From contig NZ_SDGY01000001.1 in assembly GCF_008107645.1 (NCBI RefSeq), positions 387,955 through 451,954 of the forward strand: a stretch of 64,000 bases of DNA, written 5' to 3'. Source of the DNA: Leuconostoc litchii (lineage in GTDB: Bacteria > Bacillota > Bacilli > Lactobacillales > Lactobacillaceae). A program made the position numbers and the translations under genes. Below are positions 1-64,000 of the stretch, piece by piece. Below the pieces are notes generated by a model. That model searched no databases. It was not told where the DNA came from and saw nothing but the letters and a program-made list of their open reading frames with translations. The first letter of the stretch is position 1; each line of letters begins with the position of its first letter.

Positions 1-1
1 A

Positions 2-838
2 ATGATTGTTGATGTAATCACAAACCATCATTCGGCTATTAAATCATCACGTGAATTCCATCCAGAGGATACAATTATTACAACTAAACATAGCACAATT
101 GGTGGTGGTAATTTTGTTTTCATGGCTGGCCCTGACTCCATTGAATCTCCTGATCATGTTAAAGAGATGGGTGAAGATGTTAAAATGGCTGGTGCAACGA
201 TTTTGCGTGGAGGGGCTTTCAAACCGCGTACATCCCCATACTCGTTCCAAGGAAATGGTGAAGATGGATTAAAGGCTCATCGTGCGGCGGCTGACGCATT
301 ACAAATGGATATGGTAACAGAAATCTTAGATACACGCGATGTTGACTTGGTGGACTCATACACAGATATTTTCCAAGTTGGTACGCGTAACATGCAAAAT
401 TTTGCATTACTTAAGGCACTTGGCAAAAAAAATAAGCCCGTTGTGTTGAAGCGAGGAATGTCAGCTACAATTGATGACTTACTGAATGCAGCAGAGTATA
501 TTACTGCTGGTGGTAATGACCAAATTATTTTGATGGAACGTGGTATTCGCACATACGACAATAAGTACACACGTAACACACTTGATGTATCAGCTATTCC
601 AGTATTACAGTCTCTAACTCATTATCCAGTGGTTGCGGATGCTTCACATGCGGCGGGTGTGTCTAAGTTTGTTGAACCACTGGCTTTAGCAGCGATTGCT
701 GCTGGCGCACAAGGTTTAATGACTGAAATACATGATGATCCGGCACATGCGTTTGTTGATGGTGCACAGGCATTGACACCTGAGCAATTTAAACAACTAG
801 CAGAGAAAGTAAATAAGGTTCGTGAGGCAATAAAATGA
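2..838 (+). CDS. aroF: 3-deoxy-7-phosphoheptulonate synthase (DAHP synthase), 5'-truncated by window edge
   Basis: First enzyme of the shikimate pathway: condenses phosphoenolpyruvate and erythrose 4-phosphate. The visible 278 residues begin just before a SREFHPEDT segment that lies after the N-terminal ferredoxin-like domain in type I-beta enzymes such as that of Thermotoga. About 60-70 residues are therefore probably missing to the left, and the Met at position 2 is likely internal. Barrel motifs are intact: AGPDSIES, RGGAFKPRTSPYSFQG, VLKRGMS, ILMERGIRT, VADASHAAG and a C-terminal EIHDDP. The stop overlaps the aroB start (ATGA), so the two genes are translationally coupled. The N-terminal regulatory part cannot be seen, so feedback control cannot be judged. 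Confidence 0.93.
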   Translation: MIVDVITNHHSAIKSSREFHPEDTIITTKHSTIGGGNFVFMAGPDSIESPDHVKEMGEDVKMAGATILRGGAFKPRTSPYSFQGNGEDGLKAHRAAADALQMDMVTEILDTRDVDLVDSYTDIFQVGTRNMQNFALLKALGKKNKPVVLKRGMSATIDDLLNAAEYITAGGNDQIILMERGIRTYDNKYTRNTLDVSAIPVLQSLTHYPVVADASHAAGVSKFVEPLALAAIAAGAQGLMTEIHDDPAHAFVDGAQALTPEQFKQLAEKVNKVREAIK

Positions 839-1899
839 GCACAATTACAGTTGATTTGGCGACAAAAAAATATGATGTGAAGATTGACAACACCTTACAC
901 ACTCGTATAGGTCAAGAAATTTCTGCAGTTTGGTCAACACGTAAAATTGTGTTATTAACCGACAATAATGTTGGGCCTTTGTATTTAGAAGACACATCAA
1001 GACAATTGCGTGATAAAGGGTTTGATGTACTGGAACTGGTAGTTCCAGCGGGTGAACAATCTAAATCATTATCAGTTGCAGGTGACTTGATTGGTAAAAT
1101 GGCCAGCGCTGGATTTACTCGTGGTGATGGGCTTATTGCCTTGGGGGGAGGTGTAATTGGTGATTTGGGTGGTGTGGTTGCATCTCTATATATGAGAGGT
1201 ATTGCCTTTATTCAGATTGCGACGTCTCTAACTGCTCAAGTTGATTCATCAGTTGGTGGTAAAACTGCTGTGAATTTGGGTGATACCAAGAACATTGCTG
1301 GTTCCTTTTATCAACCAGATTTAGATCTAGTTGATGTAACATATTTGGATACTTTGACTGATCGCGACTTAGTCGAAGGATATGCAGAAGTTGTAAAAAC
1401 ATCGGCTTTGTCTGATCAAAACTTTTTTGAATTTACCGGTCAAATTAAATCGATTTCAGATATACGTGAACACGCCCAGGAACTCTCACAAAGAGCCATT
1501 GCGTACAAAGCAAGAGTAGTTATGGCAGATGAAAAAGAAGCTGGCGAACGACAGTTTTTGAATTTTGGTCATACTTTCGGTCACGCAATTGAACTATTGG
1601 CTCACGGTGAGTTGCGGCATGGCGAGGCTGTTGCAATTGGGATGGTTGCCATTAGTAGCCGTTTTGAACAAAATGGTATAATGCCTAAAGGGATGACTGA
1701 TGAATTATTAAGTCGATTAGAAGCTGTTGGCTTACCAACACAATCCGAATTTATAGGTACGACGCATTTTTTTGATCGCTTGATTAATGATAAAAAAAAT
1801 CATGGGGGCGTTTTGAATTTAGTTGCGTTAGAGAGCATTGGAAATCCAGTTATTGTGAAGAAAAAAATTGCCGATATGCCGGCATTTATGGAGAATTAA
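835..1899 (+). CDS. aroB: 3-dehydroquinate synthase
   Basis: NAD-dependent cyclisation of DAHP to 3-dehydroquinate, cytosolic. The 354-residue length is normal. Visible family motifs are the nucleotide-binding GGGVIGDLGG near residue 103, QVDSSVGGKTAVN near 135, and the metal-binding segments FNFGHTFGHAIE and HGEAVAIGM in the C-terminal half. The ATG start overlaps the aroF stop by four bases, and the stop lies one base before the aroC ATG, so the gene sits inside a continuous operon. Nothing suggests damage. Confidence 0.97.
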   Translation: MSTITVDLATKKYDVKIDNTLHTRIGQEISAVWSTRKIVLLTDNNVGPLYLEDTSRQLRDKGFDVLELVVPAGEQSKSLSVAGDLIGKMASAGFTRGDGLIALGGGVIGDLGGVVASLYMRGIAFIQIATSLTAQVDSSVGGKTAVNLGDTKNIAGSFYQPDLDLVDVTYLDTLTDRDLVEGYAEVVKTSALSDQNFFEFTGQIKSISDIREHAQELSQRAIAYKARVVMADEKEAGERQFLNFGHTFGHAIELLAHGELRHGEAVAIGMVAISSRFEQNGIMPKGMTDELLSRLEAVGLPTQSEFIGTTHFFDRLINDKKNHGGVLNLVALESIGNPVIVKKKIADMPAFMEN

Positions 1900-1900
1900 T

Positions 1901-3079
1901 ATGAGATATGTTACTGCTGGCGAGAGCCATGGACCTGAAGAAATTGCTGTTATTGAAGGTATTCCTGCCGGATTAACTATTAGTCAAGAGGATGTTAATG
2001 AGCAATTAGCTCGACGTCAACGTGGTTATGGTCGAGGAGATCGTCAAAAAATAGAAACCGATACAGTTACTTTTTTGACAGGTATTCGGCACCAAATTAC
2101 ACTTGGATCACCAATTACATTGAATGTTCATAATGATGATCATAATAACTGGTCAAAAATTATGGCTCCTAATGAACCCGCAACTTCAGAGAATACGCTT
2201 CGTAAGGTAATGCGACCACGCCCAGGGCATGCTGATTTGGTTGGTGGTATGAAGTACCGTCACCATGATGATTTGCGAAATGTTTTGGAGCGTTCGTCTG
2301 CTCGTGAAACAACAATGCGTGTAGCTGTAGGCGCTGTTGCTAAAAAACTACTGGCCGAAATCGGTGTAGATGTTCACGGGTTTGTGGTTAATGTCGGGCC
2401 GGCAAAATCTAACATGAACGACTTGATCAAATACAAAAACTTACAAGAGTTACGTAAAGTAACAGAGAGTTTTGATACACGTGCTTTGAATGCTGAAGCT
2501 GATGAAGCCATTAAAGAAGTCATTGATAAAACAAAACGTGCTGCTAACACAGTAGGTGGTCAAGTACAGGTTATTGCCACAGGCATGCCTGCTGGATTAG
2601 GATCATATGTATCTGCAGACACGAAATTAGATGCAAAAATTGCTAGTGCAATTGTTGGTATTAATGCATTTAAGGGTGTTCAATTTGGTGGTGGTTTTGA
2701 AAATTCTGAAAAATATGGCGATCAGGTTATGGATGAGATTTTTTGGGATGAAGGACGTGGTTTTTATCGTGGCTCTGATAATCTTGGTGGCTTTGAAGGG
2801 GGTATGACAACTGGTGAAGCAATTATTGTGCGTGGCGTTGTGAAACCTATTCCAACGCTTTATCGCCCCATGCAATCTGTTGATATTGATACACACGAAG
2901 ATCATCGTGCGTCAATTGAGCGTTCAGACACAACAGCCGTTACAGCTGCTGCAGTGATAGCTGAAGCAATGGTTGCAATTGAACTATCTAAAGCAGTGTT
3001 AGACAAATTCGATGCAGATAATATTGAGCGTATGAAAGAACAAGTAGCCATTTATCGTGAGGAACTTAGAAAGTTTTAA
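1901..3079 (+). CDS. aroC: chorismate synthase
   Basis: Converts 5-enolpyruvylshikimate 3-phosphate to chorismate using reduced FMN. The frame is open from 1868, but the start is placed at 1901 (MRYVTAGESHG), which is the conserved N-terminus and directly follows the aroB stop; this gives 392 residues. Signature segments seen are AGESHG, RRQRGYGRGDR, RPRPGHADLVG, RSSARETTMRVAVG and the C-terminal DHRASIERSDTTAV. A small palindrome (TATAGC-TTAG-GCTATA, 3080-3095) lies in the 44 bp gap before aroA. It has no T-run, so it is probably an RNA-processing or stability hairpin rather than a terminator. Confidence 0.96.
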   Translation: MRYVTAGESHGPEEIAVIEGIPAGLTISQEDVNEQLARRQRGYGRGDRQKIETDTVTFLTGIRHQITLGSPITLNVHNDDHNNWSKIMAPNEPATSENTLRKVMRPRPGHADLVGGMKYRHHDDLRNVLERSSARETTMRVAVGAVAKKLLAEIGVDVHGFVVNVGPAKSNMNDLIKYKNLQELRKVTESFDTRALNAEADEAIKEVIDKTKRAANTVGGQVQVIATGMPAGLGSYVSADTKLDAKIASAIVGINAFKGVQFGGGFENSEKYGDQVMDEIFWDEGRGFYRGSDNLGGFEGGMTTGEAIIVRGVVKPIPTLYRPMQSVDIDTHEDHRASIERSDTTAVTAAAVIAEAMVAIELSKAVLDKFDADNIERMKEQVAIYREELRKF

Positions 3080-3123
3080 TATAGCTTAGGCTATAGTACA
3101 TAATTGATTAGAGGATAAAAAAT

Positions 3124-4431
3124 ATGATTAAACTTGTAAAAGCACCAACACTTGGACTACACGGTCAAATCACAGTACCAGGTGATAAGTCAATATCACA
3201 TCGTGCGGTAATGTTTGGTGCGATAGCTGAAGGAAAAACAATTATTGATAATTTTCTGATGTCAGATGATGTTATGCATACGATAGGCGTTTTTCGTTCA
3301 CTTGGTGTTGAAATCACTTATACAGATACGCAAGCTGTAGTTGTGGGGAAAGGGCTGGAAAATTTTAATCAACCTAGTGAAGCGTTAAATATGGGGAACT
3401 CTGGTACATCGACTCGTTTGTTAATGGGATTGTTAAGCAAACAACCTTTTGATTTAAATATTTTCGGGGATGAGTCATTGAGTAAACGTCCATTAAAAAG
3501 AGTGACAGATCCATTATCTTTAATGCAAGCAAAGTTTAAATTATCCGATGAAGAATTTTTACCGGCGATTATTCAGGCTAATAACACGCTAACTGGTATT
3601 ACGTACCGTATGCCAGTTGCTTCGGCGCAGGTGAAGAGCGCCATCTTACTAGCTGGTATTCAAGCTGACGGTGAGACAACTGTCATTGAAGAGCTACCAT
3701 CACGGGACCATACCGAACGAATGTTACGTCAATTTGGTGGTCAAATTCAAGCAAAAAATGGTGTTATAACTGTTAAAAAACAACCACAGTTAAAAGGTCA
3801 ACATGTATTAGTGCCATCGGATATTTCTAGCGCAGCTTTCTTTATGGTAGCAGGTTTAATTACTCCGAATTCTAACATCACCATTAATAAAGTCGGCATT
3901 AATCCAACACGGGACGGTGTGATTAAATTACTCGAACGTATGGGTGCAGATATTGTTCAAAACAAAATTTCATCTGAAGGTGAACCGTTAGCAGACATCA
4001 AAATTAGAGCACAAGATTTACAAGGAATTACTATTACTGGCGCTGATATTCCTAGTGCTGTGGACGAATTACCAATTTTAGCACTCGCAGCAACGCAAGC
4101 AGTTGGCGATACAGTTATCAGCGGTGCAGAAGAGTTGCGTGTAAAAGAAACAGATAGAATTGCGACTGTTATCAGTGAATTGACTAAATTAGGCGCGAAT
4201 ATCGAAGAGAAACCTGACGGTATGATTATTCATGGGGGCACACCTTTGCATGCTATTAATGGTTCGGCCTTACTTGACTCACATGGTGATCATCGTATTG
4301 GTATGATGAACGTGGTTGCTTCATTGATTGCTGATGGGGATGTTGTTTTAACTGGTGAAGATGCTATGAGTGTTTCTTATCCTGGGTTTGTGGAAGATAT
4401 TGCAAAGATTATGAAACAGGAAACGTTATGA
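3124..4431 (+). CDS. aroA: 3-phosphoshikimate 1-carboxyvinyltransferase (EPSP synthase)
   Basis: Transfers the enolpyruvyl group from PEP to shikimate 3-phosphate. The 435 residues cover the full two-domain fold. Conserved segments are PGDKSISHRA near the N-terminus, MGNSGTSTRLLMG (PEP and shikimate-3-phosphate contacts), SDISSAAFF, DELPILALAA, ELRVKETDRI and DHRIGMM. A GAGG-type ribosome site lies about 8 bases upstream of the ATG. The stop overlaps the tyrA start (ATGA). Whether it is a glyphosate-sensitive class I or tolerant class II enzyme was not decided from motifs alone. Confidence 0.96.
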   Translation: MIKLVKAPTLGLHGQITVPGDKSISHRAVMFGAIAEGKTIIDNFLMSDDVMHTIGVFRSLGVEITYTDTQAVVVGKGLENFNQPSEALNMGNSGTSTRLLMGLLSKQPFDLNIFGDESLSKRPLKRVTDPLSLMQAKFKLSDEEFLPAIIQANNTLTGITYRMPVASAQVKSAILLAGIQADGETTVIEELPSRDHTERMLRQFGGQIQAKNGVITVKKQPQLKGQHVLVPSDISSAAFFMVAGLITPNSNITINKVGINPTRDGVIKLLERMGADIVQNKISSEGEPLADIKIRAQDLQGITITGADIPSAVDELPILALAATQAVGDTVISGAEELRVKETDRIATVISELTKLGANIEEKPDGMIIHGGTPLHAINGSALLDSHGDHRIGMMNVVASLIADGDVVLTGEDAMSVSYPGFVEDIAKIMKQETL

Positions 4432-5276
4432 AAAATATAGTTGTTGTTGGATTAGGTGAAATGGGTGCTTCGTTAGCTAAAATCCTAAACAGACAATCTG
4501 AAAATCTAGTTGTTGGTGTGGATATTAATGATAATTCGTTGACTTATGCTAAAAAAAATAATATTGTCAAACAAGTGTCATTAGAACTAAAGCAAGTTGC
4601 TAAAGAAGCCGATATTATTATTTTAGCCACACCCGTAACTTATATTGAGAGTAGCATTCGTCAATTAGCTACGTTGCCTTTAAAAAAAGATGTCGTCATT
4701 ACTGATACAGGGTCAACAAAGCGAGACATTATGGCTGTTGTAGAACAAGTTTTGACACCAAAAAATGTTCGCTTTGTTGGAGGACATGCCATGGCTGGCA
4801 CACATCAAAGTGGCATTATGCAGGCAAATGAAGCACTTTATCAAGATGTTCCCTATTTTTTAATTCCTAGTTCAATCAGTAAAACCAGTGATATTCAAGA
4901 TGTTCTTAAGCCAATTAATGCAGACTTTATGTCCATTTCAATCAAAAAACATGATGAATTAATGTCTGTTATTAGCGATGTACCACATATCTTAGCCTTT
5001 TCATTAATGAATACTGCTACAAATCAATTAGGGGATGTTTCAAACTTTGGACACTTTGTAGCTGGCGGATTTAAGGACACAACACGTATTGCAGAAAGCG
5101 ATCCCAAATTATGGGCTGACGTTTTATTGAGCAATAAAGAGGCAATTTTATCAAGTCAAAGCATATTAATGCAACAGCTAAAGCTATTTTCTCAAGCTAT
5201 TGAGAATAACGATTCAGTAAATTTAATGTCATTAATATCATCAGCGCAAAAGTCAAGAAAAAATTTATTAAGGTGA
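4428..5276 (+). CDS. tyrA: prephenate dehydrogenase
   Basis: NAD(P)-dependent oxidative decarboxylation of prephenate to 4-hydroxyphenylpyruvate, the tyrosine branch. The N-terminal Rossmann motif GLGEMGASLAK is near residue 8. The family segments DTGSTKRDIM, GGHAMAGTHQSG and GGFKDTTRIAESDP with trailing WADVLL are present. At 282 residues there is no room for a C-terminal ACT domain, so tyrosine feedback through ACT is unlikely. ATGA overlap with aroA, six bases from the next gene. Confidence 0.93.
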   Translation: MKNIVVVGLGEMGASLAKILNRQSENLVVGVDINDNSLTYAKKNNIVKQVSLELKQVAKEADIIILATPVTYIESSIRQLATLPLKKDVVITDTGSTKRDIMAVVEQVLTPKNVRFVGGHAMAGTHQSGIMQANEALYQDVPYFLIPSSISKTSDIQDVLKPINADFMSISIKKHDELMSVISDVPHILAFSLMNTATNQLGDVSNFGHFVAGGFKDTTRIAESDPKLWADVLLSNKEAILSSQSILMQQLKLFSQAIENNDSVNLMSLISSAQKSRKNLLR

Positions 5277-5282
5277 GAAAAT

Positions 5283-6083
5283 ATGATTAAAGAACCAGAT
5301 ACACTAATGCTCATCGGATTTATGGGTGCTGGAAAAACAACGGTCGGTCAAGAAATAGCACGTCAGCATCATTCAAGATTTATTGATATTGATTCTGAAA
5401 TTGAACGTGTTGCCGGAAAAACAATTGCTGATATATTTAAAGAGCGTGGTGAAAAAGGTTTCCGTGAATTGGAAACACAAGTATTAAATGATGTGCAAAC
5501 CTTTGATGGTATTGTTTCCACAGGTGGTGGTGTTGTTGAAAGGGAAGAGAACCTTGAAATTTTAAGAAGCTCACCGGCGACTATCATTTATTTGCATGGT
5601 AACCTAGAAAGTACGATTGGACGTTTAATTTTAGAGGGTCAACGTCCATTATTACAAGAAAAATCAACAGCAGAGTTTTTTGCATTGTGGCAAGAGCGTG
5701 ATCCTAAATATGAGGAAGTTGCTAATTTTACGGTCGAAACAGTTGGTAAAACACCAGCACGTATTGCCGCAGAAATTATTGCTTTATTTAGCGCAAATGA
5801 AGATGAATTAGCGTTATTGCAGTTACGTTCGCAAATTGATGCTTTTGATCGTCAAATATTCCAAACGATTTCAGAACGCTTTTTAGTTGTTGAATCGGTC
5901 GCTAAGTATAAAGAAAAGTTTGGGATACCAACTGTACAGCATGATCGCATGTTAAAATTACGGTCGGAACTCAAATCAGATTTTAGTGAATCAACAGATA
6001 TTACCGATGAAATGATTGATAATATTATGACAATTTTGATGCAAGCTGCTATTGATAAAGAAAATAGACAATTAAATAGGTGA
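5283..6083 (+). CDS. aroK: shikimate kinase - chorismate mutase (AroQ) fusion
   Basis: Two domains in one 266-residue frame. Residues 1 to about 165 are a shikimate kinase: P-loop GFMGAGKTT, substrate loop DIDSEIE, FRELE and STGGGVV. Residues about 175-262 match the all-helical AroQ chorismate mutase: LRSQIDAFDRQIFQTISER, then VAKYKEKFGIP and HDRMLKLRSEL. The protein would catalyse two non-adjacent steps, shikimate phosphorylation and chorismate to prephenate. AroQ is more often fused to DAHP synthase or to prephenate dehydratase or dehydrogenase, so this pairing is unusual. RBS GGTGAG precedes the ATG, and the next gene starts three bases after the stop. Confidence 0.9.
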   Translation: MIKEPDTLMLIGFMGAGKTTVGQEIARQHHSRFIDIDSEIERVAGKTIADIFKERGEKGFRELETQVLNDVQTFDGIVSTGGGVVEREENLEILRSSPATIIYLHGNLESTIGRLILEGQRPLLQEKSTAEFFALWQERDPKYEEVANFTVETVGKTPARIAAEIIALFSANEDELALLQLRSQIDAFDRQIFQTISERFLVVESVAKYKEKFGIPTVQHDRMLKLRSELKSDFSESTDITDEMIDNIMTILMQAAIDKENRQLNR

Positions 6084-6086
6084 TTT

Positions 6087-6641
6087 ATGAAACTGCATAC
6101 ACTAGGTCCAAGTGGCACTGATTCTGAGTGTGCTGCACAATATTATTTAACAGATGAAACATTGGTTTTGCACAACAGTTTTGAAGAAATTTTATTAAAT
6201 CTAAAATCTTTTAGTGGTGATAAAATCATTTTACCTGTTGCTTTTAAATCTAATCAAGAGCCAACTTTGAATTGGGCGGACTTTAATTATCTAAACTGGT
6301 CTGATCTTCAGGTTGAGGCGACTTTTTCGTTACCTTTGATGACCATGAGTGTCATTGAAAATGTGCAATATAATCGTAATGTGGCATTGGTTCATGCAGC
6401 TACCGAAGGACTAATGAGGCAATATTTAACGTCTGTGAATCTGGATAATGCCTGGGGACCATCAATTATGTTTGCACCTAGTAAAGTTGTTGCGTTGAAA
6501 GACTTTATAAAAGATCAAAATCGGTTTACAATTATTTCTGAAGAACAATTCAAAAAATTACCGGAAAGTAGTGACGAAAAATACCAAATCAGGCAACAAT
6601 TAAAGCCACACATGGTTTGGGTCGTCTATAGAGTTTTATGA
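6087..6641 (+). CDS. short prephenate dehydratase-like protein, no ACT domain
   Basis: Presumed phenylalanine-branch enzyme by position, prephenate to phenylpyruvate. The N-terminus TLGPSGTDSECAAQYY resembles the periplasmic-binding-like fold of PheA (usually LGPxGTxSExAA), and QNRFTIIS near residue 150 is in the place of the usual TRF motif. With 184 residues it is far shorter than normal PheA (about 270-280) and lacks the C-terminal ACT regulatory domain. The middle is poorly conserved. It could be a catalytic-domain-only dehydratase, a BacA-like prephenate decarboxylase relative, or a diverged paralogue. The role is inferred mainly from the operon. The stop overlaps the aroD start. Confidence 0.6.
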   Translation: MKLHTLGPSGTDSECAAQYYLTDETLVLHNSFEEILLNLKSFSGDKIILPVAFKSNQEPTLNWADFNYLNWSDLQVEATFSLPLMTMSVIENVQYNRNVALVHAATEGLMRQYLTSVNLDNAWGPSIMFAPSKVVALKDFIKDQNRFTIISEEQFKKLPESSDEKYQIRQQLKPHMVWVVYRVL

Positions 6642-7519
6642 CATTAAGAGAATTATTAAAAATACCTAGCAGTACTGATAAGCCTATTATTGCTGTGCCG
6701 TTAATACTTGGACCAACAGATAAATTCAGTCCTTTTGCGCAAAAATTGCAACAACAAAACCCAGATATTGTTGAGTGGCGAGCGGACTTTATTGCTGATG
6801 ATTTTAGTCAAGCAGTCATGTGGCAACAAGTTAAATCAGGTGCACAAAAGGAATTAGCGCAAAAGGATGTTTCAGCCATGACTGAAGCTAAGATGTTATC
6901 TGAAATTGATAACGCTAAACAAGAATTTATAGCCAATTGGCCACAAATGAATGCGCATATTATCAAAGAATTAACTAGTACGGTCTTTAACAGTATTGGT
7001 GGATTCCCTGTGATTTTAACATACCGTACAGTAGAGCAGGGTGGTCGTGGTGAAATGAGTGAGGTTGAGTATACGACATTTGTTGTATCTGCTTTAAATA
7101 CTGGCTTCCCATTTGCAGCTGTCGATGTTGAATATACATTAGATGAGTCTTTACGAAACCGTATTATAGACGCTGCGCATAAAGTTAATGTGCCAGTGAT
7201 TATGTCGTATCATGATTTTCAAGGTACACCAGACACGCTAGCTGGATTAATTGAAAATATGTCTCATACGCCTGCTGACGTTATAAAGTTAGCAGTTATG
7301 CCTAACAATATGTCAGATGTTCAGTATTTATTAGATACCACAAAGGAAGCTGCTATTGAACAACCACTCATTACTATGAGTATGGGAGAAATTGGGAAGC
7401 GAACTCGTATTGAGGGTTACCAATATGGATCAGAATTAACATTCGCTACACTTGATGGAACTAGTCAAAGTGCTCCAGGTCAGTTGACCATTAATGAACT
7501 ATTGCACTTTTGGCAATGA
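6638..7519 (+). CDS. aroD: type I 3-dehydroquinate dehydratase
   Basis: Schiff-base dehydration of 3-dehydroquinate to 3-dehydroshikimate. Active-site landmarks are present: VEWRAD near residue 46, the catalytic His in MSYHDFQGTP, the Schiff-base Lys in VIKLAVMPNN, SMGEIGKRTR, and the SAPGQL tail. At 293 residues it is about 40 longer than many type I enzymes, the extra lying around residues 65-115. It is the last gene of the operon. A promoter-like sequence overlaps its 3' end and tandem terminators follow. aroE was not seen in the window. Confidence 0.93.
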   Translation: MTLRELLKIPSSTDKPIIAVPLILGPTDKFSPFAQKLQQQNPDIVEWRADFIADDFSQAVMWQQVKSGAQKELAQKDVSAMTEAKMLSEIDNAKQEFIANWPQMNAHIIKELTSTVFNSIGGFPVILTYRTVEQGGRGEMSEVEYTTFVVSALNTGFPFAAVDVEYTLDESLRNRIIDAAHKVNVPVIMSYHDFQGTPDTLAGLIENMSHTPADVIKLAVMPNNMSDVQYLLDTTKEAAIEQPLITMSMGEIGKRTRIEGYQYGSELTFATLDGTSQSAPGQLTINELLHFWQ

Positions 7520-7530
7520 GATGGTATAAT
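7502..7530 (+). promoter_or_regulatory. sigma-70 type promoter inside the aroD 3' end
   Basis: TTGCAC (7502-7507), 17 bp spacer, TATAAT (7525-7530). Transcription would start near 7537 and meet a terminator at 7567-7594, giving an RNA of only about 57 nt. Seen by eye; no transcription data. Confidence 0.5.
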
Positions 7531-7544
7531 TAATACAACCAACT

Positions 7545-7594
7545 GGGTAGTATCTATCTACCTACCCGCTATCTCTTCGGAGGTAGCGTTTTTT
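7545..7594 (+). terminator. terminator of the aro operon with an adjoining upstream hairpin
   Basis: Stem 7567-7575 (CGCTATCTC) pairs with 7580-7588 (GAGGTAGCG) around a TTCG tetraloop and is followed by TTTTTT. Directly upstream GGGTAG (7545-7550) can pair with CTACCC (7562-7567), sharing one base with the terminator stem, so the two hairpins abut or compete. Confidence 0.8.
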
Positions 7595-7606
7595 ATATTA
7601 TTCAAT

Positions 7607-7635
7607 AGCAAGACCTTAATTGGTCTTGCTTTTTT
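7607..7635 (+). terminator. second tandem terminator after aroD
   Basis: Perfect 9 bp stem AGCAAGACC (7607-7615) / GGTCTTGCT (7622-7630) with a 6 nt loop and a T-run. Acts as back-up to the terminator at 7567-7594. Confidence 0.8.
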
Positions 7636-7788
7636 ATTGGAGTTAAGAATATTTTGTGACTATTTAACTTTTTTATATCCAAATTGGTATATTTATTCCA
7701 TAGACAATAGTTGTCCTTTTCAACAGATGAATTGGAGGAAATTTGTCTTATTTTATGCTGCTGATAGCAACAGGAAGAGGAAAATAAA

Positions 7789-7880
7789 GTGGAAGTTAAA
7801 TTTAATCACGTGACTTTGGCATATGATAATGGAGTTGAGGTTCTACATGACATGGATTTTAATATCACTGATGGTCAATG
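7789..7880 (+). pseudogene. N-terminal remnant of a sugar ABC transporter ATPase
   Basis: A GTG start after a GAAGAGG ribosome site encodes about 30 residues (VKFNHVTLAYDNGVEVLHD) typical of the N-terminus of MsmK/UgpC-type ATPases. The frame then runs directly into solute-binding-protein sequence in another frame, and the Walker motifs are missing. A deletion apparently fused the two transporter genes. Confidence 0.7.
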
Positions 7881-8285
7881 GGATTTGATAAGTCCTTTGA
7901 TATGGAATGGGACTCGATGGTTCATTCTTCTGGTGAAGCGCTCGTCACTAACAATGGCAAGGTTAATGTGAACTCGAAGAAGGCAATAGCAGCAGCTAAG
8001 CTAATCATGGACATGGTCAATGACGGGACAGCTTTAACTTTCTCATCTTCTGCAGGAATTACAGCCACGAAAGCCGCATTAGCAGGTAATAGTTTGGTTG
8101 TAACGGCTACAGCCTCCAAAAAGCAACAGTCTGGTGCATGGGCATTTATGAAGTTTCTAATGTCTGATAAGCAAACAGAAAAGTGAGCAGAAGCAACGGG
8201 ATATTTGCCAATTACAAAGCAAGCTACAAAATCATCAGCGTATAAAGCCTATTTAGAAAAAAATCCACTAGCTAAAGCTAACTGA
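7878..8285 (+). pseudogene. remnant of an extracellular sugar/glycerol-phosphate solute-binding protein
   Basis: The frame reads as the middle and C-terminal part of a UgpB/MalE-like binding protein: MVHSSGEALVTNNGKVNVN, AAKLIMDMVNDGTALTFSS and GAWAFMKFLMSDKQTEK. An in-frame TGA at 8184-8186 is followed by further homologous sequence (ATGYLPITKQATKSSAY) to a second stop near 8285. The N-terminal half with its lipoprotein signal is gone. Together with the ATPase remnant upstream this is a collapsed ABC operon. Confidence 0.7.
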
Positions 8286-9090
8286 TTTAGGAACTGAATA
8301 CGCACCCAATGCTAGAATTAAAATCATTGATTATGAAAAACCATTGTTTTTAGGGCCTTTTGAAGTAACTTTTTTGAAACTGATCATGATATACGTGGTG
8401 CTGCTGCCATTCGTATTAGTGATGGAAAACATAATTTCGTTCATAGTGGAGATAATTGATTTATTTTTACTTGAAGGCACAGAAGTTAGCTTTGATGGAG
8501 ACGATGAACTCATTCGACAAACTGAACAATCCTTACAAAGAGATTTTGCTAATATATTAAAACAAACTGAAAAGTTGGTTGTTGTTAATCCATATGAGAG
8601 AAATATCGATCGATTGCTAGCACTACAAAATACTGCGCATGAAAATGGTCGGAAACTTCTCTAGAATCACCGTGTTGCGGTTATTTTAAAAGCGATGGGC
8701 GCTAAAAACGTTCAAGAAATCGATTGGGTAAAGGTTTTATCAAAACTGGGTCATTATGTTGTTCAAAATCAATTTGATCAGTTGCATGAGTTAGATAAAC
8801 TTAACGGACAATTTTTGTACTTGCATATGAATGGTGAACCATTAGGTGAGTATGATGCTCGCTTCGTTGCGTTATCTAATTATTTAGCAATCCAACATAT
8901 AGATTTAAAGTTATTGGGCGCTAGTGGACATGCAAAACCAATGGATTTAGTGGCATTGGCTCAACGTGTAAATGCTGAACAAACAGTACCTTGGCATTCA
9001 TTTAAGCCAGAAAAAGAAGCAGCAAAATTACGTGAGGTTGATTTAAATGTTTATTTACCATTTAAAGTTGAAATTTTGGATTATAAATAA
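8286..9090 (+). pseudogene. broken beta-CASP metallo-beta-lactamase hydrolase (RNase J-like)
   Basis: Fragments of one protein lie in shifted frames: LGTEYAPNARIKIIDY and GPFEVTFLK, then after a frameshift near 8385 TDHDIRGAAAIRISDGKHN, then the first frame again from about 8455 (DLFLLEGTEVSF) with an in-frame TAG at 8662-8664 before NHRVAVILKAMGAKN and a C-terminal stretch to 9090. The HDIRGAAAIRI.DG pattern and overall layout suggest an RNase J-like or other MBL-fold nuclease. The N-terminal metal-binding HxHxDH region is absent. At least three lesions make it non-functional. Confidence 0.7.
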
Positions 9091-9156
9091 ATTTGATATA
9101 TCACAAAAAATATGTCATTATGTCAAATACAGTTATTCACAAAATCAACTTTCCTA

Positions 9157-9185
9157 TTGAATGTAAAGGCTTACAAGTTTATAAT
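9157..9185 (+). promoter_or_regulatory. promoter of butA
   Basis: TTGAAT (9157-9162), 17 bp, TATAAT (9180-9185). Predicted start about 9192, 24 bases before the ATG, which leaves room for the AAGGAGGA ribosome site at 9201-9208. Confidence 0.7.
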
Positions 9186-9215
9186 GTAGTTGTAATTAAA
9201 AAGGAGGAACTTCAC

Positions 9216-9977
9216 ATGGTTAAAGTCGCAGTTGTTACTGGCGGTGGTCAAGGTATCGGAGCAGGAATTGCAAAGCAACTTGCTTCAGATGGATTTACAG
9301 TCGCTGTTGCAGATTTAAATAAAGATAATGCAGCGAAAGTTGCTACAGAAATCGGTAATCATTCAAAGGGTTATTATGTCGATATTTCAAGTCATGATGA
9401 AATGTTTAAGCTTGTTGACGACGTAGTAAATGATTTTGGGCAGTTGGATGTTTTTGTCAATAATGCTGGAATCGCTCAAATCGCGGCTATTGTTGATGCA
9501 AAGCCTGAGGATATTACTAAAATTTTTAATATCAATGTTAACGGTACGATTTATGGGATTCAGGCTGCTGCTCAACAATTTAAGAAGCAAGGTAAAGGTG
9601 GAAAAATTATTAATGCCTGTTCAATTGCTGGACATCAAGCTGTTGAATTATTGGGTATCTACTCAGCCACAAAGTTTGCGGTTCGTGGTATAACACAAGC
9701 TTCTGCTAAGGAGCTTGCTAAAGATAAAATTACTGTTAATGCTTATTGCCCTGGAATCGTGTTAACACCAATGTGGGATCAAATTGATGCTGCCATGGCT
9801 AAAATTTATGATCGTCCACTAGGAGAAACAAAGCAAGAGTACATCGATGGTATTGCACTTGGACGTGGTGAAGAACCAGCAGATGTAGCGAACCTAGTAT
9901 CATTCTTGGCTGACGAAAAGTCAAACTATATTACTGGACAATCAATATTAGTTGATGGTGGTATTAATTACGTTTGA
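9216..9977 (+). CDS. butA: acetoin/diacetyl reductase (short-chain dehydrogenase)
   Basis: NAD(H)-dependent interconversion of diacetyl, acetoin and 2,3-butanediol in pyruvate/citrate metabolism. The frame is open from 9093, but the start is at 9216 (MVKVAVVTGGGQGIG), preceded by AAGGAGG at good spacing. This gives 253 residues, typical for the family. SDR motifs: TGGGQGIG cofactor loop, NNAG, catalytic Ser in ACSIAG and the YSATK Tyr/Lys pair, with GQSILVDGG at the C-terminus. It has its own promoter and terminator, so it is monocistronic. Preference for S or R isomers cannot be read from the sequence. Confidence 0.9.
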   Translation: MVKVAVVTGGGQGIGAGIAKQLASDGFTVAVADLNKDNAAKVATEIGNHSKGYYVDISSHDEMFKLVDDVVNDFGQLDVFVNNAGIAQIAAIVDAKPEDITKIFNINVNGTIYGIQAAAQQFKKQGKGGKIINACSIAGHQAVELLGIYSATKFAVRGITQASAKELAKDKITVNAYCPGIVLTPMWDQIDAAMAKIYDRPLGETKQEYIDGIALGRGEEPADVANLVSFLADEKSNYITGQSILVDGGINYV

Positions 9978-10022
9978 TTTCTTTGGATTGTCATAAGTTG
10001 GATAATATTTTATGATTGGATC

Positions 10023-10062
10023 AAAAAAAGAGTAGCGCGTTTGAAACGTGTTGCTCTTTTTT
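10023..10062 (+). terminator. terminator of butA
   Basis: Long stem: AAAAAGAGTAGCGCGT pairs with ACGTGTTGCTCTTTTT through three G-U wobbles, loop TTGAA, T-rich end. It could work in both directions. Confidence 0.8.
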
Positions 10063-10411
10063 GGTATTTTATAAGGCCTGTTTATAGAATAATATTGAAA
10101 ATACTTGCAAGGAAAAGATCAGGTGTTCGAGAGTGTTTGACTAATTTAAGTGTGTTTACATATTTACAATTTCAATGTCACCAATATTCTATTTAAAATA
10201 AATAATGGAAATGAGATGCAAAGAAAATTGGTATCAAGGAACGAAGATGATGAATTTTGGTGGGATTTCAAACTCTAGTCAATCAAGACGAAAAAAATTT
10301 AAATCAATTAGTTAATATTAATTTTCAGTCAAGTCAAATTGATGCTTAAATCGTCTAAATATGCGATAATGTGCTTCATAATAACAAATCAATCAAATCG
10401 AGGGAAGCAAA
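10063..10411 (+). other. intergenic region upstream of kup, no gene recognised
   Basis: AT-rich. The only reading frame with a ribosome site is a 22-codon one at 10248, which is not convincing. A GATAAT hexamer near 10364 may be the kup -10 box. No known riboswitch was recognised. Confidence 0.4.
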
Positions 10412-12451
10412 ATGTCAATGGAAAAGCAAACTAAATGGTCTTCTGCTGGCGCTTTAATTGCGCTTGGTATTGTTTATGGAGACATTGGCACATCACCGTT
10501 ATATACGATGAATTCTATATTAAGCAGTGCAAGAAGCACAGAACACTTGGATACTTTTGTCATTGGTTCGGTGTCCCTTGTGTTTTGGACATTGATGTTG
10601 ATTACCACTGTTAAATATGTATTCGTAGCTTTGAAGGCTGATAATCATGGTGAGGGTGGTATCTTTGCATTATATAGCCGTGTAAAGAATATAAAAAAGA
10701 AATGGTTACTGATTCCTGCTTTAGTTGGTGGATCTGCTTTGTTGGCAGATGGAACGTTAACGCCAGCGGTAACAGTTACGACTGCGATTGAAGGCCTGAA
10801 AGGGCAACAACTAGGACCCGTATTATTTCCAAATAATCAAACACTAGTAGTTGTTGTGGTGTCTATTCTTTTGTTAATAATATTTATATTTCAAAAAGCC
10901 GGTACTAAAAAAATTGGTAACATATTTGGTCCGGTCATGCTGGCATGGTTTGCGTTTATTGGTATTTTTGGTTTAATAAATATTTTTAATGATGTTGCTA
11001 TTCTTAAAGCTTTATCGCCAACATATGCAATTAATGTGCTATTCAGTTCAGAAAATAAAACTGGTATTTTTATTTTGGGCAGTGTATTTTTAGCTACTAC
11101 TGGTGCTGAAGCATTGTACTCTGATATGGGGCATGTTGGAAAGCAAAATATCTATATTAGTTGGCCGTTTGTGTATACCATGTTAATTTTGAATTATATG
11201 GGACAAGGCGCATGGATTATGTCACACGTCGAACATCGTAATTTATTGCAACAATCTTCAAATCCATTCTTTGAAATATTGCCTGGTGGCTGGCGAATTG
11301 TTGGCATCGTATTAGCCACTTTAGCCGCAATTATAGCTTCACAGGCATTGATTTCTGGTGCTTATACATTAGTTAGTGAAGCCATTAATTTGAAAGTTAT
11401 TCCTCGGCTGCACACTTTTTATCCAAGTGAAATCCGAGGACAGATGTATATTGGAGCTGTTAACTGGTTGCTCTGCGTAATTGGCTTAATTATTGTATGG
11501 GCATTCCAAACTTCACACAATATGGAAGCTGCGTATGGGTTATCCATAACTATCACAATGTTAATGACAACCATATTGTTGTATCAATTTATAAATCAAA
11601 ACCATAAAAAATTGCGAGCTATCTGCTTTGCTATATTATTCGGAGCTATTGAAGTTGTATTCTTGATTGCTAGTTTAGGCAAGTTTTTACATGGCGGCTA
11701 TGCAACCTTGGTTATTATGGTTGTAATTTTAAGTATCATGATAATTTGGTATTATGGAAACAAGCGTCGTGAAGAAATTGCTAAACAAAATGATTATCTG
11801 TCGTTGAAAGACTATCGAAAACAACTCATCAATTTATCGCGAGATGATGCAGAACCAATTTTTGCAACTAATTTAGCGTATATAGCCAATGTTCATCAAA
11901 ACTACATGATAAAACGATCAGTTATATATTCTCTCATTGGTTCAAAGCCAAAAAAAGCAGAAATATACTGGTTTGTTACAATACGGGAGGCGGTTAACCC
12001 TTATGAAAAAAGTTATTCTGTTGATATGATGGGCACTAACAATATAGTACACATTATATTCAACATTGGTTTCAAAGTAGAACCGCAAATTAGTCTTTAT
12101 TTAAAACAAATTGCTAATAACTTAGTTAAGCAGGGTGTTATTGAACCACAGTTTCCGAGATATGCAATTGAAAAACATGGTAGTATTGGTGATTTTAAAT
12201 ACGTTATAGCTAATCAAAACTATGAAGATTTACTTAATTTACCAAACATGCATCCATGGGATCGTTTTATCATTGCTGGTAGACTATGGTTACAAGCCCA
12301 TACTGTAAAGCCTAGTGGATTTTATGGTTTAGAGTTAAGTGATGTGGTGGAGGAAACGGTACCGTTATTTATTGGCAATAACAATGTTAGTAGGATTAAG
12401 CTTACACAAAAATCCATTAAGAATATCGTAAAGACAGCAGAAAAACAGTAA
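10412..12451 (+). CDS. kup: Kup/HAK/KUP family potassium uptake protein
   Basis: Proton-coupled potassium importer of the cytoplasmic membrane. It has 679 residues, with about 12 hydrophobic segments up to residue 450 and a hydrophilic C-terminal domain of about 220 residues. The family signature GIVYGDIGTSPLYT lies near residue 19, followed by NHGEGGIFALY and GGSALLADGTLTPAVTV. GAGGGAAGC lies upstream of the ATG at 10412; a second in-frame ATG is two codons later. Expression control is not visible. Single gene, with the ASCH gene 40 bp downstream possibly co-transcribed. Confidence 0.93.
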   Translation: MSMEKQTKWSSAGALIALGIVYGDIGTSPLYTMNSILSSARSTEHLDTFVIGSVSLVFWTLMLITTVKYVFVALKADNHGEGGIFALYSRVKNIKKKWLLIPALVGGSALLADGTLTPAVTVTTAIEGLKGQQLGPVLFPNNQTLVVVVVSILLLIIFIFQKAGTKKIGNIFGPVMLAWFAFIGIFGLINIFNDVAILKALSPTYAINVLFSSENKTGIFILGSVFLATTGAEALYSDMGHVGKQNIYISWPFVYTMLILNYMGQGAWIMSHVEHRNLLQQSSNPFFEILPGGWRIVGIVLATLAAIIASQALISGAYTLVSEAINLKVIPRLHTFYPSEIRGQMYIGAVNWLLCVIGLIIVWAFQTSHNMEAAYGLSITITMLMTTILLYQFINQNHKKLRAICFAILFGAIEVVFLIASLGKFLHGGYATLVIMVVILSIMIIWYYGNKRREEIAKQNDYLSLKDYRKQLINLSRDDAEPIFATNLAYIANVHQNYMIKRSVIYSLIGSKPKKAEIYWFVTIREAVNPYEKSYSVDMMGTNNIVHIIFNIGFKVEPQISLYLKQIANNLVKQGVIEPQFPRYAIEKHGSIGDFKYVIANQNYEDLLNLPNMHPWDRFIIAGRLWLQAHTVKPSGFYGLELSDVVEETVPLFIGNNNVSRIKLTQKSIKNIVKTAEKQ

Positions 12452-12491
12452 CTCTATAATTATTGTTGAAACTGAAAAGGAACACATATTG

Positions 12492-12830
12492 ATGTTAATG
12501 AAACTAAATCATGAAGCATTCTTGCTAATGAAACAAGGAACTAAGACTATTGAAATTAGGTTAAATGATTCGAAGCGGGCTCAACTAAAAAAAGGACAGA
12601 ATGTTGTCTTTACTGATTTAGAAAGTGGCGAACAATTATTGGTTGATATTATTAATATTTATCGATTTAGCACATTTCTTGAATTGTATCAAAAGTTTGG
12701 TGGTATCCAAGTTGGCAGTGAGGAACATGATTCGGTAGACAAAATGGTTAGTCAAACTTATGAAATTTATTCACGAAAACAAGAACAAGATTTTGGTGTT
12801 TTGGCGATTGAGGTTAAAGTCATATTGTAG
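12492..12830 (+). CDS. ASCH-domain (PUA-like) protein
   Basis: Small protein of about 112 residues with the ASCH pattern: LMKQGTKTIEIRLNDSKR followed by LKKGQNVVFTDLESGE and a C-terminal YEIYSRKQEQDFGVLAIEV. ASCH domains have a PUA-like fold and are thought to bind RNA. Some have ribonuclease activity or amidohydrolase activity on acetylcytidine. A TTG at 12489 and ATGs at 12492 and 12498 are all possible starts; AAGG at 12477-12480 slightly favours the first two. Specific role unknown. Confidence 0.7.
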   Translation: MLMKLNHEAFLLMKQGTKTIEIRLNDSKRAQLKKGQNVVFTDLESGEQLLVDIINIYRFSTFLELYQKFGGIQVGSEEHDSVDKMVSQTYEIYSRKQEQDFGVLAIEVKVIL

Positions 12831-13204
12831 TTTATAGTATTTTTTTACTTTCGATAATATATATTATGTTAACTTGCGGATTGCATGAATTTGTCAACCC
12901 CTAAAGTAACAAATAAACTAAAAAAAATCATTTTATTTGCGCTAATCCGTTGTCGCTGTTGTGATAGCGGATTTCTTTACAATCTCATTACAGAGACTGT
13001 TTTAGTGCCATTTGTCGTTTTGCTTTTCTAAAGCTGACCAAAAATAATTTATTGTTGTTTTTGGTCCTCAATTTAGACTGCTTCAACAGTTATTTAAGCA
13101 CTTAATTCGTCTTTATCTGGTTATTATTATACGCAAAAATGCAGCTCAAAGCTATTAACTTTGAACTGTCTTAACAAGTAGCGATTTTAAGCATCTATTG
13201 ATGA
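12831..13204. other. non-coding stretch between the ASCH gene and the IS30 transposase
   Basis: No convincing gene. It contains an imperfect hairpin around AATCCG...CGGATT (about 12943-12973) and a 9 bp inverted repeat GACCAAAAA/TTTTTGGTC (13036-13044 / 13058-13066) that may be a terminator. The left terminus of the IS30 element is expected near 13150-13190. Confidence 0.4.
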
Positions 13205-14230
13205 TTAAGCTGCCATGATTCGCTTAGTAAAGACTTTTTCAGGTGTTTTGAACCTGAGCACATTTCTAGGACGCTCATTGATGTCCTGAATGGCGTTTTG
13301 AAGCTTACGTTGTGTAATCTTAGTAAAGTCATAGCCCGCAGGAAATACACGCCGTAATTCACGATTCATGCGTTCGTTTGTACCACGTTGACCTGGTGAT
13401 TGTGGATCAGCGTAATATAACTTTTTACCGTACGTATCTTCAATGCTGTAAATAAATAAACTACTGGTGAATTCTGAGCCACGATCACATGTGATACTGT
13501 CACAGACATTCTCAAACCTTGACATAAAGGTATCTATGGCTGTTTTGACATCTTCTGAATTCTTACTTTTTGCTTTGACACCAACCATAAAACGTGTTTT
13601 TCTTTCTACAAATGTGATCACAAAAGATTGGGAATCTTGAGGACTCATCACCCCATCAATTTCCCAATGACCAAACGTGGAGCGATTATTGATCACTTCG
13701 GGACGAGTGTGAATTGAACGTGTTTCAATCATCATCCGTTTATGTTCAGGATTTGACGGCTTTGCTCTGAGATGCCTGCGTCTTTTCCCTTTAAGAGGTA
13801 AATCATTGATTGTCGCACTCAAGTTGCGATTAAGTATCCAATTATAGATCGTTCGTGTACAAACACCAATTCGTGGCACACCGTGTGCAATTTGTTCTGG
13901 TGACCAATGTTTCTTTTTGAGATAATAATCAATCTTTTCACGTTTTTTAGGCGTGATTTTTGGTTGCGAATGGTGTCCTTTTGATTGATAATACTCAGCC
14001 CGTCTTGTCGCTTGCACAGGTTCATATGTATGGCGCAATATTTTCTTTTTGCCACGCCAAGTCATGACACGGGCATTACGCTGCAATTCATGTGTAATGG
14101 TAGCTCGAGGACGGTTTAGTTTCCTAGCAATTTCCGCATTGGTTTTACCCGCGTCAATCATATTTTTGATCGTGATACGCTCACTAAACTCTAAACGTGC
14201 GTATTTGGATTTGGGATTTTTTTTAGTCAT
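13205..14230 (-). CDS. IS30 family transposase
   Basis: Integrase-type DDE transposase. An N-terminal helix-turn-helix (EFSERITIKNMIDAGKTNAE, then IARKLNRPRATITHEL) precedes the catalytic core: GHWEIDGVM (first Asp), TCDRGSEF (second Asp) and GTNERMNRELRR (Glu). The start at 14230 (MTKKNPKSKYARLEF) has GAAGGAA upstream; the frame is open to 14281. 341 residues, intact. Terminal repeats were not firmly located. CTATTAAC near 13151 and CTATTGAC on the other strand near 14282 match 7 of 8 and may be the outer ends. The gene sits at the junction between housekeeping genes and the conjugative element. Confidence 0.93.
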   Translation of the reverse strand: MTKKNPKSKYARLEFSERITIKNMIDAGKTNAEIARKLNRPRATITHELQRNARVMTWRGKKKILRHTYEPVQATRRAEYYQSKGHHSQPKITPKKREKIDYYLKKKHWSPEQIAHGVPRIGVCTRTIYNWILNRNLSATINDLPLKGKRRRHLRAKPSNPEHKRMMIETRSIHTRPEVINNRSTFGHWEIDGVMSPQDSQSFVITFVERKTRFMVGVKAKSKNSEDVKTAIDTFMSRFENVCDSITCDRGSEFTSSLFIYSIEDTYGKKLYYADPQSPGQRGTNERMNRELRRVFPAGYDFTKITQRKLQNAIQDINERPRNVLRFKTPEKVFTKRIMAA

Positions 14231-14366
14231 GTGGCAATTATTCCTTCTCTCAATAAGACTATAAAATTGACATTCGGTCAATAGTTAAAATGTTAAGAAA
14301 AACAAAAGTGAACAACTGCGCAAATATTGTTATAGCAAGGTTTTAAGATGTATGTAAGGTATATAT

Positions 14367-14486
14367 GTTCGTGTATATAACACCACTATATACGCTAACA
14401 TAATGATGTATATATACACATATATAGTTACGTATATAGTGGCTAGTATATACGTGATTATGTTTGTGTTATATATACGTGTATAT
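14367..14486. repeat. nested TATATA-rich palindrome, centromere-like or operator cluster
   Basis: A 120 bp region with two nested inverted repeats: CCACTATATACG (14383-14394) / CGTATATAGTGG (14431-14442), exact over 12 bp, and outside it CGTGTATATAACAC (14370-14383) / GTGTTATATATACG (14466-14479), 12 of 14. The 15-mer at 14459-14473 recurs inverted at 29890-29904 upstream of parA. Candidate binding array for the ParA/RHH partition pair or a cruciform-forming end sequence. Confidence 0.5.
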
Positions 14487-14646
14487 TAGCCGTTAGACTG
14501 ATATTGACATTGATAACAGACTAAATTTTAAATAAAAACATTGGTTTATTTTCTCATAATATTGAGTTAATTAATTTACCTAATAGCCGTCAATTTGCTA
14601 TGTCCATCTGACTTGACAAGTACGATTGTTTATAATCGCACACAAA

Positions 14647-14668
14647 AAAGCCATCAGTGGATGGCTTT
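14647..14668. terminator. hairpin terminator
   Basis: AAAGCCATC / GATGGCTTT with AGTG loop (14647-14668), flanked by A-run and T-run, so possibly bidirectional. The surrounding 14490-14920 stretch shows no convincing gene. Confidence 0.6.
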
Positions 14669-14920
14669 ATTTGCGCAGTAAATCAGGTCTGATTGACTCA
14701 CTGTTTAACTTAAGAAAAATGTTCTGAAAAGCCATACAACAACAGTAAAATATATGAAGTGAGATATGATAATTTCTTGCAAGTTAACTGTAATAATTCT
14801 GAAAGCAAACTACTGATATTGCATGTCAAGACCTCTTCTGAACCTCTTAAATATACCACTTTGTGAAGAACAAAACAAGGTGTATTGTTCATTATTTTAT
14901 CGCTTGATAAAGACAAAACA

Positions 14921-14951
14921 AAAAAACAATGCCCTAAGGCACTGTTTTTTT
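14921..14951 (-). terminator. terminator of the adhesin/sortase transcription unit
   Basis: AAAAAACAATGCC (14921-14933) / GGCACTGTTTTTT (14938-14950), CTAA loop, immediately after the adhesin stop codon. Stem with one wobble; the minus-strand transcript ends in a U-run. Confidence 0.8.
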
Positions 14952-14952
14952 G

Positions 14953-17325
14953 TTATTTGTGGAACCACTTCTTGATTGGTTTGCGTAATCCGAATGCAGC
15001 GCCTGCTAGTGCAATCGCTGCAATCGCACCATATAACCAGCCCTTAGGCGCTTCACCATAACTTGTATTAGGCGTTGCGGGTGTATCGGGCTTTGGGGTT
15101 GGTGTCATTCCTGGCGTTTTGTTTTCAACGGTATTTGATTCTGTTTTTGAATCGTTTTCCCAAATATCATACTTATTATCAATGGTTGCGTTGTCTTTAT
15201 TAGCTACCGCATAGACATCAACGACAGGTAAAACAAATGCCTTCGTCTTATCGGCATTGGCTAACTTCAAAAAGTCTGCGTTAGCTTCTGCCGTAAAGAC
15301 ACGCGTCTTCTCATCATAGCTAATCTTGAAATATTTTGTTAGATCAGTCTTACCATCCTTTGAATAAACCTTCGCCGACTTATAATCAACTTCCTTTGCC
15401 AAGGTATCAACGTACTTGAAGACTTTCAAATCATCTGCACGGTTGGCTGGTAAATCATTAACGCTCAATGGATAAGTAATTTCTTGTCCCTTTTTGATTT
15501 CATCACCATCTATTGAGGCATCTGTATCGCCCTTTGATTCACCAGACTCAACATCCTTTTTAGGTTTAATGTCTGGTGTTGTGTTTTCAACCGTGTTTGA
15601 TTCAAATTGATCATCATTTTCCCAAATTTCGTACGTATTATCGAACTTGGCATTTGAGGTATTAGCAATCGTATAAACATCAACAATTGGCATTTCAAAG
15701 GCTTTTGTCTTGTCTGCATTAGCTAATTTCAAATAGTCTGCGGTTGCTTCAGCCGTAAACTGATGCTTTGTTTTATCAAATGTGATGTTGAAATACTTGG
15801 TCAAATCCGTCTTGCCATCTTTTGAGTAAACCTTAGCTGACTTGTAGTCCACTTCTTTTGGCAAGGTGTCAACATACTTGATTGTCTTCATATCATCAAC
15901 ACGATCTGCTGGCAAATCGGTTGCCTTCAATGAATAGGTTAATTCATCACCCTTAATGACTGACTTACCATTATCAGAGCCATCCTTATCGCCAGCATTC
16001 TCACCTGTATCGACATCTTTAGTTGGTTCTGGTGTCACAATCAAATCAGTGAGTGTATAGTCAGCTTCAACGGCGGCTGGCTTTGGTGGTTCAACAGGCT
16101 TATTAGCCACCTTCAAATTCAATTCTTCACCAAACATTGGACTAATCATACGGTTATCATTTTCGGTATATCCAGTCGACTTGGTTGTTCCTGAGTTATA
16201 CACATGTAATGTGCCACCAGTAGAAAAAGTAATTGACATAGCAGAACTCAGGTTAGAATCAGTGTTGTCATGAACACCATCATTACGAACTAAGTTATAT
16301 TTATTTGCATCAACGTTTTTGGCCACAACAGCAATGCCATTGGTTTGAATCTTACTCAAATCATCATTTTGAATATAGCCTGCGATAGGCTCATCAATAT
16401 CTGAGAAGAAGTTACCTGTCCAAATCTTTAGTGCCTTATCATTGTCATCAACAAATTGATAATCTAATTTGATATCATCTTGTGAACCAATGATGATTTT
16501 ACCAGTTGCCTTACCACCATCTTGGTCTGGGTCTTTTGGTGAAATCGCCCAAGAATTCTTGTCACCAGAGGCGTTCTTATAGACAATATTGACATTAGTG
16601 CCATCAGCTAACGTCCCAACGTTAGTTAGCTTAACTGAGCCACCTTTAGTAAAGATATAACCGCCGTTGAAATCAGTTGTTGAACCAGATTTATCAACTA
16701 GCTTTGACTTAGAACCCCAAGAAAGAATTGTCCCATCTTTCAAGTAGTGATGCTTAGCTTCTTTTTCAGAGATACCATCAGTGACAACGACGGCTTGTGC
16801 TTCATGCACCTTATCACGAGAGCCAGTCATCATGAACTTCCAACCATCAATGGATGACACACCACCTGTTGTGTTAAGACCTGTTTTATTGCTATCATCA
16901 CGATCAGGAATTAAGGCATTGGTCTTGTTATAGTCGTCCATGTCTTTTTTATACTGCGCCATCTCCTTATCATAGGCGGCATTTTTAGCTTGTTGTTCTT
17001 TCAACTTAGCATCAATAACCGCTTTTTGAGTAGCATAACCTGACTTGATTTTAGCGGCTTCTTTGGCATACTCAGAGGCTTTAATCACCTTAGTTTGCGT
17101 AGCATTTTTTGTAATCTTCATACCTGCTTTAGTGCCCGCAGCAACCGATTTATCTAAGTCACTGTGATTGACATTAACGGCTGTCCCCTTTGAATCAGAA
17201 GATTTAGAATCATCCGCAAAGATGTTATGGGTATCGAATGGATGTGCTAACCCAATAACTGCTGTGGTTGCGACCATGGCTGTCACAGCGATTACTTTTG
17301 TCTTGTTTTTAATGTTATGTGTCAT
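14953..17325 (-). CDS. large cell-surface adhesin of the conjugative element, GbpC/antigen I/II-like
   Basis: 790-residue secreted, wall-associated protein. Signal peptide 1-38 (hydrophobic VIAVTAMVATTAVIGLA). A helical Lys/Ala-rich stretch at about 60-140 is followed by a globular domain at about 150-400 resembling the glucan-binding GbpC/antigen I/II V-region. Two tandem repeats of about 145 residues follow (about 425-570 and 590-735), each with KYVDTL, VDYKSAKVYSKDGKTDLTKY and ANADKTKAF, like the isopeptide-forming C-terminal domains of SspB. The C-terminus has PATPNTSYGEAPKG, a hydrophobic segment and KKWFHK, but no canonical LPXTG. Such proteins promote mating aggregation (known for PrgB/antigen I/II relatives). 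The sortase gene lies directly upstream in the operon. Confidence 0.82.
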   Translation of the reverse strand: MTHNIKNKTKVIAVTAMVATTAVIGLAHPFDTHNIFADDSKSSDSKGTAVNVNHSDLDKSVAAGTKAGMKITKNATQTKVIKASEYAKEAAKIKSGYATQKAVIDAKLKEQQAKNAAYDKEMAQYKKDMDDYNKTNALIPDRDDSNKTGLNTTGGVSSIDGWKFMMTGSRDKVHEAQAVVVTDGISEKEAKHHYLKDGTILSWGSKSKLVDKSGSTTDFNGGYIFTKGGSVKLTNVGTLADGTNVNIVYKNASGDKNSWAISPKDPDQDGGKATGKIIIGSQDDIKLDYQFVDDNDKALKIWTGNFFSDIDEPIAGYIQNDDLSKIQTNGIAVVAKNVDANKYNLVRNDGVHDNTDSNLSSAMSITFSTGGTLHVYNSGTTKSTGYTENDNRMISPMFGEELNLKVANKPVEPPKPAAVEADYTLTDLIVTPEPTKDVDTGENAGDKDGSDNGKSVIKGDELTYSLKATDLPADRVDDMKTIKYVDTLPKEVDYKSAKVYSKDGKTDLTKYFNITFDKTKHQFTAEATADYLKLANADKTKAFEMPIVDVYTIANTSNAKFDNTYEIWENDDQFESNTVENTTPDIKPKKDVESGESKGDTDASIDGDEIKKGQEITYPLSVNDLPANRADDLKVFKYVDTLAKEVDYKSAKVYSKDGKTDLTKYFKISYDEKTRVFTAEANADFLKLANADKTKAFVLPVVDVYAVANKDNATIDNKYDIWENDSKTESNTVENKTPGMTPTPKPDTPATPNTSYGEAPKGWLYGAIAAIALAGAAFGLRKPIKKWFHK

Positions 17326-17390
17326 AATAAATATTCTCTCTTTCGATTTTTGAAGGGTGGTGATTTGCTACCCTTACTATTTAATAGGTT

Positions 17391-18272
17391 TTATTGCAAT
17401 TGTTGCTTTAAATTACTTTCCAGGGAATTGATTGATTGTTCACCAACTAATTCACCCGTGAGCACGATTCGCTTTTTAGCGGTGAAATTTGTGTAGTAAC
17501 TCGCTTTAACCTGCTGCCAAAATTCCTGATCTTCCAAACAAGCAATCAATTTAACCTTTGGTTTGCCTGTGTTCTCAACAGCTAATTCTTGATTCATCAC
17601 GCCCACAGCGATACCATAATCCAATTTGGTGGCTTTATAACGATAAACTGTTTGACCATCAGAGAGATAAATATCTTTCCCTAAAATGGTTTTCTCAGTC
17701 ATGTTCTGTAAAGCACTAAACTTGGTTGGATGGTATGGCCACACGGCGTTATAATCACCCATATTGTGCGCAAATATTGGCACTAAGCCAGTGCCAAACT
17801 TTAGATTGGGCGCATTCATACCCGCACCAATGGCTAAGACGTGGTTACTTGTACCTTCATAGATTGGCTCACTAATGCTAAAACTAGGCACAGCCACATG
17901 ACCACGTAGGATTTCAGCTTGATTGCTTTGCGCTAGCTTTAGCATATCTTCTTTGCTAGACAAGCCGCCAGTGCCTGAGTAATCAGGTTTAACACTTGTT
18001 TGTGCCGCCACTTGTTTGACTTGACTGGCTTTGACAATAGGTTGCTTTTTGGCTTTCGTAACCGCCTTGTGACTAGCTTTTTGGACACTTTGAGCGGTTT
18101 GCCACTGGGTATGATTACCATAAATTACGGCACCCGTGACGATTAAGATGCCAATCAAAGCTAATAACAGTGTTTTTAGAATTGGATGGTGCCTTTTCAA
18201 ACGATAGAAATTTGGACGTCTAGGTTGCGCTGTCGTTCGAGGGCGCTTGACTTGTTCAATGTTGATTGCCAT
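17391..18272 (-). CDS. element-encoded sortase-family transpeptidase
   Basis: 293 residues: cytoplasmic basic N-terminus, one transmembrane helix (TLLLALIGILIVTGAVIY, about 33-51), a linker, then a sortase fold. The catalytic triad can be assigned as His in PIFAHNMGDY, Cys in KLIACLEDQEFW and Arg in TAKKRIVLTG. The usual TLxTC is replaced by LIACLE, so it departs from the standard class A motif. It probably anchors the adjacent adhesin, whose sorting signal is also atypical. It lies 65 bp upstream of the adhesin and 10 bp downstream of the coiled-coil gene in the same minus-strand unit. Confidence 0.8.
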   Translation of the reverse strand: MAINIEQVKRPRTTAQPRRPNFYRLKRHHPILKTLLLALIGILIVTGAVIYGNHTQWQTAQSVQKASHKAVTKAKKQPIVKASQVKQVAAQTSVKPDYSGTGGLSSKEDMLKLAQSNQAEILRGHVAVPSFSISEPIYEGTSNHVLAIGAGMNAPNLKFGTGLVPIFAHNMGDYNAVWPYHPTKFSALQNMTEKTILGKDIYLSDGQTVYRYKATKLDYGIAVGVMNQELAVENTGKPKVKLIACLEDQEFWQQVKASYYTNFTAKKRIVLTGELVGEQSINSLESNLKQQLQ

Positions 18273-18282
18273 AGTTCACCGC

Positions 18283-20403
18283 CTAATTGTCAAATGGTAC
18301 AACATAATCGTAGCCATCATGATGCACTGTAATGGTTTTGTCTTGTACCGAAACGACTTTAGCTGTGACTGTTTGACCATTGATTGTGTCATCAACGTCT
18401 TCACCGACAAGGTAACGGTCAGCTAACGTAGAAGAACTGTTAGCTTGTGAGCTAGATGAGCTTGATTGACTACTTGAAGCACTAACCTTTGAAGAAGAAT
18501 CAGCCTCAGATGAGTCAGGTGCTAAGGTTACGGTTGCGTTCCCTTCGTTGTGACTACTCGCAGAGACTGCTTTTGATGACTGTGTGGCGCTATCTGTTTT
18601 GTGTTGGGCCATTGCATAACCACCAAAGCCCGCACCACCAATAGCCAGAACAGCTAAGGCACCAATCGCCGCTGATTGCCAAGCACTTGTTTTCTTTTGT
18701 TCAACTTGAGGCTGCTTCATTTGCGCTGCTAACAAAGTCATCAATTGTTGGTTAGTTTCATCATGTGATGTTGTCTTGGGGGCATTTTGAAGCATTTGTA
18801 ACTGTTGACGTAGTTGTGATACTTCATCATGATTGACAGCATCTTTACCTTTTAATTGTTGCTCGAGGTTTAGATTAGTTTGCTTCAAAATTTGGACTTG
18901 TTGCTCAAGTTCACTGAGGTTACCAGCATGCGTTTTAGCACTTTCTAACTCAGTGGCACTGATCATTGCTTTTTCATGCTCTGATTGATATTGTGCCCGC
19001 TTGTTACTGATATCTTCTTCCAGCTTTTGATGCATGTCTAGCAAAGATTGTGTGTTTTGAGCTAATAACTCATCACGCAAAGCTTTAAGACTGGTTAACG
19101 TCTCTGTTTGAGCTTGTGACGTCACTTCTGAGACCTGATCGTCCACTGTGGCTTGAAGATTGCTGTGCAATTCTTTAGAACGTTCTATAAACCAGTTATC
19201 CAGCTCTTGATTAACAGATACTTTCAAAGCCTCTAAGTCGCTTACAAAGTCACTCTTGAGCGTTTTGAGGATATTATCATGACGCGTATTCTCATCTTCC
19301 ACAGCCGTGCGATAACCTGCTTCACGAGCTTGATGTGCTTGCGCATAACGGGCTTCAAACTCAGTTGACCGTTCTTCTTTCATTTGTGCATCAACCGTCT
19401 CAGAAACATTAGTGTCACGTAACTGTTCAACTGCTGCTTTAGTCTTTGCTTGTTGTTGCTTTAACAAGTCGGACATGGCTTTGCGTATCTTTTGCGTGTA
19501 AATGTTGCTGGTATCATTCAGAAAGTCATTTGCTTTGGCTTTGTCTGCGTTCAAACGACTAACCACATAATCTGGATGTTCCGCAGGTAAATCAGCGTTG
19601 ACATCACTCATTTCAAAAGCGGTTGGTACCAGATTGACACGATCAATTAACTTCTGTGTGGGATCATTTTCGGTCATGACACCCTCTGAGTTGTCTTGAG
19701 TCGGAACAACAGCTTGAACAGTTGGCTTCACTGGTTCAGCACTTGAAGGCTGCTTTGGCTGTTCAACTACCTTAGAAACAGTGGGTGCCGTTACATCATT
19801 TGGCTGCTCTCTTGATTTTGTTTTATCAGCTTCAATGACTGGTGGCTTCACTTCAAGCGTTGTACGTTGGAACTTATTTGGCTCAACTGTTAGGACTTCA
19901 CCTGTTTCACGCGCTTGTCTAAACTGTTCCTCAGAAGGTAAGTCTGGCAAGTCATCTGATGATAGAGTGCCATCTGCAATGACTGCATCCATTAAAGGCT
20001 GTAAGGCTTCAACGATAATGTCATAAGTCATGTCTTCATCTTGACGAATTTCTGTGTCGTTGAAAATATGATCAGCGGTACTAACAACAATGTTTTCAAA
20101 CCCCGCTGTTAGAGTCGCCCTTTCCCAACTTAAACCTGTTGGCTCAGCACGACCTTTTTCGTTAGTGATAAAGTAAACGATATTGCCTAAACGAACGTCA
20201 TGATCACCTGCACGCACCACATCGTTGACTAATCCAGCAGTGAATTGTTGTAGCCCTGTCAGTGATACATTCGGCCAGCTTTCACTCACACCACTTTTTT
20301 CGGCCAAATCTTGAATCACCTCATCATTGAGATCAATTTCTGATTGTTCAACGCGGGCAAAGAAAGGATCACCGATACTAGTTTGTTTTTTCTTTCCAAA
20401 CAT
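18283..20403 (-). CDS. membrane-anchored coiled-coil protein of the transfer operon
   Basis: 706 residues, not assigned to a known family. The N-terminal part (1-140) is globular. Residues about 260-540 are strongly helical and rich in Gln/Glu/Lys, with typical coiled-coil spacing (LEQQVQILKQTNLNLEQQLK). A transmembrane segment (IGALAVLAIGGAGFGGYAMA) lies near 590-610, then a Ser-rich linker of about 60 residues and a small beta-rich C-terminal domain (VDDTINGQTVTAKVVSVQDK). The topology suggests a large cytoplasmic rod with a short exterior domain. Placed between the pilin-like gene and the sortase, it is probably a structural part of the transfer apparatus, by inference only. Confidence 0.6.
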   Translation of the reverse strand: MFGKKKQTSIGDPFFARVEQSEIDLNDEVIQDLAEKSGVSESWPNVSLTGLQQFTAGLVNDVVRAGDHDVRLGNIVYFITNEKGRAEPTGLSWERATLTAGFENIVVSTADHIFNDTEIRQDEDMTYDIIVEALQPLMDAVIADGTLSSDDLPDLPSEEQFRQARETGEVLTVEPNKFQRTTLEVKPPVIEADKTKSREQPNDVTAPTVSKVVEQPKQPSSAEPVKPTVQAVVPTQDNSEGVMTENDPTQKLIDRVNLVPTAFEMSDVNADLPAEHPDYVVSRLNADKAKANDFLNDTSNIYTQKIRKAMSDLLKQQQAKTKAAVEQLRDTNVSETVDAQMKEERSTEFEARYAQAHQAREAGYRTAVEDENTRHDNILKTLKSDFVSDLEALKVSVNQELDNWFIERSKELHSNLQATVDDQVSEVTSQAQTETLTSLKALRDELLAQNTQSLLDMHQKLEEDISNKRAQYQSEHEKAMISATELESAKTHAGNLSELEQQVQILKQTNLNLEQQLKGKDAVNHDEVSQLRQQLQMLQNAPKTTSHDETNQQLMTLLAAQMKQPQVEQKKTSAWQSAAIGALAVLAIGGAGFGGYAMAQHKTDSATQSSKAVSASSHNEGNATVTLAPDSSEADSSSKVSASSSQSSSSSSQANSSSTLADRYLVGEDVDDTINGQTVTAKVVSVQDKTITVHHDGYDYVVPFDN

Positions 20404-20418
20404 ATCTTATTCCCCCGT

Positions 20419-20808
20419 TTAGAATGGCCAGTTGATGACATTTCCGCCACCAGCAGTTGTGGCTGTTTGCCAAATCCATGTCAGCAATAATCCAGTTAGG
20501 GCACCACCACCAATACCAAATAAGGCGTGCATAAGCTTACTATTACTTTTTTGAGCCATTTGTTCATTACCTGTTGAACGCAAGATAAACGCCCAAAGTA
20601 AGGCAACAGCGCCAACAACGATCAACACAATATAAAGAATTGTGATGACCTTTGAACCACTTGTTTTGGCAGCATCACCAATGTCCGCTGAGGCAACAGT
20701 CGGTAGCCACATTGGTAATGAAGCAACCAATCCCGCTAATGTTTGTTGTAAGCGTGAAATCGGACGACGCTCCCATAGAAACTTGTTATGTGCATTTGAC
20801 TTTTTCAT
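20419..20808 (-). CDS. small two-TM protein, VirB2/pilin-like
   Basis: 129 residues: charged N-terminus, a cleavable-looking hydrophobic segment (LAGLVASLPMWLPTVASAD), then two further hydrophobic helices (VITILYIVLIVVGAVALLWAF and ALTGLLLTWIWQTATTAGG) joined by a short polar loop. That is the layout of VirB2/TrbC-like subunits and of small Gram-positive T4SS membrane proteins. First gene of transfer unit 1, with AGGAGG upstream of the ATG. Homology is not certain. Confidence 0.55.
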   Translation of the reverse strand: MKKSNAHNKFLWERRPISRLQQTLAGLVASLPMWLPTVASADIGDAAKTSGSKVITILYIVLIVVGAVALLWAFILRSTGNEQMAQKSNSKLMHALFGIGGGALTGLLLTWIWQTATTAGGGNVINWPF

Positions 20809-20853
20809 TCAAAAAGTCCTCCTTTTTCTTTTTTGTGTTATCAACACACGCAC

Positions 20854-20906
20854 AGAATAACAAGAATCAAAAAATTGTCATAAAGGTAAATGGTTTTTCC
20901 TGAGGC
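20854..20906 (-). promoter_or_regulatory. promoter of transfer unit 1 with the conserved 29 bp element
   Basis: Minus strand: -35 ATGACA (20876-20881), 16 bp, -10 TATTCT (20854-20859). The conserved element at 20878-20906 overlaps the -35 and extends upstream. The same element occurs at 29759-29787 and 41822-41850, each one mismatch from this copy. On the minus strand its core reads AAAACCATTTACC. Likely an activator or repressor site shared by all three transfer operons. Confidence 0.65.
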
Positions 20907-20910
20907 AAAC

Positions 20911-20939
20911 AAAAAAGCCCATCCAACAGGATGAGCTTT
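20911..20939 (-). terminator. terminator after the peptidase E-like gene
   Basis: AAAGCCCATCC (20914-20924) / GGATGAGCTTT (20929-20939) with one mismatch; the A-run at 20911-20916 gives a U-run on the minus strand. It insulates transfer unit 1 from the cargo block. Confidence 0.65.
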
Positions 20940-20970
20940 AGTTAATTTACAAAAAACAATTCAACGACAC

Positions 20971-21594
20971 TCAATCCAAAAAAGTTTGAGTGTCGTTATT
21001 AACTGCTAAGGCTTGGTCGTTATTAAGTCTGGTAATGTTAATTCCGGTTTCAGTTTCATATTTATCAATTTTATCTTTTATTGTAGGATCGCGGGTTAGC
21101 ATTTCTTTAAAGTGTGGATAGACATGAATAGCTGTTAAATTAAGGCCATCTAAATTCGTGTCATTAAACTGATTATCTTCTGGATAAAGGTACTGCATCA
21201 GAGCTATGGAAGGGCCTAAAACAATGGAACCAGCACTTAAACCGAATATAAGTCCCCCACTTTGGTTTATTTTCTTCAAAATTAGATCAGCACCACTTTT
21301 TTTGATAAAATGCAAAAGGTAGAATGGATAGCCACCGTTCAAAAAAATAAGGTCGTAATCAAAGAGCTTGTAAGCATCCTCGAATTCCACATCTAAGAAA
21401 TCTACTTGCTGTATATTCATACTTAGGAGATCTTTTTTAATTTGTTGCATCTGAGGGTGCTTTTCTTTTTCTTTTGGCCAAGATGTGGAAATAATACAAG
21501 CCTTTGTTATTTTATTTTCCTGGATCATTTTTTGAGCAACATCTATAATTTTTGGCGTTGAAAATCCATAAGCAGTAAGTAGTAACTTATTCAT
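20971..21594 (-). CDS. peptidase E-like (S51 family) protein
   Basis: 207 residues with the class I glutamine amidotransferase-like fold of family S51. LIFLNGGYPFYLL precedes the nucleophile elbow GLSAGSIVLG (Ser), with a candidate His in AIHVYPHFKEM. True peptidase E cleaves Asp-X dipeptides, but many relatives in lactic acid bacteria have unknown substrates. Divergent from the next gene and followed by its own terminator, so it belongs to an independently transcribed cargo block rather than the transfer operon. Confidence 0.75.
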   Translation of the reverse strand: MNKLLLTAYGFSTPKIIDVAQKMIQENKITKACIISTSWPKEKEKHPQMQQIKKDLLSMNIQQVDFLDVEFEDAYKLFDYDLIFLNGGYPFYLLHFIKKSGADLILKKINQSGGLIFGLSAGSIVLGPSIALMQYLYPEDNQFNDTNLDGLNLTAIHVYPHFKEMLTRDPTIKDKIDKYETETGINITRLNNDQALAVNNDTQTFLD

Positions 21595-21729
21595 TTAGAA
21601 ACATTCTTCTCTTTTTGTTGTATAATTTTTTATAATATTTTTTTCAATTATAACACTGTAAAAAAATTAATTTATTTTATTTTTGTAGATGCACATTAGC
21701 ATCTTTTTTCAAAAACTGGAGGCCAAAAA

Positions 21730-22248
21730 ATGAAGTGCTTAGTATTAAGTGAAAAGGATTATTTATTGTACAAAGAAATTCGACTCAAAGCTTTACAAAG
21801 TGATCCACTTTATTTTGGATCTACTTACGAAGAAGAAGCTATGAAGTCTGATGATTACTTTAAAAATAAAGTCAAATTTTCATCTACACATTTTGTTATG
21901 GGCTTCTATGATGGCACAAAGCTAATAAATGTTGCCGTTTTTAAAAGGCAGACCGAGCTGAAAGAAACTCACAAAGGTGAAATTACCTCGGTAATGTGTC
22001 TAAAAGAATATCGCAATCAAGGATTAACTTACAGTCTGCTGAGTCTTTTAATTCGTAAGGCATTCACATTACCGAATTTAAAGATAATCAAATTAACATG
22101 TTTGACAGAAAATAATAATGCACAGAATTTGTATTGCAAATTGGGGTTCCGCTGCTATGGTGAAGAGCCTAATTCCCTTTTTGACGGGAAAAAATATTAT
22201 AACGAGAATTTATTGTATCTTGATTATCATTCATTCAACGCAAAATGA
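21730..22248 (+). CDS. GNAT family N-acetyltransferase
   Basis: 172 residues with a complete GNAT layout: N-terminal YKEIRLKALQSDPLYFGST, beta strands, the acetyl-CoA loop CLKEYRNQGLTYSLL (R/Q-x-x-G-x variant) and the C-terminal NNAQNLYCKLGFRCYG. A GGAGG site sits at 21719-21723. The substrate is unknown; the N-terminal LKALQSDP pattern is common in small-molecule and antibiotic acetyltransferase-like GNATs. Part of the cargo block between transfer units 1 and 2. Confidence 0.8.
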   Translation: MKCLVLSEKDYLLYKEIRLKALQSDPLYFGSTYEEEAMKSDDYFKNKVKFSSTHFVMGFYDGTKLINVAVFKRQTELKETHKGEITSVMCLKEYRNQGLTYSLLSLLIRKAFTLPNLKIIKLTCLTENNNAQNLYCKLGFRCYGEEPNSLFDGKKYYNENLLYLDYHSFNAK

Positions 22249-22332
22249 GATTGTGTAGCAGAAAAATATTATCAGAATTGTTATTATATGTTATCATTTC
22301 TTAGAGTTAAAAAATAAGAGGAAATGGTTCAT

Positions 22333-22848
22333 ATGACACTGATTAATGAATTACACGACATAGCTGAAACAGCTGAACACCATGAAGGTAAAACAATCTA
22401 TTTAGCCGGAGGTTGGTTTAACCCACTTCAAGAAAAAATTTTGAAAGATTCTTTCAGCTCCTTAATCAAAAATACGACCGTAGCTCATGTTCATGTGCCC
22501 TTACTTCACCAGTACCAAGGATCAAATCCGATTGTAGATGGTGAATTCAATCCTGATCAGGAATGGGCTACTGCCACTTTTGATGATGATGTTAATGCGA
22601 TAGACAATGCCGACATTGTTGTTGCTTTACTTGATGCAAAAGATCAAGATACTGGTACAATCTGGGAAATGGGATACGCTTACGCAACTCATAAACCTGT
22701 CGTTGTATTAACAGTCGGTGATACTTTTGAGCATCCCATTAATTTGATGCCGGCTCAAGGAGCAATTCATCATCTCGAAAACAATGATTTAGAAACATTT
22801 GATTTCTATGAAATCAACAAACGTTTCTATGTTGGAAAAACAATCTAA
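22333..22848 (+). CDS. nucleoside 2-deoxyribosyltransferase
   Basis: Exchanges the base of deoxynucleosides (purine/pyrimidine salvage), cytosolic. Similar throughout to lactobacillus NDT enzymes: IYLAGGWFNPLQEK at the N-terminus, WATATFDDDVNAIDNADIVVALL, the catalytic Glu in TIWEMGYAYA, and FYEINKRFY near the end. 171 residues from the ATG at 22333. An in-frame ATG at 22324 lies only one base from the AGAGGA ribosome site, so the later start is preferred. Followed by a strong terminator. Confidence 0.85.
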   Translation: MTLINELHDIAETAEHHEGKTIYLAGGWFNPLQEKILKDSFSSLIKNTTVAHVHVPLLHQYQGSNPIVDGEFNPDQEWATATFDDDVNAIDNADIVVALLDAKDQDTGTIWEMGYAYATHKPVVVLTVGDTFEHPINLMPAQGAIHHLENNDLETFDFYEINKRFYVGKTI

Positions 22849-22887
22849 AAACCTTAACCAATGGCAATTTCTGGTTAAGGTTTTTTT
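22847..22887 (+). terminator. terminator of the deoxyribosyltransferase gene
   Basis: 13 bp stem AAAACCTTAACCA (22848-22860 region) / TGGTTAAGGTTTT (22872-22884) with a T7 tail. Perfect pairing; may serve both strands. Confidence 0.85.
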
Positions 22888-22926
22888 CATACCATTTCAC
22901 GCTTAAAATATATTTTTGGATTGGAA

Positions 22927-23562
22927 CTAGTCACATTTGACAAAAATATTTTTGAAAAAGAAACGCCAACTTTGTACGATATATCCTGTCGTGAATGCTA
23001 TAATGAATGTTCCAATTCCCAGTGGTCCACTAAACACAAGGGCTAATGTAAAGAAGACCAAGTCTTGTATAGACCTTGTTATTCGATAACTAAACCACCC
23101 TTTTTTTTCAAATAAAAGTGCAACAGCATCGTACGGAGAAACCCCTAAATTGACACTTGTGTATAAACTAATGCCTAATGAAAAAATAGCCATGCCACAA
23201 ACAAATAAAATAGTAATATCTGGGATAGAATTCTTACTCAACACGTGAAAAATTACCCTACTCAATATTGGCGTAAGATAGCCAACAATGTATCCTGGCA
23301 ATGACATATTAATTAAAGTGCCGATTCCAAATTGACTGCGATCAAAAATGCAAATAGTCAGAAATAAAATCAAGTTAAAGATTAGTTGATAGTTTCCTAA
23401 ATACCAATGAAAAGTATCTGATATACCAATATCAGCGGCTGTTGATGGGTCAATTCCTAAACTAGATAAGCGAAAGAATACAATCCCTAGTGCAATTATA
23501 CTTGTACCAACAACAGATAAACAAAGGCGAATTAAAAGTGAACGTGAATCATTCCTATGCAT
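22927..23562 (-). CDS. YczE/YitT-type integral membrane protein
   Basis: 211 residues with five to six hydrophobic segments. LSVVGTSIIALGIVFFRLSSLG at the N-terminus and the internal repeat LFVCGMAIFSLGISLYTSVNLGVSPYDA are typical of the YczE/BCR family of membrane proteins. Function is not well defined; relatives are suggested transporters or regulators of membrane processes. AAAGGAGAAG lies before the ATG. Last gene of the cargo block, upstream of transfer unit 2. Confidence 0.7.
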   Translation of the reverse strand: MHRNDSRSLLIRLCLSVVGTSIIALGIVFFRLSSLGIDPSTAADIGISDTFHWYLGNYQLIFNLILFLTICIFDRSQFGIGTLINMSLPGYIVGYLTPILSRVIFHVLSKNSIPDITILFVCGMAIFSLGISLYTSVNLGVSPYDAVALLFEKKGWFSYRITRSIQDLVFFTLALVFSGPLGIGTFIIAFTTGYIVQSWRFFFKNIFVKCD

Positions 23563-23694
23563 TTCTTCTCCTTTGACTTATTAATTATAAGAGAAGTCTA
23601 AACGTTTAATCCATCATTGTCAATTTATAACTATGCCATAAGTATCTTTGTACGCAGATTAATTTTTAATTGATCTTTTCAATTTTTATCTAGT

Positions 23695-24297
23695 TTATAG
23701 CACGCTACTATCACTTTGTAATTGATAAGTCCCAATCCGATCTAATTGTGTCACAAGATTTGTTTTAGGACTGTAGCTGACATTATAGACAAAACGTGTG
23801 GTGGCATCTGAAGAGTCCTTGAGGTGGCTTTTGACAAAGACAATCACCTTCCCCTTCACTTCTTTGGCACTTGCTGAGTTTGGTAAGAAATCCATGTGAT
23901 CATAAGTCATTACTACACCTGTCTGTGTAATCATTTTATCGGGATCAGCCTTGAAATCTAAACTATTTTTGACGACATCCTGAGTGACATAAGGTGTCAT
24001 CTGTTTAGCTTTAGCATCAAATTCCTTTTGAGTGGCAATTGTCCAATCTAAAGTAAATAGTTTATCAAGCAAGTTAGAGGCTGCGGACACATTAGGCTGC
24101 TTTGAATCCAATACTGTGCCAACTTTTGACTTTTTGTTGATGAGTTTGCTTTGTTGTACCGCAAGTTCATTTGAGGCACTTTGATGTGTTTTAACTGCGA
24201 CTTGAGTAGCTAACCAAAAGCCCAGTCCAGCAGCCACCATCAACACTGGAATAGCCCACAATAAGGCTATTTTTTTATTTACTTTTGTCATGGTCAT
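23695..24297 (-). CDS. single-TM VirB8/TcpC-like transfer protein
   Basis: 200 residues: short cytoplasmic N-terminus, one helix (IALLWAIPVLMVAAGLGFWLA, about 9-29) and an external alpha/beta domain with alternating strands (GVVMTYDHMDF, KVIVFVKSHL, RFVYNVSYSP), the NTF2-like layout of VirB8-type proteins. The ATG at 24297 overlaps the previous stop (ATGA); the ATG two codons later (24291) has better spacing from AAGGAA. Last gene of unit 2. Assignment rests on topology and context, not on clear sequence identity. Confidence 0.5.
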   Translation of the reverse strand: MTMTKVNKKIALLWAIPVLMVAAGLGFWLATQVAVKTHQSASNELAVQQSKLINKKSKVGTVLDSKQPNVSAASNLLDKLFTLDWTIATQKEFDAKAKQMTPYVTQDVVKNSLDFKADPDKMITQTGVVMTYDHMDFLPNSASAKEVKGKVIVFVKSHLKDSSDATTRFVYNVSYSPKTNLVTQLDRIGTYQLQSDSSVL

Positions 24298-24851
24298 TTC
24301 CTTCCTGAGGTATCTTTTACAGCACCAGTTTGTAGTTCAGTTATTTTGCCATTTTCAATGTGCATCAATAGTGTTGTACTGGTTTCCTCTTTGCCTAATT
24401 TATATTTAACCGTTCCAAATCCTAGACCTGAACCATCGGCTGCTTTGGAATAGACAATATCATTACTTTCTAAATGAAAAGTCGGCACCCCTTCATCCAC
24501 ATCACCGCCAAACGTTGCCCCTAGAAAAGCTGACACCACTTTATCAGTCGCTACGCTGCTTTTAGCATCTGATTTATTTAACTTTGGTAAGATGGCAAAC
24601 ATTTCTTTGAGGAAAGTGTTGCCATTCTTTCGAATGTTTTGTGTATCTCGAATATCAGCGGTTTTAACCTTATCAAGTTGTTTAGCCTGGACACTGTACT
24701 GACTTGTCTTAGCTTTTGTTGCCTTGATTTCTTGATGCACGATATTCACACTCTTGACCGTGCGTTGATAGCTAAGTCCTTGCTGGACTAAAAACAGGCA
24801 AGCAAGCGTTAACACAAACGCGTAAACCCATTTTAAATTGAACTTTGTCAT
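24294..24851 (-). CDS. second single-TM VirB8-like transfer protein
   Basis: 185 residues: one N-terminal helix (LKWVYAFVLTLACLFLVQQG), a helical linker and a C-terminal domain of strands (VPTFHLESNDIVYSK, GFGTVKYKLGKEETST, TLLMHIENGKITELQ) compatible with an NTF2-like VirB8 fold. It shares size and topology with the next gene, and the pair may be an ancient duplication or a heteromer. GGAGAA ribosome site; ATGA overlap with the next gene. No family was recognised with certainty. Confidence 0.5.
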   Translation of the reverse strand: MTKFNLKWVYAFVLTLACLFLVQQGLSYQRTVKSVNIVHQEIKATKAKTSQYSVQAKQLDKVKTADIRDTQNIRKNGNTFLKEMFAILPKLNKSDAKSSVATDKVVSAFLGATFGGDVDEGVPTFHLESNDIVYSKAADGSGLGFGTVKYKLGKEETSTTLLMHIENGKITELQTGAVKDTSGRK

Positions 24852-24853
24852 GG

Positions 24854-25276
24854 TTATTCTCCTGCGACCACATTGGCAATCGTTTTGTTGTTTGTTGAAC
24901 TGGTACTGTCAATCACTTGATTACCTTTTAAGGCAATCACTGTTGGCACTTGTGTCACACCATACTTGGCTAAGTAAGTTTGTGCATCAGATTTTTTAAC
25001 ATTGATGACAACATAGTCAATGGAGTTTTGATGCGCCTTGATGCCCTTTTTGATTGTGCTACGCGCTTGCCTACAGTCAGGGCAACCAGGCTTATGGAAA
25101 ATTAAGACTGTTTTTCGCTTGCTACTGGCATCTAACTGGTCAATCTTGTCAGCGAAGTTCTTGGTATCTGGATAACCATTCACTTCCGTGTTGTAGTAAT
25201 TCCAACCAATTGCAGTCAATATCGCAATGACAGCTAAAGAGAACACTGCGATGCCCCATTTCTTTAAATTACTCAT
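24854..25276 (-). CDS. membrane-anchored thioredoxin-like protein
   Basis: 140 residues: N-terminal TM anchor (WGIAVFSLAVIAILTAIGWNYY), then a thioredoxin fold with redox motif KPGCPDCRQA near residue 64 and the cis-Pro loop GVTQVPTVIAL. Located outside the membrane, it could form or isomerise disulfides in other transfer proteins. The M23/lysozyme protein encoded just upstream has several Cys residues in its exterior part. Thioredoxin-like genes occur in other Gram-positive T4SS operons. Three bases separate it from the next gene. Confidence 0.75.
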   Translation of the reverse strand: MSNLKKWGIAVFSLAVIAILTAIGWNYYNTEVNGYPDTKNFADKIDQLDASSKRKTVLIFHKPGCPDCRQARSTIKKGIKAHQNSIDYVVINVKKSDAQTYLAKYGVTQVPTVIALKGNQVIDSTSSTNNKTIANVVAGE

Positions 25277-25288
25277 GTTTAAATACTC

Positions 25289-26539
25289 CTATTTATCCGA
25301 TTTTCCTGTACTAGAGTCAAATGGCCCACTAGGAATAACGACGTTAGTGCCTGCCTTTGACGGTAACTTGAGATATAACCCAGGGGATTTCAATCCTTTA
25401 CTTTCGGGCGCCCAGTTGTATTGGTCTTTGGTTTGAACAGCGAAGTGAACGTGAATACCTGTTGCTTCACCAGTTTGTCCTTCGTGACTAATGTGTTGAC
25501 CAGCAGAGACTTTATCACCTGTATTGACAACAATGGCTGACTGAGTTGGCGCGTGACCATAATAAGTAAAGACACCATCAGTGCCTTTAATCACTAGCCA
25601 ATTACCCCCAACTGAATCAAAACTTTTGGCTACCACCGTGCCATCATGAACAGCGTACACATTACTTTCACCACCAGTCATCGTGTGGTTGACGGTCTGA
25701 AAATCTGCGCCATAATGTTCTGCACCAGTTAAGCCAGCATAATTTGGATAGCCACCAGTAATGTTGTACTTCCCTTTAACTGGTAAGCCATCTGTGTTGG
25801 TATCCAACCCTGTGTCACATGAGGCATCAGACATAGCACTTGAATTGGCATCGCTTGAGGTATCACTAGAACCTGAGTCGTTGTTGCCGCCATCAAAGAC
25901 ATCAATATCACCTGCATAATCTAGTTTGAAAACTTTTTTGACTTCTTCGGCAGTTTTTGCGGTGTCAGCGACTTTTCGTTGTGGATCGTTTTCTCCGACT
26001 CCTTCAAACTTTGTATCCCAAGCCACCATTGAACTGTTAATGTTGTTAGCGGCCGCTAAGCCAATTAGAGTTGCTTTATGACTACTATGCAATTCATTGA
26101 TTGCCAGTTGAACTTGTGCTTGCACTGTATCAGCTGTGTCACCATAGCGATTTCCGTTAATACCACCAGCTCCCCACTGCCAGATGCCTTTTACAGAGCC
26201 AGCAGGATTGACGGCTTTCGGATTAAAGCCACTTTCTCTAAGACCAATTGCAATCGCTGCAGCAATATTATCGCCTGACATTTTAATTTCTTTATGAAAA
26301 CGGTCAATTGCATGTTGTATGGCTTTGTGCGTTGCTGAGTTGGGATCTTTCCAATCGCCACCGATTGAAGTGCCACCATCATCAATAGTGGTGTCGTCAT
26401 TCCAACAATTGGCGTTTTGGGTAGAAAAGACCATCACACACATTAAGGCAATCACCGATATTGATAGAATGCCTGTGGTAATGATGCCAATGATGACATA
26501 CAAGCGACGTTTTTTATCTTGCATCCAACGTTCTAACAT
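25289..26539 (-). CDS. membrane-anchored peptidoglycan hydrolase: lysozyme-like plus M23 endopeptidase
   Basis: 416 residues, VirB1-like role: opens the wall for the transfer channel. TM anchor about 15-37 (VIIGIITTGILSISVIALMC), then a lysozyme/transglycosylase-like domain (AAAIAIGLRESGFNPKAVNP with candidate Glu in LRESG), a Ser/Asp-rich linker about 215-245, and a LytM/M23 domain with metal ligands in EHYGADF and HVHFAVQ and the strand GGNWLVIKG. Two-domain hydrolases of this kind are usual in conjugative T4SS (known for TcpG, PrgK). AACATGG at the start, overlapping closely with the 64-residue upstream gene. Confidence 0.85.
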   Translation of the reverse strand: MLERWMQDKKRRLYVIIGIITTGILSISVIALMCVMVFSTQNANCWNDDTTIDDGGTSIGGDWKDPNSATHKAIQHAIDRFHKEIKMSGDNIAAAIAIGLRESGFNPKAVNPAGSVKGIWQWGAGGINGNRYGDTADTVQAQVQLAINELHSSHKATLIGLAAANNINSSMVAWDTKFEGVGENDPQRKVADTAKTAEEVKKVFKLDYAGDIDVFDGGNNDSGSSDTSSDANSSAMSDASCDTGLDTNTDGLPVKGKYNITGGYPNYAGLTGAEHYGADFQTVNHTMTGGESNVYAVHDGTVVAKSFDSVGGNWLVIKGTDGVFTYYGHAPTQSAIVVNTGDKVSAGQHISHEGQTGEATGIHVHFAVQTKDQYNWAPESKGLKSPGLYLKLPSKAGTNVVIPSGPFDSSTGKSDK

Positions 26540-26542
26540 GGT

Positions 26543-26737
26543 CTAACCTCCGATTAAAAGGCTGAGGCCTTTGAGAATAAAAACAAACAAAAAACCAACA
26601 ATGACATACCAAATAATTTTATTATCCACTGGTTGTGGTTTTTGACCTCTGTCGTAGTTTTCAACAATTTGTTGCGCCTCTTGTTTCATTTTGTCGCGGT
26701 TATCACGCGCCTTCTTGAATGGATGTGGCAATTTCAT
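26543..26737 (-). CDS. small C-terminal-anchored membrane protein of the transfer operon
   Basis: 64 residues from MKLPHPFKKARDNRDK, with GGAGGA seven bases upstream. The N-terminal half is highly charged, and a single C-terminal helix (IIWYVIVGFLFVFILKGLSLL) anchors it. It overlaps the end of the VirB4 gene and lies 3 bp before the hydrolase. Unknown family; a tail-anchored accessory of VirB4 is possible. Confidence 0.55.
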   Translation of the reverse strand: MKLPHPFKKARDNRDKMKQEAQQIVENYDRGQKPQPVDNKIIWYVIVGFLFVFILKGLSLLIGG

Positions 26738-26738
26738 C

Positions 26739-28694
26739 TTAGAGTCCTCCACCAAATAAATTAATCTCTGAATCATTAAGGTCAACGTGCATGAAAGTTG
26801 CTTGTTTACCCACCAAGTTCATTAAGAAATCACCCTGATCTAGACCTTGCAGGGCTTGCAGTTGACCATCAGTGATATTAGTTTCACTCACCACACTACG
26901 TAAACGGGTTGTATCCGTTTTTGATAGACGTCCAATCGTTTGCTTTGGGAATCGGCCAAAGAACGAAGATGCGGCACGACTAGCCTCAGTGTCTGAGGCA
27001 TTACCTGTTGGCACAACGTTTTTGAGACCTGGGAAGATAGCAAACATACCGAAGAAATCTTTACCATGTTGTGCCATCATATTGTCACCGAAGGTTATCC
27101 CTAATGAGTGTTTAGCGTTGAAAATATCATCCGCCTCATCCTGTATCCACCAGAAGTATTTTGGTTGATTGCCGTTGTTATTGGCTTGAGTGGAGACCTC
27201 ACCACGTTTAATGCGTTCACGTTGTTGTGTGCCATTAATCGTGATGTAGCTTTCCATCAAAGACAAAATAGTAAAGTATTGCGCGTTGTATAGATCATCC
27301 TCTAATCTTGAAAGACCACTAGTATCAAAGCGAATCAAACGCTCACCAGACAAATCAGGCATGGTAGTCACACCATTCACCATGTCACCGTGGTTTTGAA
27401 TTAGGCTGCTAATCGTTGATAAAATATTATCCAAACGTTCTACGGCAGGTTGTGTCATGTTGCGCGTCAACATGTTGCGGGTTTCTAGGAAGGTTTGAAA
27501 ATCCTCGAGAATCGGATAATCTTCGTTGCGTAGCCCAATCACACGTAGATCTTGTGGGTTATCTTTTGGACTCAATGACCACATACGTCGTTCAACATAG
27601 AAGTCGGTGATCAAGTTCCCTAGCATTTCTAATTCTTTCTTGTTGGCTTGTGGATTAAGTGTGGCGTAGTAAGTAATCACCTTTGTGCGGTGCTGGTTGA
27701 AGCTAGCAATGACATCAACATTGCCATCAGCATTTAAAACAGTGCCAAACACTTGCATCAAATTAATGATGTTTTGACTGCCATCAAGTGTCAGAGTGAC
27801 ACCGTAATAATAATTGACGAGATCACGCCATTCATTAGACTTATCAAATACCCAAACTGTATCACCACGAGAAACTAATGGCCCCAAATTCTTTTTGGCA
27901 AACGAGCTTTTACCTGAGCGCTCACCACCCACAACTAGGTTATAGGCGGTTAACTGCGTACGGTGGTCATTGTAACTAGGATCATACATGACTTCACCAC
28001 GTTGCATCGTCAAACCCATATATGAACCACGAGGATGTGCGATAAAAGTTTGATTAAAGGCATACGAACCAGCTAAAGCATAGGCCTTCATTGGAAAACC
28101 TTTGTCTTTAATGGTTTGATTTTCAATTGACATTGCTGGCATAAAGAACTGTTGGAAGTGTGTTAATTGCTCAGAAGGATAGACTTTCATGCGGTAGTTA
28201 GAAAGCTGTTGTTGGATCTCTTTGACACGGCGACGTAATTCTTCTGGCGAGACATCACTCACTAATAGACGGACATAAACACGTTTGTAGATTTCACGCC
28301 CGTTGCGGGCTTCATTCAAGTCTTGGAGTGTAATGTCAGCATCTTGTTCGGCTTCCAACGCGTCACCTTGTGAGGTCACCTCACTGCGGGCCTTACTACG
28401 TAAGGTATTTGTGGCTGTTTCAAGTGCTTTTTGCACCTCAAACTTATTCTCAGTCCCAATCTTGATGTCTACAATAGTGTTCTTGTGGTTAATGAGTTCC
28501 TTGAACCACCCTTGTAGTTGTTCATTTTTAGGATAGTCATAGACATTGATAATGGCACTACTTGCCATACCATCATCAAAGTAAGTAGTGTGAAATTCAA
28601 TGCCACCAGGGTTTTGAACTTCCTCAATGAGTTTTAAATTATAGCCGCGTGCCTTCAAAGCGGAACGTTTGGCTGTATTTAAACTTGTACGCAT
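26739..28694 (-). CDS. VirB4/TrsE family conjugation ATPase
   Basis: 651-residue cytoplasmic ATPase that energises the secretion channel. Walker A GGERSGKSS at 256-264 and Walker B WIQDEADD near 525 are intact, as are LGITFGDNMMAQHGKDF and the C-terminal RFPKQTIGRLSKTD. The N-terminal 230 residues form the VirB4 N-domain. TTTCCTCC (minus GGAGGAAA) precedes the ATG. It is the clearly intact transfer ATPase here, in contrast to the degenerate TraG-like protein. Confidence 0.88.
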   Translation of the reverse strand: MRTSLNTAKRSALKARGYNLKLIEEVQNPGGIEFHTTYFDDGMASSAIINVYDYPKNEQLQGWFKELINHKNTIVDIKIGTENKFEVQKALETATNTLRSKARSEVTSQGDALEAEQDADITLQDLNEARNGREIYKRVYVRLLVSDVSPEELRRRVKEIQQQLSNYRMKVYPSEQLTHFQQFFMPAMSIENQTIKDKGFPMKAYALAGSYAFNQTFIAHPRGSYMGLTMQRGEVMYDPSYNDHRTQLTAYNLVVGGERSGKSSFAKKNLGPLVSRGDTVWVFDKSNEWRDLVNYYYGVTLTLDGSQNIINLMQVFGTVLNADGNVDVIASFNQHRTKVITYYATLNPQANKKELEMLGNLITDFYVERRMWSLSPKDNPQDLRVIGLRNEDYPILEDFQTFLETRNMLTRNMTQPAVERLDNILSTISSLIQNHGDMVNGVTTMPDLSGERLIRFDTSGLSRLEDDLYNAQYFTILSLMESYITINGTQQRERIKRGEVSTQANNNGNQPKYFWWIQDEADDIFNAKHSLGITFGDNMMAQHGKDFFGMFAIFPGLKNVVPTGNASDTEASRAASSFFGRFPKQTIGRLSKTDTTRLRSVVSETNITDGQLQALQGLDQGDFLMNLVGKQATFMHVDLNDSEINLFGGGL

Positions 28695-28696
28695 AA

Positions 28697-29350
28697 TTAT
28701 TTTTCCTCCAGTTCTAAGGTTTCCCCAGGATTATTGATTTGATACATCACCATTTTTTTGCGACTAATTGAGACTGGCTCAGGTGTAAACGCCATGCCTG
28801 CGTGTGCCATAAAGTCACGACGGTTTTTATCTAAGGCGGCTAAGGTTTTGCCATAGATCACAGCGGTGTATTCTTGATGCTTAATATCACCGACCACATT
28901 CTTTTCAATGTTAATTTCTTGCAAAATAGTTTGGCGCATCATCAGCAATTGTTGGTAGTGTCGATCATCTAGATCACCACTATTTAATTGACTTTCTACT
29001 CTCACTAGCTCTTGTCCCCATGAAGCTTGTTGGATGCGGGTGTCAGCGGGTAGTTGACTTACAAAAATATCAAAGTCTTCAACATAAACTGATAGTAACT
29101 GGTGAAAGTCAGCGATAATGGCGTTAGAACTCTTATCGCCTTCTGCATTCAGGAAGTCCAAATCTTTTCCAGGTAGATTCAGCATGTCAGCATACGTGTC
29201 ATCTGCCAATAAAATTGGATGCCCTTTTTTATTCAAAATATCTTTATAAGGTAAAGCAAAGTAGATTGGAATTGGTTTGCGGTTGTCTAATGCTTGTTTG
29301 ACAACTGTTAAACCCCTTCCCTTTTGTGCTTGTTTAGCTTTTATTCCCAT
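28697..29350 (-). CDS. TrsD/TraD-like cytoplasmic transfer protein
   Basis: 217 residues, soluble, with IPIYFALPYKDILNKKG near the N-terminus and SNAIIADFHQLLSVYVEDFDIFVSQ in the middle. This matches the TrsD-type proteins encoded just before VirB4 in staphylococcal-like T4SS operons, thought to be a detached VirB4 N-terminal module. Stop and start of neighbours touch (TrsC-like stop at 29350, VirB4 start 2 bp after). The function beyond coupling to VirB4 is unknown. Confidence 0.65.
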   Translation of the reverse strand: MGIKAKQAQKGRGLTVVKQALDNRKPIPIYFALPYKDILNKKGHPILLADDTYADMLNLPGKDLDFLNAEGDKSSNAIIADFHQLLSVYVEDFDIFVSQLPADTRIQQASWGQELVRVESQLNSGDLDDRHYQQLLMMRQTILQEINIEKNVVGDIKHQEYTAVIYGKTLAALDKNRRDFMAHAGMAFTPEPVSISRKKMVMYQINNPGETLELEEK

Positions 29351-29679
29351 TAGTTTTCCTCTCGTTTCTTGTTTTCAGTAATCGCAGTTAAATCACCTGT
29401 GGCATGTTTGCTGGACTTTAATATACCACGTAGAATTTCTTGATACATGAGACCCATTGGATTGCTTGGACTTGGTAAAATCAAAAAGCCAGCTAGCAGC
29501 GCATTACTGATAATCAGGATTAGTCCATACCTGCCAATGTTGTAAGGATAGAAAGACTTAATCATCAGATAAGTAATACCAAAGACAATGACTAAGACAA
29601 AGATTCGTTCCATTGTGAAAAATAGCCACCGAGACACTTTCTTCCAAATATTGCGCCCAGGGGTAAAGTGTTCATACAT
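29350..29679 (-). CDS. TrsC/VirB3-like two-TM membrane protein
   Basis: 109 residues with two adjacent hydrophobic segments (IFVLVIVFGITYLMIKSF and LILIISNALLAGFLILPSP) and a polar C-terminus, positioned directly before the TrsD-like and VirB4 genes as in PrgI/TrsC/VirB3 gene order. First gene of transfer unit 2; AAAGGAG lies seven bases before the ATG, and the 29 bp element promoter lies about 60 bp upstream. Confidence 0.65.
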   Translation of the reverse strand: MYEHFTPGRNIWKKVSRWLFFTMERIFVLVIVFGITYLMIKSFYPYNIGRYGLILIISNALLAGFLILPSPSNPMGLMYQEILRGILKSSKHATGDLTAITENKKREEN

Positions 29680-29734
29680 ATAATTTCTCCTTTAACAAGT
29701 TATTTTTGCCTGGATTGAGGTTCAATCTGTGGTC

Positions 29735-29787
29735 AGTGTACAAGTTATCGAAAGAATGTCATAAAGGTAAATGGTTTTTCCTGAAGC
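29735..29787 (-). promoter_or_regulatory. promoter of transfer unit 2 with the conserved 29 bp element
   Basis: Minus strand: -35 ATGACA (29757-29762), 16 bp, -10 TACACT (29735-29740). The conserved element occupies 29759-29787 (one mismatch to the unit 1 copy) with the same offset to the -35. The 5' leader holds the inverted repeat GATTGA-GGT-TCAATC. Confidence 0.65.
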
Positions 29788-29790
29788 GAA

Positions 29791-29816
29791 GAAAAAGCCC
29801 CCTGCACGAACAGGAG
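29791..29816 (-). terminator. insulating terminator upstream of transfer unit 2 promoter
   Basis: On the minus strand CTCCTG (811-816) pairs with CAGGGG (799-804), followed by GGCTTTTTC. A short stem; it would stop minus-strand read-through from the par region. Confidence 0.5.
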
Positions 29817-29859
29817 ACAATGATTTGTTTGTTATCTTTTTGTGTATCCAATCTATATA

Positions 29860-29960
29860 CGATATTGATATATGTGTATATGTTCCTCTTATAACACAAA
29901 CATACCTATATTTAAAGTCTAATGTATTGATATATATGTTATACGTATGATATAATGTAT
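29860..29960. repeat. TATATA-rich repeat region upstream of parA, shares a 15-mer with the 14.4 kb palindrome
   Basis: Many TATATA/GTATAT elements. TATAACACAAACATA at 29890-29904 is the exact reverse complement of 14459-14473. Its position directly before parA, overlapping the promoter, fits a centromere/operator bound by the RHH protein, as in plasmid par systems. Confidence 0.5.
29927..29956 (+). promoter_or_regulatory. promoter of parA
   Basis: TTGATA (29927-29932), 18 bp, TATAAT (29951-29956), within the TATATA-rich repeats, consistent with autoregulation. The leader contains TGCCTGGATTGA (29979-29990), also present at 29707-29718. Confidence 0.6.
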
Positions 29961-30042
29961 ATATAAACAAGTTTTACATGCCTGGATTGATGGTTTCATC
30001 GTTATTTCGTTTTGACAGATAAAATAACTAAGGAGCTTCATC

Positions 30043-30822
30043 ATGAGTAAAACAATTACATTTTCAGCATCTAAAGGTGGCGTTGGTAAAACAACGATGA
30101 CATTTAACTTCGCAAGTTTTCTGGTTCGACAAGGCTACAAGGTTTTGTTAATTGATTCAGACTATCAAGGTAACTTGTCCTCTACCTATGAAAGCTATAC
30201 TAATAAAAATACGCTATATGACGTCTTTACAGGCGGTTTAGCACAAATTAGACAAATTACCCCACAATTAGGTTTGTTACCTGCTAGTCCTCATTTAGAC
30301 GAATTAGAAGGTACATTACAATCAAAGAATAATAAAAACTTTTTGATGATGATGTGGTTACAAGATCACCTTGAGGAAATCAAAGATTATGACTATATTC
30401 TAATTGACACCCATCCAGAATTCGGAACGTTAACGAAGAATATGATTGCCGTTTCGGATTATGTTGTGGTGCCACTAGAACCCTCAGAGTATGGTTTTAT
30501 TCAATCAAAACAACAATTTGACCTACGGATGAAAGAGTTCCGTGATGATGCAGTAGATATTAGAACACGCGAATCACTGATTGAAGCAAAAGTTTTGTAC
30601 CTTGCTAATCGTGTGAAGCACAATACCCGTTCAAGTCATGAGTTTGGCCAGATTATTGATCAGATTGAGAACCTTGTGGCTGTCTTAAATGAGCGTGAAG
30701 TGTTTAATAGTTCAACCATGCTTAAAACCCCAGTGTTTGATTTAGAACAAGCCAAACGCAACCCCAGAACGTTACAGCAAATTAATGACGCTTATCAAAA
30801 GCTATTAGAAAGTGTGAAATAA
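30043..30822 (+). CDS. parA: ParA-type partition ATPase
   Basis: 259 residues. Deviant Walker A KGGVGKTT at 11-18, Walker A' LLIDSDYQGN and Walker B YILIDTHPEFG with VPLEPSEYG. It belongs to the small ParA group (no N-terminal HTH), which segregates plasmids or stabilises integrative elements together with an RHH centromere-binding protein. AAGGAG is 8 bases before the ATG. The stop overlaps the start of the downstream RHH gene, forming a classical parAB-like pair that divides transfer unit 2 from unit 3. It supports a plasmid origin for the element. Confidence 0.9.
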   Translation: MSKTITFSASKGGVGKTTMTFNFASFLVRQGYKVLLIDSDYQGNLSSTYESYTNKNTLYDVFTGGLAQIRQITPQLGLLPASPHLDELEGTLQSKNNKNFLMMMWLQDHLEEIKDYDYILIDTHPEFGTLTKNMIAVSDYVVVPLEPSEYGFIQSKQQFDLRMKEFRDDAVDIRTRESLIEAKVLYLANRVKHNTRSSHEFGQIIDQIENLVAVLNEREVFNSSTMLKTPVFDLEQAKRNPRTLQQINDAYQKLLESVK

Positions 30823-31103
30823 TGGATTACGATAAAAAAGACCCCCGTATGTTTGATGAAGCCAGCGCTCAAAAACAAATGGCTGATGCCTTTAGTCGAG
30901 ACGAACCACAATCAGAGGTATCGTTAGGTGACGGGTTTAAGTTACCCTCTTCAAATCATAGTAGTCGTAAAGTGCAAACGACTTACACCATTCGCCCTGA
31001 GATAAAACAAGGCATTGAGAAATTAGCAACCAATCAAGGATTTCGCTCATCAAGTGCCTTTGTAGATCTAGTATTAGAACAAGTCTTAAATCAATCAAAA
31101 TAA
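30822..31103 (+). CDS. ribbon-helix-helix protein, probable ParB-like centromere binder
   Basis: 93 residues: an unstructured charged N-terminus (about 1-45), then a C-terminal RHH-like domain: a strand KVQTTYTIRPE, helix IKQGIEKLATNQ and helix SSAFVDLVLEQVL. Co-translated with parA (start overlaps the parA stop). In such pairs the small RHH protein binds the centromere/operator and represses the operon. The TATATA-rich region upstream of parA is the obvious target. Confidence 0.75.
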   Translation: MDYDKKDPRMFDEASAQKQMADAFSRDEPQSEVSLGDGFKLPSSNHSSRKVQTTYTIRPEIKQGIEKLATNQGFRSSSAFVDLVLEQVLNQSK

Positions 31104-31117
31104 TTTAGGGCAAAACA

Positions 31118-31152
31118 AAAGGCAGTGATTTTTAAGTAATCACTGCCTTTTA
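31118..31152. terminator. bidirectional terminator between parA operon and transfer unit 3
   Basis: AAAGGCAGTGATT (31118-31130) pairs with AATCACTGCCTTT (31139-31151), A-rich before and T-rich after, between convergent genes. Confidence 0.85.
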
Positions 31153-31158
31153 AATTAG

Positions 31159-31677
31159 CTATTTCTTTATATCATCAGGATTAACACCTGGATATTGTTT
31201 GTTATATGCCTTAACTGTGGAGAAGTAATCAGAAGGTGTGCCATTAGATTCGATTTGTTTGGCCCAATTATCGAGGGGATATAACATATTAGTGTCACTG
31301 TTTTCAATATTCACTGGAGTGCCAAAACTTTCTTTAACACCGTCCTTGTGTCTTTCGGACTCAGATAGCGCAAGATAATGACTAGCCCAATTCTTAAACT
31401 CTTTAGCTGTCCACGTAGTGAAATAAACTTGATTTTCACCCATTATCAAAACATGTCCCTTCATCGAAGCGGCTTTTTTTGTATACACTTCTTCATTGTT
31501 CTTGTCCTGAACTGAGGTTGAGGCGGATGAAGCCTTAGCACTTGACACGTAACTTGATGATTGTGCCTCAGGACTGTTTTGTTTTTGTTGGTGCAACATG
31601 GCTAACAAAATTCCGATAACAATGATTCCAATCACCACAATTGTAATCCAAATTTTATTTTGCTTAATTTTCTCCAT
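31159..31677 (-). CDS. single-TM extracytoplasmic protein of transfer unit 3
   Basis: 172 residues from the ATG at 31677 (MEKIKQNKIWITIVV), which has AGGGAG seven bases upstream; the frame is open seven codons further. The N-terminal TM (IWITIVVIGIIVIGILLAML) is followed by a Ser-rich linker and an external domain (VLIMGENQVYFTTWTAKEF). No recognisable family. Last gene of unit 3 after the VirB6-like gene, or a lipoprotein-like accessory; it ends at the bidirectional terminator. Confidence 0.6.
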   Translation of the reverse strand: MEKIKQNKIWITIVVIGIIVIGILLAMLHQQKQNSPEAQSSSYVSSAKASSASTSVQDKNNEEVYTKKAASMKGHVLIMGENQVYFTTWTAKEFKNWASHYLALSESERHKDGVKESFGTPVNIENSDTNMLYPLDNWAKQIESNGTPSDYFSTVKAYNKQYPGVNPDDIKK

Positions 31678-31739
31678 CAGTACACTCCCTAAAATCAACT
31701 ACTGTTAATTTTACCGTATTAGCCTACAAATTAAAAGTT

Positions 31740-33851
31740 TCACTTGTCTTCTTTACTTGATACGTTTTGTTGATTCTGCATTTTCGCTTTTTGCTTTGCA
31801 ATAACACTCTCAGCCCAGGCGCGATCCTTTTCTTTTTGTTGAACAGGTGTCAGTGGTTGAGTCACTGTCTTTCTACCAGGCAATGTACCGCTCAAACGTG
31901 GGGTGTTTGGATGTGACATGGTTGCTGGTGTTGCACCAACTCCCTTAGGTTGAACAACTGTCCCGCCACTCACAATTGGCTTGGTTGAACTAGTAGCGCT
32001 AGACTTGGGTGAATTAGTTCCAGTAGGTAAGCCACGGTGTGCATCAGACATAGCGTGGCTCATGTTAGATTTAGACTTATTTGCTGTATCCTTTGAATGA
32101 GAATTAGGTGAATCTGTGGCAGCCTTTGAAAGTGCTTCATGAACATTACGTGGTTGAGAAGAAGATGGTGTAACACCGCTGTTTGATTTTGGTGTCACAG
32201 GTGAATGACGTTTGTTAAAGGCTTCAACGGCTTGTTGTCCTCCTGCAAAGTTGTCGGCGACACCACCAGCATAATCTCTGACATTGCCAACGGCTTTATT
32301 CACGCTACCTTTAACTTTATCACCAGCCGCACGACCAGTGTTTTTTAATAAACTACCTGGATGTTTCATTGCTCCGACTGTACGTCCTGCTACCTCAGCC
32401 GCCTTTGCTGCCTTCCCTGTGGCTTGTGCGGATGCATCGACACCAGTATCATTTAAGCTATGATCAGTCAGTGCTTTACTATTATCTAAGCCTTGATTGC
32501 CACCCGAGTTGGCAATCTTCTTACCTAGTTCACGATTCTTCTTTTTTTGTTCTGGAGAAATTGCGTTGAGGCCTTTGCCAATATTTTTCTTGGCAACCCT
32601 TGTGGCACCACCTACCATGTGGGCAGCTTGATTGGCTAACATCATTGAAGCAACGGGATTATGACCTGAGCGAACACCAGTCCATTGCTCAATCATTTCA
32701 AAGCCACCTGCAAGTCCTTTACCACCAGCTAACAGAGCGGCAATCGACAAAATTGTAAATGGCCACATATCTAGACCTAAACCATTAATGGTATTAAAGG
32801 CAAATTCTACCCAGGCAAAGAAGAAAATCAATGAAATCGGCATCATGACAATACCTGTTATTTGTCCCTCAATCATTCCCAAAACTTGCTGTACCCGTTT
32901 ACCTTGTGTGCCATCTCTTAGGCCAAAGTACACAATTGAGCCTGCCATGAAGGCCATTTTATAAACAGACGATAGCAAACGGACAATTGCCCCAGCTACG
33001 ACGATAATAAAGACGATCTCACCACCAATAATGCCTAACCAGTTTGTTTTCATAACTGGATAATCATCCGCAAATGTCTTACCCAGGACAAGTGAATCAC
33101 CAGTAATATCAACCATGTTGCCATTGCCACCAATTTTCTTGGTGAATACTGATTTTTGAGCGTCGCTTAAACCGTCTGTGTATCCGGCATCACTCATGAC
33201 TGAATGGTAGTCAGAACCTTCAATTTTTTCTCCAGTAATTGGATGGTTACTCAAGTAGACTTTATATTTATTCAGGTCAAAGTTATTTGAGGCTAATGTT
33301 CGTAGATTGGTAGAGTTACCTTGCCATAATTGTGTGACAATATTTTTTTCTTTTGTACCTGACGTATCATTGACCGTGGCTGTCCCAATACCACTCATCA
33401 ATCCAATCGCCCAGGGTAAAGCCGTGATAACGGCAACTGTAATGGTTATACCCTTAGGCCATTCCCTACCCTTGCGACCAGAAGTAGCGGTATATTGTAT
33501 CCACTGCACCATCATCATGATGCCAAATATGACAAAACCCAGGTACAGAAAGTCTTTAAGAATATTACCTAAATTCCAATTTTGATAAACATCGCTATTT
33601 GGCTCAAAAAAGATATTCATAAAGTCTAACAGTTTGAAAAATGACTGATAAGCCGTAAAGACTGCATTCGCAATGTAATAGAAAATCAATGCAATGCTGT
33701 GCATGAATAACATGATCAGCGTTAAGAAAATATGTGGCAACGGTGATAGGTATTGCGACCATTGGTTGTAAAAATCGGCTGTTGGGCCATTATTAGGTAA
33801 AGTTGGTAAACTACCCGCTAATGTATTGATGCCCGATATTAGATTTGTCAT
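31740..33851 (-). CDS. VirB6/TrbL-like polytopic conjugation protein
   Basis: 703 residues. About seven to eight hydrophobic segments in the first 400 (for example IFLTLIMLFMHSIALIFYYIA, FLYLGFVIFGIMMMVQWI, IVFIIVVAGAIVRLL, MMPISLIFFFAWVEF) with a large exterior loop at about 160-270. A long hydrophilic Ser/Thr/Lys-rich cytoplasmic tail (about 440-703) of low complexity follows. This is the layout of Gram-positive VirB6-type channel proteins with extended C-termini. ATGA overlap with the TraG-like gene shows translational coupling. Confidence 0.75.
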   Translation of the reverse strand: MTNLISGINTLAGSLPTLPNNGPTADFYNQWSQYLSPLPHIFLTLIMLFMHSIALIFYYIANAVFTAYQSFFKLLDFMNIFFEPNSDVYQNWNLGNILKDFLYLGFVIFGIMMMVQWIQYTATSGRKGREWPKGITITVAVITALPWAIGLMSGIGTATVNDTSGTKEKNIVTQLWQGNSTNLRTLASNNFDLNKYKVYLSNHPITGEKIEGSDYHSVMSDAGYTDGLSDAQKSVFTKKIGGNGNMVDITGDSLVLGKTFADDYPVMKTNWLGIIGGEIVFIIVVAGAIVRLLSSVYKMAFMAGSIVYFGLRDGTQGKRVQQVLGMIEGQITGIVMMPISLIFFFAWVEFAFNTINGLGLDMWPFTILSIAALLAGGKGLAGGFEMIEQWTGVRSGHNPVASMMLANQAAHMVGGATRVAKKNIGKGLNAISPEQKKKNRELGKKIANSGGNQGLDNSKALTDHSLNDTGVDASAQATGKAAKAAEVAGRTVGAMKHPGSLLKNTGRAAGDKVKGSVNKAVGNVRDYAGGVADNFAGGQQAVEAFNKRHSPVTPKSNSGVTPSSSQPRNVHEALSKAATDSPNSHSKDTANKSKSNMSHAMSDAHRGLPTGTNSPKSSATSSTKPIVSGGTVVQPKGVGATPATMSHPNTPRLSGTLPGRKTVTQPLTPVQQKEKDRAWAESVIAKQKAKMQNQQNVSSKEDK

Positions 33852-36800
33852 TCGACCTCTCCTTGAGTTGTTGCAGCGTTAAGCTGCTTATATATTTCCC
33901 ACATGTATGCGGGTTCGTTGTTTAGTAATCGTAGAACTTTACCGTTATTATTGTTGCCAGAAAGTGTCAGATATTTGCCACGATTTAAGTAAGCAACGGC
34001 ACTGTTCTGTTCTTCCGTTTTATTTGAGCGTGGTATCCTCATTTTGATGGATTTCTCTACAATTTGACGTAGCTCAACATTGTCTAGTTGTTCTTCGGTC
34101 ATAAATGGTTCATCAGGGTTAAAGTCATGTTTCCACTGCAAGTAACTTTCCTCATCGGAGAGTTCTTGTTGTGTTTGCACTGTCGCTGTTTCGATACCTT
34201 GATGCGCTTTGGCCAAAATGTTGTTGATTTCATCATCAGCTAACGTATTGAGTTGACGATTATCAATTTGATTGCCACCTGCGCCTTCTTCCTCAATTTC
34301 TAGTTGAACTTGTTGATCTAGCTCATCAAAGTAAGGCACAAAGTCATGATAGAGGTCATCATATTTCAAATCATTATGCTGCGCTTTGATATTCAAATCA
34401 GCCGTATAGTAATCAAGTGAGTATTGCTTACCCAATAATTCGTAGGCAAACGGCATTCGGTAAGCACCCGTAGAGAAAATTGGCAAAGGTCTAACTGATC
34501 TTCCCTTTTTATCCGCACGTTTGATCGTACGGATGGTAATCATCTCACGTGGACTCAATTCGCTAATTTCTTTGGCATCCAACAGGCGAACCTTGCTAAC
34601 TTGTGCATGGCGGTTACCACGATCTTGACGATCCAAGCCAATCTGTGAATTGACTGATTCTGTTTGCACTTCGACCTCACCTAATTGCTTCGATAAGGCT
34701 TCATTAGTTGGCTCATCATTAGTTAAGATGTGGAACCAGTTACCCGTGTTACCATTGATGTCATTGGTTTCCATTTCAGAATAATGCAATCGAGGTTGTG
34801 TTAAGGTTTGAATATACAAATCAACCAAATGCCCGTAGGTTAAACCACGCGTTAGAATATTGGTAAAACCTGGAATACGTGGGAACATAGAAAACTCATT
34901 GAGCTTATAAAGTATCCAACTGTCCATTTTCCTGCGGGTAATCGTTGATGCAATATCGGTATTGACTGAGAAAACTTGTGAGATAAATAAGCTGGCCAAA
35001 GCGGAGAAATCATCGTTAGATTGTGGCGTGATGATGAAGACTGCCATTGGGTTTTCTGAGTAACGCAAGGTGACACCTGGTGTCTCAGTTGTGCCTTGTG
35101 GTTTAATCTGATCAACCAGGCATTGGATGACAGGCTGCTTAGAGAACAAGTCACGCTTAATCTTGCCATTGAGCACTTTTCGTTGTACAATCTTACCAGT
35201 CAACGTAAACTTTTGTTTACGCATCGCAATTGAATTGCCGTCATTATCGAGTGACAACTCAATTTGCCATGAGACGGGTAAATGGTTATGAATCGGATAA
35301 GTTAGCGTGCCTGATTGGGACACCGTTAGCTTGTCCTTTTCTATTGCATGCTTTTTACCTGATTCATACACATGAATGCTCACATGAACCCCTTTATAGC
35401 GGTCAGAGAACTTAATCTTTAGCATTCTTGGAAACCCTAAATCGGTCAAATTGATAGTGTTAAAGGTTGTCAAACGTGTGATTGACTCTGAGGCAAACAA
35501 ATTCAAACGATTCATCACTGAGAAAGAAATTGATGATTTTGTATCCCCTGTGGCGGATAGATACTCAGCAGCATTTAGAATAATCATATTGCGCGCTGGT
35601 GTTCGCGGCAGTTTACCAATATTAGTAATGTACTTAGTTAAGCCATCACCTTCCTTATCCGTAAACTTGTTCATATCATTGATGAATTGCAGGACGTTTG
35701 AGATGGTCACCATTGATTTGTCCCGGTGACGGACTGCAATATCTAATACGGTGAGCATGACTGCCTGGATGGTACTTTCAGCGGCACTATCCCAAATATC
35801 TTTGTGGCTACTTTCTTCACCACTGGAACCACCAATAACCTGCACGACCTTACGCAATTCCGTATTGGCACTGTCCCAGTCACCATCAAAGGCATAATCA
35901 ATCGCAATTTCAAGTGGATTCCAGGACTCAGACTCACTTGGCTCCATGATATTGAGTAGTTTCACGTCATAACCTGCTGTGCGTAATGACTTGTAACTCA
36001 TTTTGGCATCTTCGTTTTTGGCATCAGTATCAATAATGTTCCATTTGATTTCGGCACGACGAATGATGTCAATTAAGGTATAGCCTCGCATTTGGTCTTT
36101 TGAAGAACGCGTCATCCCAGTGGTCTTTGAATGTGTGTTACTGGTATCCACCCAATAAAAACCATCAAAACCGCCTTGAACATTCAGTTGCTTTTCAAAT
36201 AGCTTTGGCAAACGTTCCAGTAAAACGGGACGTATTTTTTTGTAGATACCACCAAATTGTAAAGAATTCATTCCAAGCGGGCGCTTGAACCATTGCCACG
36301 CCCACAGGAACGGATGAATCATAAAGAATTCGAAGGTGTATCCTTGTGTGTGCAGCACTGGTTGTCCTGGGCGACCCTTAAAATTCTTATTGCGATCAGG
36401 AATCAATTTATAAACCTTATCCACCTCACGGACTTCCGCAAAGCGATTGGTATTACGCGTTTGGTCTCTAAACAATTGATACCAGTCATAGATGCGTTGG
36501 AAGACATATTTTTTAAGTAGGAGTAACAAGCAAATGATTAGTACCACGCTTGTCACTAAAGTTAGTCGCGACAGAATAGTGAAAATATTGAGTGGATTGA
36601 GCACAGTGGCGGTCATGTTCATGACATCATTAAATTCAGGCCATTGCGCGACACCACTTTGCATGTAGAACTTAAACGCTTGAGCGTATGGCCCAACAAT
36701 GCGAATAATCAAATCAACTATGATGGTGATATACAATGAAACAACGATGACACCAATGGTAGCGATGATGCCATACAACCATAAGAACCAGGGACGACCA

Positions 36801-36868
36801 CGCCAACGAATGTAACTTTCGCGCATGAATTGTCTTTCGGCACGATAATCTTTTTTAAATAGCTTCAT
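33848..36868 (-). CDS. TraG/VirD4-like coupling protein with degenerate ATPase motifs
   Basis: 1006 residues from the ATG at 36868 (AAGGAGG upstream). Two TM segments (about 30-58 and 92-118) anchor a large cytoplasmic region. The P-loop position reads GMTRSSKDQ (251-259) instead of G-x-x-x-x-G-K-S/T, followed by the family segment IIDTDAKNE where most have TDPKGE. The Walker B position reads LYKLNEFSMFPRIPGF (about 653-668), with Asn for the usual Asp in DEF. About 125 extra residues (481-606), beta-rich, split the fold. Family membership is clear from WNPL, FIITPQSNDDFSALASLFI and the PRIPGF segment, but ATP hydrolysis looks impaired. ATGA overlaps follow; the Clp-like AAA+ gene overlaps its start. 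Confidence 0.82.
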   Translation of the reverse strand: MKLFKKDYRAERQFMRESYIRWRGRPWFLWLYGIIATIGVIVVSLYITIIVDLIIRIVGPYAQAFKFYMQSGVAQWPEFNDVMNMTATVLNPLNIFTILSRLTLVTSVVLIICLLLLLKKYVFQRIYDWYQLFRDQTRNTNRFAEVREVDKVYKLIPDRNKNFKGRPGQPVLHTQGYTFEFFMIHPFLWAWQWFKRPLGMNSLQFGGIYKKIRPVLLERLPKLFEKQLNVQGGFDGFYWVDTSNTHSKTTGMTRSSKDQMRGYTLIDIIRRAEIKWNIIDTDAKNEDAKMSYKSLRTAGYDVKLLNIMEPSESESWNPLEIAIDYAFDGDWDSANTELRKVVQVIGGSSGEESSHKDIWDSAAESTIQAVMLTVLDIAVRHRDKSMVTISNVLQFINDMNKFTDKEGDGLTKYITNIGKLPRTPARNMIILNAAEYLSATGDTKSSISFSVMNRLNLFASESITRLTTFNTINLTDLGFPRMLKIKFSDRYKGVHVSIHVYESGKKHAIEKDKLTVSQSGTLTYPIHNHLPVSWQIELSLDNDGNSIAMRKQKFTLTGKIVQRKVLNGKIKRDLFSKQPVIQCLVDQIKPQGTTETPGVTLRYSENPMAVFIITPQSNDDFSALASLFISQVFSVNTDIASTITRRKMDSWILYKLNEFSMFPRIPGFTNILTRGLTYGHLVDLYIQTLTQPRLHYSEMETNDINGNTGNWFHILTNDEPTNEALSKQLGEVEVQTESVNSQIGLDRQDRGNRHAQVSKVRLLDAKEISELSPREMITIRTIKRADKKGRSVRPLPIFSTGAYRMPFAYELLGKQYSLDYYTADLNIKAQHNDLKYDDLYHDFVPYFDELDQQVQLEIEEEGAGGNQIDNRQLNTLADDEINNILAKAHQGIETATVQTQQELSDEESYLQWKHDFNPDEPFMTEEQLDNVELRQIVEKSIKMRIPRSNKTEEQNSAVAYLNRGKYLTLSGNNNNGKVLRLLNNEPAYMWEIYKQLNAATTQGEVE

Positions 36869-38753
36869 TGTCTGTTGCCTCCTTAATTGTGGAAACCACA
36901 ACTTGCCATTCACCATAAGGACTTGTCAAAGATGGTGGATTACCAATGGCTCTAAAGATGAAAGTATCAAAGTCTTGCCCTAATCCTTGCCGCTTTTGGA
37001 TAATTGCGGCAGACACTGGGTCACTCACATACGTGGCAATCGTGTCATCAATCGGTCTGACACCACGCGATGGTTTATAACCAACGTCTGCGATGTAGTT
37101 GGCAATTGGTGAACTGACTTCCTGTGTACCATTTAGATACTCAAAGCCCAGGTCAAAAGATGGAATATAACGCGCTACTTCTTGTGTGTCAAAAACAATA
37201 TTGAAGCCGCTTTCTTGTGCTTTTTGATTGAGTCGTGACAACTTCAATTCAACAATTCGCACCATATCCGCCATCTTTAAGACATCAAAGACAATAATGG
37301 CACCAATTCTAGCGATAAACTCAGGACGGTAACCATCGCTTTGCAAGGCAATTTCGAGTTGTTCTTCAAAGTTGGCTTGACGCTTTTTGTCTTCTTTAAC
37401 TGAATCTGATTTGGCATCACGATTCATCACTGCTGTGGCCCCTGAGTTAGTTGTCATGACAATGATTAAGTCTTTAAAATTAACGACACGACCATATTCA
37501 TCACTCAAACGACCATCATCTAAGACCTGCAAAAGCAAATCCATGACTTCTGGATCAGCCTTTTCAATTTCATCCAACAATAATACGGCGTAAGGTGTGT
37601 GCCTGACTCTAGTTGTGAGTTGATCTTTAAATCTTTCTAGGCTAGTCCCTGCAAACTTGAACTCAGACATATCAAATCGAATAAAGTTCTGTTTATTACC
37701 AAATAGATTTAGCGCTAGTTGTTTGGCAGTCTCAGTCTTACCAACACCAGTCGGCCCCATAAAGAGAAATGACTCAGGCTTTGAGGTGTCAGCTAGTCCT
37801 GCCTCACGATTAGTCAGTTTCATCGCAACTTTTTCTAGTGCTGTGTCTTGACCAATCACCTGGCTTTTTAGTCTTGGTAACAAGTTCAATAATCGTTCAT
37901 CAGTCGTCTGATTAATCACGTATTCAGGCACATGATAATCATCATGGATAATCGTAGCTACGTCTGTGTCTTCCACTCTAGATTTATTGGCTAATCGTGC
38001 GACACTTAACGCACCATCTAGCAACATAATTGCCTTTTCAGGAAAGTAACGGTCAGTGATATAGCGTTGTGATAGTGCCATAATTCTGTCTTGAACAATC
38101 TCTGGCACTTCAACAGCGTTATTTAGTTTTGTGGCGACTTTAGATAAAACGTTTTTCGTTTGTTCAAAGCTTAATTCTGGCACTTCAATCAAATCAAATC
38201 GCCGCATCAGTGCGCCATCACGCGCCACATATTCGTGAAATTCTTTCGTAGTCGTTGCTCCAATAATTTGGAGATCATCACGGCTTAGAGCTGGTTTGAT
38301 AATGTTCCCCGCATCCAATGAACTACCTGATGTTTCAGCACCAGTGCCAACAATTTGATGAATTTCATCAATAAAAGCAATTACAGTGTCTTTATTAGCA
38401 ATCAATTCATCAATGATGGCTTGGAACTTATGCGCAAATGACTCACCATCGCTGCTTTTCATCAAGTTGGCCAAACTTATTTGAATCAGATGTTTTCCCT
38501 GTAAACTAGCCACCTTTGTATCAATTAATTGCCTGGCTAGATCTTCTACAATGGCTGTTTTACCAACTCCAGGTAAGCCAACTAATAAAGGCGCATTTTG
38601 AATTTGTTTCATCAGAGATACCATGAGACGACGCGTAATACTTTCACGTTCGTAGGCACGATATTTGTCTGGTTCAGACATCACTTTGGCACTAATATCG
38701 GTTGTATAGCGATCAAGGTAAGGTGTGGAATTGTTGTGTTTTAATTCAATCAT
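36855..38753 (-). CDS. Clp-type double AAA+ ATPase of the transfer operon
   Basis: 632 residues, ClpB/ClpC-like but shorter: no N-terminal Clp repeat domain and no middle coiled coil. D1: Walker A GLPGVGKTA (59-67), Walker B AFIDEIHQ, GATTTKEFHEY, RRFDLIEVPE. D2: GPTGVGKTE, Walker B LLLDEIEKADPEV, sensor TTNSGA, PEFIARIGAI, sensor 2 GVRPID. Both ATPase sites are intact. No ClpP-binding loop (IGF/LGF) was seen. It may remodel transfer proteins or the relaxosome, or power the neighbouring ATPase-degenerate TraG protein; both are inference. Such genes occur on some lactobacillus-type conjugative plasmids. Confidence 0.85.
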   Translation of the reverse strand: MIELKHNNSTPYLDRYTTDISAKVMSEPDKYRAYERESITRRLMVSLMKQIQNAPLLVGLPGVGKTAIVEDLARQLIDTKVASLQGKHLIQISLANLMKSSDGESFAHKFQAIIDELIANKDTVIAFIDEIHQIVGTGAETSGSSLDAGNIIKPALSRDDLQIIGATTTKEFHEYVARDGALMRRFDLIEVPELSFEQTKNVLSKVATKLNNAVEVPEIVQDRIMALSQRYITDRYFPEKAIMLLDGALSVARLANKSRVEDTDVATIIHDDYHVPEYVINQTTDERLLNLLPRLKSQVIGQDTALEKVAMKLTNREAGLADTSKPESFLFMGPTGVGKTETAKQLALNLFGNKQNFIRFDMSEFKFAGTSLERFKDQLTTRVRHTPYAVLLLDEIEKADPEVMDLLLQVLDDGRLSDEYGRVVNFKDLIIVMTTNSGATAVMNRDAKSDSVKEDKKRQANFEEQLEIALQSDGYRPEFIARIGAIIVFDVLKMADMVRIVELKLSRLNQKAQESGFNIVFDTQEVARYIPSFDLGFEYLNGTQEVSSPIANYIADVGYKPSRGVRPIDDTIATYVSDPVSAAIIQKRQGLGQDFDTFIFRAIGNPPSLTSPYGEWQVVVSTIKEATDNEAI

Positions 38754-39232
38754 TCATTTCCTCCCTGGTCAGTAACGGGATCACCATAATTCGTCTTGCT
38801 TTCAGGAACTTGACTGGCATTATCGTGTTCTCTGGCTAATTCTTCTAATTCGCTTGTACTCGCATCAATGTGATCGACTGCTTTTTGTCGGTCGGCGATT
38901 AAATTTGTGTAGACATCAGTGCTTTTGACATCATCTAATTGATGATTCAATTGGCCAAGTTCTGGCACTTCATCAGCGGCAATAAAATCACCTTCGGGAT
39001 CATAAATTGAGACTACTTGTAATTTCTTGCCAACTTGTTGTAATACGGCCACCATTTCAATACCTAGAATTGGATCGCCTGCTGGGAATAATTCATGGTA
39101 GCGCCTGGTTTCAATTGTCAAAGCAATGGCGCCTGGTTGCCCCTTTTCCTGGAAGGATAAAATATTAACTTCGGCAGACTTTGTAATGCCTGTGATAAAG
39201 CCTATAACTTCTTGAATGTTTTCTTGTGACAT
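38750..39232 (-). CDS. unknown soluble protein of transfer unit 3
   Basis: 160 residues from MSQENIQEVIGFITG (AGGAG seven bases upstream; the open frame extends 22 codons further). No family recognised. A mixed alpha/beta N-terminal part (ILSFQEKGQPGAIALTIETR, VAVLQQVGKKLQVVSIYD) is followed by an acidic helical tail. ATGA overlap with the Clp-like gene suggests they act together, perhaps as an adaptor; inferred from position only. Confidence 0.5.
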   Translation of the reverse strand: MSQENIQEVIGFITGITKSAEVNILSFQEKGQPGAIALTIETRRYHELFPAGDPILGIEMVAVLQQVGKKLQVVSIYDPEGDFIAADEVPELGQLNHQLDDVKSTDVYTNLIADRQKAVDHIDASTSELEELAREHDNASQVPESKTNYGDPVTDQGGNE

Positions 39233-39245
39233 GTGTTTGCTCCTT

Positions 39246-41510
39246 TTACATGTGTCGTGTACTTGTTTGATTAATGGCCTGATAGTTTTGTTCGACAACC
39301 GCTAACTTATCAGGCTTAAGCAATTTTGTTGTTTTTGGTTGACGGACTTCACCGTTACTCAAGTTGTCCGATAGATACTGCGTCACATCGGTACTAGCTT
39401 TGAGTGCCTGACTAATGATTTTGCCAGTATTTTGACCCTCTAGCGCCTTTAGATTCTTTGACCAACCCGCAATATAATCAACGCTTTTCTCACCAGGCTC
39501 AATGCCTAGGTTTTTAGTAATCACATAGCTGGATAACTCTGCTTGTGTTTCTTTAATGGCTGTGGGCCAATTATTTTGACTCTGCAAAGAATGAAGCTGC
39601 GCGTGCGCTATTTCGTGTGCTAAGGTGTGGATTTTATCAGTTGGGGTAAGATCACTGCGCAACAGGATATATTTTTCATCCTTATTGGTTTTTGATTGAA
39701 CAAAGGCACCTTTTGCTTGTCCTTGCCAGGTCATTGGCCGCTTGGCAATTTGGTCGTCTACACTCTGGTCAATGACAGGTACATTTATTTTGTCTGCGAA
39801 CTTCAACAACGTTTTATAAGCAGCATCCAAATGTTTTGGACTTTTATCCGTAGCTAGGTCAATTGGTCGATTGGGTAACATGCTTGGCAATTGTGCAGCA
39901 GTGGCATTAGTTTGCCGAACATCAAACACCGTTTCGACTGGATAATGTTTCACACTACGGACTTCCAATTGCTTGTTATTGGCCAATTGCTTTTGTTCAG
40001 GGGTCGCATCAGACCAGCGTATTTTTTCACCATTTTTAGCAATGATTGTTTTTAAGTTGGTAGGGGCACCAAATATTTTGATGCCCTTCTCACCTTTATT
40101 GACTTGAATGCCATCAGCAGACCATTGTTTGTAGCCTTTCAACAAGGTGGCTTTTGGATTTTGTAGTTGAATCAACATTGAATTACGAGCCGAATAATTT
40201 AAGCCAGTCGCGGTAAAGTCAAGGAGCTTTTTAAGTTCAGCGGGATCTTGTTGGTACTTGGCCACCTTTCCCATTGCCTCTTGAATAATCTGCTTATTCT
40301 TCAAAGCATTTTCCTTACGACGATCAGCTTTGGAACGACGTTCTTTACTCTTTTTAGGTGTCTTGTCTTCAACGGTTGGCTTAACAGGTTGAATGGTGCT
40401 CATTTTGACATCCACATAATCTGGCTTGCCTGTTTGTGTCTCTTGCACTGCAAGTTTTTCTAAGGCATCTAAGCGATGAGCATTATCCGTCATACTCATG
40501 ACGCGCCGCCCTGTAATACCTGCTTTCAATTGTTCGTTCCAATCTTTGCCTTGTAAGGGAATATGACGCTCTGCTTCAATCGCTTCACCAGTAATTGGAT
40601 TTTTAAAACTAAAACGATCAAAGTAATCAGCGGCTTTAAACCCTGCGACATCGTTATCAAAAGCCACAATGATCTTATTGAATTTAGCTTGCTTAGCAGC
40701 AACCGCATCATTCAAATATTGCAAGCCACGCTTAGCATCAGTGCCAGACACTGACAACAGTGTGGCGTTATTTTTCACCATGTCTTGGTGATTTTGTTGG
40801 GCGTAACTTAACAGGTCAATTGGACTTTCAAATAAAATCAATGTTTTGTCGCCTGATCCAAATGAGAGGTTATAACCCGTTGAGGTATCACTGCCAGCAA
40901 ATATTTTTTTGGAAGTGCCACGTTTTTTGTAATGTTCAAAGTCTTGTTCAGTACCCTGACGATCAGCGCCAACAATTTTGCCATTCACATCCTTCCAGGG
41001 AAAGATGACGGGGTTTTGATGCAGCTTGTCACCTTCACGGTAGCGACTACCTTGTACCACTGCGCCACTTTTCAATAAATTGTCAACAAACAGCGGATTG
41101 AGTTTTCGTTGATTAACTAAGTAATCTTTGGCGACATTTGTTTCCTGGGTTTTGAAGACCTTGTCATAATCAAACTTGTAACGCGGTGTGTTGTCTTCGT
41201 ACAGTTTAGAAACATCAATGTTTTCACCTTTAACAAAGCGCGCGTAGGCCAGTTGATTTTTAATAGCGGCACCCTTACTGTCACCGTCTGATTTGCCTAA
41301 TTCGTAGTAATGAATGAAATCAACCAAGTCCCCTTTAACACCAGTTGAGTTCCAGACAAAGCGGTTTAATTTTGTTCGAACCACCAAACTGTCGTGATCA
41401 ACCATGCGTAACTCAGTTGGGGTATCCGTTGTGTAAGGAATACCCTTCCAATCACAATAGCCACGAATTGGTAACAGTTTGAGTTGCGCACGCTCTTCCT
41501 TACTGATCGC
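39246..41510 (-). CDS. Toprim (DUF3991) - ArdC fusion: primase-like/anti-restriction protein
   Basis: 754 residues from MAISKEERAQLKLLPIRG (GGAGGA upstream). N-terminal part about 1-200 is DUF3991-like; a Toprim fold follows with LILFESPIDLLSYAQQ and IVAFDNDVAGFKAADYF. A basic linker leads to an ArdC-like half: ssDNA-binding ARNSMLIQLQNPKATLLKGY with KGEKGIKIF, then a zincin motif LAHEIAHAQLH. ArdC proteins are known to protect incoming plasmid DNA from restriction in the recipient, and Toprim proteins may prime the complementary strand. It is the second gene of unit 3, near the divergent region that may hold the origin of transfer. Confidence 0.8.
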   Translation of the reverse strand, partial: AISKEERAQLKLLPIRGYCDWKGIPYTTDTPTELRMVDHDSLVVRTKLNRFVWNSTGVKGDLVDFIHYYELGKSDGDSKGAAIKNQLAYARFVKGENIDVSKLYEDNTPRYKFDYDKVFKTQETNVAKDYLVNQRKLNPLFVDNLLKSGAVVQGSRYREGDKLHQNPVIFPWKDVNGKIVGADRQGTEQDFEHYKKRGTSKKIFAGSDTSTGYNLSFGSGDKTLILFESPIDLLSYAQQNHQDMVKNNATLLSVSGTDAKRGLQYLNDAVAAKQAKFNKIIVAFDNDVAGFKAADYFDRFSFKNPITGEAIEAERHIPLQGKDWNEQLKAGITGRRVMSMTDNAHRLDALEKLAVQETQTGKPDYVDVKMSTIQPVKPTVEDKTPKKSKERRSKADRRKENALKNKQIIQEAMGKVAKYQQDPAELKKLLDFTATGLNYSARNSMLIQLQNPKATLLKGYKQWSADGIQVNKGEKGIKIFGAPTNLKTIIAKNGEKIRWSDATPEQKQLANNKQLEVRSVKHYPVETVFDVRQTNATAAQLPSMLPNRPIDLATDKSPKHLDAAYKTLLKFADKINVPVIDQSVDDQIAKRPMTWQGQAKGAFVQSKTNKDEKYILLRSDLTPTDKIHTLAHEIAHAQLHSLQSQNNWPTAIKETQAELSSYVITKNLGIEPGEKSVDYIAGWSKNLKALEGQNTGKIISQALKASTDVTQYLSDNLSNGEVRQPKTTKLLKPDKLAVVEQNYQAINQTSTRHM

Positions 41511-41766
41511 CATGGGCTTGTCCTCCAACTTGTTTGTCAATTGGTAAGTGATTCAATTCGGCAAATGCCTGGTCAATCTCATCTGTTTCTAAATTCATTT
41601 TTGCCAGCAATGACCGTCCTAATTCAGCGACAAGGGCATCATTAAGTTGTTTGATGTCTTTTTTGATGGCACGCTTTTCGTCTTGTATTGCCTTTGCTTG
41701 TAAATCAAGTTCATCCAAACGTGTTTGCTTTTCTTTAATTTGTTGGTCGATTGTTTTTTTAGCCAT
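41500..41766 (-). CDS. small coiled-coil protein, first gene of transfer unit 3
   Basis: 88 residues. KQTRLDELDLQAKAIQDEKR followed by AIKKDIKQLND predicts a continuous coiled coil, then an acidic C-terminal helix. It resembles small coiled-coil proteins encoded beside mobilisation genes in Gram-positive elements, but no definite family. AAGGGAGC is upstream of the ATG, and the stop overlaps the Toprim/ArdC start. The promoter with the 29 bp element lies 32-84 bp upstream. Confidence 0.6.
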   Translation of the reverse strand: MAKKTIDQQIKEKQTRLDELDLQAKAIQDEKRAIKKDIKQLNDALVAELGRSLLAKMNLETDEIDQAFAELNHLPIDKQVGGQAHGDQ

Positions 41767-41797
41767 TTTGTAGCTCCCTTTTGTTTAATATAAGGTC

Positions 41798-41850
41798 AAT
41801 ATACCAACCTTTTAAATAACCTCATAAAAGTAAATGGTTTTTCCTGAGGC
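41798..41850 (-). promoter_or_regulatory. promoter of transfer unit 3 with the conserved 29 bp element
   Basis: Minus strand: -35 ATGAGG (41820-41825), 16 bp, -10 TATATT (41798-41803). The conserved element at 41822-41850 differs from the unit 1 copy at one base. Spacing between element, -35 and -10 is identical in all three copies. Confidence 0.65.
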
Positions 41851-41861
41851 TAAACAAACCA

Positions 41862-41936
41862 CCCCCAGTCCCCCTAATCATTAACTTGACAGGCGTGGTT
41901 AATACCACACCAGTAAAGTTAATTGGGGGTTCAAAA
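41862..41936. repeat. 75 bp repeat, copy 1
   Basis: Shares 72 of 75 positions with 43627-43701. Internally symmetrical: ATTAACTT / AAGTTAAT enclose GTGGT-TAAT-ACCAC, and the C5 tracts can pair with the G5 tract. Located in the divergent region between transfer unit 3 and the plus-strand small genes. May be a protein-binding site, a single-strand hairpin or part of an origin of transfer. Confidence 0.75.
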
Positions 41937-41981
41937 AGCCATCACATTCAAACGATTTTTCATCGCTTAAATGTGATGGCT
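41937..41981 (+). terminator. long hairpin after repeat copy 1
   Basis: AGCCATCACATT (41937-41948) pairs with AATGTGATGGCT (41970-41981), with an inner CGAT/ATCG stem and TTTTC loop. Followed by TTTGC only, so termination is uncertain. Confidence 0.45.
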
Positions 41982-42040
41982 TTGCTTCCTGCTGGCTGTT
42001 ATGCACCAACTATTCTTGCTTTTGTGACTACCAAAACTCT

Positions 42041-42149
42041 AACAAGCCAAACAAATCCAAGGACTAAAGTCCAAAGATTTGGGGCTAAATTTGCAAGGCC
42101 AAGCACTACGTGTCGCTACGCGAGCTTTGCAAACCCGCCCTGGCTTGTT
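42041..42149 (+). other. three-way-junction-like structured spacer, copy 1
   Basis: P1: AACAAGCCA (42041-42049) / TGGCTTGTT (42141-42149), 9 bp perfect. P2: AAATC (42053-42057) / GATTT (42076-42080) with inner GGACTAAAGTCC (42061-42072). P3: TTTGCAA (42090-42096) / TTGCAAA (42127-42133), whose loop holds CGCTACGC (42114-42121). No ORF with a ribosome site lies here. The layout recurs at 43763-43868 with different bases in the stems. Confidence 0.55.
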
Positions 42150-42215
42150 TTAGTTTGTCCGTTCACAACGCAATAAGAATACATTGGTCACAAAACAGGC
42201 CAACAGGAGGACAAA

Positions 42216-42650
42216 ATGATGTCTAATATCACAGTCACAAATTCAGGTTTTCAATTGAGAGATGTCAGCGTAGAGTTTAAAGCTAAATCGGCGGTTGAGG
42301 TCGGTAATTACCTTAAACATCAAATTGGGCGTCAATTGCAAGAACGGTTGATTGTCATGAGCTTAAATTCTCAATTGGACGTTATCGCCTCAGACACGAT
42401 TGCCATAGGACAAATTTCGAGTATTGTTGTATCCCCTAGGGAAGTGTTTCAAATAGCGCTCTTAAATAACGCCAGTAGCATCATTCTTGCGCATAATCAT
42501 CCCAGTGGTCATTTAATTCCGTCACAAGAAGATATTGCCTTAACACAAAAGCTAAGAGAAGTTGGTCAACTATTACAAGTACCAGTTACTGACCATTTTA
42601 TTGTTAGCACAGATGATTATTACTCATTTGCAGAAAATCAGTTTAAATAA
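42216..42650 (+). CDS. RadC-like JAB-domain protein
   Basis: 144 residues with the MPN/JAB metal motif AHNHPSGHLIPSQED and a preceding SLNSQLDVIASDTI and VSPREVFQIALLNNASSIIL. The N-terminal helix-hairpin-helix of chromosomal RadC is missing, as in plasmid- and element-encoded RadC proteins. Despite the name, a role in DNA repair is not established, and element copies are linked to anti-restriction or plasmid biology. AGGAGG precedes two adjacent ATGs (42216, 42219). First gene of the plus-strand small-gene series. Confidence 0.85.
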   Translation: MMSNITVTNSGFQLRDVSVEFKAKSAVEVGNYLKHQIGRQLQERLIVMSLNSQLDVIASDTIAIGQISSIVVSPREVFQIALLNNASSIILAHNHPSGHLIPSQEDIALTQKLREVGQLLQVPVTDHFIVSTDDYYSFAENQFK

Positions 42651-42666
42651 TCAGGAGGATATAAAA

Positions 42667-43011
42667 ATGAATATCAGAATTATTAGAATGGAAACCTACT
42701 TACAAAATCCAGCAATGGTACTCATTCCTAGCGGTGCTATTCAAGCCGTAGAACTTGTTTATGAGGCTAAAAGCTATGATGAAGATGATTTGACGGCTAA
42801 TGTCTGGTCGGGATTGGAAGACGAGTTATCCGAGCTAGGGCTTTATTATCCCGTCAACAACAATTGGGTACACCATCAACATCTAAATGAGAAATACGAC
42901 AGATTAACAATTGGCTACGTCGCAGACAACAACATCACGGTCACAAACGAAAGCCTAGTAAATCATATTCACGGCAGTATTGATGGTGACGAAAGGCCCG
43001 ATTGGATGTAA
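42667..43011 (+). CDS. unknown small protein, leading-region type
   Basis: 114 residues from the ATG at 42667, with AGGAGG at ideal spacing; the frame is open further upstream, but inside radC. Acidic, with ELVYEAKSYDEDDLTANVWS and GYVADNNITVTNESLVNHI. No family recognised. It is followed by closely spaced small genes, a pattern typical of plasmid leading regions. Confidence 0.6.
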   Translation: MNIRIIRMETYLQNPAMVLIPSGAIQAVELVYEAKSYDEDDLTANVWSGLEDELSELGLYYPVNNNWVHHQHLNEKYDRLTIGYVADNNITVTNESLVNHIHGSIDGDERPDWM

Positions 43012-43021
43012 AGGAGACATT

Positions 43022-43393
43022 ATGGCATGGTATAGCCCTCAACAAGGTTTGACAACAGACTATATGATGATTGAACAAAATATTGTCAGACCAGAAGAAT
43101 TATTAAGTTGGCGTGATTGTGAGTCAACCTTCAAACCAATTCACTTGCAAGCGTACCGCAATGACTACAAGGACGATGATTATGACTATCCTTTCTCACT
43201 GCGTTCTGCAAAATATCCATTATCAAATCTTGTCTTTGATAAAGATGTGACAGCACTAGTATGTGTCAACCCAAAAGCCAGTGCAGCAACAATTCGTAAA
43301 AAGTTGTTTAAAATCATGAATGACTGGTGGCTCAATAACCCAGACTATCACTCACCAAAATCAGATAAGGAGCAACAAAATGACAGAAACTAA
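43022..43393 (+). CDS. unknown small protein
   Basis: 123 residues from MAWYSPQQGLTTDYMMIEQN (AAGGAG at proper distance). Tyr- and Asp-rich middle (RNDYKDDDYDYPFSLRSAKY) and a basic helical C-terminus (AATIRKKLFKIMNDWWLNN). Unknown function. The stop overlaps the next gene by 14 bases. Confidence 0.6.
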   Translation: MAWYSPQQGLTTDYMMIEQNIVRPEELLSWRDCESTFKPIHLQAYRNDYKDDDYDYPFSLRSAKYPLSNLVFDKDVTALVCVNPKASAATIRKKLFKIMNDWWLNNPDYHSPKSDKEQQNDRN

Positions 43394-43592
43394 CCCGTTT
43401 GAAATCGTAAGTAAAAGAACCACTAACAATGGTGTGATGATTGCAACCCTAAAAAATGGTGATGAAATAACCGTGGCTAGTAATGGTCTAGCAAGACATA
43501 ACGGGACTTACTTCAAAGGTTATGGAGATATTCTAGCAAGTGTTTCAATTGATACAATTCTTGATGCTATTGTTCAGTCAATATCTCAATAA
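43380..43592 (+). CDS. unknown small beta-rich protein
   Basis: 70 residues from MTETNPFEIVSKRTTNNGVM (AAGGAG upstream). Alternating strands (VMIATLKNGDEITVASNGLA) suggest a small barrel. No family recognised. Followed after 34 bp by repeat copy 2, including an AAAAAAGCCATGACT/AGTCATAG-type hairpin that may terminate the transcript. Confidence 0.55.
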   Translation: MTETNPFEIVSKRTTNNGVMIATLKNGDEITVASNGLARHNGTYFKGYGDILASVSIDTILDAIVQSISQ

Positions 43593-43626
43593 AAAAAGCC
43601 ATGACTATTTTTTAGTCATAGCCCTT

Positions 43627-43701
43627 CCCCCAGTCCCCCTGATCATTAAATTGACAGGCGTGGTTGATACCACACCAGTAAAGTTAATTGGGGGTTCAAA
43701 A
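43627..43701. repeat. 75 bp repeat, copy 2
   Basis: Same sequence as 41862-41936 except three substitutions. One (TAAT to TGAT) lies in the loop of the GTGGT/ACCAC hairpin, and another (C to A) opens one pair of the ATTAACTT stem. Followed, as in copy 1, by a structured spacer. Confidence 0.75.
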
Positions 43702-43762
43702 GGCTCACTTCCGTTCGCATCGCACCAAATTGTTCTGTTTGCTCTGTGCCGTTTTCACAATC

Positions 43763-43868
43763 GCATGATAAAGAGTCTGTAAGGCGCAAGCGCCAAACAG
43801 GCTCTACAAAGAAACACAAGGACGTGGCAAGTTGCTGCGCAATCCTTGTGTTGCTTTGGTTATCATGC
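43763..43868 (+). other. three-way-junction-like structured spacer, copy 2
   Basis: P1: GCATGATAA (43763-43771) / TTATCATGC (43860-43868), 9 bp perfect. P2: AGAGTCTGT (43772-43780) / ACAGGCTCT (43797-43805), 9 bp with one G-U, inner GGCGCAAGCGCC (43783-43794). P3: ACACAAGGA (43814-43822) / TCCTTGTGT (43843-43851), 9 bp perfect. Same order and spacing of helices as at 42041-42149 but unrelated stem sequences, which is the mark of a conserved structure. Confidence 0.55.
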
Positions 43869-43948
43869 CAATTGTTACCCGTCACGACGCAACCAGCTCA
43901 ATTGGAGCGATTGCCAACAGGAAAAATTTTTGGAAAGGTTTATTTCTT

Positions 43949-44170
43949 ATGGAAGTTTATTATCAACTCATTCGCAACAGCGGTCATACCGTGCGTTATG
44001 CCTCAATTGATAAGCAAGTTGTTCTCACGCGTGGCTACCCAATTTATTTACAAATCTATGGCGCTAATCGTTCTATAGATTATATTTTGAAGGACACATT
44101 TGCCTTTTTAGCCACCCAATACGGCAACGATATTCAATTAGTCAACGTTGATGAAATGGAGGAAAAATAA
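43949..44170 (+). CDS. unknown small protein
   Basis: 73 residues from MEVYYQLIRNSGHTVRYASI; AAAGG lies 8-12 bases upstream, and the longer frame upstream runs through the structured spacer and is discounted. Contains DKQVVLTRGYPIYLQIYGAN. Unknown family. The stop and the next start overlap (TAATG). Confidence 0.55.
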   Translation: MEVYYQLIRNSGHTVRYASIDKQVVLTRGYPIYLQIYGANRSIDYILKDTFAFLATQYGNDIQLVNVDEMEEK

Positions 44171-44613
44171 TGACCAAGCAATTCTATGATGATTTTAGTA
44201 AGTTACCTATCGCCAAAATGGCACAATCAATCGCTGATATGACGTATTTGTTCAATGAAACAAAAGTGCCAACTAGCCACTACAAAGCCCAATTAAGTAA
44301 AGGCTTTGAAGAAATGGTTGAAGCCAGTGTTAGTGTGTCGTTAGTCAACACCATTTTTAACACTTTGCAAGCCTTGCAAAAAGAAAGTCCTAAACTGTTT
44401 TATCAAGCTATGCTCTGCCTTGATACCAAAGTAAAGCCTAGCAGTATTACCCCTAGTCAATATCAAGCAATGGAATTTACTTGGTCACAATTTGAATTGA
44501 ACAAAAAGAAAAATATCCTTGATAAGGACTTTATCCAAATGTTCAATCAAGTTGAAGAAAATGGACTAACCTATTACACGAAAAACCAACAGGAGGCAGA
44601 TGACAATGAATGA
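44170..44613 (+). CDS. unknown helical protein
   Basis: 147 residues, predicted mostly alpha-helical (PIAKMAQSIADMTYLFNETK, FEEMVEASVSVSLVNTIFNT, MEFTWSQFELNKKKN). No family recognised. It starts on the stop of the previous gene and ends inside the next one, so it belongs to a co-translated group of leading-region-type genes. Confidence 0.6.
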   Translation: MTKQFYDDFSKLPIAKMAQSIADMTYLFNETKVPTSHYKAQLSKGFEEMVEASVSVSLVNTIFNTLQALQKESPKLFYQAMLCLDTKVKPSSITPSQYQAMEFTWSQFELNKKKNILDKDFIQMFNQVEENGLTYYTKNQQEADDNE

Positions 44614-44818
44614 TGAAGTGATTGAAAACATAGCCATACGTTACTTTTCATGGTCTGATGAATTTCCTATGGGCGGGAGTGAAATTCTTGTCAGTGAGTC
44701 CACTAGCAACGACAGTGGCGAAATTGATTTATCAGATGATGAAGCACTGCGATTAAGTGCATTTATCACGGAAGAATTGGCTGAGGGTAAACACGTTACT
44801 CTGAGAACCACAATTTAA
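44606..44818 (+). CDS. unknown small acidic protein
   Basis: 70 residues from the ATG at 44606 (AGGAGG nine bases upstream); the ATG at 44600 is too close to that site. Acidic (SESTSNDSGEIDLSDDEAL), a feature of DNA-mimic anti-restriction or nucleoid-protein inhibitors, though that is only a suggestion. Overlaps the preceding gene by 8 bases. Confidence 0.55.
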   Translation: MNDEVIENIAIRYFSWSDEFPMGGSEILVSESTSNDSGEIDLSDDEALRLSAFITEELAEGKHVTLRTTI

Positions 44819-44828
44819 GGAGAATAAT

Positions 44829-45047
44829 ATGGCAATCGTCAACGTTAAATATATGGAAACATTGGTTAGAACAGTGGCAGTTAATGTCCCTGATACACTC
44901 ACAGATGAGCAGAAACTGACCCAAGCTGTTGCAATTGGTAAACGTCACTATTTTGATGAAAAAGTGATTTTAGGAGCAGATGATTTAGATTTACGAGAAA
45001 TCAGTGCGGAGTACAAACAAGAGACAACGGACTACGAGGAATTTTAA
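44829..45047 (+). CDS. unknown small acidic protein
   Basis: 72 residues, AAGGAG ribosome site. Acidic C-terminal half (GADDLDLREISAEYKQETTD). No family recognised. Ten bases after the previous stop, same operon. Confidence 0.55.
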   Translation: MAIVNVKYMETLVRTVAVNVPDTLTDEQKLTQAVAIGKRHYFDEKVILGADDLDLREISAEYKQETTDYEEF

Positions 45048-45067
45048 TCACAGATAGGAGTGTGTTT

Positions 45068-45175
45068 ATGGGTGTATTCGTTTTTAAACTTCTCATGCTA
45101 ATTGCCATGCTGGTCTATATTTTATATTACCTAGTCGGTGTGATTATGATTGCGCGTGAAGATGATGAGCGGTAA
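45068..45175 (+). CDS. 35-residue single-TM peptide
   Basis: A short gene with its own TAGGAG site: MGVFVFKLLMLIAMLVYILY then a second half (YLVGVIMIAREDDER) makes one long hydrophobic helix and a charged C-terminus. Placed at the end of the small-gene run. A GGTAAAA/TTTTACC hairpin straddles its stop codon. Could be a membrane accessory or a toxin-like peptide; unknown. Confidence 0.5.
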   Translation: MGVFVFKLLMLIAMLVYILYYLVGVIMIAREDDER

Positions 45176-45492
45176 AAATCTTTTACCGTGTTCCCCAGAC
45201 CCGCAAGCGGGATCAAACACGCTACGCTAGTCCTGCCAAGATCTTGGGTGCCACTTCGCTTTGAGTCAAACATTGTGCCACAACCAGTGACTTGTAAGCT
45301 GTGGTGGTTATACCACAGCAACAAGCACTAGCCCAAAATAAAAGGGCTTCGTAAATTCGCTACGCTCACCCTTGTATTCTGCGCTGCTTGTGTCCCCATG
45401 TTCTTCGTCAAAACGAAATAACACACCAATCACAGGCAGGGCCGACAGGAAATGGTTTCTGCCTGGTGCGTACATAATCAAGGAGAACTACT
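45176..45492 (+). other. structured non-coding spacer, copy 3-like
   Basis: 317 bp without a credible gene but dense in hairpins: GGTAAAA/TTTTACC (45171-45187), CCCGCAAGCGGG (45200-45211) inside GTGTT/AACAC, GCTGTGG/CCACAGC (45298-45304 / 45313-45319), AGCCC/GGGCT (about 45330-45346) inside ACAAGCA/TGCTTGT, and CAGGCAG/CTGCCTG (about 45435-45461). CGCTACGC occurs at 45220-45227 and 45358-45365, as in spacer copy 1. Probably related to the other two spacers. Confidence 0.45.
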
Positions 45493-45723
45493 ATGAATCG
45501 AATTACCAAAGTTATCACTACTATTGCCGCAACAATTATTAGTTTGGATGTCATCCTCATGGTCATCAATGGCACAATGTTGTATGTCTTACTCACACTG
45601 ACTGGCCTTTATGTCTTAGCTAGCTTGGCTTTTAAGCAGTCCGCTTGTAAAGCGACGCGTTGCTGGATCGACATTGGACATCTGCCCCATAAGGAGAAAA
45701 CTCATGTCAAAACTCACAACTAA
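45493..45723 (+). CDS. small two-TM membrane protein
   Basis: 76 residues, AAGGAG site before the ATG. Two hydrophobic segments (VITTIAATIISLDVILMVI and MLYVLLTLTGLYVLASLAF) and a basic His/Lys-rich tail that overlaps the next gene's ribosome site. Unknown function. Confidence 0.5.
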   Translation: MNRITKVITTIAATIISLDVILMVINGTMLYVLLTLTGLYVLASLAFKQSACKATRCWIDIGHLPHKEKTHVKTHN

Positions 45724-46027
45724 AACATTGTCTACAACTTCTAATGCCAACGGGTTAGTCATTTTAGGAAGCAATGGCCAATATATCTACCCAGGTTTAG
45801 CACAAGCAATCTTTGACGATGCTATTTTTGGTCCGCGTATTTTAAAGCGATTGCAACGTCTTCTTGTTGACCACCCAGCTGGTCTGAGTGAATCAGGCCA
45901 TGACTGGTATTTTGGTTATCTGGTCTGTGCTTATACCCAAACGCATTTTGGTATTAAGAATCTATTGAATTATCCCTCAGTCACAAAGGAGCTTTTTTCA
46001 CTGTGTCTGACAAAACTATCCGAATAG
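45704..46027 (+). CDS. unknown protein
   Basis: 107 residues from MSKLTTKTLSTTSNANGLVI with AAGGAG at good spacing. GLAQAIFDDAIFGPRILKRL and YFGYLVCAYTQTHFGIKNLL suggest a compact helical fold. No family recognised. Overlaps the end of the previous gene by 20 bases. Confidence 0.5.
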   Translation: MSKLTTKTLSTTSNANGLVILGSNGQYIYPGLAQAIFDDAIFGPRILKRLQRLLVDHPAGLSESGHDWYFGYLVCAYTQTHFGIKNLLNYPSVTKELFSLCLTKLSE

Positions 46028-46039
46028 GAGGATCAAATC

Positions 46040-46303
46040 ATGTTAAATTTTTGTTTATGTTTATTAGCAATGTTTCTATTTTGGCTGTTCGGCCACATCA
46101 TTGGCACCATCCTGTATTTGAGTATCCTATTTGTTGGTCATTTGATTTCATATTGGTACTTTTATTTACCACTTATTATTTTGATAAGTCTAGCTATTGC
46201 TTTTGGCATCAAAAGTGTCTTAGCGATGCTGATGCTAATTATTATCATTCTGTCACTCGAATTAGCACTAATGATATATTGGACGCGTCATCACAATTCA
46301 TAA
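46040..46303 (+). CDS. polytopic small membrane protein
   Basis: 87 residues, AGGAGG site. Almost entirely hydrophobic, with two to three TM segments (FCLCLLAMFLFWLFGHIIGT, YFYLPLIILISLAIAFGI, VLAMLMLIIIILSLELALMI). Unknown. Last plus-strand gene of the conjugative block, followed by a terminator. Confidence 0.5.
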   Translation: MLNFCLCLLAMFLFWLFGHIIGTILYLSILFVGHLISYWYFYLPLIILISLAIAFGIKSVLAMLMLIIIILSLELALMIYWTRHHNS

Positions 46304-46314
46304 CAAAATAAAAA

Positions 46315-46331
46315 GCTCTGATAATCAGAGC
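46315..46331. terminator. hairpin after the small-gene operon
   Basis: GCTCTGAT / ATCAGAGC (46315-46322 / 46324-46331), A-run upstream; it separates the conjugative block from the minus-strand CBASS genes. Confidence 0.55.
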
Positions 46332-46405
46332 CGTTTACACACAGAGTCAAATTTTCATTAGGTTACATACCGGTAGCAATTATTTAAATTTCCATAGAGA
46401 ACCTA

Positions 46406-47677
46406 TTAGTTAGTAACACCGTTTATAGCGTCAATTGGTACTCTGATATAATTTCTAGCGATAACATTTTGTTGATAAACCACGTAAATTTCAACAAAAT
46501 GATTTCCAGAAAAGCTAGACGGTTCTACATGAACCTTTTTGTCACGTAAAATTTCACCACGTTCTAATGAATGTGACTTTGCATAGCTGCCAACATTACG
46601 CACTTTCCATAAATATTTGACATTATGCGGAGTGTCGTCGCTAATTTGAGCTTCAAAAGCCAATTGTAAATCTTTAGCTATTTTTCTCTTAGAAAACAAA
46701 AACCTTTGGAGTGTTGAGGTTCGATATCCATTTTGTTTAATGCTGGCGTCCAAAGCAACTGTGTATTGGATAGCCATTGAGTAGCTGTCTTCAATGAATG
46801 TTTCGCTTGCAGCAGCATTATACCCAGGAAACTTCTTTCCGAACATTTGAGAATACAATTGATTTTTCTCTTCGTTGTTTTCAGCATCTTTAAGTTCATC
46901 GGCATAACGTTTAGCTTCATCGGCAAAAACTTGATCATCATTGTCTATCAAGTCTCCGCTACCCATCATTGTATAAACACTGCCTGACTGTTCCCCCAGA
47001 TAAGTCAAAAAATCTATCAAAACACTCTCCAGAGTATAAGTAAAACTGTAAACAGAATTTTCTTCTAAAAATTCGCATAACAATGTATCAATGACAATGC
47101 CTTTAAGTTTAATTCCTTGAAAACTTCTCCAAGAACGAATTAAGCGAGCAATTTCTCGGTAACACTGGAACTGGTTTGATACTGCTATTGCCTTTTCTAT
47201 TTCATCATTCGGATTTGTCACTTCCCACGATCCTCCTGCATTCGTGTTAGGAAAATCGAACTTTTGATCGGGACGGTCAAAAACGGGAATTAACTCAATA
47301 GTTCCTTTTTTCATTTCGATACTAACAACTTGTCCATCACTATGTAGTGCAGTCTTAGGGTAACGTTCAAAAATTACATCTTTCACTGATGTTAACAGTT
47401 GAGATTGTATGTTATTTTGTCTTTTATCAAATTGTTCTTTAACCGTTGGAGGAAGAATAAATAGAACATCGTGATCGCTTGTGCGTTTTGTATGTGTCTT
47501 TCGTCCGTAACTTCCTGCAACAATAACATTTTCAGTGTCCGAATCGGTGTCCCAATAATGTGAATTGAGTTTTTTTACAACAGATTTTAAAGTATTTTCA
47601 AAATCGTCATCATCCTCAGAGCTAGGCGTCAATGTATCTGTTAACCATTCTTGTAGAAATTCATTACTTGATGTCAT
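46406..47677 (-). CDS. CBASS cyclic nucleotide synthase (CD-NTase/SMODS) with AGS-C domain
   Basis: 423 residues. Nucleotidyltransferase core: GSYGRKTHTKRTSDHDV, with Gly-Ser at 55-56 and catalytic DHD at 68-70, and a further acidic strand TIELIPVFD near 125-133. A helical OAS-like part follows (REIARLIRSWRSFQGIKLKG). Residues about 345-418 (YLWKVRNVGSYAK, RGEILRDKK, HFVEIYVVYQQN) match the AGS-C domain found on many SMODS enzymes. On phage infection such enzymes make a cyclic di- or trinucleotide that activates the effector. It overlaps the upstream SLATT effector gene by 14 bp, so the two form a minimal two-gene operon. The nucleotide product is unknown. Confidence 0.85.
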   Translation of the reverse strand: MTSSNEFLQEWLTDTLTPSSEDDDDFENTLKSVVKKLNSHYWDTDSDTENVIVAGSYGRKTHTKRTSDHDVLFILPPTVKEQFDKRQNNIQSQLLTSVKDVIFERYPKTALHSDGQVVSIEMKKGTIELIPVFDRPDQKFDFPNTNAGGSWEVTNPNDEIEKAIAVSNQFQCYREIARLIRSWRSFQGIKLKGIVIDTLLCEFLEENSVYSFTYTLESVLIDFLTYLGEQSGSVYTMMGSGDLIDNDDQVFADEAKRYADELKDAENNEEKNQLYSQMFGKKFPGYNAAASETFIEDSYSMAIQYTVALDASIKQNGYRTSTLQRFLFSKRKIAKDLQLAFEAQISDDTPHNVKYLWKVRNVGSYAKSHSLERGEILRDKKVHVEPSSFSGNHFVEIYVVYQQNVIARNYIRVPIDAINGVTN

Positions 47678-48230
47678 GCAAAGCCTCCAATATTTCTTTA
47701 TCTATAAACAAAGAATAATCGGTATCCTTTACATTATGTTCTTCCTCTTTTAACTGATTGCTCGCTAACTGAACAGATTTTGAATCAGTGGCAGGAACTA
47801 ATTTAGACAATGACAGCCTTTCTTCTTCAAGTGATAGCCACTCGTCGTTTATGGAATCAATATCTCTATTATTGAAAGCTAAATCGCGTAAACAATCCAT
47901 CAATTTTTCTCGTAAGATAAACTGTTTATTAGCATATTCTTTTGATTGCTGGAATAGCTTTTGATAATCCCAAGCTTTTAAAATGCCAGAACTTACAAAA
48001 TTAATCAAACCCAATACCGCAGCGATAACCTTAGCCCATATTGAATCTACTAAAAGCAATGAAACCGCACCTGTGGATGTAAGACCTGCCGTAGTTATTT
48101 GAATAAACTTCCACCGATTATCTAACTGCATATACTTTTCAGCTTGTTTTTCATTTATTTTATGTGTCCAACCCACACTCACTATTGCTCCCAATAATGC
48201 GTTTTTTAATCCCTTAGCTCTAGTTGACAT
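47664..48230 (-). CDS. SLATT-domain two-TM effector of CBASS
   Basis: 188 residues: an N-terminal amphipathic region (QAEKYMQLDNRWKFIQITTA), two TM helices (ITTAGLTSTGAVSLLLVDSI and WAKVIAAVLGLINFVSSGI) and a long helical cytoplasmic C-terminal region. This is the SLATT layout, predicted pore-forming effectors that accompany CD-NTases. On second-messenger binding it would permeabilise the membrane and abort infection, which is known for related TM effectors and inferred here. Overlaps the CD-NTase gene. ATTTCTCC (minus GGAGAAAT) sits before the ATG. Confidence 0.78.
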   Translation of the reverse strand: MSTRAKGLKNALLGAIVSVGWTHKINEKQAEKYMQLDNRWKFIQITTAGLTSTGAVSLLLVDSIWAKVIAAVLGLINFVSSGILKAWDYQKLFQQSKEYANKQFILREKLMDCLRDLAFNNRDIDSINDEWLSLEEERLSLSKLVPATDSKSVQLASNQLKEEEHNVKDTDYSLFIDKEILEALHDIK

Positions 48231-48341
48231 TATTTCTCCGTTAACAGTTTTTTATATCATTATAATATCTTTATTAATTAATTGCTATTACATCAATACA
48301 TTAACAATGAAAATAAAATGATTTTTCAACTTCACTCACTG

Positions 48342-48596
48342 TTATATATTTGAGTTGACTGTTAGTCCTGTATTTTTTCGTATTTTAGCAATGATTTCAG
48401 GTATCTGCTCTCTGTACTCACTATCTAAGCGAGCTATTTGCTGTGAGTGGGTCGCTTTGCCAATTTTATAGTATTCAAAGAAAATGTTGACTTTCTTTGA
48501 ATATATTTGATCAACCACCCTCACCTCATAGATTGTGTTAGGTTGTTTAGCAAACATCTTTTTAATATCTACAATGATAGCATCAATTTGATTCAT
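48342..48596 (-). CDS. unknown small protein downstream of the UvrX-like polymerase
   Basis: 84 residues, basic, with a predicted helix-strand pattern (QIDAIIVDIKKMFAKQPNTI, YEVRVVDQIYSKKVNIFFEY). No family recognised. It overlaps the upstream gene by four bases (ATGA) and probably belongs to the SOS-controlled operon. Confidence 0.5.
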   Translation of the reverse strand: MNQIDAIIVDIKKMFAKQPNTIYEVRVVDQIYSKKVNIFFEYYKIGKATHSQQIARLDSEYREQIPEIIAKIRKNTGLTVNSNI

Positions 48597-48961
48597 TCTT
48601 CTTTCACCACCGCTCTAATATTTTCAAAGGCAATATAGGTCTCTTGTACATATACACCCAAATCAGAAAAACCATCGACCAAACCTGTTAGGTTAGGTAC
48701 TAAGTGACCATCCGTGTCCTCAATATTTTGTTGTACAGTCACAAATTCATAATTCGCTGACGCATGACGCAAGATATTTTGACAAGCCGTTAAGGACATC
48801 ATTGGTAATTTAACAGGTACGACATTTTTTGCTTGTGCTTCACGTTTTAAAGCTGAGGTATGGTCCGACAGGAAATAGCCATTCCACTTCACCTTACCAC
48901 GCTCGCGATAGTCGTTTTGAAAGTAATTATTAATCATCTTACTAAATTCTGCATCACTCAT
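48593..48961 (-). CDS. unknown protein co-transcribed with the UvrX-like polymerase
   Basis: 122 residues from MSDAEFSKMINNYFQNDYRE (GGAGG eight bases upstream); the frame continues 13 codons upstream inside the polymerase gene. Contains KWNGYFLSDHTSALKREAQA. In other Firmicutes a small YolD-like gene follows uvrX, and this could be a functional counterpart, but similarity is not evident by eye. Overlaps the polymerase stop by 8 bases. Confidence 0.5.
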   Translation of the reverse strand: MSDAEFSKMINNYFQNDYRERGKVKWNGYFLSDHTSALKREAQAKNVVPVKLPMMSLTACQNILRHASANYEFVTVQQNIEDTDGHLVPNLTGLVDGFSDLGVYVQETYIAFENIRAVVKEE

Positions 48962-50282
48962 AGCTGTTACCTCCGTTATGACCACCAACAAGGCTGGCAC
49001 GGTTAATCGCCGTACCTCCTTTTTCTTTGGACATTGCCCGCATCAGGGCTGTGGTGCCAAACCGTTTTCTAATTTCATCAACAACTTGATCAATCTTGTT
49101 GGATTTAATTGATTTTTCTGGTTGCTCAAAGAGGTCAAGCTGCACGCCAATGTCCTCAATTAAGCCGCCATAATCAATCCCAATATTACGAATCACTTCA
49201 CCATGCCAATGCTTTTCAAACAAAGCCACCATAATAGCCATTAGTTTGCGGGTATCATTAGTGGGATCAATTCTTTGTTGTTTTCTAAAACCATGACTTC
49301 CCTGGCGTTCGCTTTCTGCAAAGGAATAACCAATAAAAAGACTGACTAAACAAGTTTGTTTTTTGTGTGCTCTAATCCTGGTAGCCACTTGATCAGCCAT
49401 TTCACGAACAACAATCTCAATCTCTTCTTTTCGTTTATAATCACGCGGTAATACCTGGGAATTACTGTATGATTTGCTTTTAGGCACGACCACCTCTGTC
49501 ATATCAGTACGATCAATGCCCCAAGATAAGGCAAACAATTGCTCACCAACTAATCCCATCTTTGCTCTAAATTGATAAGGGTCCTGATGCGCTAAATCGT
49601 ACATTGAATGGATACCCATCACTTCAAGCTTATGTGCTGTGCGGGAACCAATACTCCAGACATCATCCAGTTTCGTAATTGGCCACAATTTTGTCGGCAC
49701 ATCCTCATAGTGCCAAATACCCGTCAGGTTTTTTGTGTGTTTTGCTTCAATGTCTAAGGCTATTTTTGCGAGCACAGGCGTGTCACCAATGCCGACTGTT
49801 AAATAGACACCCGTTTCCGCTCTAACTTGCTTTTGAATTTTAAAAGCTACTTCCTCAGGAGTTTTACCAAACAACCGCCAAGAGTGGGTTACGTCTAAAA
49901 TAGACTCATCAATCGAGTACGGCAGCAAGTTAATATCATCGGTGTATTGACGATAAATATTATTGATTTTCAGGTTTTCAGCAATATAATTATTCATCCT
50001 AGGGTGTGCGATAAACAAGCCATGCACATCAGGTAAATCACGCTGGCGCATCACATTACTAATGCCTAAGTCCTTCTTAGCTGTTGGTGAGGCCGCTAGG
50101 ACTAAACCACCATTCGTGTTTGCTTGTTCAGACATCACGACTAAATCACTTTTTAATGGATTAAAGCCCCGCTCAACATTTTCAACACTGGCGTAGAAAC
50201 TTTTTGAATCAATTAGGAAGAACACGCCACGGTTTTCTTTGCTATAATCATATTCAGTTATGATTGCGTTTTCCATCAGCAA
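48954..50282 (-). CDS. Y-family DNA polymerase, UvrX/UmuC-like
   Basis: 442-residue translesion polymerase. Palm motifs FFLIDSKSFYASVENVERG near residue 15 and YSIDESILD near 110, little-finger and HhH segments (WSIGSRTAHKLEVMGIHS), and LDLFEQPEK near the C-terminus resembling a beta-clamp-binding QLxLF peptide. This type is typical of plasmids, ICEs and prophages in Firmicutes and gives UV tolerance or mutagenesis. GGAGGT ribosome site; a perfect SOS box lies between its -35 and -10 boxes. Probably first gene of a three-gene operon. Confidence 0.9.
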   Translation of the reverse strand: MLMENAIITEYDYSKENRGVFFLIDSKSFYASVENVERGFNPLKSDLVVMSEQANTNGGLVLAASPTAKKDLGISNVMRQRDLPDVHGLFIAHPRMNNYIAENLKINNIYRQYTDDINLLPYSIDESILDVTHSWRLFGKTPEEVAFKIQKQVRAETGVYLTVGIGDTPVLAKIALDIEAKHTKNLTGIWHYEDVPTKLWPITKLDDVWSIGSRTAHKLEVMGIHSMYDLAHQDPYQFRAKMGLVGEQLFALSWGIDRTDMTEVVVPKSKSYSNSQVLPRDYKRKEEIEIVVREMADQVATRIRAHKKQTCLVSLFIGYSFAESERQGSHGFRKQQRIDPTNDTRKLMAIMVALFEKHWHGEVIRNIGIDYGGLIEDIGVQLDLFEQPEKSIKSNKIDQVVDEIRKRFGTTALMRAMSKEKGGTAINRASLVGGHNGGNSYE

Positions 50283-50308
50283 CCTCCAAAAACATTTGTG
50301 TATAATTC

Positions 50309-50337
50309 ATTATACGAACAGGCGTTCGTTTAAGCAA
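50309..50337 (-). promoter_or_regulatory. LexA-controlled promoter of the UvrX-like gene
   Basis: Minus strand TTGCTT (50332-50337), 17 bp, TATAAT (50309-50314). The spacer contains CGAACAGGCGTTCG (50315-50328), a perfect match to the Gram-positive SOS box CGAAC-N4-GTTCG, touching the -10. Expression should be induced by DNA damage. Confidence 0.88.
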
Positions 50338-50391
50338 GCGAACAAAACATTAAATTTGTGACAAAATCAAAAGCTATGCTATAATAAAGAC

Positions 50392-50510
50392 ATAGAAAAG
50401 AGCCGTAGCGCTAACTACGACTCCTAGCAAACCCGTTTCGACGGTGGCTAAGCTTTAAGTTAAACTAATAACCATTCGCTCATCCAAAGCTAAGAATGGT
50501 TATTTTTTTG
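50392..50510 (+). ncRNA. antisense RNA antitoxin of a type I toxin-antitoxin locus
   Basis: Promoter TTGTGA (50356-50361), 18 bp, TATAAT (50380-50385). The transcript would run about 118 nt to a terminator with stem AATAACCATTC (50467-50477) / GAATGGTTATT (50494-50504) and T-run. It is convergent with, and overlaps, the 3' end of the toxin gene and its downstream RNA, as in TxpA/RatA- and Fst-type loci. A stem CCGTAG/CTACGA at its 5' end is, on the opposite strand, part of the toxin mRNA terminator (GAGTCGTAG/CTACGGCTC then TTTTC). Confidence 0.75.
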
Positions 50511-50604
50511 CGCTGTTTTTGATCAACACAACAACTAAAGTAATTAACGATAGAATAAACATTCCAAAGCTAATCATTAGCTGTAATGCATCCGATACGG
50601 ACAC
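50500..50604 (-). CDS. 34-residue holin-like membrane toxin (type I toxin-antitoxin)
   Basis: GTG start at 50604 with AAAGGAG seven bases upstream. The peptide begins MSVSDALQLMISFGMF, continues with a hydrophobic helix (ILSLITLVVVLI) and ends KNSAKK. This is the typical short single-helix peptide annotated in lactic acid bacteria as putative holin-like toxin. Overproduction of such peptides depolarises the membrane (known for relatives). The mRNA 3' part overlaps the convergent antisense RNA by about 110 nt. Probably stabilises the mobile element. Too short for routine ORF calling. Confidence 0.82.
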   Translation of the reverse strand: MSVSDALQLMISFGMFILSLITLVVVLIKNSAKK

Positions 50605-50745
50605 AAGGCATCTCCTTTCCTAGAATCTGGGTTTACAGTTTTAACACCATAAGCACCACCTCCACTCAGGATAGCCACCATCTTAACTTGTTTGCTGTAA
50701 CCAGTATATCACATACCTAATTAGCAATTGGTCTAAAACATAATC
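50605..50745 (-). other. leader and promoter region of the toxin mRNA
   Basis: A TATACT hexamer on the minus strand near 50705-50710 may be the -10 box; the leader would be about 95 nt before the GTG. It contains GGTGGC and GGAGGTGGTGC segments that could sequester the ribosome site. No gene. Confidence 0.4.
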
Positions 50746-50829
50746 GCTTGTGAAATGCATCAAACATGTGTGCTTGTGAAATAGAAAAACGGGCATTAAG
50801 ATTAGCTTGTGAATTTTGATATTTCACAA
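50746..50829 (+). repeat. three direct and one inverted GCTTGTGAAAT repeats
   Basis: GCTTGTGAAAT at 50746-50756 and 50772-50782, GCTTGTGAATT at 50805-50815, and the inverse ATTTCACAA at 50821-50829. Spacing 26 and 33 bp. Could be operator or iteron-like sites; no gene known to bind them. Confidence 0.5.
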
Positions 50830-50830
50830 A

Positions 50831-50856
50831 CAAAAAACAGGCCCTTGAAAGCCTGT
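50831..50856 (-). terminator. terminator downstream of the restriction-modification operon
   Basis: ACAGGC (50837-50842) / GCCTGT (50851-50856); the A-run 50832-50837 gives a U-run on the minus strand. It lies about 330 bp after the last RM gene. The intervening 50860-51187 shows no gene. Confidence 0.55.
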
Positions 50857-51187
50857 CCTTGCGTTACTTTGTATAGTCAGTCTTATGTTAACTTAAATTG
50901 GTATATATCACTTTTTAATACAAATATCTATAAATCAAGTTAACTGTTTAAGTGTTTTGACTCTAAAGTGTCAAAATAGTACGGAATTTCTGTAAAATTT
51001 GATGACTTTTTCAATATTTCGTATTTATCAATCTGCCATAATTTAAATTTATCCGGTTAATTCTCGAAAGCTGTCGTATATTAATTTTTATAATCGGAAT
51101 CGCATGTCAAATGTCGCCTAATTAACTGAATAAAAATAATCCAATTTATTGAATTCTAAGCAATCGGCATTGCTTCTATTCTCCCCT

Positions 51188-51958
51188 TTAATTTATTTCA
51201 ATAGATAAATCGTCACCTTGCATTTGATGATATTTGACTTCCTTACTTTTTATCATCTGATTTGGAATATCAAATTCATAAAATTTCACCCGGGACAAGT
51301 TCTCTGTTCGTTTTTCCGCTACACCATCAAACATTAAATTATAAATGAGTTTAAATCTAATATCGTTTCCAGCGTTCACAATTGCATTGATAATTAAGGC
51401 AAAATTAGGATAGTCGTCCGAATAAGGATTCCATCGTTCCAATGGGACTTTAGATCGTTTTAATTCGTAAATAGTAGATACTTTTTTATCATTTAACTTA
51501 ACTAAATCTAAATCTGTAACCGTTATGTTACCCAGACTATCTCTCTGCCAATCTTGATAGATACTGGATGAATATTGATTAATTGCTTTTTTAGGCGTCC
51601 CAGGTTGAACTACTTCATAACCTTCAAAAATATTCCGCAAATCATCAAAGTGCATAACTTTCCAATCACGATTACCAGAATCCCATACTGAAACATTTTC
51701 ACTTGTTTCTGAGAATCTAATAAACAAAAAAGGTAATTTCAAGCTTTTTGAGACCAAATAACTATTATTTGCATCCTTACTATCTTCGACAGAATAAGGC
51801 GACTCAATATCATTAGTCTTTGATGCAATCACAAGTAATTTAGGAACACAATTTGAATCGCCATATAGGAGCAGCCAATGATGTTCCATCATATAGAGAT
51901 AGTCTAGTTTGTTTGCAGTAACGTAATCATATATGGCGTTCCCAGTATATCTAACCAT
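51188..51958 (-). CDS. putative PD-(D/E)XK nuclease of the restriction-modification operon
   Basis: 256 residues. The C-terminal half has DLDLVKLNDKKVSTIYELKR, a plausible PD-(D/E)XK core with Asp and the E-x-K triad on the following strand. The N-terminal part (YVTANKLDYLYMMEHHWLLL) is of unknown fold. It is the last gene of the RM operon, 29 bp after the MTase half, so it is the best candidate for the cleavage subunit. No named family was recognised. Confidence 0.6.
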   Translation of the reverse strand: MVRYTGNAIYDYVTANKLDYLYMMEHHWLLLYGDSNCVPKLLVIASKTNDIESPYSVEDSKDANNSYLVSKSLKLPFLFIRFSETSENVSVWDSGNRDWKVMHFDDLRNIFEGYEVVQPGTPKKAINQYSSSIYQDWQRDSLGNITVTDLDLVKLNDKKVSTIYELKRSKVPLERWNPYSDDYPNFALIINAIVNAGNDIRFKLIYNLMFDGVAEKRTENLSRVKFYEFDIPNQMIKSKEVKYHQMQGDDLSIEIN

Positions 51959-51987
51959 AACACTCCTCCATTAACTATTTCTTATCG

Positions 51988-53010
51988 CTACATCGATTTC
52001 ACTTTATCTTCAATAAATTTGATTTCATTATTATCCAATTTATATTTTTTATAGAATTGTGCATCAATTTCCGAAATGGATTTTGACCAATCAATATCTG
52101 ACTCGGTGGTGAAATCTTGCATAGGTACTTTCTTCCACTTATCTCTAGGATTATCTTGTGTAATTTTAAGAACACCCAACATTGTGCGGGCAAATTTTGT
52201 TCGTATATATTTAAGGACATTCTCAGCTTCAATCACATCTTCAAACGAACCAATTGATATAAATGTCTGGGTAAAACCAATAAATGGGTTAACGACAAGT
52301 GGAGAGGATAGAGTCTCCCCCATTGCCCCAGTACCGTTAGCTTTTGGCAAAACTACCCTATATTTATCGAATGCAAATGGTTGATTTATATAGTCTGCTC
52401 TTATCCAATGATATACTCGTTCATTTTGATATCGTCCTAAAACCTGTACATACTCATATCCATCATCTGGTTTTACCTCGTAAAACAAAATGTTGTGGAG
52501 CGTTTCTAAAACACCAGTACCCACATCGTTGGGATGGCTTTTTGAAAGAATCCCACGAACTTCTGGATGATCGTTATGCATTTTAGGGGTAAATTTATAA
52601 ATACCTTGTCCTGACATGATTGAATCTAAAGTAGTCCCTGTAAGTGGGGCTACTTTATGAATAATTGAGTTCAGTTCCTCAAAGCTTGTAAACGTACCAA
52701 CTTCTCCAAAATCCTTATTAGCGTTGCGATATAAAATTGCAACTCCACCCTTTATATCTGTATTAGGAAACACCTTAGATGAACTTTGTTCATAGTATTC
52801 TACCTTCAAGTGTTTATCTGATAACATCTTTTTGTTCCATTTTTTATCAGTGCTTCCTGCATTAAATAGGAAACGAGCCGGAGTAATTAAGGCATATTCG
52901 TTTCCGACCTTTTCAGCTAAATCATAGAAATAATTATAAACAGCATCATCACGAGTATCTTCTCGTGACTCTTGATATGGCGGATTCCCCACCACTACAT
53001 CAAATTTCAT
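51988..53010 (-). CDS. C-terminal half of an N6-adenine DNA methyltransferase (Eco57I-like)
   Basis: 340 residues starting almost at motif IV: MKFDVVVGNPPYQESRED. Downstream are the segments YNYFYDLAEKVGNEYALITP and KVEYYEQSSSKVFPNTDIKG, typical of Eco57I/TaqI-like enzymes, and a C-terminal target-recognition-like region. The S-adenosylmethionine-binding motif I is absent and appears to be supplied by the C-terminus of the upstream helicase protein. The start codon overlaps the helicase stop (TAATG), with GGAGGT embedded in the helicase's last codons. Confidence 0.82.
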   Translation of the reverse strand: MKFDVVVGNPPYQESREDTRDDAVYNYFYDLAEKVGNEYALITPARFLFNAGSTDKKWNKKMLSDKHLKVEYYEQSSSKVFPNTDIKGGVAILYRNANKDFGEVGTFTSFEELNSIIHKVAPLTGTTLDSIMSGQGIYKFTPKMHNDHPEVRGILSKSHPNDVGTGVLETLHNILFYEVKPDDGYEYVQVLGRYQNERVYHWIRADYINQPFAFDKYRVVLPKANGTGAMGETLSSPLVVNPFIGFTQTFISIGSFEDVIEAENVLKYIRTKFARTMLGVLKITQDNPRDKWKKVPMQDFTTESDIDWSKSISEIDAQFYKKYKLDNNEIKFIEDKVKSM

Positions 53011-56000
53011 TAGTTCTTACCTCCAAATAATTCATCGCATTTTGCTTCAAAATCACCTTCACCACGAGCAAAAGGCGTGGTATCAAGGAATACGATATGT
53101 GAATCATTAATATTCTTAGCTTTTTCATCAAATCCAAAGATGAAATTACGAGCAATGTTGTAGATGATTTCACTTGGTGCAAAACCATATACTTGATGCT
53201 CCAAGATATGCTCCAAACGTTGCTCGTCATCAGGTATTTTGTCTTTCAATCCTACGTACAAACGTTTTACAATCTCAGTTATATATAGCCCCGATTTCAT
53301 GTACAAGTCAACGAATGTCTTGTTAGGGTCAGTGAAATCTTCAGGACTTTCAGCCTGCAATTTATCAATCATCATCTTAACCACATTTTTAGGAGTAAAG
53401 ATTTGATTGGTTTGTTGTGGCGGAATGTAATCAAAAATATCCTCTTCTTGGCTTTCATCAAAGTAATTCGCCAACTCCTGACGTTTACGCAAGAATTCTT
53501 GCACCGATTCATCAAAGACAACCTGGTCAAAGAAATTATAAGTATCACGTAAAGCCCGGAATTGGTCTAAGGTGATTCCAGTCACTTCCTTAAACACAGC
53601 ATCTTTGATAGTAGTATCAAAGCTACTCAAAGTAGTACTTGGTTCACCATACGCCATCAAGAATGATGGAATAGTACGAGCAAAACCACGTAGACGTGCA
53701 CGAACATCATCTTCAACGGTATTCTTTTTCTTATCTTCGGCTTTCTTCAAGATAGTTTCAGTTGATTGTTGAGCTAATTCTTGAGTTTTCGTTTCAACTG
53801 TTGTTGCTACATCTTTTTTGAAATCCTTGTCGATTTCTTGCTTTTTAGCTTCATACGTAGCTTTTGCTTCTGCAAGCTTTTCAGTATCATTATGAGATTC
53901 GGCAACAGCAACAACCTTTTTATACTCAACATCAGCCTCTTTTTTCTTGATTTCTGCTTGTGTCTGAACTTTTTCAACTTCACGCGCAATAACATTAGCC
54001 GTTTGTTGTGCTACTTGCTCACCGGCTTTTTTAGTCAAACCATTTTCCTTGGCTAAGTTTTCTAGGATACTCTGAGTGCTTAATTTGAATTCATTTGCAA
54101 TCTTAGCGGATAGTTTTGCATCTTCAGGGTCATCCGCTGTATTTGCAACTTCTTCCATTGTCCCATAAACTTTTGGACCAAAGTGCGCATTTGTAGTTTC
54201 AACCACTTTTTGCTGTTCTACCGTAGCATCCCCATTATCATCAACTTGAACATTCTTAGTATCAATTGGTTCTTCAGTCTTACGTGGTGTTGTCTTACCT
54301 TGGTCTACCGGGTTCAATTGTTCCAAGATTTCTCGTGCACCTGCTGAAGCAAAGATGCCTGAAATATTTTGAAAAAGTAGGTTTGACATAAATCCACGAC
54401 GAACAACTTCTTGAGCTTTCACAGTCTTAGGAATCGTCAACACTTGGTTAACATCAAGCTCAACCATCTTGCCTTCATTATCTTCAGCAATAACTGGGAA
54501 GAAGTTCAATAAAGTCCGAATGTTGTCTTTACGGTCTTCAGATGTACCACCACCATTGGCCGTCTTTGGACTTAGATTGTTAGCAAAGTCATCATAAACC
54601 GTCAACGTACGTTCTGGCGCAAAGTCAAAAACATAAGCCGTCTCTTTTTGATGCATTTGACCATCAACTTCATAGTCCCATGGATTTTGAGCACGGAAGG
54701 CTGCCTGCATATACAAGCTTGGTGACTTCATATTTGAAAGCATCAGCACGGCAGTCCATTCAGGAACTGTTACACCTGTTGTCAATTGACCGACTGACAG
54801 AGTAATGGTTTTATCATGATTTTTAATTGCATCACGCACACGGTCTAAAGATTTCTGATTGACTGTTTGGTCATCATCACTTGACTTACCATCCCCTGCT
54901 GCCAAAATAATTTCATAGTTTTCAAAAACAGGGTCATTCTTCAACAATTTTTCTAAAGCCTTAGCGCTAGCAACACGATTCAACAACCAGAAAGTATGCT
55001 TAAGTTCGTTACGTAATTCTGGTGTCGAGAACGGATATTTTTCGTTGTGGGTTAACGAGTTAAGACACTTCTTGATATCTGCTTCATGCACAAATTTACC
55101 AGCATCATTAGTTTCAAAGAACTCATTCAGATCGAAGGCATAATCAATATTTTCACCATCAATCTCGGCACCTTTATTCACCTCGTCAGTTATCATCTGA
55201 CTCATCTGATATGAAAACATACTCAAACGTGGCAGTTTTTCATAAGGATTGTTTTCTTCAGCGTCAACCGGCCAATCTTGCTTAGCTTCTTGTTCATCAG
55301 CATAAGTCCAGTTATAGATTTGTTCGTCAGAAAATTTATCCGCTGCCAATGCTTTAAATGGCGTACCAGACAGGTTCAAAGTAAACTTACGCTTAATCTG
55401 GTCAAAAGCAATGTCAGTCTTAAATGTGTCGCGACCTTCATGGCTTTCATCTACGACTAAAAGATCCCAATTAAGGTCTTTAACCCATTTTAATTTATCG
55501 TAACCACCACCAAAAGAGACTGCTCCCTTCAGGTCTTGTAATGAAATAAAAGCAATTTGACGAACATTTTCATTTTCATTAACTGCATCTAAAAAGTCAT
55601 CACGAGTTAAAACAGGACGGTCTTTTAGTGAATCGGATGTTGAAACAAAAAGATAGTCTGTTTGCCAAGCAATAAATTTCTGGAAATCATCAAACCATGA
55701 GTTAGCGATAGCAGGACGGTTCGTTACTACTAAAACGTTAACTGCATCAAGCTTACGAGCCAAATCGTAAGTCGTCAAAGTCTTACCAAACCGTGGCTTC
55801 GCATTCCACAAGAACTCTCCACCTTCATGCGTTTGGGCATAAGAAAGGGTCATGGTAACAGCTTCTTCTTGTTCAGTCCGCAAAGTATAATCTAATTGTT
55901 CCTTTGCTTGACTATACTCGTTGTTACGAAAATCATCAAAATCGGCATGAGCCTTTTCAGGTGTCCCGTTATAGTAGAACCATTCTGATTTTGGACGCTG

Positions 56001-56276
56001 CTCAACGTCTTTAAATTTTCTCAAATAAGCATGAAGTTGCTTATCCGTAAACCATTTATCGACGCTATTGAACTTAGCAGGTTCAGACCACAGTTTGTCA
56101 TAAGGTAAATTCACTGCTGCCGTTTTTGTTTGTTCCAAAATGCGGTCATCAACGTTGCGTCGTTCCGTATAACCAATCTTAATCCAACCAGCATCTTCTG
56201 GCATTGTTGGTAAGGTATAGGCATAAATTTGTGGATAGATAGTTTTTGTCGTTTTTATCTGAGTGTTATCGCTCAT
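53010..56276 (-). CDS. GIY-YIG (T5orf172-like) - SF2 helicase - methyltransferase N-half fusion
   Basis: 1088 residues. Residues about 14-100 contain YAYTLPTMPEDAGWIKIGYTE, like T5orf172/GIY-YIG nuclease domains. SF2 translocase: motif I AKPRFGKTLT (about 159-168), II VVDESHEG (about 273), III NLSGTPF, and a motif VI-like QAAFRAQNPW. A coiled coil with many Lys/Glu (about 740-850) follows. The C-terminal 130 residues have FTPKNVVKMMIDKL, then FVDLYMKSGLYITEIVKRLY (degenerate motif I) and QVYGFAPSEIIYNIARNFI, the front half of a gamma-class MTase. The other half is the next gene. Acts probably as an ATP-dependent restriction subunit. Confidence 0.8.
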   Translation of the reverse strand: MSDNTQIKTTKTIYPQIYAYTLPTMPEDAGWIKIGYTERRNVDDRILEQTKTAAVNLPYDKLWSEPAKFNSVDKWFTDKQLHAYLRKFKDVEQRPKSEWFYYNGTPEKAHADFDDFRNNEYSQAKEQLDYTLRTEQEEAVTMTLSYAQTHEGGEFLWNAKPRFGKTLTTYDLARKLDAVNVLVVTNRPAIANSWFDDFQKFIAWQTDYLFVSTSDSLKDRPVLTRDDFLDAVNENENVRQIAFISLQDLKGAVSFGGGYDKLKWVKDLNWDLLVVDESHEGRDTFKTDIAFDQIKRKFTLNLSGTPFKALAADKFSDEQIYNWTYADEQEAKQDWPVDAEENNPYEKLPRLSMFSYQMSQMITDEVNKGAEIDGENIDYAFDLNEFFETNDAGKFVHEADIKKCLNSLTHNEKYPFSTPELRNELKHTFWLLNRVASAKALEKLLKNDPVFENYEIILAAGDGKSSDDDQTVNQKSLDRVRDAIKNHDKTITLSVGQLTTGVTVPEWTAVLMLSNMKSPSLYMQAAFRAQNPWDYEVDGQMHQKETAYVFDFAPERTLTVYDDFANNLSPKTANGGGTSEDRKDNIRTLLNFFPVIAEDNEGKMVELDVNQVLTIPKTVKAQEVVRRGFMSNLLFQNISGIFASAGAREILEQLNPVDQGKTTPRKTEEPIDTKNVQVDDNGDATVEQQKVVETTNAHFGPKVYGTMEEVANTADDPEDAKLSAKIANEFKLSTQSILENLAKENGLTKKAGEQVAQQTANVIAREVEKVQTQAEIKKKEADVEYKKVVAVAESHNDTEKLAEAKATYEAKKQEIDKDFKKDVATTVETKTQELAQQSTETILKKAEDKKKNTVEDDVRARLRGFARTIPSFLMAYGEPSTTLSSFDTTIKDAVFKEVTGITLDQFRALRDTYNFFDQVVFDESVQEFLRKRQELANYFDESQEEDIFDYIPPQQTNQIFTPKNVVKMMIDKLQAESPEDFTDPNKTFVDLYMKSGLYITEIVKRLYVGLKDKIPDDEQRLEHILEHQVYGFAPSEIIYNIARNFIFGFDEKAKNINDSHIVFLDTTPFARGEGDFEAKCDELFGGKN

Positions 56277-56278
56277 AC

Positions 56279-57250
56279 TTATTTGACCCCCTTATCGAAG
56301 AATTCCATTTTATTTGTTTTCCAATTCATGATTTTGACACGTTTACCAGGTTTGATAATCCATTCTTCTTCTGGCTCTTTTTGATCCATATAGTCCCAAA
56401 GTGACAATTGTTGGTTAATTACTTTTTCTTTTTTCTCACTCAGTGGAATAATGTATTTCAGTCCATCCATTTGGAAGACGTTGTAACTGATGATTTCAGC
56501 AATATCTTCAAACAAGCCATACAACGGTTCTTCTAACCACTTGGCGTAATAATAATCCCGATACGTATACAACAAGTTTTCACGGGCAAGTAGCAAGGAG
56601 TCCCCACTCCATTCAAAGCCATAACTTGATTTGAAGGCTTCTTCAACTAGACGTTGCCATTCTGCTTTATCTTCAACTTCAGCATTAATGCGCTTTAGCT
56701 TGCGGTCAACGAAACCTACACGTTCAGTAAACGGAATGATTTCACCGGTCTCCATATCATAGCGTGATGCCATATATGGGGCTTCACCACAAGTTATTTC
56801 AAGCCAAGTACGATTCACATAGGTTTCCAAGTCGTCATCTTGATAATCCTTATCTACCTCATCATTTTGTTTCTTTACAATCCAAGTCGGTGTGAACACT
56901 TCTGCCTTTGACTTAGTCCGTTCCTTTTGTAATTCACGAGATTTCAAAGCACGTGGCATAATCAATTGTCCGCGATTGCCGGTAACCAAGTTAGGCTTCA
57001 TTTGTGAAGTAGCAGCATATTCCTTAAAGTCATACTGAATGTAGTTTTCATTCGCCCAGATGATATTCTTTTTTGTCCTTGTCGTTGATGTAGTGCGGTC
57101 AATCAACAGAGTATCAAGAATGGCGGGCATTGTTTCGCGCAGCAAATTCTCTTGAATATTTGCTGCACTGATATTTTCAATCATGTCATCACGATTGTTA
57201 GTTAATTCTGTTTCTTTTTCTAACACAGGCAAACAACCTCCACCTTTCAT
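56279..57250 (-). CDS. methyltransferase-like subunit of the restriction-modification system
   Basis: 323 residues. Central AEVFTPTWIVKKQNDEVDK and TWLEITCGEAPYMASRYD resemble the FTP and motif I region of N6-adenine MTases, but no NPPY follows. C-terminal AEIISYNVFQMDGLKYIIPL and EEWIIKPGKRVKIMNWKT look like a separate module. Probably forms a complex with the two following gene products. The ATG at 57250 overlaps the HTH stop; a GTG at 57226 has GGAGG ten bases upstream and may be the true start. Confidence 0.65.
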   Translation of the reverse strand: MKGGGCLPVLEKETELTNNRDDMIENISAANIQENLLRETMPAILDTLLIDRTTSTTRTKKNIIWANENYIQYDFKEYAATSQMKPNLVTGNRGQLIMPRALKSRELQKERTKSKAEVFTPTWIVKKQNDEVDKDYQDDDLETYVNRTWLEITCGEAPYMASRYDMETGEIIPFTERVGFVDRKLKRINAEVEDKAEWQRLVEEAFKSSYGFEWSGDSLLLARENLLYTYRDYYYAKWLEEPLYGLFEDIAEIISYNVFQMDGLKYIIPLSEKKEKVINQQLSLWDYMDQKEPEEEWIIKPGKRVKIMNWKTNKMEFFDKGVK

Positions 57251-57462
57251 TTCTTGATAGTGCTTTGTTCTATACTGATGATATCTCCAATATCGACGCC
57301 CAATGTTTCAGCAATTTTCACCAGTGATTCCAAAGCCACCGGTTCATTCTTACCAAGCTTAGCGATGACATTACCACTAATCCCAGCAGCATCCCGCAGT
57401 TGGGTTTTATTCATTTCTTTATCAATCAATAATTTCCATAGTTTTTTATAGGTAATCGGCAC
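57247..57462 (-). CDS. small XRE-type HTH regulator, controller-like protein of the RM operon
   Basis: 71 residues, GTG start with GAGGTGA upstream. Helix-turn-helix of the Cro/CI type: MNKTQLRDAAGISGNVIAKL followed by LESLVKIAETLGVDIGDII. First gene of the RM operon, with ATGA overlap to the next gene. Controller proteins delay restriction after entry into a new host. The palindrome at 57489-57516, 27 bp upstream, is the likely autoregulatory site. Confidence 0.85.
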   Translation of the reverse strand: MPITYKKLWKLLIDKEMNKTQLRDAAGISGNVIAKLGKNEPVALESLVKIAETLGVDIGDIISIEQSTIKK

Positions 57463-57488
57463 GTTCTCACCTCGGCTTTTCTAACTTG

Positions 57489-57516
57489 ATAATATAAGTT
57501 CCATAAGTTATATTAT
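57489..57516. promoter_or_regulatory. palindromic operator in front of the RM operon
   Basis: ATAATATAA (57489-57497) / TTATATTAT (57508-57516), 9 bp perfect arms with 10 bp spacer, and two AACTTAT copies on the minus strand. A minus-strand TATAAT (57512-57517) lies in one arm, so binding would block the promoter. Confidence 0.65.
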
Positions 57517-57582
57517 ATCATGATATGCAAATATTTTCTCATTGTACCTTCAACTTTAATTGGAATTTTTATGTAATGATAA

Positions 57583-57855
57583 TTACTTTTCGGCTTTCTT
57601 GCGTCTACCGGCAGGAGAGCCTTTTGGTGTCCAATCGCCTAGTTCGTATTTAAACTTGCTACCATCAATGAAAGTAAAATCCAACCGCCTATCCTTCCTA
57701 ACAATAATTTTCTCAACAATCATTCCCATATCATTTCGATCAGAAACGGCATCCCCGATGTGCTGACTAACTTGAACTCCTAAGATATTCCCTAGCATCT
57801 CAATTATATCCTGTCGCTTGTCCAGAAAATTCCTCACTGCTGCATCCAGTACCAT
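57583..57855 (-). pseudogene. C-terminal remnant of a large serine recombinase
   Basis: About 90 residues: DAAVRNFLDKRQDIIEMLG then MIVEKIIVRKDRRLDFTFID resembles the C-terminal end of resolvase/large serine recombinases (VEKI.V..D..L.F.F.DG). The catalytic and zinc-ribbon domains are missing. The frame upstream is open only for a few more codons (PHVYDELLE) and then probably frameshifted. It may be what is left of the integrase of a transposon or ICE. Confidence 0.5.
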
Positions 57856-57869
57856 TTCTAGCAGTTCAT

Positions 57870-58250
57870 CATAAACATGGGGCGTCCCGCAGGCCGTCCT
57901 TTTCTGGCATTGCCATACCCGCTCCCTTTCCTTACTTCCCTTATACGCATGGCGCTGATGTCAAGATTATGGACAGGTTTTTTCGGCACCGAGAGTTGCC
58001 GGCCTCCGAAAATTTTTCAAAACCCGGATTTCAGCTTAAAACGGCGTGAATTCTGGGTGTTTTTTGTAGGTGGAACAGGGCCGAGCCCTGCCCGTGAGAG
58101 AAAACGGGTGGTATAGATTGTGAACCAGCCGGATTTCACAAGGTGTATCGTGCAACAAATAAGCCTTCACAAAGCGAATTTTTGAAATTCACAAGTGACG
58201 GCTTATAAACGGCGTCGTATCGGCTAGTGCCGATAACCGAGATTGAGTCA
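57870..58250. other. GC-rich foreign segment with a hairpin, no intact gene
   Basis: Clearly higher GC than its neighbours over about 250 bp. At 58159-58206 ATAAGCC/GGCTTAT encloses TTCACAA... and an inverted TTCACAAG-like sequence, an origin-of-transfer-like or recombination-site-like symmetry. The open frames on both strands show no recognisable protein. Probably a fragment from a clostridial-type mobile element, lying beside the recombinase remnant. Confidence 0.4.
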
Positions 58251-58263
58251 ACCAAACATTGGT

Positions 58264-59050
58264 CTAGGAGGCTTGAAGCCATTCAATGCGTGAATTAATA
58301 CGTTCGTTGTTGTACCAGTTCACATACGATTCGACAGATGCCCTGACATCATCAATGTTCTGTATTCTTCGTGATAAATCAGCTCACGCTTGATGAGCGA
58401 ATGAAAGCTCTCGATACGTGCGTTGTCGTAAGGATGCCCCTTACGCGAGTAAGAATGATCTATCCCAGCGTTTTGCAACGTTCCTTCGAACAGACTTGAA
58501 GTGTACTGGCTTCCCATGTCGCTGTGAATCATCTTTGGTTTACCGTTGGCTCTTAGAGCCTTCACGACAACAGTCGTTGCGAATTCTTTGGTCATCTCTG
58601 AACTCAGTCCATATGAGACAACACGGCGTTTTTCTGGGTCATAGACCGTCGCCAGGTAAACCCAGTCTCTATTCATCAGCTGGATGTACGTGATGTCAGT
58701 CGTTAGAACGCCACTCAAATCTTCCAAATTCTTCATGAGATTGGGCTTTTGTGGTGTGTCAGTGGTCGTCGTCGGCTTCTTATATGACTTCCTGACCATG
58801 CGAGATTTAAGGCTCATCTCATTCATGAGCTCCCAAACCAAACGATCACCAACTTCAGTGTTCAAAATGAACCGTAAAAATGCGGCGATGCGTCTCTTGT
58901 TGGCTGGGATGCCAATTTTCCCATTGATAATAAGTGCTTCGAGCTATATTCAAAGCTGATAAAACGCTTGTTATGCGGTGTCCCATTACGAGCGAACTGT
59001 CAATGATTTCCAGTCCTAACTCGGGATTTTGCGTTAGTTGTACCTCGGAA
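58264..59050 (-). pseudogene. IS3-family transposase orfB, broken
   Basis: Catalytic core readable in one frame: TTDITYIQLMNRDWVYLATV, HSDMGSQYTSSLFEG, YSRKGHPYDNARIESFHSL. The N-terminal part (GHRITSVLSALNIARSTYYQ) is in another frame, with a stop near 58872 and an apparent internal loss of about 25 residues. The C-terminal part (NIDDVRASVESYVNWYNNER) is in a third reading frame after a 1-nt shift near 58350. Cannot make an active transposase. Confidence 0.82.
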
Positions 59051-59294
59051 GTAACACCGCGGCTCGTTTTAAAATCTCAAGTTCTTCGCGAAGTTTGTCG
59101 TTTTCCTTTTGTAATGCGTTTACATCAGCTTGCGTCCATTTTTCGCCGTCCACTTCGTGGACCGCGTACAACTTGACCCAGTTACGGATTGAGTCGACCG
59201 AAGATCCGTATTCAGCGGATAGATCAGTATATGAGCGGCCTTGATTGTGCATCTCAACAAGAGACGGCTTAAATTCTTTTTTGTATCGAATCAT
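59034..59294 (-). CDS. IS3-family transposase orfA
   Basis: 86 residues. HTH MIRYKKEFKPSLVEMHNQGR, continuing SYTDLSAEYGSSVDSIRNWV, then a leucine-zipper-like helix NALQKENDKLREELEILKRA. Intact, but its partner orfB is broken. In active elements a -1 frameshift at the end of orfA produces the transposase. Confidence 0.82.
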   Translation of the reverse strand: MIRYKKEFKPSLVEMHNQGRSYTDLSAEYGSSVDSIRNWVKLYAVHEVDGEKWTQADVNALQKENDKLREELEILKRAAVLLPRYN

Positions 59295-59536
59295 ATTAAA
59301 AAATGCTCCTATGCTATTAGTTTACAGGGCAGAAGAAAATCTGTCCGTAAATCTAGCATAAGAGCACACTAATTATATCTATAATTCATATTTATATTAT
59401 GCCACTAATCAACGTAAATTGACCATACTAATTGAACAAGATTGCGTTCTATCAAATCAATAATCTAATTGAGCTTTTAAACAGCACTTGATATCACGGC
59501 AGACACAAAAAATCCTGGTTTGAGTGTTCCATCACA

Positions 59537-59878
59537 TTAATTAGCATTATATAAAATATCCAGAATTTTAACTTTTTCATCAGGATTAGCTTTCTTATAT
59601 CTGTTTTTCAGTTCGATAACAATTTGTGTTCTCGCCCTGTAAGCTGCCATACCTTTCAAATCATAGAATTTGTGATACAAATTCAAATTATTTTGGATGG
59701 CCTGACTATTAAGATGTTGCAGCTGTTCAGTTGCTAATTGTTCAATAGTTTCATTTTCTGTATTTTTCAGTATTAATGCTAAATCTGCTTCAGAAATGTC
59801 GGGTGTTTTAATTGATTCAATTAACCCGTATTGCTTTAAAGCCATGAATCGTAGTTGATCATCTAGTATACTTGACAT
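59537..59878 (-). CDS. unknown small helical protein
   Basis: 113 residues, AGGAG before the ATG, predicted helical throughout (DISEADLALILKNTENETIE, YRARTQIVIELKNRYKK). No family recognised. A structured RNA candidate with a terminator lies immediately upstream on the same strand, so the gene has either its own promoter after 59914 or is regulated by read-through. Confidence 0.5.
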   Translation of the reverse strand: MSSILDDQLRFMALKQYGLIESIKTPDISEADLALILKNTENETIEQLATEQLQHLNSQAIQNNLNLYHKFYDLKGMAAYRARTQIVIELKNRYKKANPDEKVKILDILYNAN

Positions 59879-59913
59879 CTATTTCTCCTGTTTCACGTCA
59901 CTGGGACTTTGTC

Positions 59914-60050
59914 ACAAAAAAACCGCGCTCGATATACGAACACGGTTAAGTGACGTATATCCGTTTACAGTGGAGCACCTTACCGGCCGGCAGGTTGCTG
60001 CTAGGTCAAAGTGTGTAACCACTCACTAGCTCTTGATATAACACGTGATT
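59914..60050 (-). ncRNA. unidentified structured RNA ending in a strong terminator
   Basis: Minus strand. Terminator stem AACCGTGTTCG (59937-59947) / CGAGCGCGGTT (59921-59931), 11 bp with two G-U, then a run of U. Upstream sequence is unusually GC-rich for the region (CCTGCCGGCCGGTAAGGTGC at about 59974-59993) and can form several hairpins. A possible promoter is TTGACA (60088-60093) with TATAAA (60067-60072), 15 bp spacer. Its CCTAGCA...GGT layout resembles the antitoxin RNA at 50392. Fst-type antitoxin RNA is one candidate, but no toxin ORF was found beside it. Confidence 0.45.
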
Positions 60051-60248
60051 TATTTGTTGAATTAAATTTATAATATTTCTTTGCTAATGTCAAGGCATTT
60101 CTCAAGCAAAATTATTTAGCAAACATTAACTGCAATAAACCCCAGTATAGTGTAGCAATAATCTCAGTATTATAAATTTATACTAGCCTTAAGGCTGATA
60201 TGCTAAACTTATTTTTAACAAACAAAAATAACTTGAAAGAAATAAACA

Positions 60249-60875
60249 ATGGCCACTCATACTATCTATCAAATTGAAGCTAAACTTGATGATTTCCAAC
60301 CAGTCATTGGTCGAACGATTTTGATTAATGCGGAACGCTCACTTGCATATTTGGGGTATACCTTAATATCTGCTTTTGGATTAGAAGGCTCCCACCTATT
60401 TGGTTTTCAAAAGAGTTTTGAACTTTTTAATCATCAGCAATCTTACTATTATTTATTACCAGAAATGGATTTACCAGAATTCGTAGCACCCGGTAAGCAT
60501 CATAGTGTCATGGAAACAAATTTGAGTCAATTTTTTTCGTCTTCAAATCTCAGCAATCAATTTACATTTCAGTACGACTTCGGAGATAATTGGAAGATTT
60601 CTTTAAACGTTGAATCAATGGAAACAAAAGAAATATTGTTGCATGACATTCCTAGGGTCACTGGAGGATCGGGCTATGGACTAATCGAAAATATCGGCGG
60701 CAACTCTGGATTACATGATTATATAGAGGCATTTGGCAGTGGTGAGCTTGATCATTATTATGAGATTTTTGGTAATCAACTACCCCACCTTCGTCCCTTC
60801 TCGTTGCCAATTGCCAATGAGAAACTGAAGCCAGAAATAAGCATTTTGAGGCGTCAATACGAAGAGAATGAGTAG
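60249..60875 (+). CDS. plasmid pRiA4b ORF-3-like family protein
   Basis: 208 residues. TIYQIEAKLDDFQPVIGRTI near the N-terminus and QFTFQYDFGDNWKISLNVES near residue 115 are the family marks (YDFGDxW). Function unknown; the family is found on chromosomes and mobile elements. Single gene. The region 60051-60248 upstream is AT-rich and holds no other gene. Confidence 0.75.
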   Translation: MATHTIYQIEAKLDDFQPVIGRTILINAERSLAYLGYTLISAFGLEGSHLFGFQKSFELFNHQQSYYYLLPEMDLPEFVAPGKHHSVMETNLSQFFSSSNLSNQFTFQYDFGDNWKISLNVESMETKEILLHDIPRVTGGSGYGLIENIGGNSGLHDYIEAFGSGELDHYYEIFGNQLPHLRPFSLPIANEKLKPEISILRRQYEENE

Positions 60876-60961
60876 ATAGGAAAACTCAAGTTATTGTTTT
60901 TAGTGAGGTCCTATAATATGATATAGTAATGAGTAATTGAGAGAATTTACTGGAGTGTGAG

Positions 60962-61087
60962 ATGAAAAAAGCGATAACTTTTATTTTAGTTTTGGTATTG
61001 TTTGGATTACTATTTTTAAATCCTACCCTGGCTTTTGTTGGATTGGTAATTTTTGGATTAGTTATGAAATTCGTTAACAAAAAATAA
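60962..61087 (+). CDS. 41-residue membrane peptide
   Basis: A GGAG ribosome site precedes MKKAITFILVLVLFGLLFL, then NPTLAFVGLVIFGLVMKFVN: two hydrophobic helices joined by a Pro turn. Lies 23 bp before the DUF4230 gene and may be co-transcribed with it. Unknown function. Confidence 0.45.
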   Translation: MKKAITFILVLVLFGLLFLNPTLAFVGLVIFGLVMKFVNKK

Positions 61088-61110
61088 TATATACAGCGGG
61101 TACAACTATA

Positions 61111-61749
61111 ATGAAGTTTAGGCGAAGAAGTAGTAGAGCTAAGACATGGCTTATCCTTGTCTTGTTAGTCGTGATTTTAATTGTCGGTTTGATTGCTGGT
61201 TTTAAATTAAATAGTCTTTTCAATAATCAAGATGCCGGAATTCAAACCAGTCAGTCAACTACAGCTACAATGGTTAAAAACCTTGAAAAAGTTGATGAAC
61301 ATGTTTTTTTGAATGTCGGTATACAAGATATCGAAACAAGACAAAATAATCTTAAAATACCATGGACTCACATAGGGGTACCACTAACAGAGAAAAAAGC
61401 GATAATTATTTTAAACTATGATGCTAAGTTGGGAATCAAAAATCCTGTCAAGATTAAATATAATGATAAGAACCAAGTTGATATTACAGTACCTAAATTC
61501 GACGTTATTGGTGTTGAATTAGATAAGAAAAACCCTTACCAACTTTATGATGACAGTGGCAATATTTTGAGTGCATCAACAAAAAACGTAGATACGGGGC
61601 AACTTGTTTCTCAAGCACTTTCAAGTAGTAAACAAAAGCATTACTTAAAAACATACAAAGACATGATTCAGGATTCGGCTAAGGATTATTACACCACACT
61701 GTTCAAGTCGACTGGCAAAGAAACAAGTGTGAAAGTTAATTTTGAGTAA
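61111..61749 (+). CDS. DUF4230 family membrane-anchored protein
   Basis: 212 residues: a basic N-terminus, one TM helix (WLILVLLVVILIVGLIAGF, about 13-31) and an exterior domain with VFLNVGIQDIETRQNN and KKAIIILNYDAKLGI, the pattern of DUF4230 proteins. Function unknown. Followed by a strong terminator. Confidence 0.75.
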   Translation: MKFRRRSSRAKTWLILVLLVVILIVGLIAGFKLNSLFNNQDAGIQTSQSTTATMVKNLEKVDEHVFLNVGIQDIETRQNNLKIPWTHIGVPLTEKKAIIILNYDAKLGIKNPVKIKYNDKNQVDITVPKFDVIGVELDKKNPYQLYDDSGNILSASTKNVDTGQLVSQALSSSKQKHYLKTYKDMIQDSAKDYYTTLFKSTGKETSVKVNFE

Positions 61750-61775
61750 TAGAATAATGCTACATAATAACTAAT

Positions 61776-61816
61776 TTAAAAGACGTCTAACACCGAAAAT
61801 GTTAGACGTCTTTTAA
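61776..61816. terminator. strong bidirectional terminator
   Basis: 17 bp perfect stem from TTAAAAGACGTCTAACA (61776-61792) to TGTTAGACGTCTTTTAA (61800-61816). Separates the DUF4230 gene from the convergent mcrC gene. Confidence 0.88.
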
Positions 61817-61962
61817 ACTTGTATCCTTTCATGGCTTGTGTTCATAAAAAAGAAACTGTTCACGCACCAGAAAATATGCGAATTGTAGTTAGTGAAATAC
61901 TGATATTTTACCAAGTGCGTAGTAGGATATCTAGACTTTACTTTAGATCAGAATAAAAGTAA

Positions 61963-63339
61963 TTAGTAGCCAACATCTTGATCATTAATTATCGATTTTA
62001 CAAGTTGGGTTTCATTCAATTTCATTTCTTGAGAAAACTCAGAATATGTTAAATCCTTATTGTCCGGTATCATCAAACCCAATTTTGTAATAATAATATC
62101 TTCTTGATGCTTCACATTATTTTCAAAAGTGGTTCCTTCGTTCAAATACATTTTCGATTCAGAATCTGATTCGTTGTTGTTTGCTGGATAAATGTAAAAC
62201 CCCATTTTGGCTTTAAATCGAAACATATATGCCAAAACTTGTAAATAGTCTTTATTTGCAATGTTCTTAATGGGTTTATATTTAGCGTCTGCAATTATTC
62301 TTTTGTTACTATTTTTACTAATAAAATCAGGATAAATTCGGCCAATTTGGAAATAATTTTTGCTTTTTGAAAATAATTGTTGCGCATCTATACCTAACTT
62401 GTTTTTTGGATGATAAAAATTTGTCCCAATCAACTTATTGATGTATTCTTCCCAAAGCCATGCCCCATCAAATAAGATACCATTAATATGATTTGGACCA
62501 AAGCCTATGTTGTGTTTTTGATGTTGCAAGATTTTTAAGCATAAACGCTGTAATAAACGATACTCATGATAATAGGCATGTCTAATAGGATTGTGTTTGT
62601 TATTTGTCATAACTCTATTTCGGTCAAAATATTGATAATTTGGTGTAGATTCAATGATTTTATCCGATTGATCTTTACATTTTGCGAGGATTACCTTTCC
62701 AAATTCCTTAGTTTTAACAAATTCAATAGTATGCCGAACGAGCTGATTCATAGCATTGTCAAATGAAAATTCTCGCTGTTTAAAAGCAACATTACCAACA
62801 AATGGTGTATTGACTTGAACGTGTTTTTTTACGTCTATGATGCCCTTCACGTTCGAATTATTGTAGCTTCGCCAGACATAGGTTTTATAAAGCCCTTTGC
62901 GCATAGCTTTCTTCAAATACAATGGAAATAAAAAAATATAAAGATTAAAAATTCGTTCTGATTGACTAAAAGAAGTATCAAAATCAGTTACATTTGGTAG
63001 ATCAAGAACTTTTTCCAACAAATATTGAAAAAAATAATCGTTCCTTTGCTGCTCATCACCTTGAACAAGTGAAAAACGTGATTGAATAATCAATTCTTCG
63101 TCGTCAAAACCCAGAAATCCCATAACGTTACTTGAACGATAACTATTATTCACACTTTGTAAAACCATTTGGTCGCCACTTAGATCATCAGAGTTATCTG
63201 TGATATTTGGGAAAACAAATAAGTCTTCTTCCTCTAACTGGTTCAATGTTTTATCCAAAATCTGGTTCGTTAATGAAGATATCGAATTCAATATCGACTT
63301 ATCGTTCATTGTATTATCAGTAATTAGTATCGTTTTCAT
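61963..63339 (-). CDS. mcrC: McrC-like subunit of a McrBC type IV restriction system
   Basis: 458 residues from MKTILITDNTMNDKS (start at 63339, 23 bases inside mcrB; the open frame begins further upstream). The N-terminal half resembles McrC 5-methylcytosine restriction proteins (YRSSNVMGFLGFDDEELIIQ, NVKGIIDVKKHV). The nuclease core near the C-terminus is GRIYPDFISK...IIADAKYKPI, a PD-(D/E)XK site with D and D-x-K. McrC supplies DNA cleavage to the McrB GTPase ring. Confidence 0.82.
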   Translation of the reverse strand: MKTILITDNTMNDKSILNSISSLTNQILDKTLNQLEEEDLFVFPNITDNSDDLSGDQMVLQSVNNSYRSSNVMGFLGFDDEELIIQSRFSLVQGDEQQRNDYFFQYLLEKVLDLPNVTDFDTSFSQSERIFNLYIFLFPLYLKKAMRKGLYKTYVWRSYNNSNVKGIIDVKKHVQVNTPFVGNVAFKQREFSFDNAMNQLVRHTIEFVKTKEFGKVILAKCKDQSDKIIESTPNYQYFDRNRVMTNNKHNPIRHAYYHEYRLLQRLCLKILQHQKHNIGFGPNHINGILFDGAWLWEEYINKLIGTNFYHPKNKLGIDAQQLFSKSKNYFQIGRIYPDFISKNSNKRIIADAKYKPIKNIANKDYLQVLAYMFRFKAKMGFYIYPANNNESDSESKMYLNEGTTFENNVKHQEDIIITKLGLMIPDNKDLTYSEFSQEMKLNETQLVKSIINDQDVGY

Positions 63340-64000
63340 CTTGAGTACTCTTTTGATAATATGCCGCTTGGAACCGATCCATGATTTCACTTTCATTATA
63401 CATGCCACGTATGTACTCTTCTAAAAGAGGTTGCAGATAATCATTCCAAAGTTCATCAAAGTCAATCTGTTCAAGTTTCAAAAAATATGATGGGCCAATT
63501 TGATAGTTTTCATTCAACTCTTCTGTTGCAGAAATTTCATTATTTAGATCAGTTAATTTTTTAATAGCTTGCTCTCTAACACTGTCCTCGAGCGTATCCA
63601 ACATTTTCAATTGGTCTGATGCTTTTATTTCTACAAAACGGAATCGACGCCTCATAGCAAAATCAAAGCTATCGACAGAACGATCAATATCGTTCATAGT
63701 ACCAATGATATAAACATTTTCTGGTACAAAAAACATTTCGCTAGGATCATCATGCAAGTTAGCATATTGTGTTGACACAGCACCGGTTTCTCCACGATAA
63801 CCGGGATCGATACTGTAAAACAATTCACCAAATATCTTTGAAATTTCACCCCGATTAATTTCGTCAATAATGAAAACAAATGGTTTTTTATTTACTGGAC
63901 TTTTTCGTTCATGATTTTTAAGTTTCTGTTGGTTCTCTCGAATGTCTTTGTATATTGAAAAATAATAGGAATTTTCCTGCCGCTGTATGATATTGTATTT
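63317..64000 (-). CDS. mcrB: McrB-like AAA+ GTPase, truncated by window edge
   Basis: Only the C-terminal 227 residues are visible; the gene continues beyond 64000. Seen are Walker B FIIDEINRGEISKIFGELFY, sensor-1-like YIIGTMNDIDRSVDSFDFAM and RRRFRFVEI, all diagnostic of McrB-type AAA+ proteins. The Walker A and the DNA-recognition domain lie outside. Overlaps mcrC, so the pair is co-translated. Recognises methylated or modified DNA, with specificity unknown. Confidence 0.88.
   Translation of the reverse strand, partial: KYNIIQRQENSYYFSIYKDIRENQQKLKNHERKSPVNKKPFVFIIDEINRGEISKIFGELFYSIDPGYRGETGAVSTQYANLHDDPSEMFFVPENVYIIGTMNDIDRSVDSFDFAMRRRFRFVEIKASDQLKMLDTLEDSVREQAIKKLTDLNNEISATEELNENYQIGPSYFLKLEQIDFDELWNDYLQPLLEEYIRGMYNESEIMDRFQAAYYQKSTQDENDTNY

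Follow-up and report, generated by a model that had tools for sequence, protein, structure and literature searches.

Repeated branched leaders before the small-gene operons of a Leuconostoc mobile element, probably of the same general kind as pLS20 EGeRS1

The small-gene operons of a mobile element in Leuconostoc litchii are preceded by structured control leaders which, by analogy, are probably of the same general kind as EGeRS1 of plasmid pLS20 and would serve the establishment operons of a MOBL/MobP2-type element. The leaders have conserved pairing and position, a template-strand folding preference in many copies, and an orientation coupled to that of oriT. We tentatively favour, at somewhat less than even probability, a role as T-strand elements that allow transcription of the small genes from the entering single strand.

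Three branched leaders and their genes

The window is the whole stretch of DNA that was analysed (64,000 nt). The contig of the Leuconostoc genome in which the mobile element sits is chromosomal and not a plasmid. The features concerned are as follows.

39246–41540, minus strand: neighbouring ArdC-N / Toprim / DUF3991 protein, transcribed in the opposite direction
41862–41939, plus strand: 78-bp repeat, copy 1, an imperfect hairpin whose left arm contains TTGACA
41935–41983, plus strand: strong terminator-like inverted repeat separating the divergent operons
41984–42212, minus (template) strand: element 1, a long imperfect stem capped by a three-way junction
42041–42149, minus strand: three-way junction of element 1 (P1, P2, P3; 109 nt)
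42113–42121, minus strand: P3 tip of element 1, TCGCTACGC on the plus strand and GCGTAGCGA on the minus strand
42205–42210, plus strand: ribosome-binding site (RBS) AGGAGG within the foot of element 1
42216–42650, plus strand: first gene after element 1, a RadC-like JAB domain protein (PF04002, E 1.7e-40)
42670–43592, plus strand: remaining small genes of operon 1, with no Pfam family at E 0.01
43627–43704, plus strand: 78-bp repeat, copy 2
43709–43923, minus strand: element 2, a long imperfect stem with a three-way junction
43763–43868, minus strand: three-way junction of element 2 (106 nt)
43949–45047, plus strand: operon 2, with four or more small genes
45232–45440, minus strand: element 3, a long imperfect stem with a three-way junction
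45279–45392, minus strand: three-way junction of element 3 (114 nt)
45493–46303, plus strand: operon 3, small genes behind element 3

The first-pass annotation had described two spacers that fold alike, and our refolding gave the same P1-P2-P3 three-way junctions in copies 1 and 2, with a 9-bp P1 and the inner palindromes it had named; both copies follow the repeat, whose two copies are 95% identical, and precede small genes, as it had said. The observation was real but incomplete, since each junction is the tip of an imperfect stem of about 210–230 nt, whose end lies at the RBS of a small-gene operon or a short way upstream of it, and element 3 had been missed. The window thus holds three leader copies, one per small-gene operon. 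The stem ends 8 nt before the RBS in element 2 and 39 nt before it in element 3, which stands without the 78-bp repeat. The P3-tip bases of element 1 are related to the tips of elements 2 and 3. A recurring TTGT just beneath the junction was seen by eye, and no claim is made for it.

The junctions with 4–6 nt of flank, folded as DNA, reached −26.9 kcal/mol in element 1 (42037–42155, z −5.05) and −35.3 kcal/mol in element 2 (43759–43874, z −7.95), with 0 of 200 shuffles as low in either case; as RNA the same stretches gave z −4.44 and −8.31, and the whole regions 41862–42215 and 43596–43951 gave z −10.3 and −8.3. Element 3 folded strongly as RNA on the template strand (z −6.1), but on the coding strand its fold was weak (z −2.7 and −2.8).

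Of 19 genomes of the genus, its own included, 10 carry the 78-bp repeat. TTGACA is perfect in both window copies, yet no −10 was seen at a usable distance, and the repeat was rejected as a promoter. Inverted repeats are abundant in the intergenic regions of the mobile element.

We infer an establishment (anti-defence) role for the small-gene operons, and the elements would probably be their leaders in a conjugative element of MOBL/MobP2 type. The 147-aa protein of operon 2 (44170–44613) has homologues in 552 plasmid records. A search of the window's own genome found no MobL relaxase gene; MobL is present beside the leaders in other Leuconostoc genomes that carry them (10 genomes examined), and MobA_MobL and Relaxase family relaxases gave zero matches adjoining the leaders in the 10 genomes. 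In E. faecalis EfsC1, an annotated Cas9 inhibitor, AcrIIA9, lies within the same run of genes, which we count for the T-strand reading.

Conserved pairing, strand preference and promoter searches

Differences between the stems of the two copies had been taken as covariation in the first-pass annotation, but copies that cannot be aligned are no covariation by themselves, and the stem sequences of the three classes are mutually unalignable. What stood is that, judging from alignments of homologues, the helices of class 1 and class 3 are kept across Leuconostoc genomes through compensatory changes. The alignments of classes 1–3 were limited to hits with a query coverage of 70% or more. Identical rows were merged, and two copies were excluded, a fragment of class 1 in G015 (L064) and a decayed one in G011 (L058). 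Among element 1 homologues, 8 pairs were changed on both sides, compared with 3.6 in shuffled and 0–3 in slid controls; the figures for element 3 were 5 pairs, 1.8 and 1–2. Further pair types in class 1 showed no excess over shuffles, and no compensatory changes were found among the 8 rows of class 2, which are too similar. That the folds arose by chance, or are ordinary terminators of convergent genes, is hardly credible: the richness of the element's intergenic regions in inverted repeats would suit this explanation, but these compensatory changes stand against it, as do z values between −5 and −11 in elements 1 and 2.

BLAST of PLSDB with both spacers gave zero matches, and spacer 1 against 301 genomes of the family gave just short weak matches beyond the genus. 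Similar leaders were found in Enterococcus, Lacticaseibacillus, Macrococcus and Staphylococcus plasmids. The B. subtilis plasmid FX-1 was rejected as a carrier, as its RadC homologue is preceded by an unstructured gap and 0 of 5 gaps passed a DNA z of −4.5. At the gathering score, Rfam reported rli28 alone in the window, outside the leaders.

Strand preference was measured on 19 leaders that, like the oriT groups below, were chosen by us, not blind and with related copies included; those of E. faecalis, B. glycinifermentans and S. epidermidis had been selected by an energy-against-GC scan and not by shuffles. Template DNA had the lower energy in 16 of the 19, and in 11 of them the template-over-coding difference exceeded that of every one of 40 composition-matched shuffles (mean z over the 19 leaders −2.6). 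Consensus folds were better on the template strand for elements 2 and 3. Against the T-strand reading, the class 1 consensus folded better on the coding strand (−77.1 vs −72.3), element 1 (z +0.5) and three S. epidermidis leaders had no strand preference, and that of element 2 and LX10_b was weak. Wobble pairs, counted in alignment cells as template:coding, speak for the T-strand reading; they were 58:32 for element 1, 38:17 for element 2 and 99:37 for element 3.

This wobble bias bears on the possibility that it is the double-stranded DNA in which the inverted repeats work, as protein-binding sites or extruded cruciforms that a repressor or recombinase would use; single-strand folding would then be a by-product. 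The 78-bp repeat, nearly identical at two sites, could serve as an operator, and class 1 leaders precede different genes in different genomes; but a strand-asymmetric bias is unexplained in double-stranded DNA, and stem sequences vary between copies while pairing persists, so we find this explanation very doubtful.

An RNA leader, which we judge unlikely but worth weighing, would act in the 5′ untranslated mRNA, stop upstream read-through and, at least in element 1, hide the RBS, so that the operon would be silent until a trigger (a protein, an antisense RNA or antitermination) opens the fold. The leaders are indeed placed at or just upstream of the RBS, that of element 1 is paired with probability 0.99–1.0 in the predicted mRNA, a terminator-like hairpin stands upstream of element 1, and the class 1 consensus favours the coding strand. 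In the pLS20 work, as far as the sections consulted describe it (PMC8708921), EGeRS1-B is promoterless and blocks read-through in its native orientation only, an RNA-type effect that also counts against the T-strand reading. On the other hand, RBS pairing is just partial in the predicted mRNA of elements 2 (0.44–0.73) and 3 (0.21–0.98), in many families the strand opposite to the mRNA pairs better, Rfam has no family in 41700–45600 even at E up to 1, and the orientation coupled to oriT is unneeded by an mRNA leader.

The three window leaders had no sigma-70-like sites on the plus strand, a result counted against an mRNA leader and for the T-strand reading. We also scanned the non-template stem arms of 20 leaders for sigma-70 sites with a simple consensus test in which four arms were too short for scoring. 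Compared with shuffled arms, p ranged from 0.01 to 1.0 and only pLS20_B was below 0.05. By this test the −35/−10 hexamers expected of a Frpo-like folded strand do not stand out, which counts against the T-strand reading.

oriT orientation and the proposed mechanism

In the pLS20 study, according to the sections consulted (PMC8708921), the nick was mapped to the strand opposite CTTATGCTCTT, which would make the T-strand the non-template strand and counts against the T-strand reading; because of this nick strand its authors rejected single-strand DNA promoters. A T-strand taken from that paper alone conflicts with the strand preference, so we compared oriT itself. Its conserved core is CTTATGCTCTT, and the motif strand is the CTTATGCTCTT / CTTAACCTG strand; G015b is in the alignment although it is without the core, and G014 was omitted as its contig ends there. 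In all 8 groups counted, the establishment genes have the motif strand as their template; in 5 of these groups the motif lies on the strand that encodes the relaxase, and in 3 it is flipped (Fisher p 0.018).

Along the motif strand, E. faecalis EfsC1, LX10, L. paracasei L1 p1 and S. epidermidis carry the genes within 0.3–9.2 kb of oriT, and three Bacillus plasmids at 12–26 kb, positions that we count for the T-strand reading. The position in Macrococcus is neutral, and E. faecium speaks against this reading, as its genes would arrive late (49.8–52.7 of 66.5 kb). Also against it are structured gaps that precede genes lying on the same strand as the motif (E. faecalis EfsC1 3773–4299 and L. plantarum DF 12752–13308), which were left uncounted because the genes resemble transfer or unknown genes, and the relaxase-less L. 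paracasei pMGB0734-3, where the motif stands beside an aux-like gene on the coding strand. The orientation count omits six stretches with an oriT-like motif, from L. plantarum (two), Listeria, L. salivarius, Exiguobacterium and Priestia. Structured windows occur in some of them, e.g., L. plantarum pL1277-2 at about 12401 and DF at 12801.

The template-strand folding preference and the coupling to the oriT motif are two results that point to single-stranded DNA, and motif strand and template strand coinciding in all eight groups would fit a Frpo-like use of the transferred strand as template, although which strand is nicked is disputed. The first-pass annotation had proposed, among other options, a single-strand DNA signal active on entry; this part gains from the template preference of many leaders, the oriT coupling and the covariation in homologues, and loses from the leaders without a preference.

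In the T-strand mechanism that we propose, the T-strand entering the recipient would be the template strand of the establishment operons, and this single-stranded template would fold into the long stem and three-way junction. The fold might form a double-stranded platform that recruits host RNA polymerase, with RNA starting at the fold and running outward via the foot of the stem into the small genes. These could then be expressed ahead of second-strand synthesis, or the RNA could prime the second strand. Once the element is double-stranded, the fold would be gone, and with no ordinary promoter visible there the leader would presumably be silent, and any read-through mRNA from element 1 would pair its RBS into the same stem.

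More tentatively still, we consider it possible that MOBL/MobP2 elements across Bacilli share an unrecognised single-strand DNA expression system, in which T-strand leaders switch on establishment genes before the second strand is made and the true T-strand is the CTTATGCTCTT strand, opposite to that published for pLS20. This would call the published nick-strand assignment into question and make the oriT motif a means of reading leading regions in MOBL elements. If true, the relaxase gene would enter early in plasmids where the motif strand and the relaxase-coding strand coincide, which could explain why a large survey found no anti-defence enrichment in the leading region assumed for MOBP2 elements. 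The proposal, which joins T-strand fold, template polarity and oriT coupling, is a testable one for the expression of protective genes on entry into Gram-positive cells, and it would span food bacteria as well as enterococcal and staphylococcal resistance plasmids.

Comparison with known systems

The CUP repeats of the IncN plasmid pKM101 are likewise a repeated sequence before several leading-region operons, but they are double-strand, protein-regulated promoters.

CS-6 is a signal of single-strand origins (sso). A fold of the entering strand that primes the complementary strand in the manner of an sso, with proximity to establishment genes being secondary, is in our view decidedly unlikely here. 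Hairpins specific to one strand are typical of sso, and TAGCG stands at the P3 tip of window elements 1 and 3 and in the sso hairpin of pTA1040; more distant rows keep AGCGA at the tip, not TAGCG, and the pTA1040 sso, the one sso compared, gave a single 22-nt match to 11 leaders (a Bacillus leader, E 0.12) and nothing else. ICEBs1 employs such sites, and its sso1, like rolling-circle sso, is described in the parts consulted as forming strand-specific hairpins on transferred single-stranded DNA (PMC4595007). The leaders differ in being several and each linked to an operon, and the at least five copies per plasmid, each preceding an operon, described for pLS20 (PMC8708921, parts consulted) exceed the needs of an origin.

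The Frpo / ssi single-strand promoters of F and related plasmids, in the sections consulted (PMC11541004), share with the leaders a folded single strand before leading-region genes, an anti-defence context and, provided that the motif strand is the T-strand, template polarity. The leaders differ in their Gram-positive hosts, three-way junction and longer stem, and most stems are without an above-chance −35/−10 pair.

The first-pass annotation knew no described motif with this layout, a statement that does not hold for the general kind: the nearest known counterpart is EGeRS1 of the pLS20 family, whose mechanism its authors state as unknown (PMC8708921, sections consulted here and below). EGeRS1 is longer (420–750 bp), and the Leuconostoc elements gave no match to EGeRS1-B at E 0.01 on the plus strand, nor identity above 60%; we therefore call them an EGeRS1 analogue and not a member. 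The likeness lies in repeated branched leaders of several hundred nt directly before the RBS of establishment operons, apparently without a strong double-strand promoter and together with a MOBL/MobP2 relaxase (PMC8708921). Multiple copies upstream of operon RBSs and a stable branched fold of single-stranded DNA or RNA (mainly of the template in element 3) were found in the Leuconostoc elements as well, and EGeRS1, when refolded by us, had a long stem with a branched tip and favoured the template strand in most copies.

The integrated element and its leaders

The window (G000:C1:387955-451954) lies inside a 1.24 Mb chromosomal contig, and an integrated conjugative element spans roughly 15-57 kb of it, with approximate ends. 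The element encodes a coupling protein of the TraG/VirD4 type as well as lysozyme/M23, AAA+, ParA-like and ArdC-N/Toprim proteins. Its plus-strand small genes begin at 42216, the first being that of a RadC-like JAB protein. The features are as follows.

41984-42212, element 1 (class 1), leader
43709-43923, element 2 (class 2), leader
45232-45440, element 3 (class 3), a third stem with three-way junction, before the operon at 45493
20866-20920, 29751-29790 and 41814-41853, motif around AAATGGTTTTTCCTGA, 85-95% alike, before minus-strand transfer-region genes; perhaps a common operator
46406-48230, minus, CBASS-like pair (an SMODS/AGS_C oligonucleotide cyclase with a 2TM SLATT effector) adjoining the establishment operons
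50534-50720, minus, rli28, sole Rfam match of the window at gathering score; judged by eye, this strand may code for a short hydrophobic peptide, perhaps a toxin of type I; relatives carry similar DNA
51988-57250, minus, Type II / IIG-like methyltransferase genes beside the element

The MobL relaxase gene (PF18555) was present in 8 of the 10 genomes examined; in seven it shared a contig with the leaders, lying 8-42 kb further right with minus-strand polarity (window orientation), and in G008 it was on a different contig. The MobL of G007 may be part of a second element. At about 77-80 kb of the G007 stretch L069 (G007:C6), a second Y-family polymerase region, diverged and close to MobL, suggests two elements or a duplication in this genome. 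No MobL relaxase turned up in a search of the whole genome G000, in contrast to most relatives that carry this element; the G000 copy may therefore be incapable of initiating transfer by itself.

The first-pass annotation had described three-way junctions in elements 1 and 2 (42041-42149 and 43763-43868), and folding reproduced both as described, far more stable than dinucleotide shuffles. Folding with more flanking sequence placed each junction at the end of a long imperfect stem, and whole-region RNA folding gave z -10.3 for copy 1 and -8.3 for copy 2. Element 3 folded well on the template strand of the small genes (z -6.1) and weakly on the coding strand (z -2.7 to -2.8). In the predicted mRNA of element 1, the ribosome-binding site was within the stem (pairing probability 0.99-1.0); it was partly paired in element 2 (0.44-0.73), where the stem stops 8 nt before it, and in element 3 (0.21-0.98), where the stem stops 39 nt before it. 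All three elements had an A-rich internal loop in P2 and related bases at the P3 tip (template strand GCGTAGCGA, GCGCAGCAA and GCGTAGCGAA). A scan of the stem arms of 20 leaders, four of them too short to score, found no canonical promoter.

Homologues and covariation in Leuconostoc

The 78-bp repeat preceding elements 1 and 2 had matches in 13 of the 150 genomes searched: ten within the genus, counting its own, and three weak ones outside it. The first spacer matched strongly at 8 places, in 7 of the 301 genomes searched, all of the genus, and 9 further genomes matched only at E 6e-4 to 0.009. The genes downstream of class 1 leaders differed between genomes.

The alignments held 8, 8 and 10 distinct rows for classes 1, 2 and 3. 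Homologues with lost helices would have contradicted the earlier claim of covariation; compensatory changes were found within classes 1 and 3. In class 1 (77 pairs), 97.1% of cells were paired and both sides had changed in 8 pairs, vs 3.6 in shuffles and <=3 when slid; in class 3 (96 pairs), the values were 97.5% and 5 pairs, vs 1.8 and <=2. Of the two controls, sliding alone preserves the relatedness of the rows, and the alignments tested had also served to derive the structures. Further pair types in class 1 showed no excess over shuffles. Compensatory examples were GGACTAAAGTCC vs GGTCTAAAGACC in class 1 P2, and CAGAATACAAGGG, CATAATAAAAGGG and CCCCAAATAAAAGGG in class 3 P3, each with its own complement.

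Relatives on plasmids and the orientation of oriT

Homologues of the 147-aa protein of operon 2 occurred in 552 plasmid records, 516 of them Enterococcus, and similar structured gaps occur in these Enterococcus plasmids. One Enterococcus leader matched 512 records, and EGeRS1-B, one of the structured leaders of establishment operons on Bacillus plasmid pLS20, matched 65. In a comparison of 11 leaders, that of Leuconostoc class 3 matched the L. paracasei leader at 82% over 44 nt (E 7.5e-6), the leaders of E. faecium and E. faecalis had 35 nt in common, the two Bacillus leaders had 170 nt in common, and no further pair matched at E 0.01. On an E. faecalis rep9b plasmid (L101), genes at 23977-28001 run opposite to the relaxase and include an annotated Cas9 inhibitor, AcrIIA9, with a structured gap at 27174-27770.

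Six Leuconostoc elements had in common, upstream of the relaxosome genes, two inverted repeats then CCCTTAACCTG, the same layout as that with CCTTATGCTCTT common to pLS20, B. velezensis and Enterococcus LX10. In three groups (E. faecium/hirae, Macrococcus and S. epidermidis) the oriT core was on the other strand with respect to the relaxase gene, and there the establishment operons (in S. epidermidis classed as such solely by their leaders) were codirectional with the relaxase gene. They were opposite to it in pLS20/B. velezensis, B. glycinifermentans, E. faecalis EfsC1/LX10, Leuconostoc and L. paracasei L1 p1, whose polarity was taken from aux-like genes by the motif, its relaxase gene being outside the stretches read. 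Since the operons flip along with the core, the motif strand served as template for the establishment genes in every one of the 8 groups counted (Fisher p 0.018), with groups made and operons picked by us and the relation for the window itself carried over from relatives. In E. faecalis EfsC1 (3773-4299) and in L. plantarum DF (12752-13308), structured gaps precede genes that lie on the motif strand itself; the count left these out, and an exception was the relaxase-less, IS-rich L. paracasei pMGB0734-3. Along the motif strand from oriT, the genes were close in most groups; those of E. faecium come late and those of Macrococcus half-way. This coupling is hard to explain by double-stranded DNA or mRNA alone, and is expected if the establishment genes are read from the entering strand.

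Strand preference and comparison with pLS20

Both strands of 41 gaps were folded, and 19 chosen leaders were then compared with a control in which each sequence was shuffled and the strand difference recomputed. DNA energy was lower on the template strand in 16 of the 19, which are not independent events because several leaders are related to each other. The difference was beyond all 40 shuffles in 11 (c3, Efm A, Efm B, Mac 1-3, pLS20 A, pLS20 B, Efs, Bgly 1 and Bgly 2), weaker in LX10_a and Lpar (3 of 40 each) and in LX10_b and c2 (11 of 40 each), and absent by this control in the three S. epidermidis leaders (z +0.18, -0.29 and -0.20) as well as in c1 (z +0.5). Consensus folds were -91.3 coding vs -117.2 template in class 3, -87.7 vs -92.9 in class 2, and better on coding in class 1 (-77.1 vs -72.3); wobble cells favoured the template strand in all three classes. 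One structured gap, upstream of a gene for a Y-family polymerase (L091 17441-17889), had a slight preference the other way.

The usual oriT layout has the inverted repeat 5' of the nick, by which the motif strand would be the T-strand, the one that enters the recipient. The pLS20 paper places the nick, by a drop in sequencing signal, at GAATCGGGGGCCGG on the opposite strand to the motif; this stretch is kept in B. velezensis and not in LX10. For MOBP2, PMC11541004 reports no anti-defence enrichment and regards the relaxase as lagging in the typical case; in NCBI the relaxase of pLS20 is labelled MobP2 (gene mobL), and the equivalence of the MOBP2 and MobL sets is presumptive.

Among the matches listed in the open-access literature, we found no proposal of single-strand expression for EGeRS1 or Leuconostoc. 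The authors of PMC8708921 considered single-strand expression of EGeRS1, then rejected it, and gave the mechanism as unknown. The same paper describes EGeRS1 as lying before five establishment operons of pLS20, with branched folds and without a constitutive promoter, and as blocking read-through in its native orientation; MobL is the relaxase family of that plasmid (PMC5313138).
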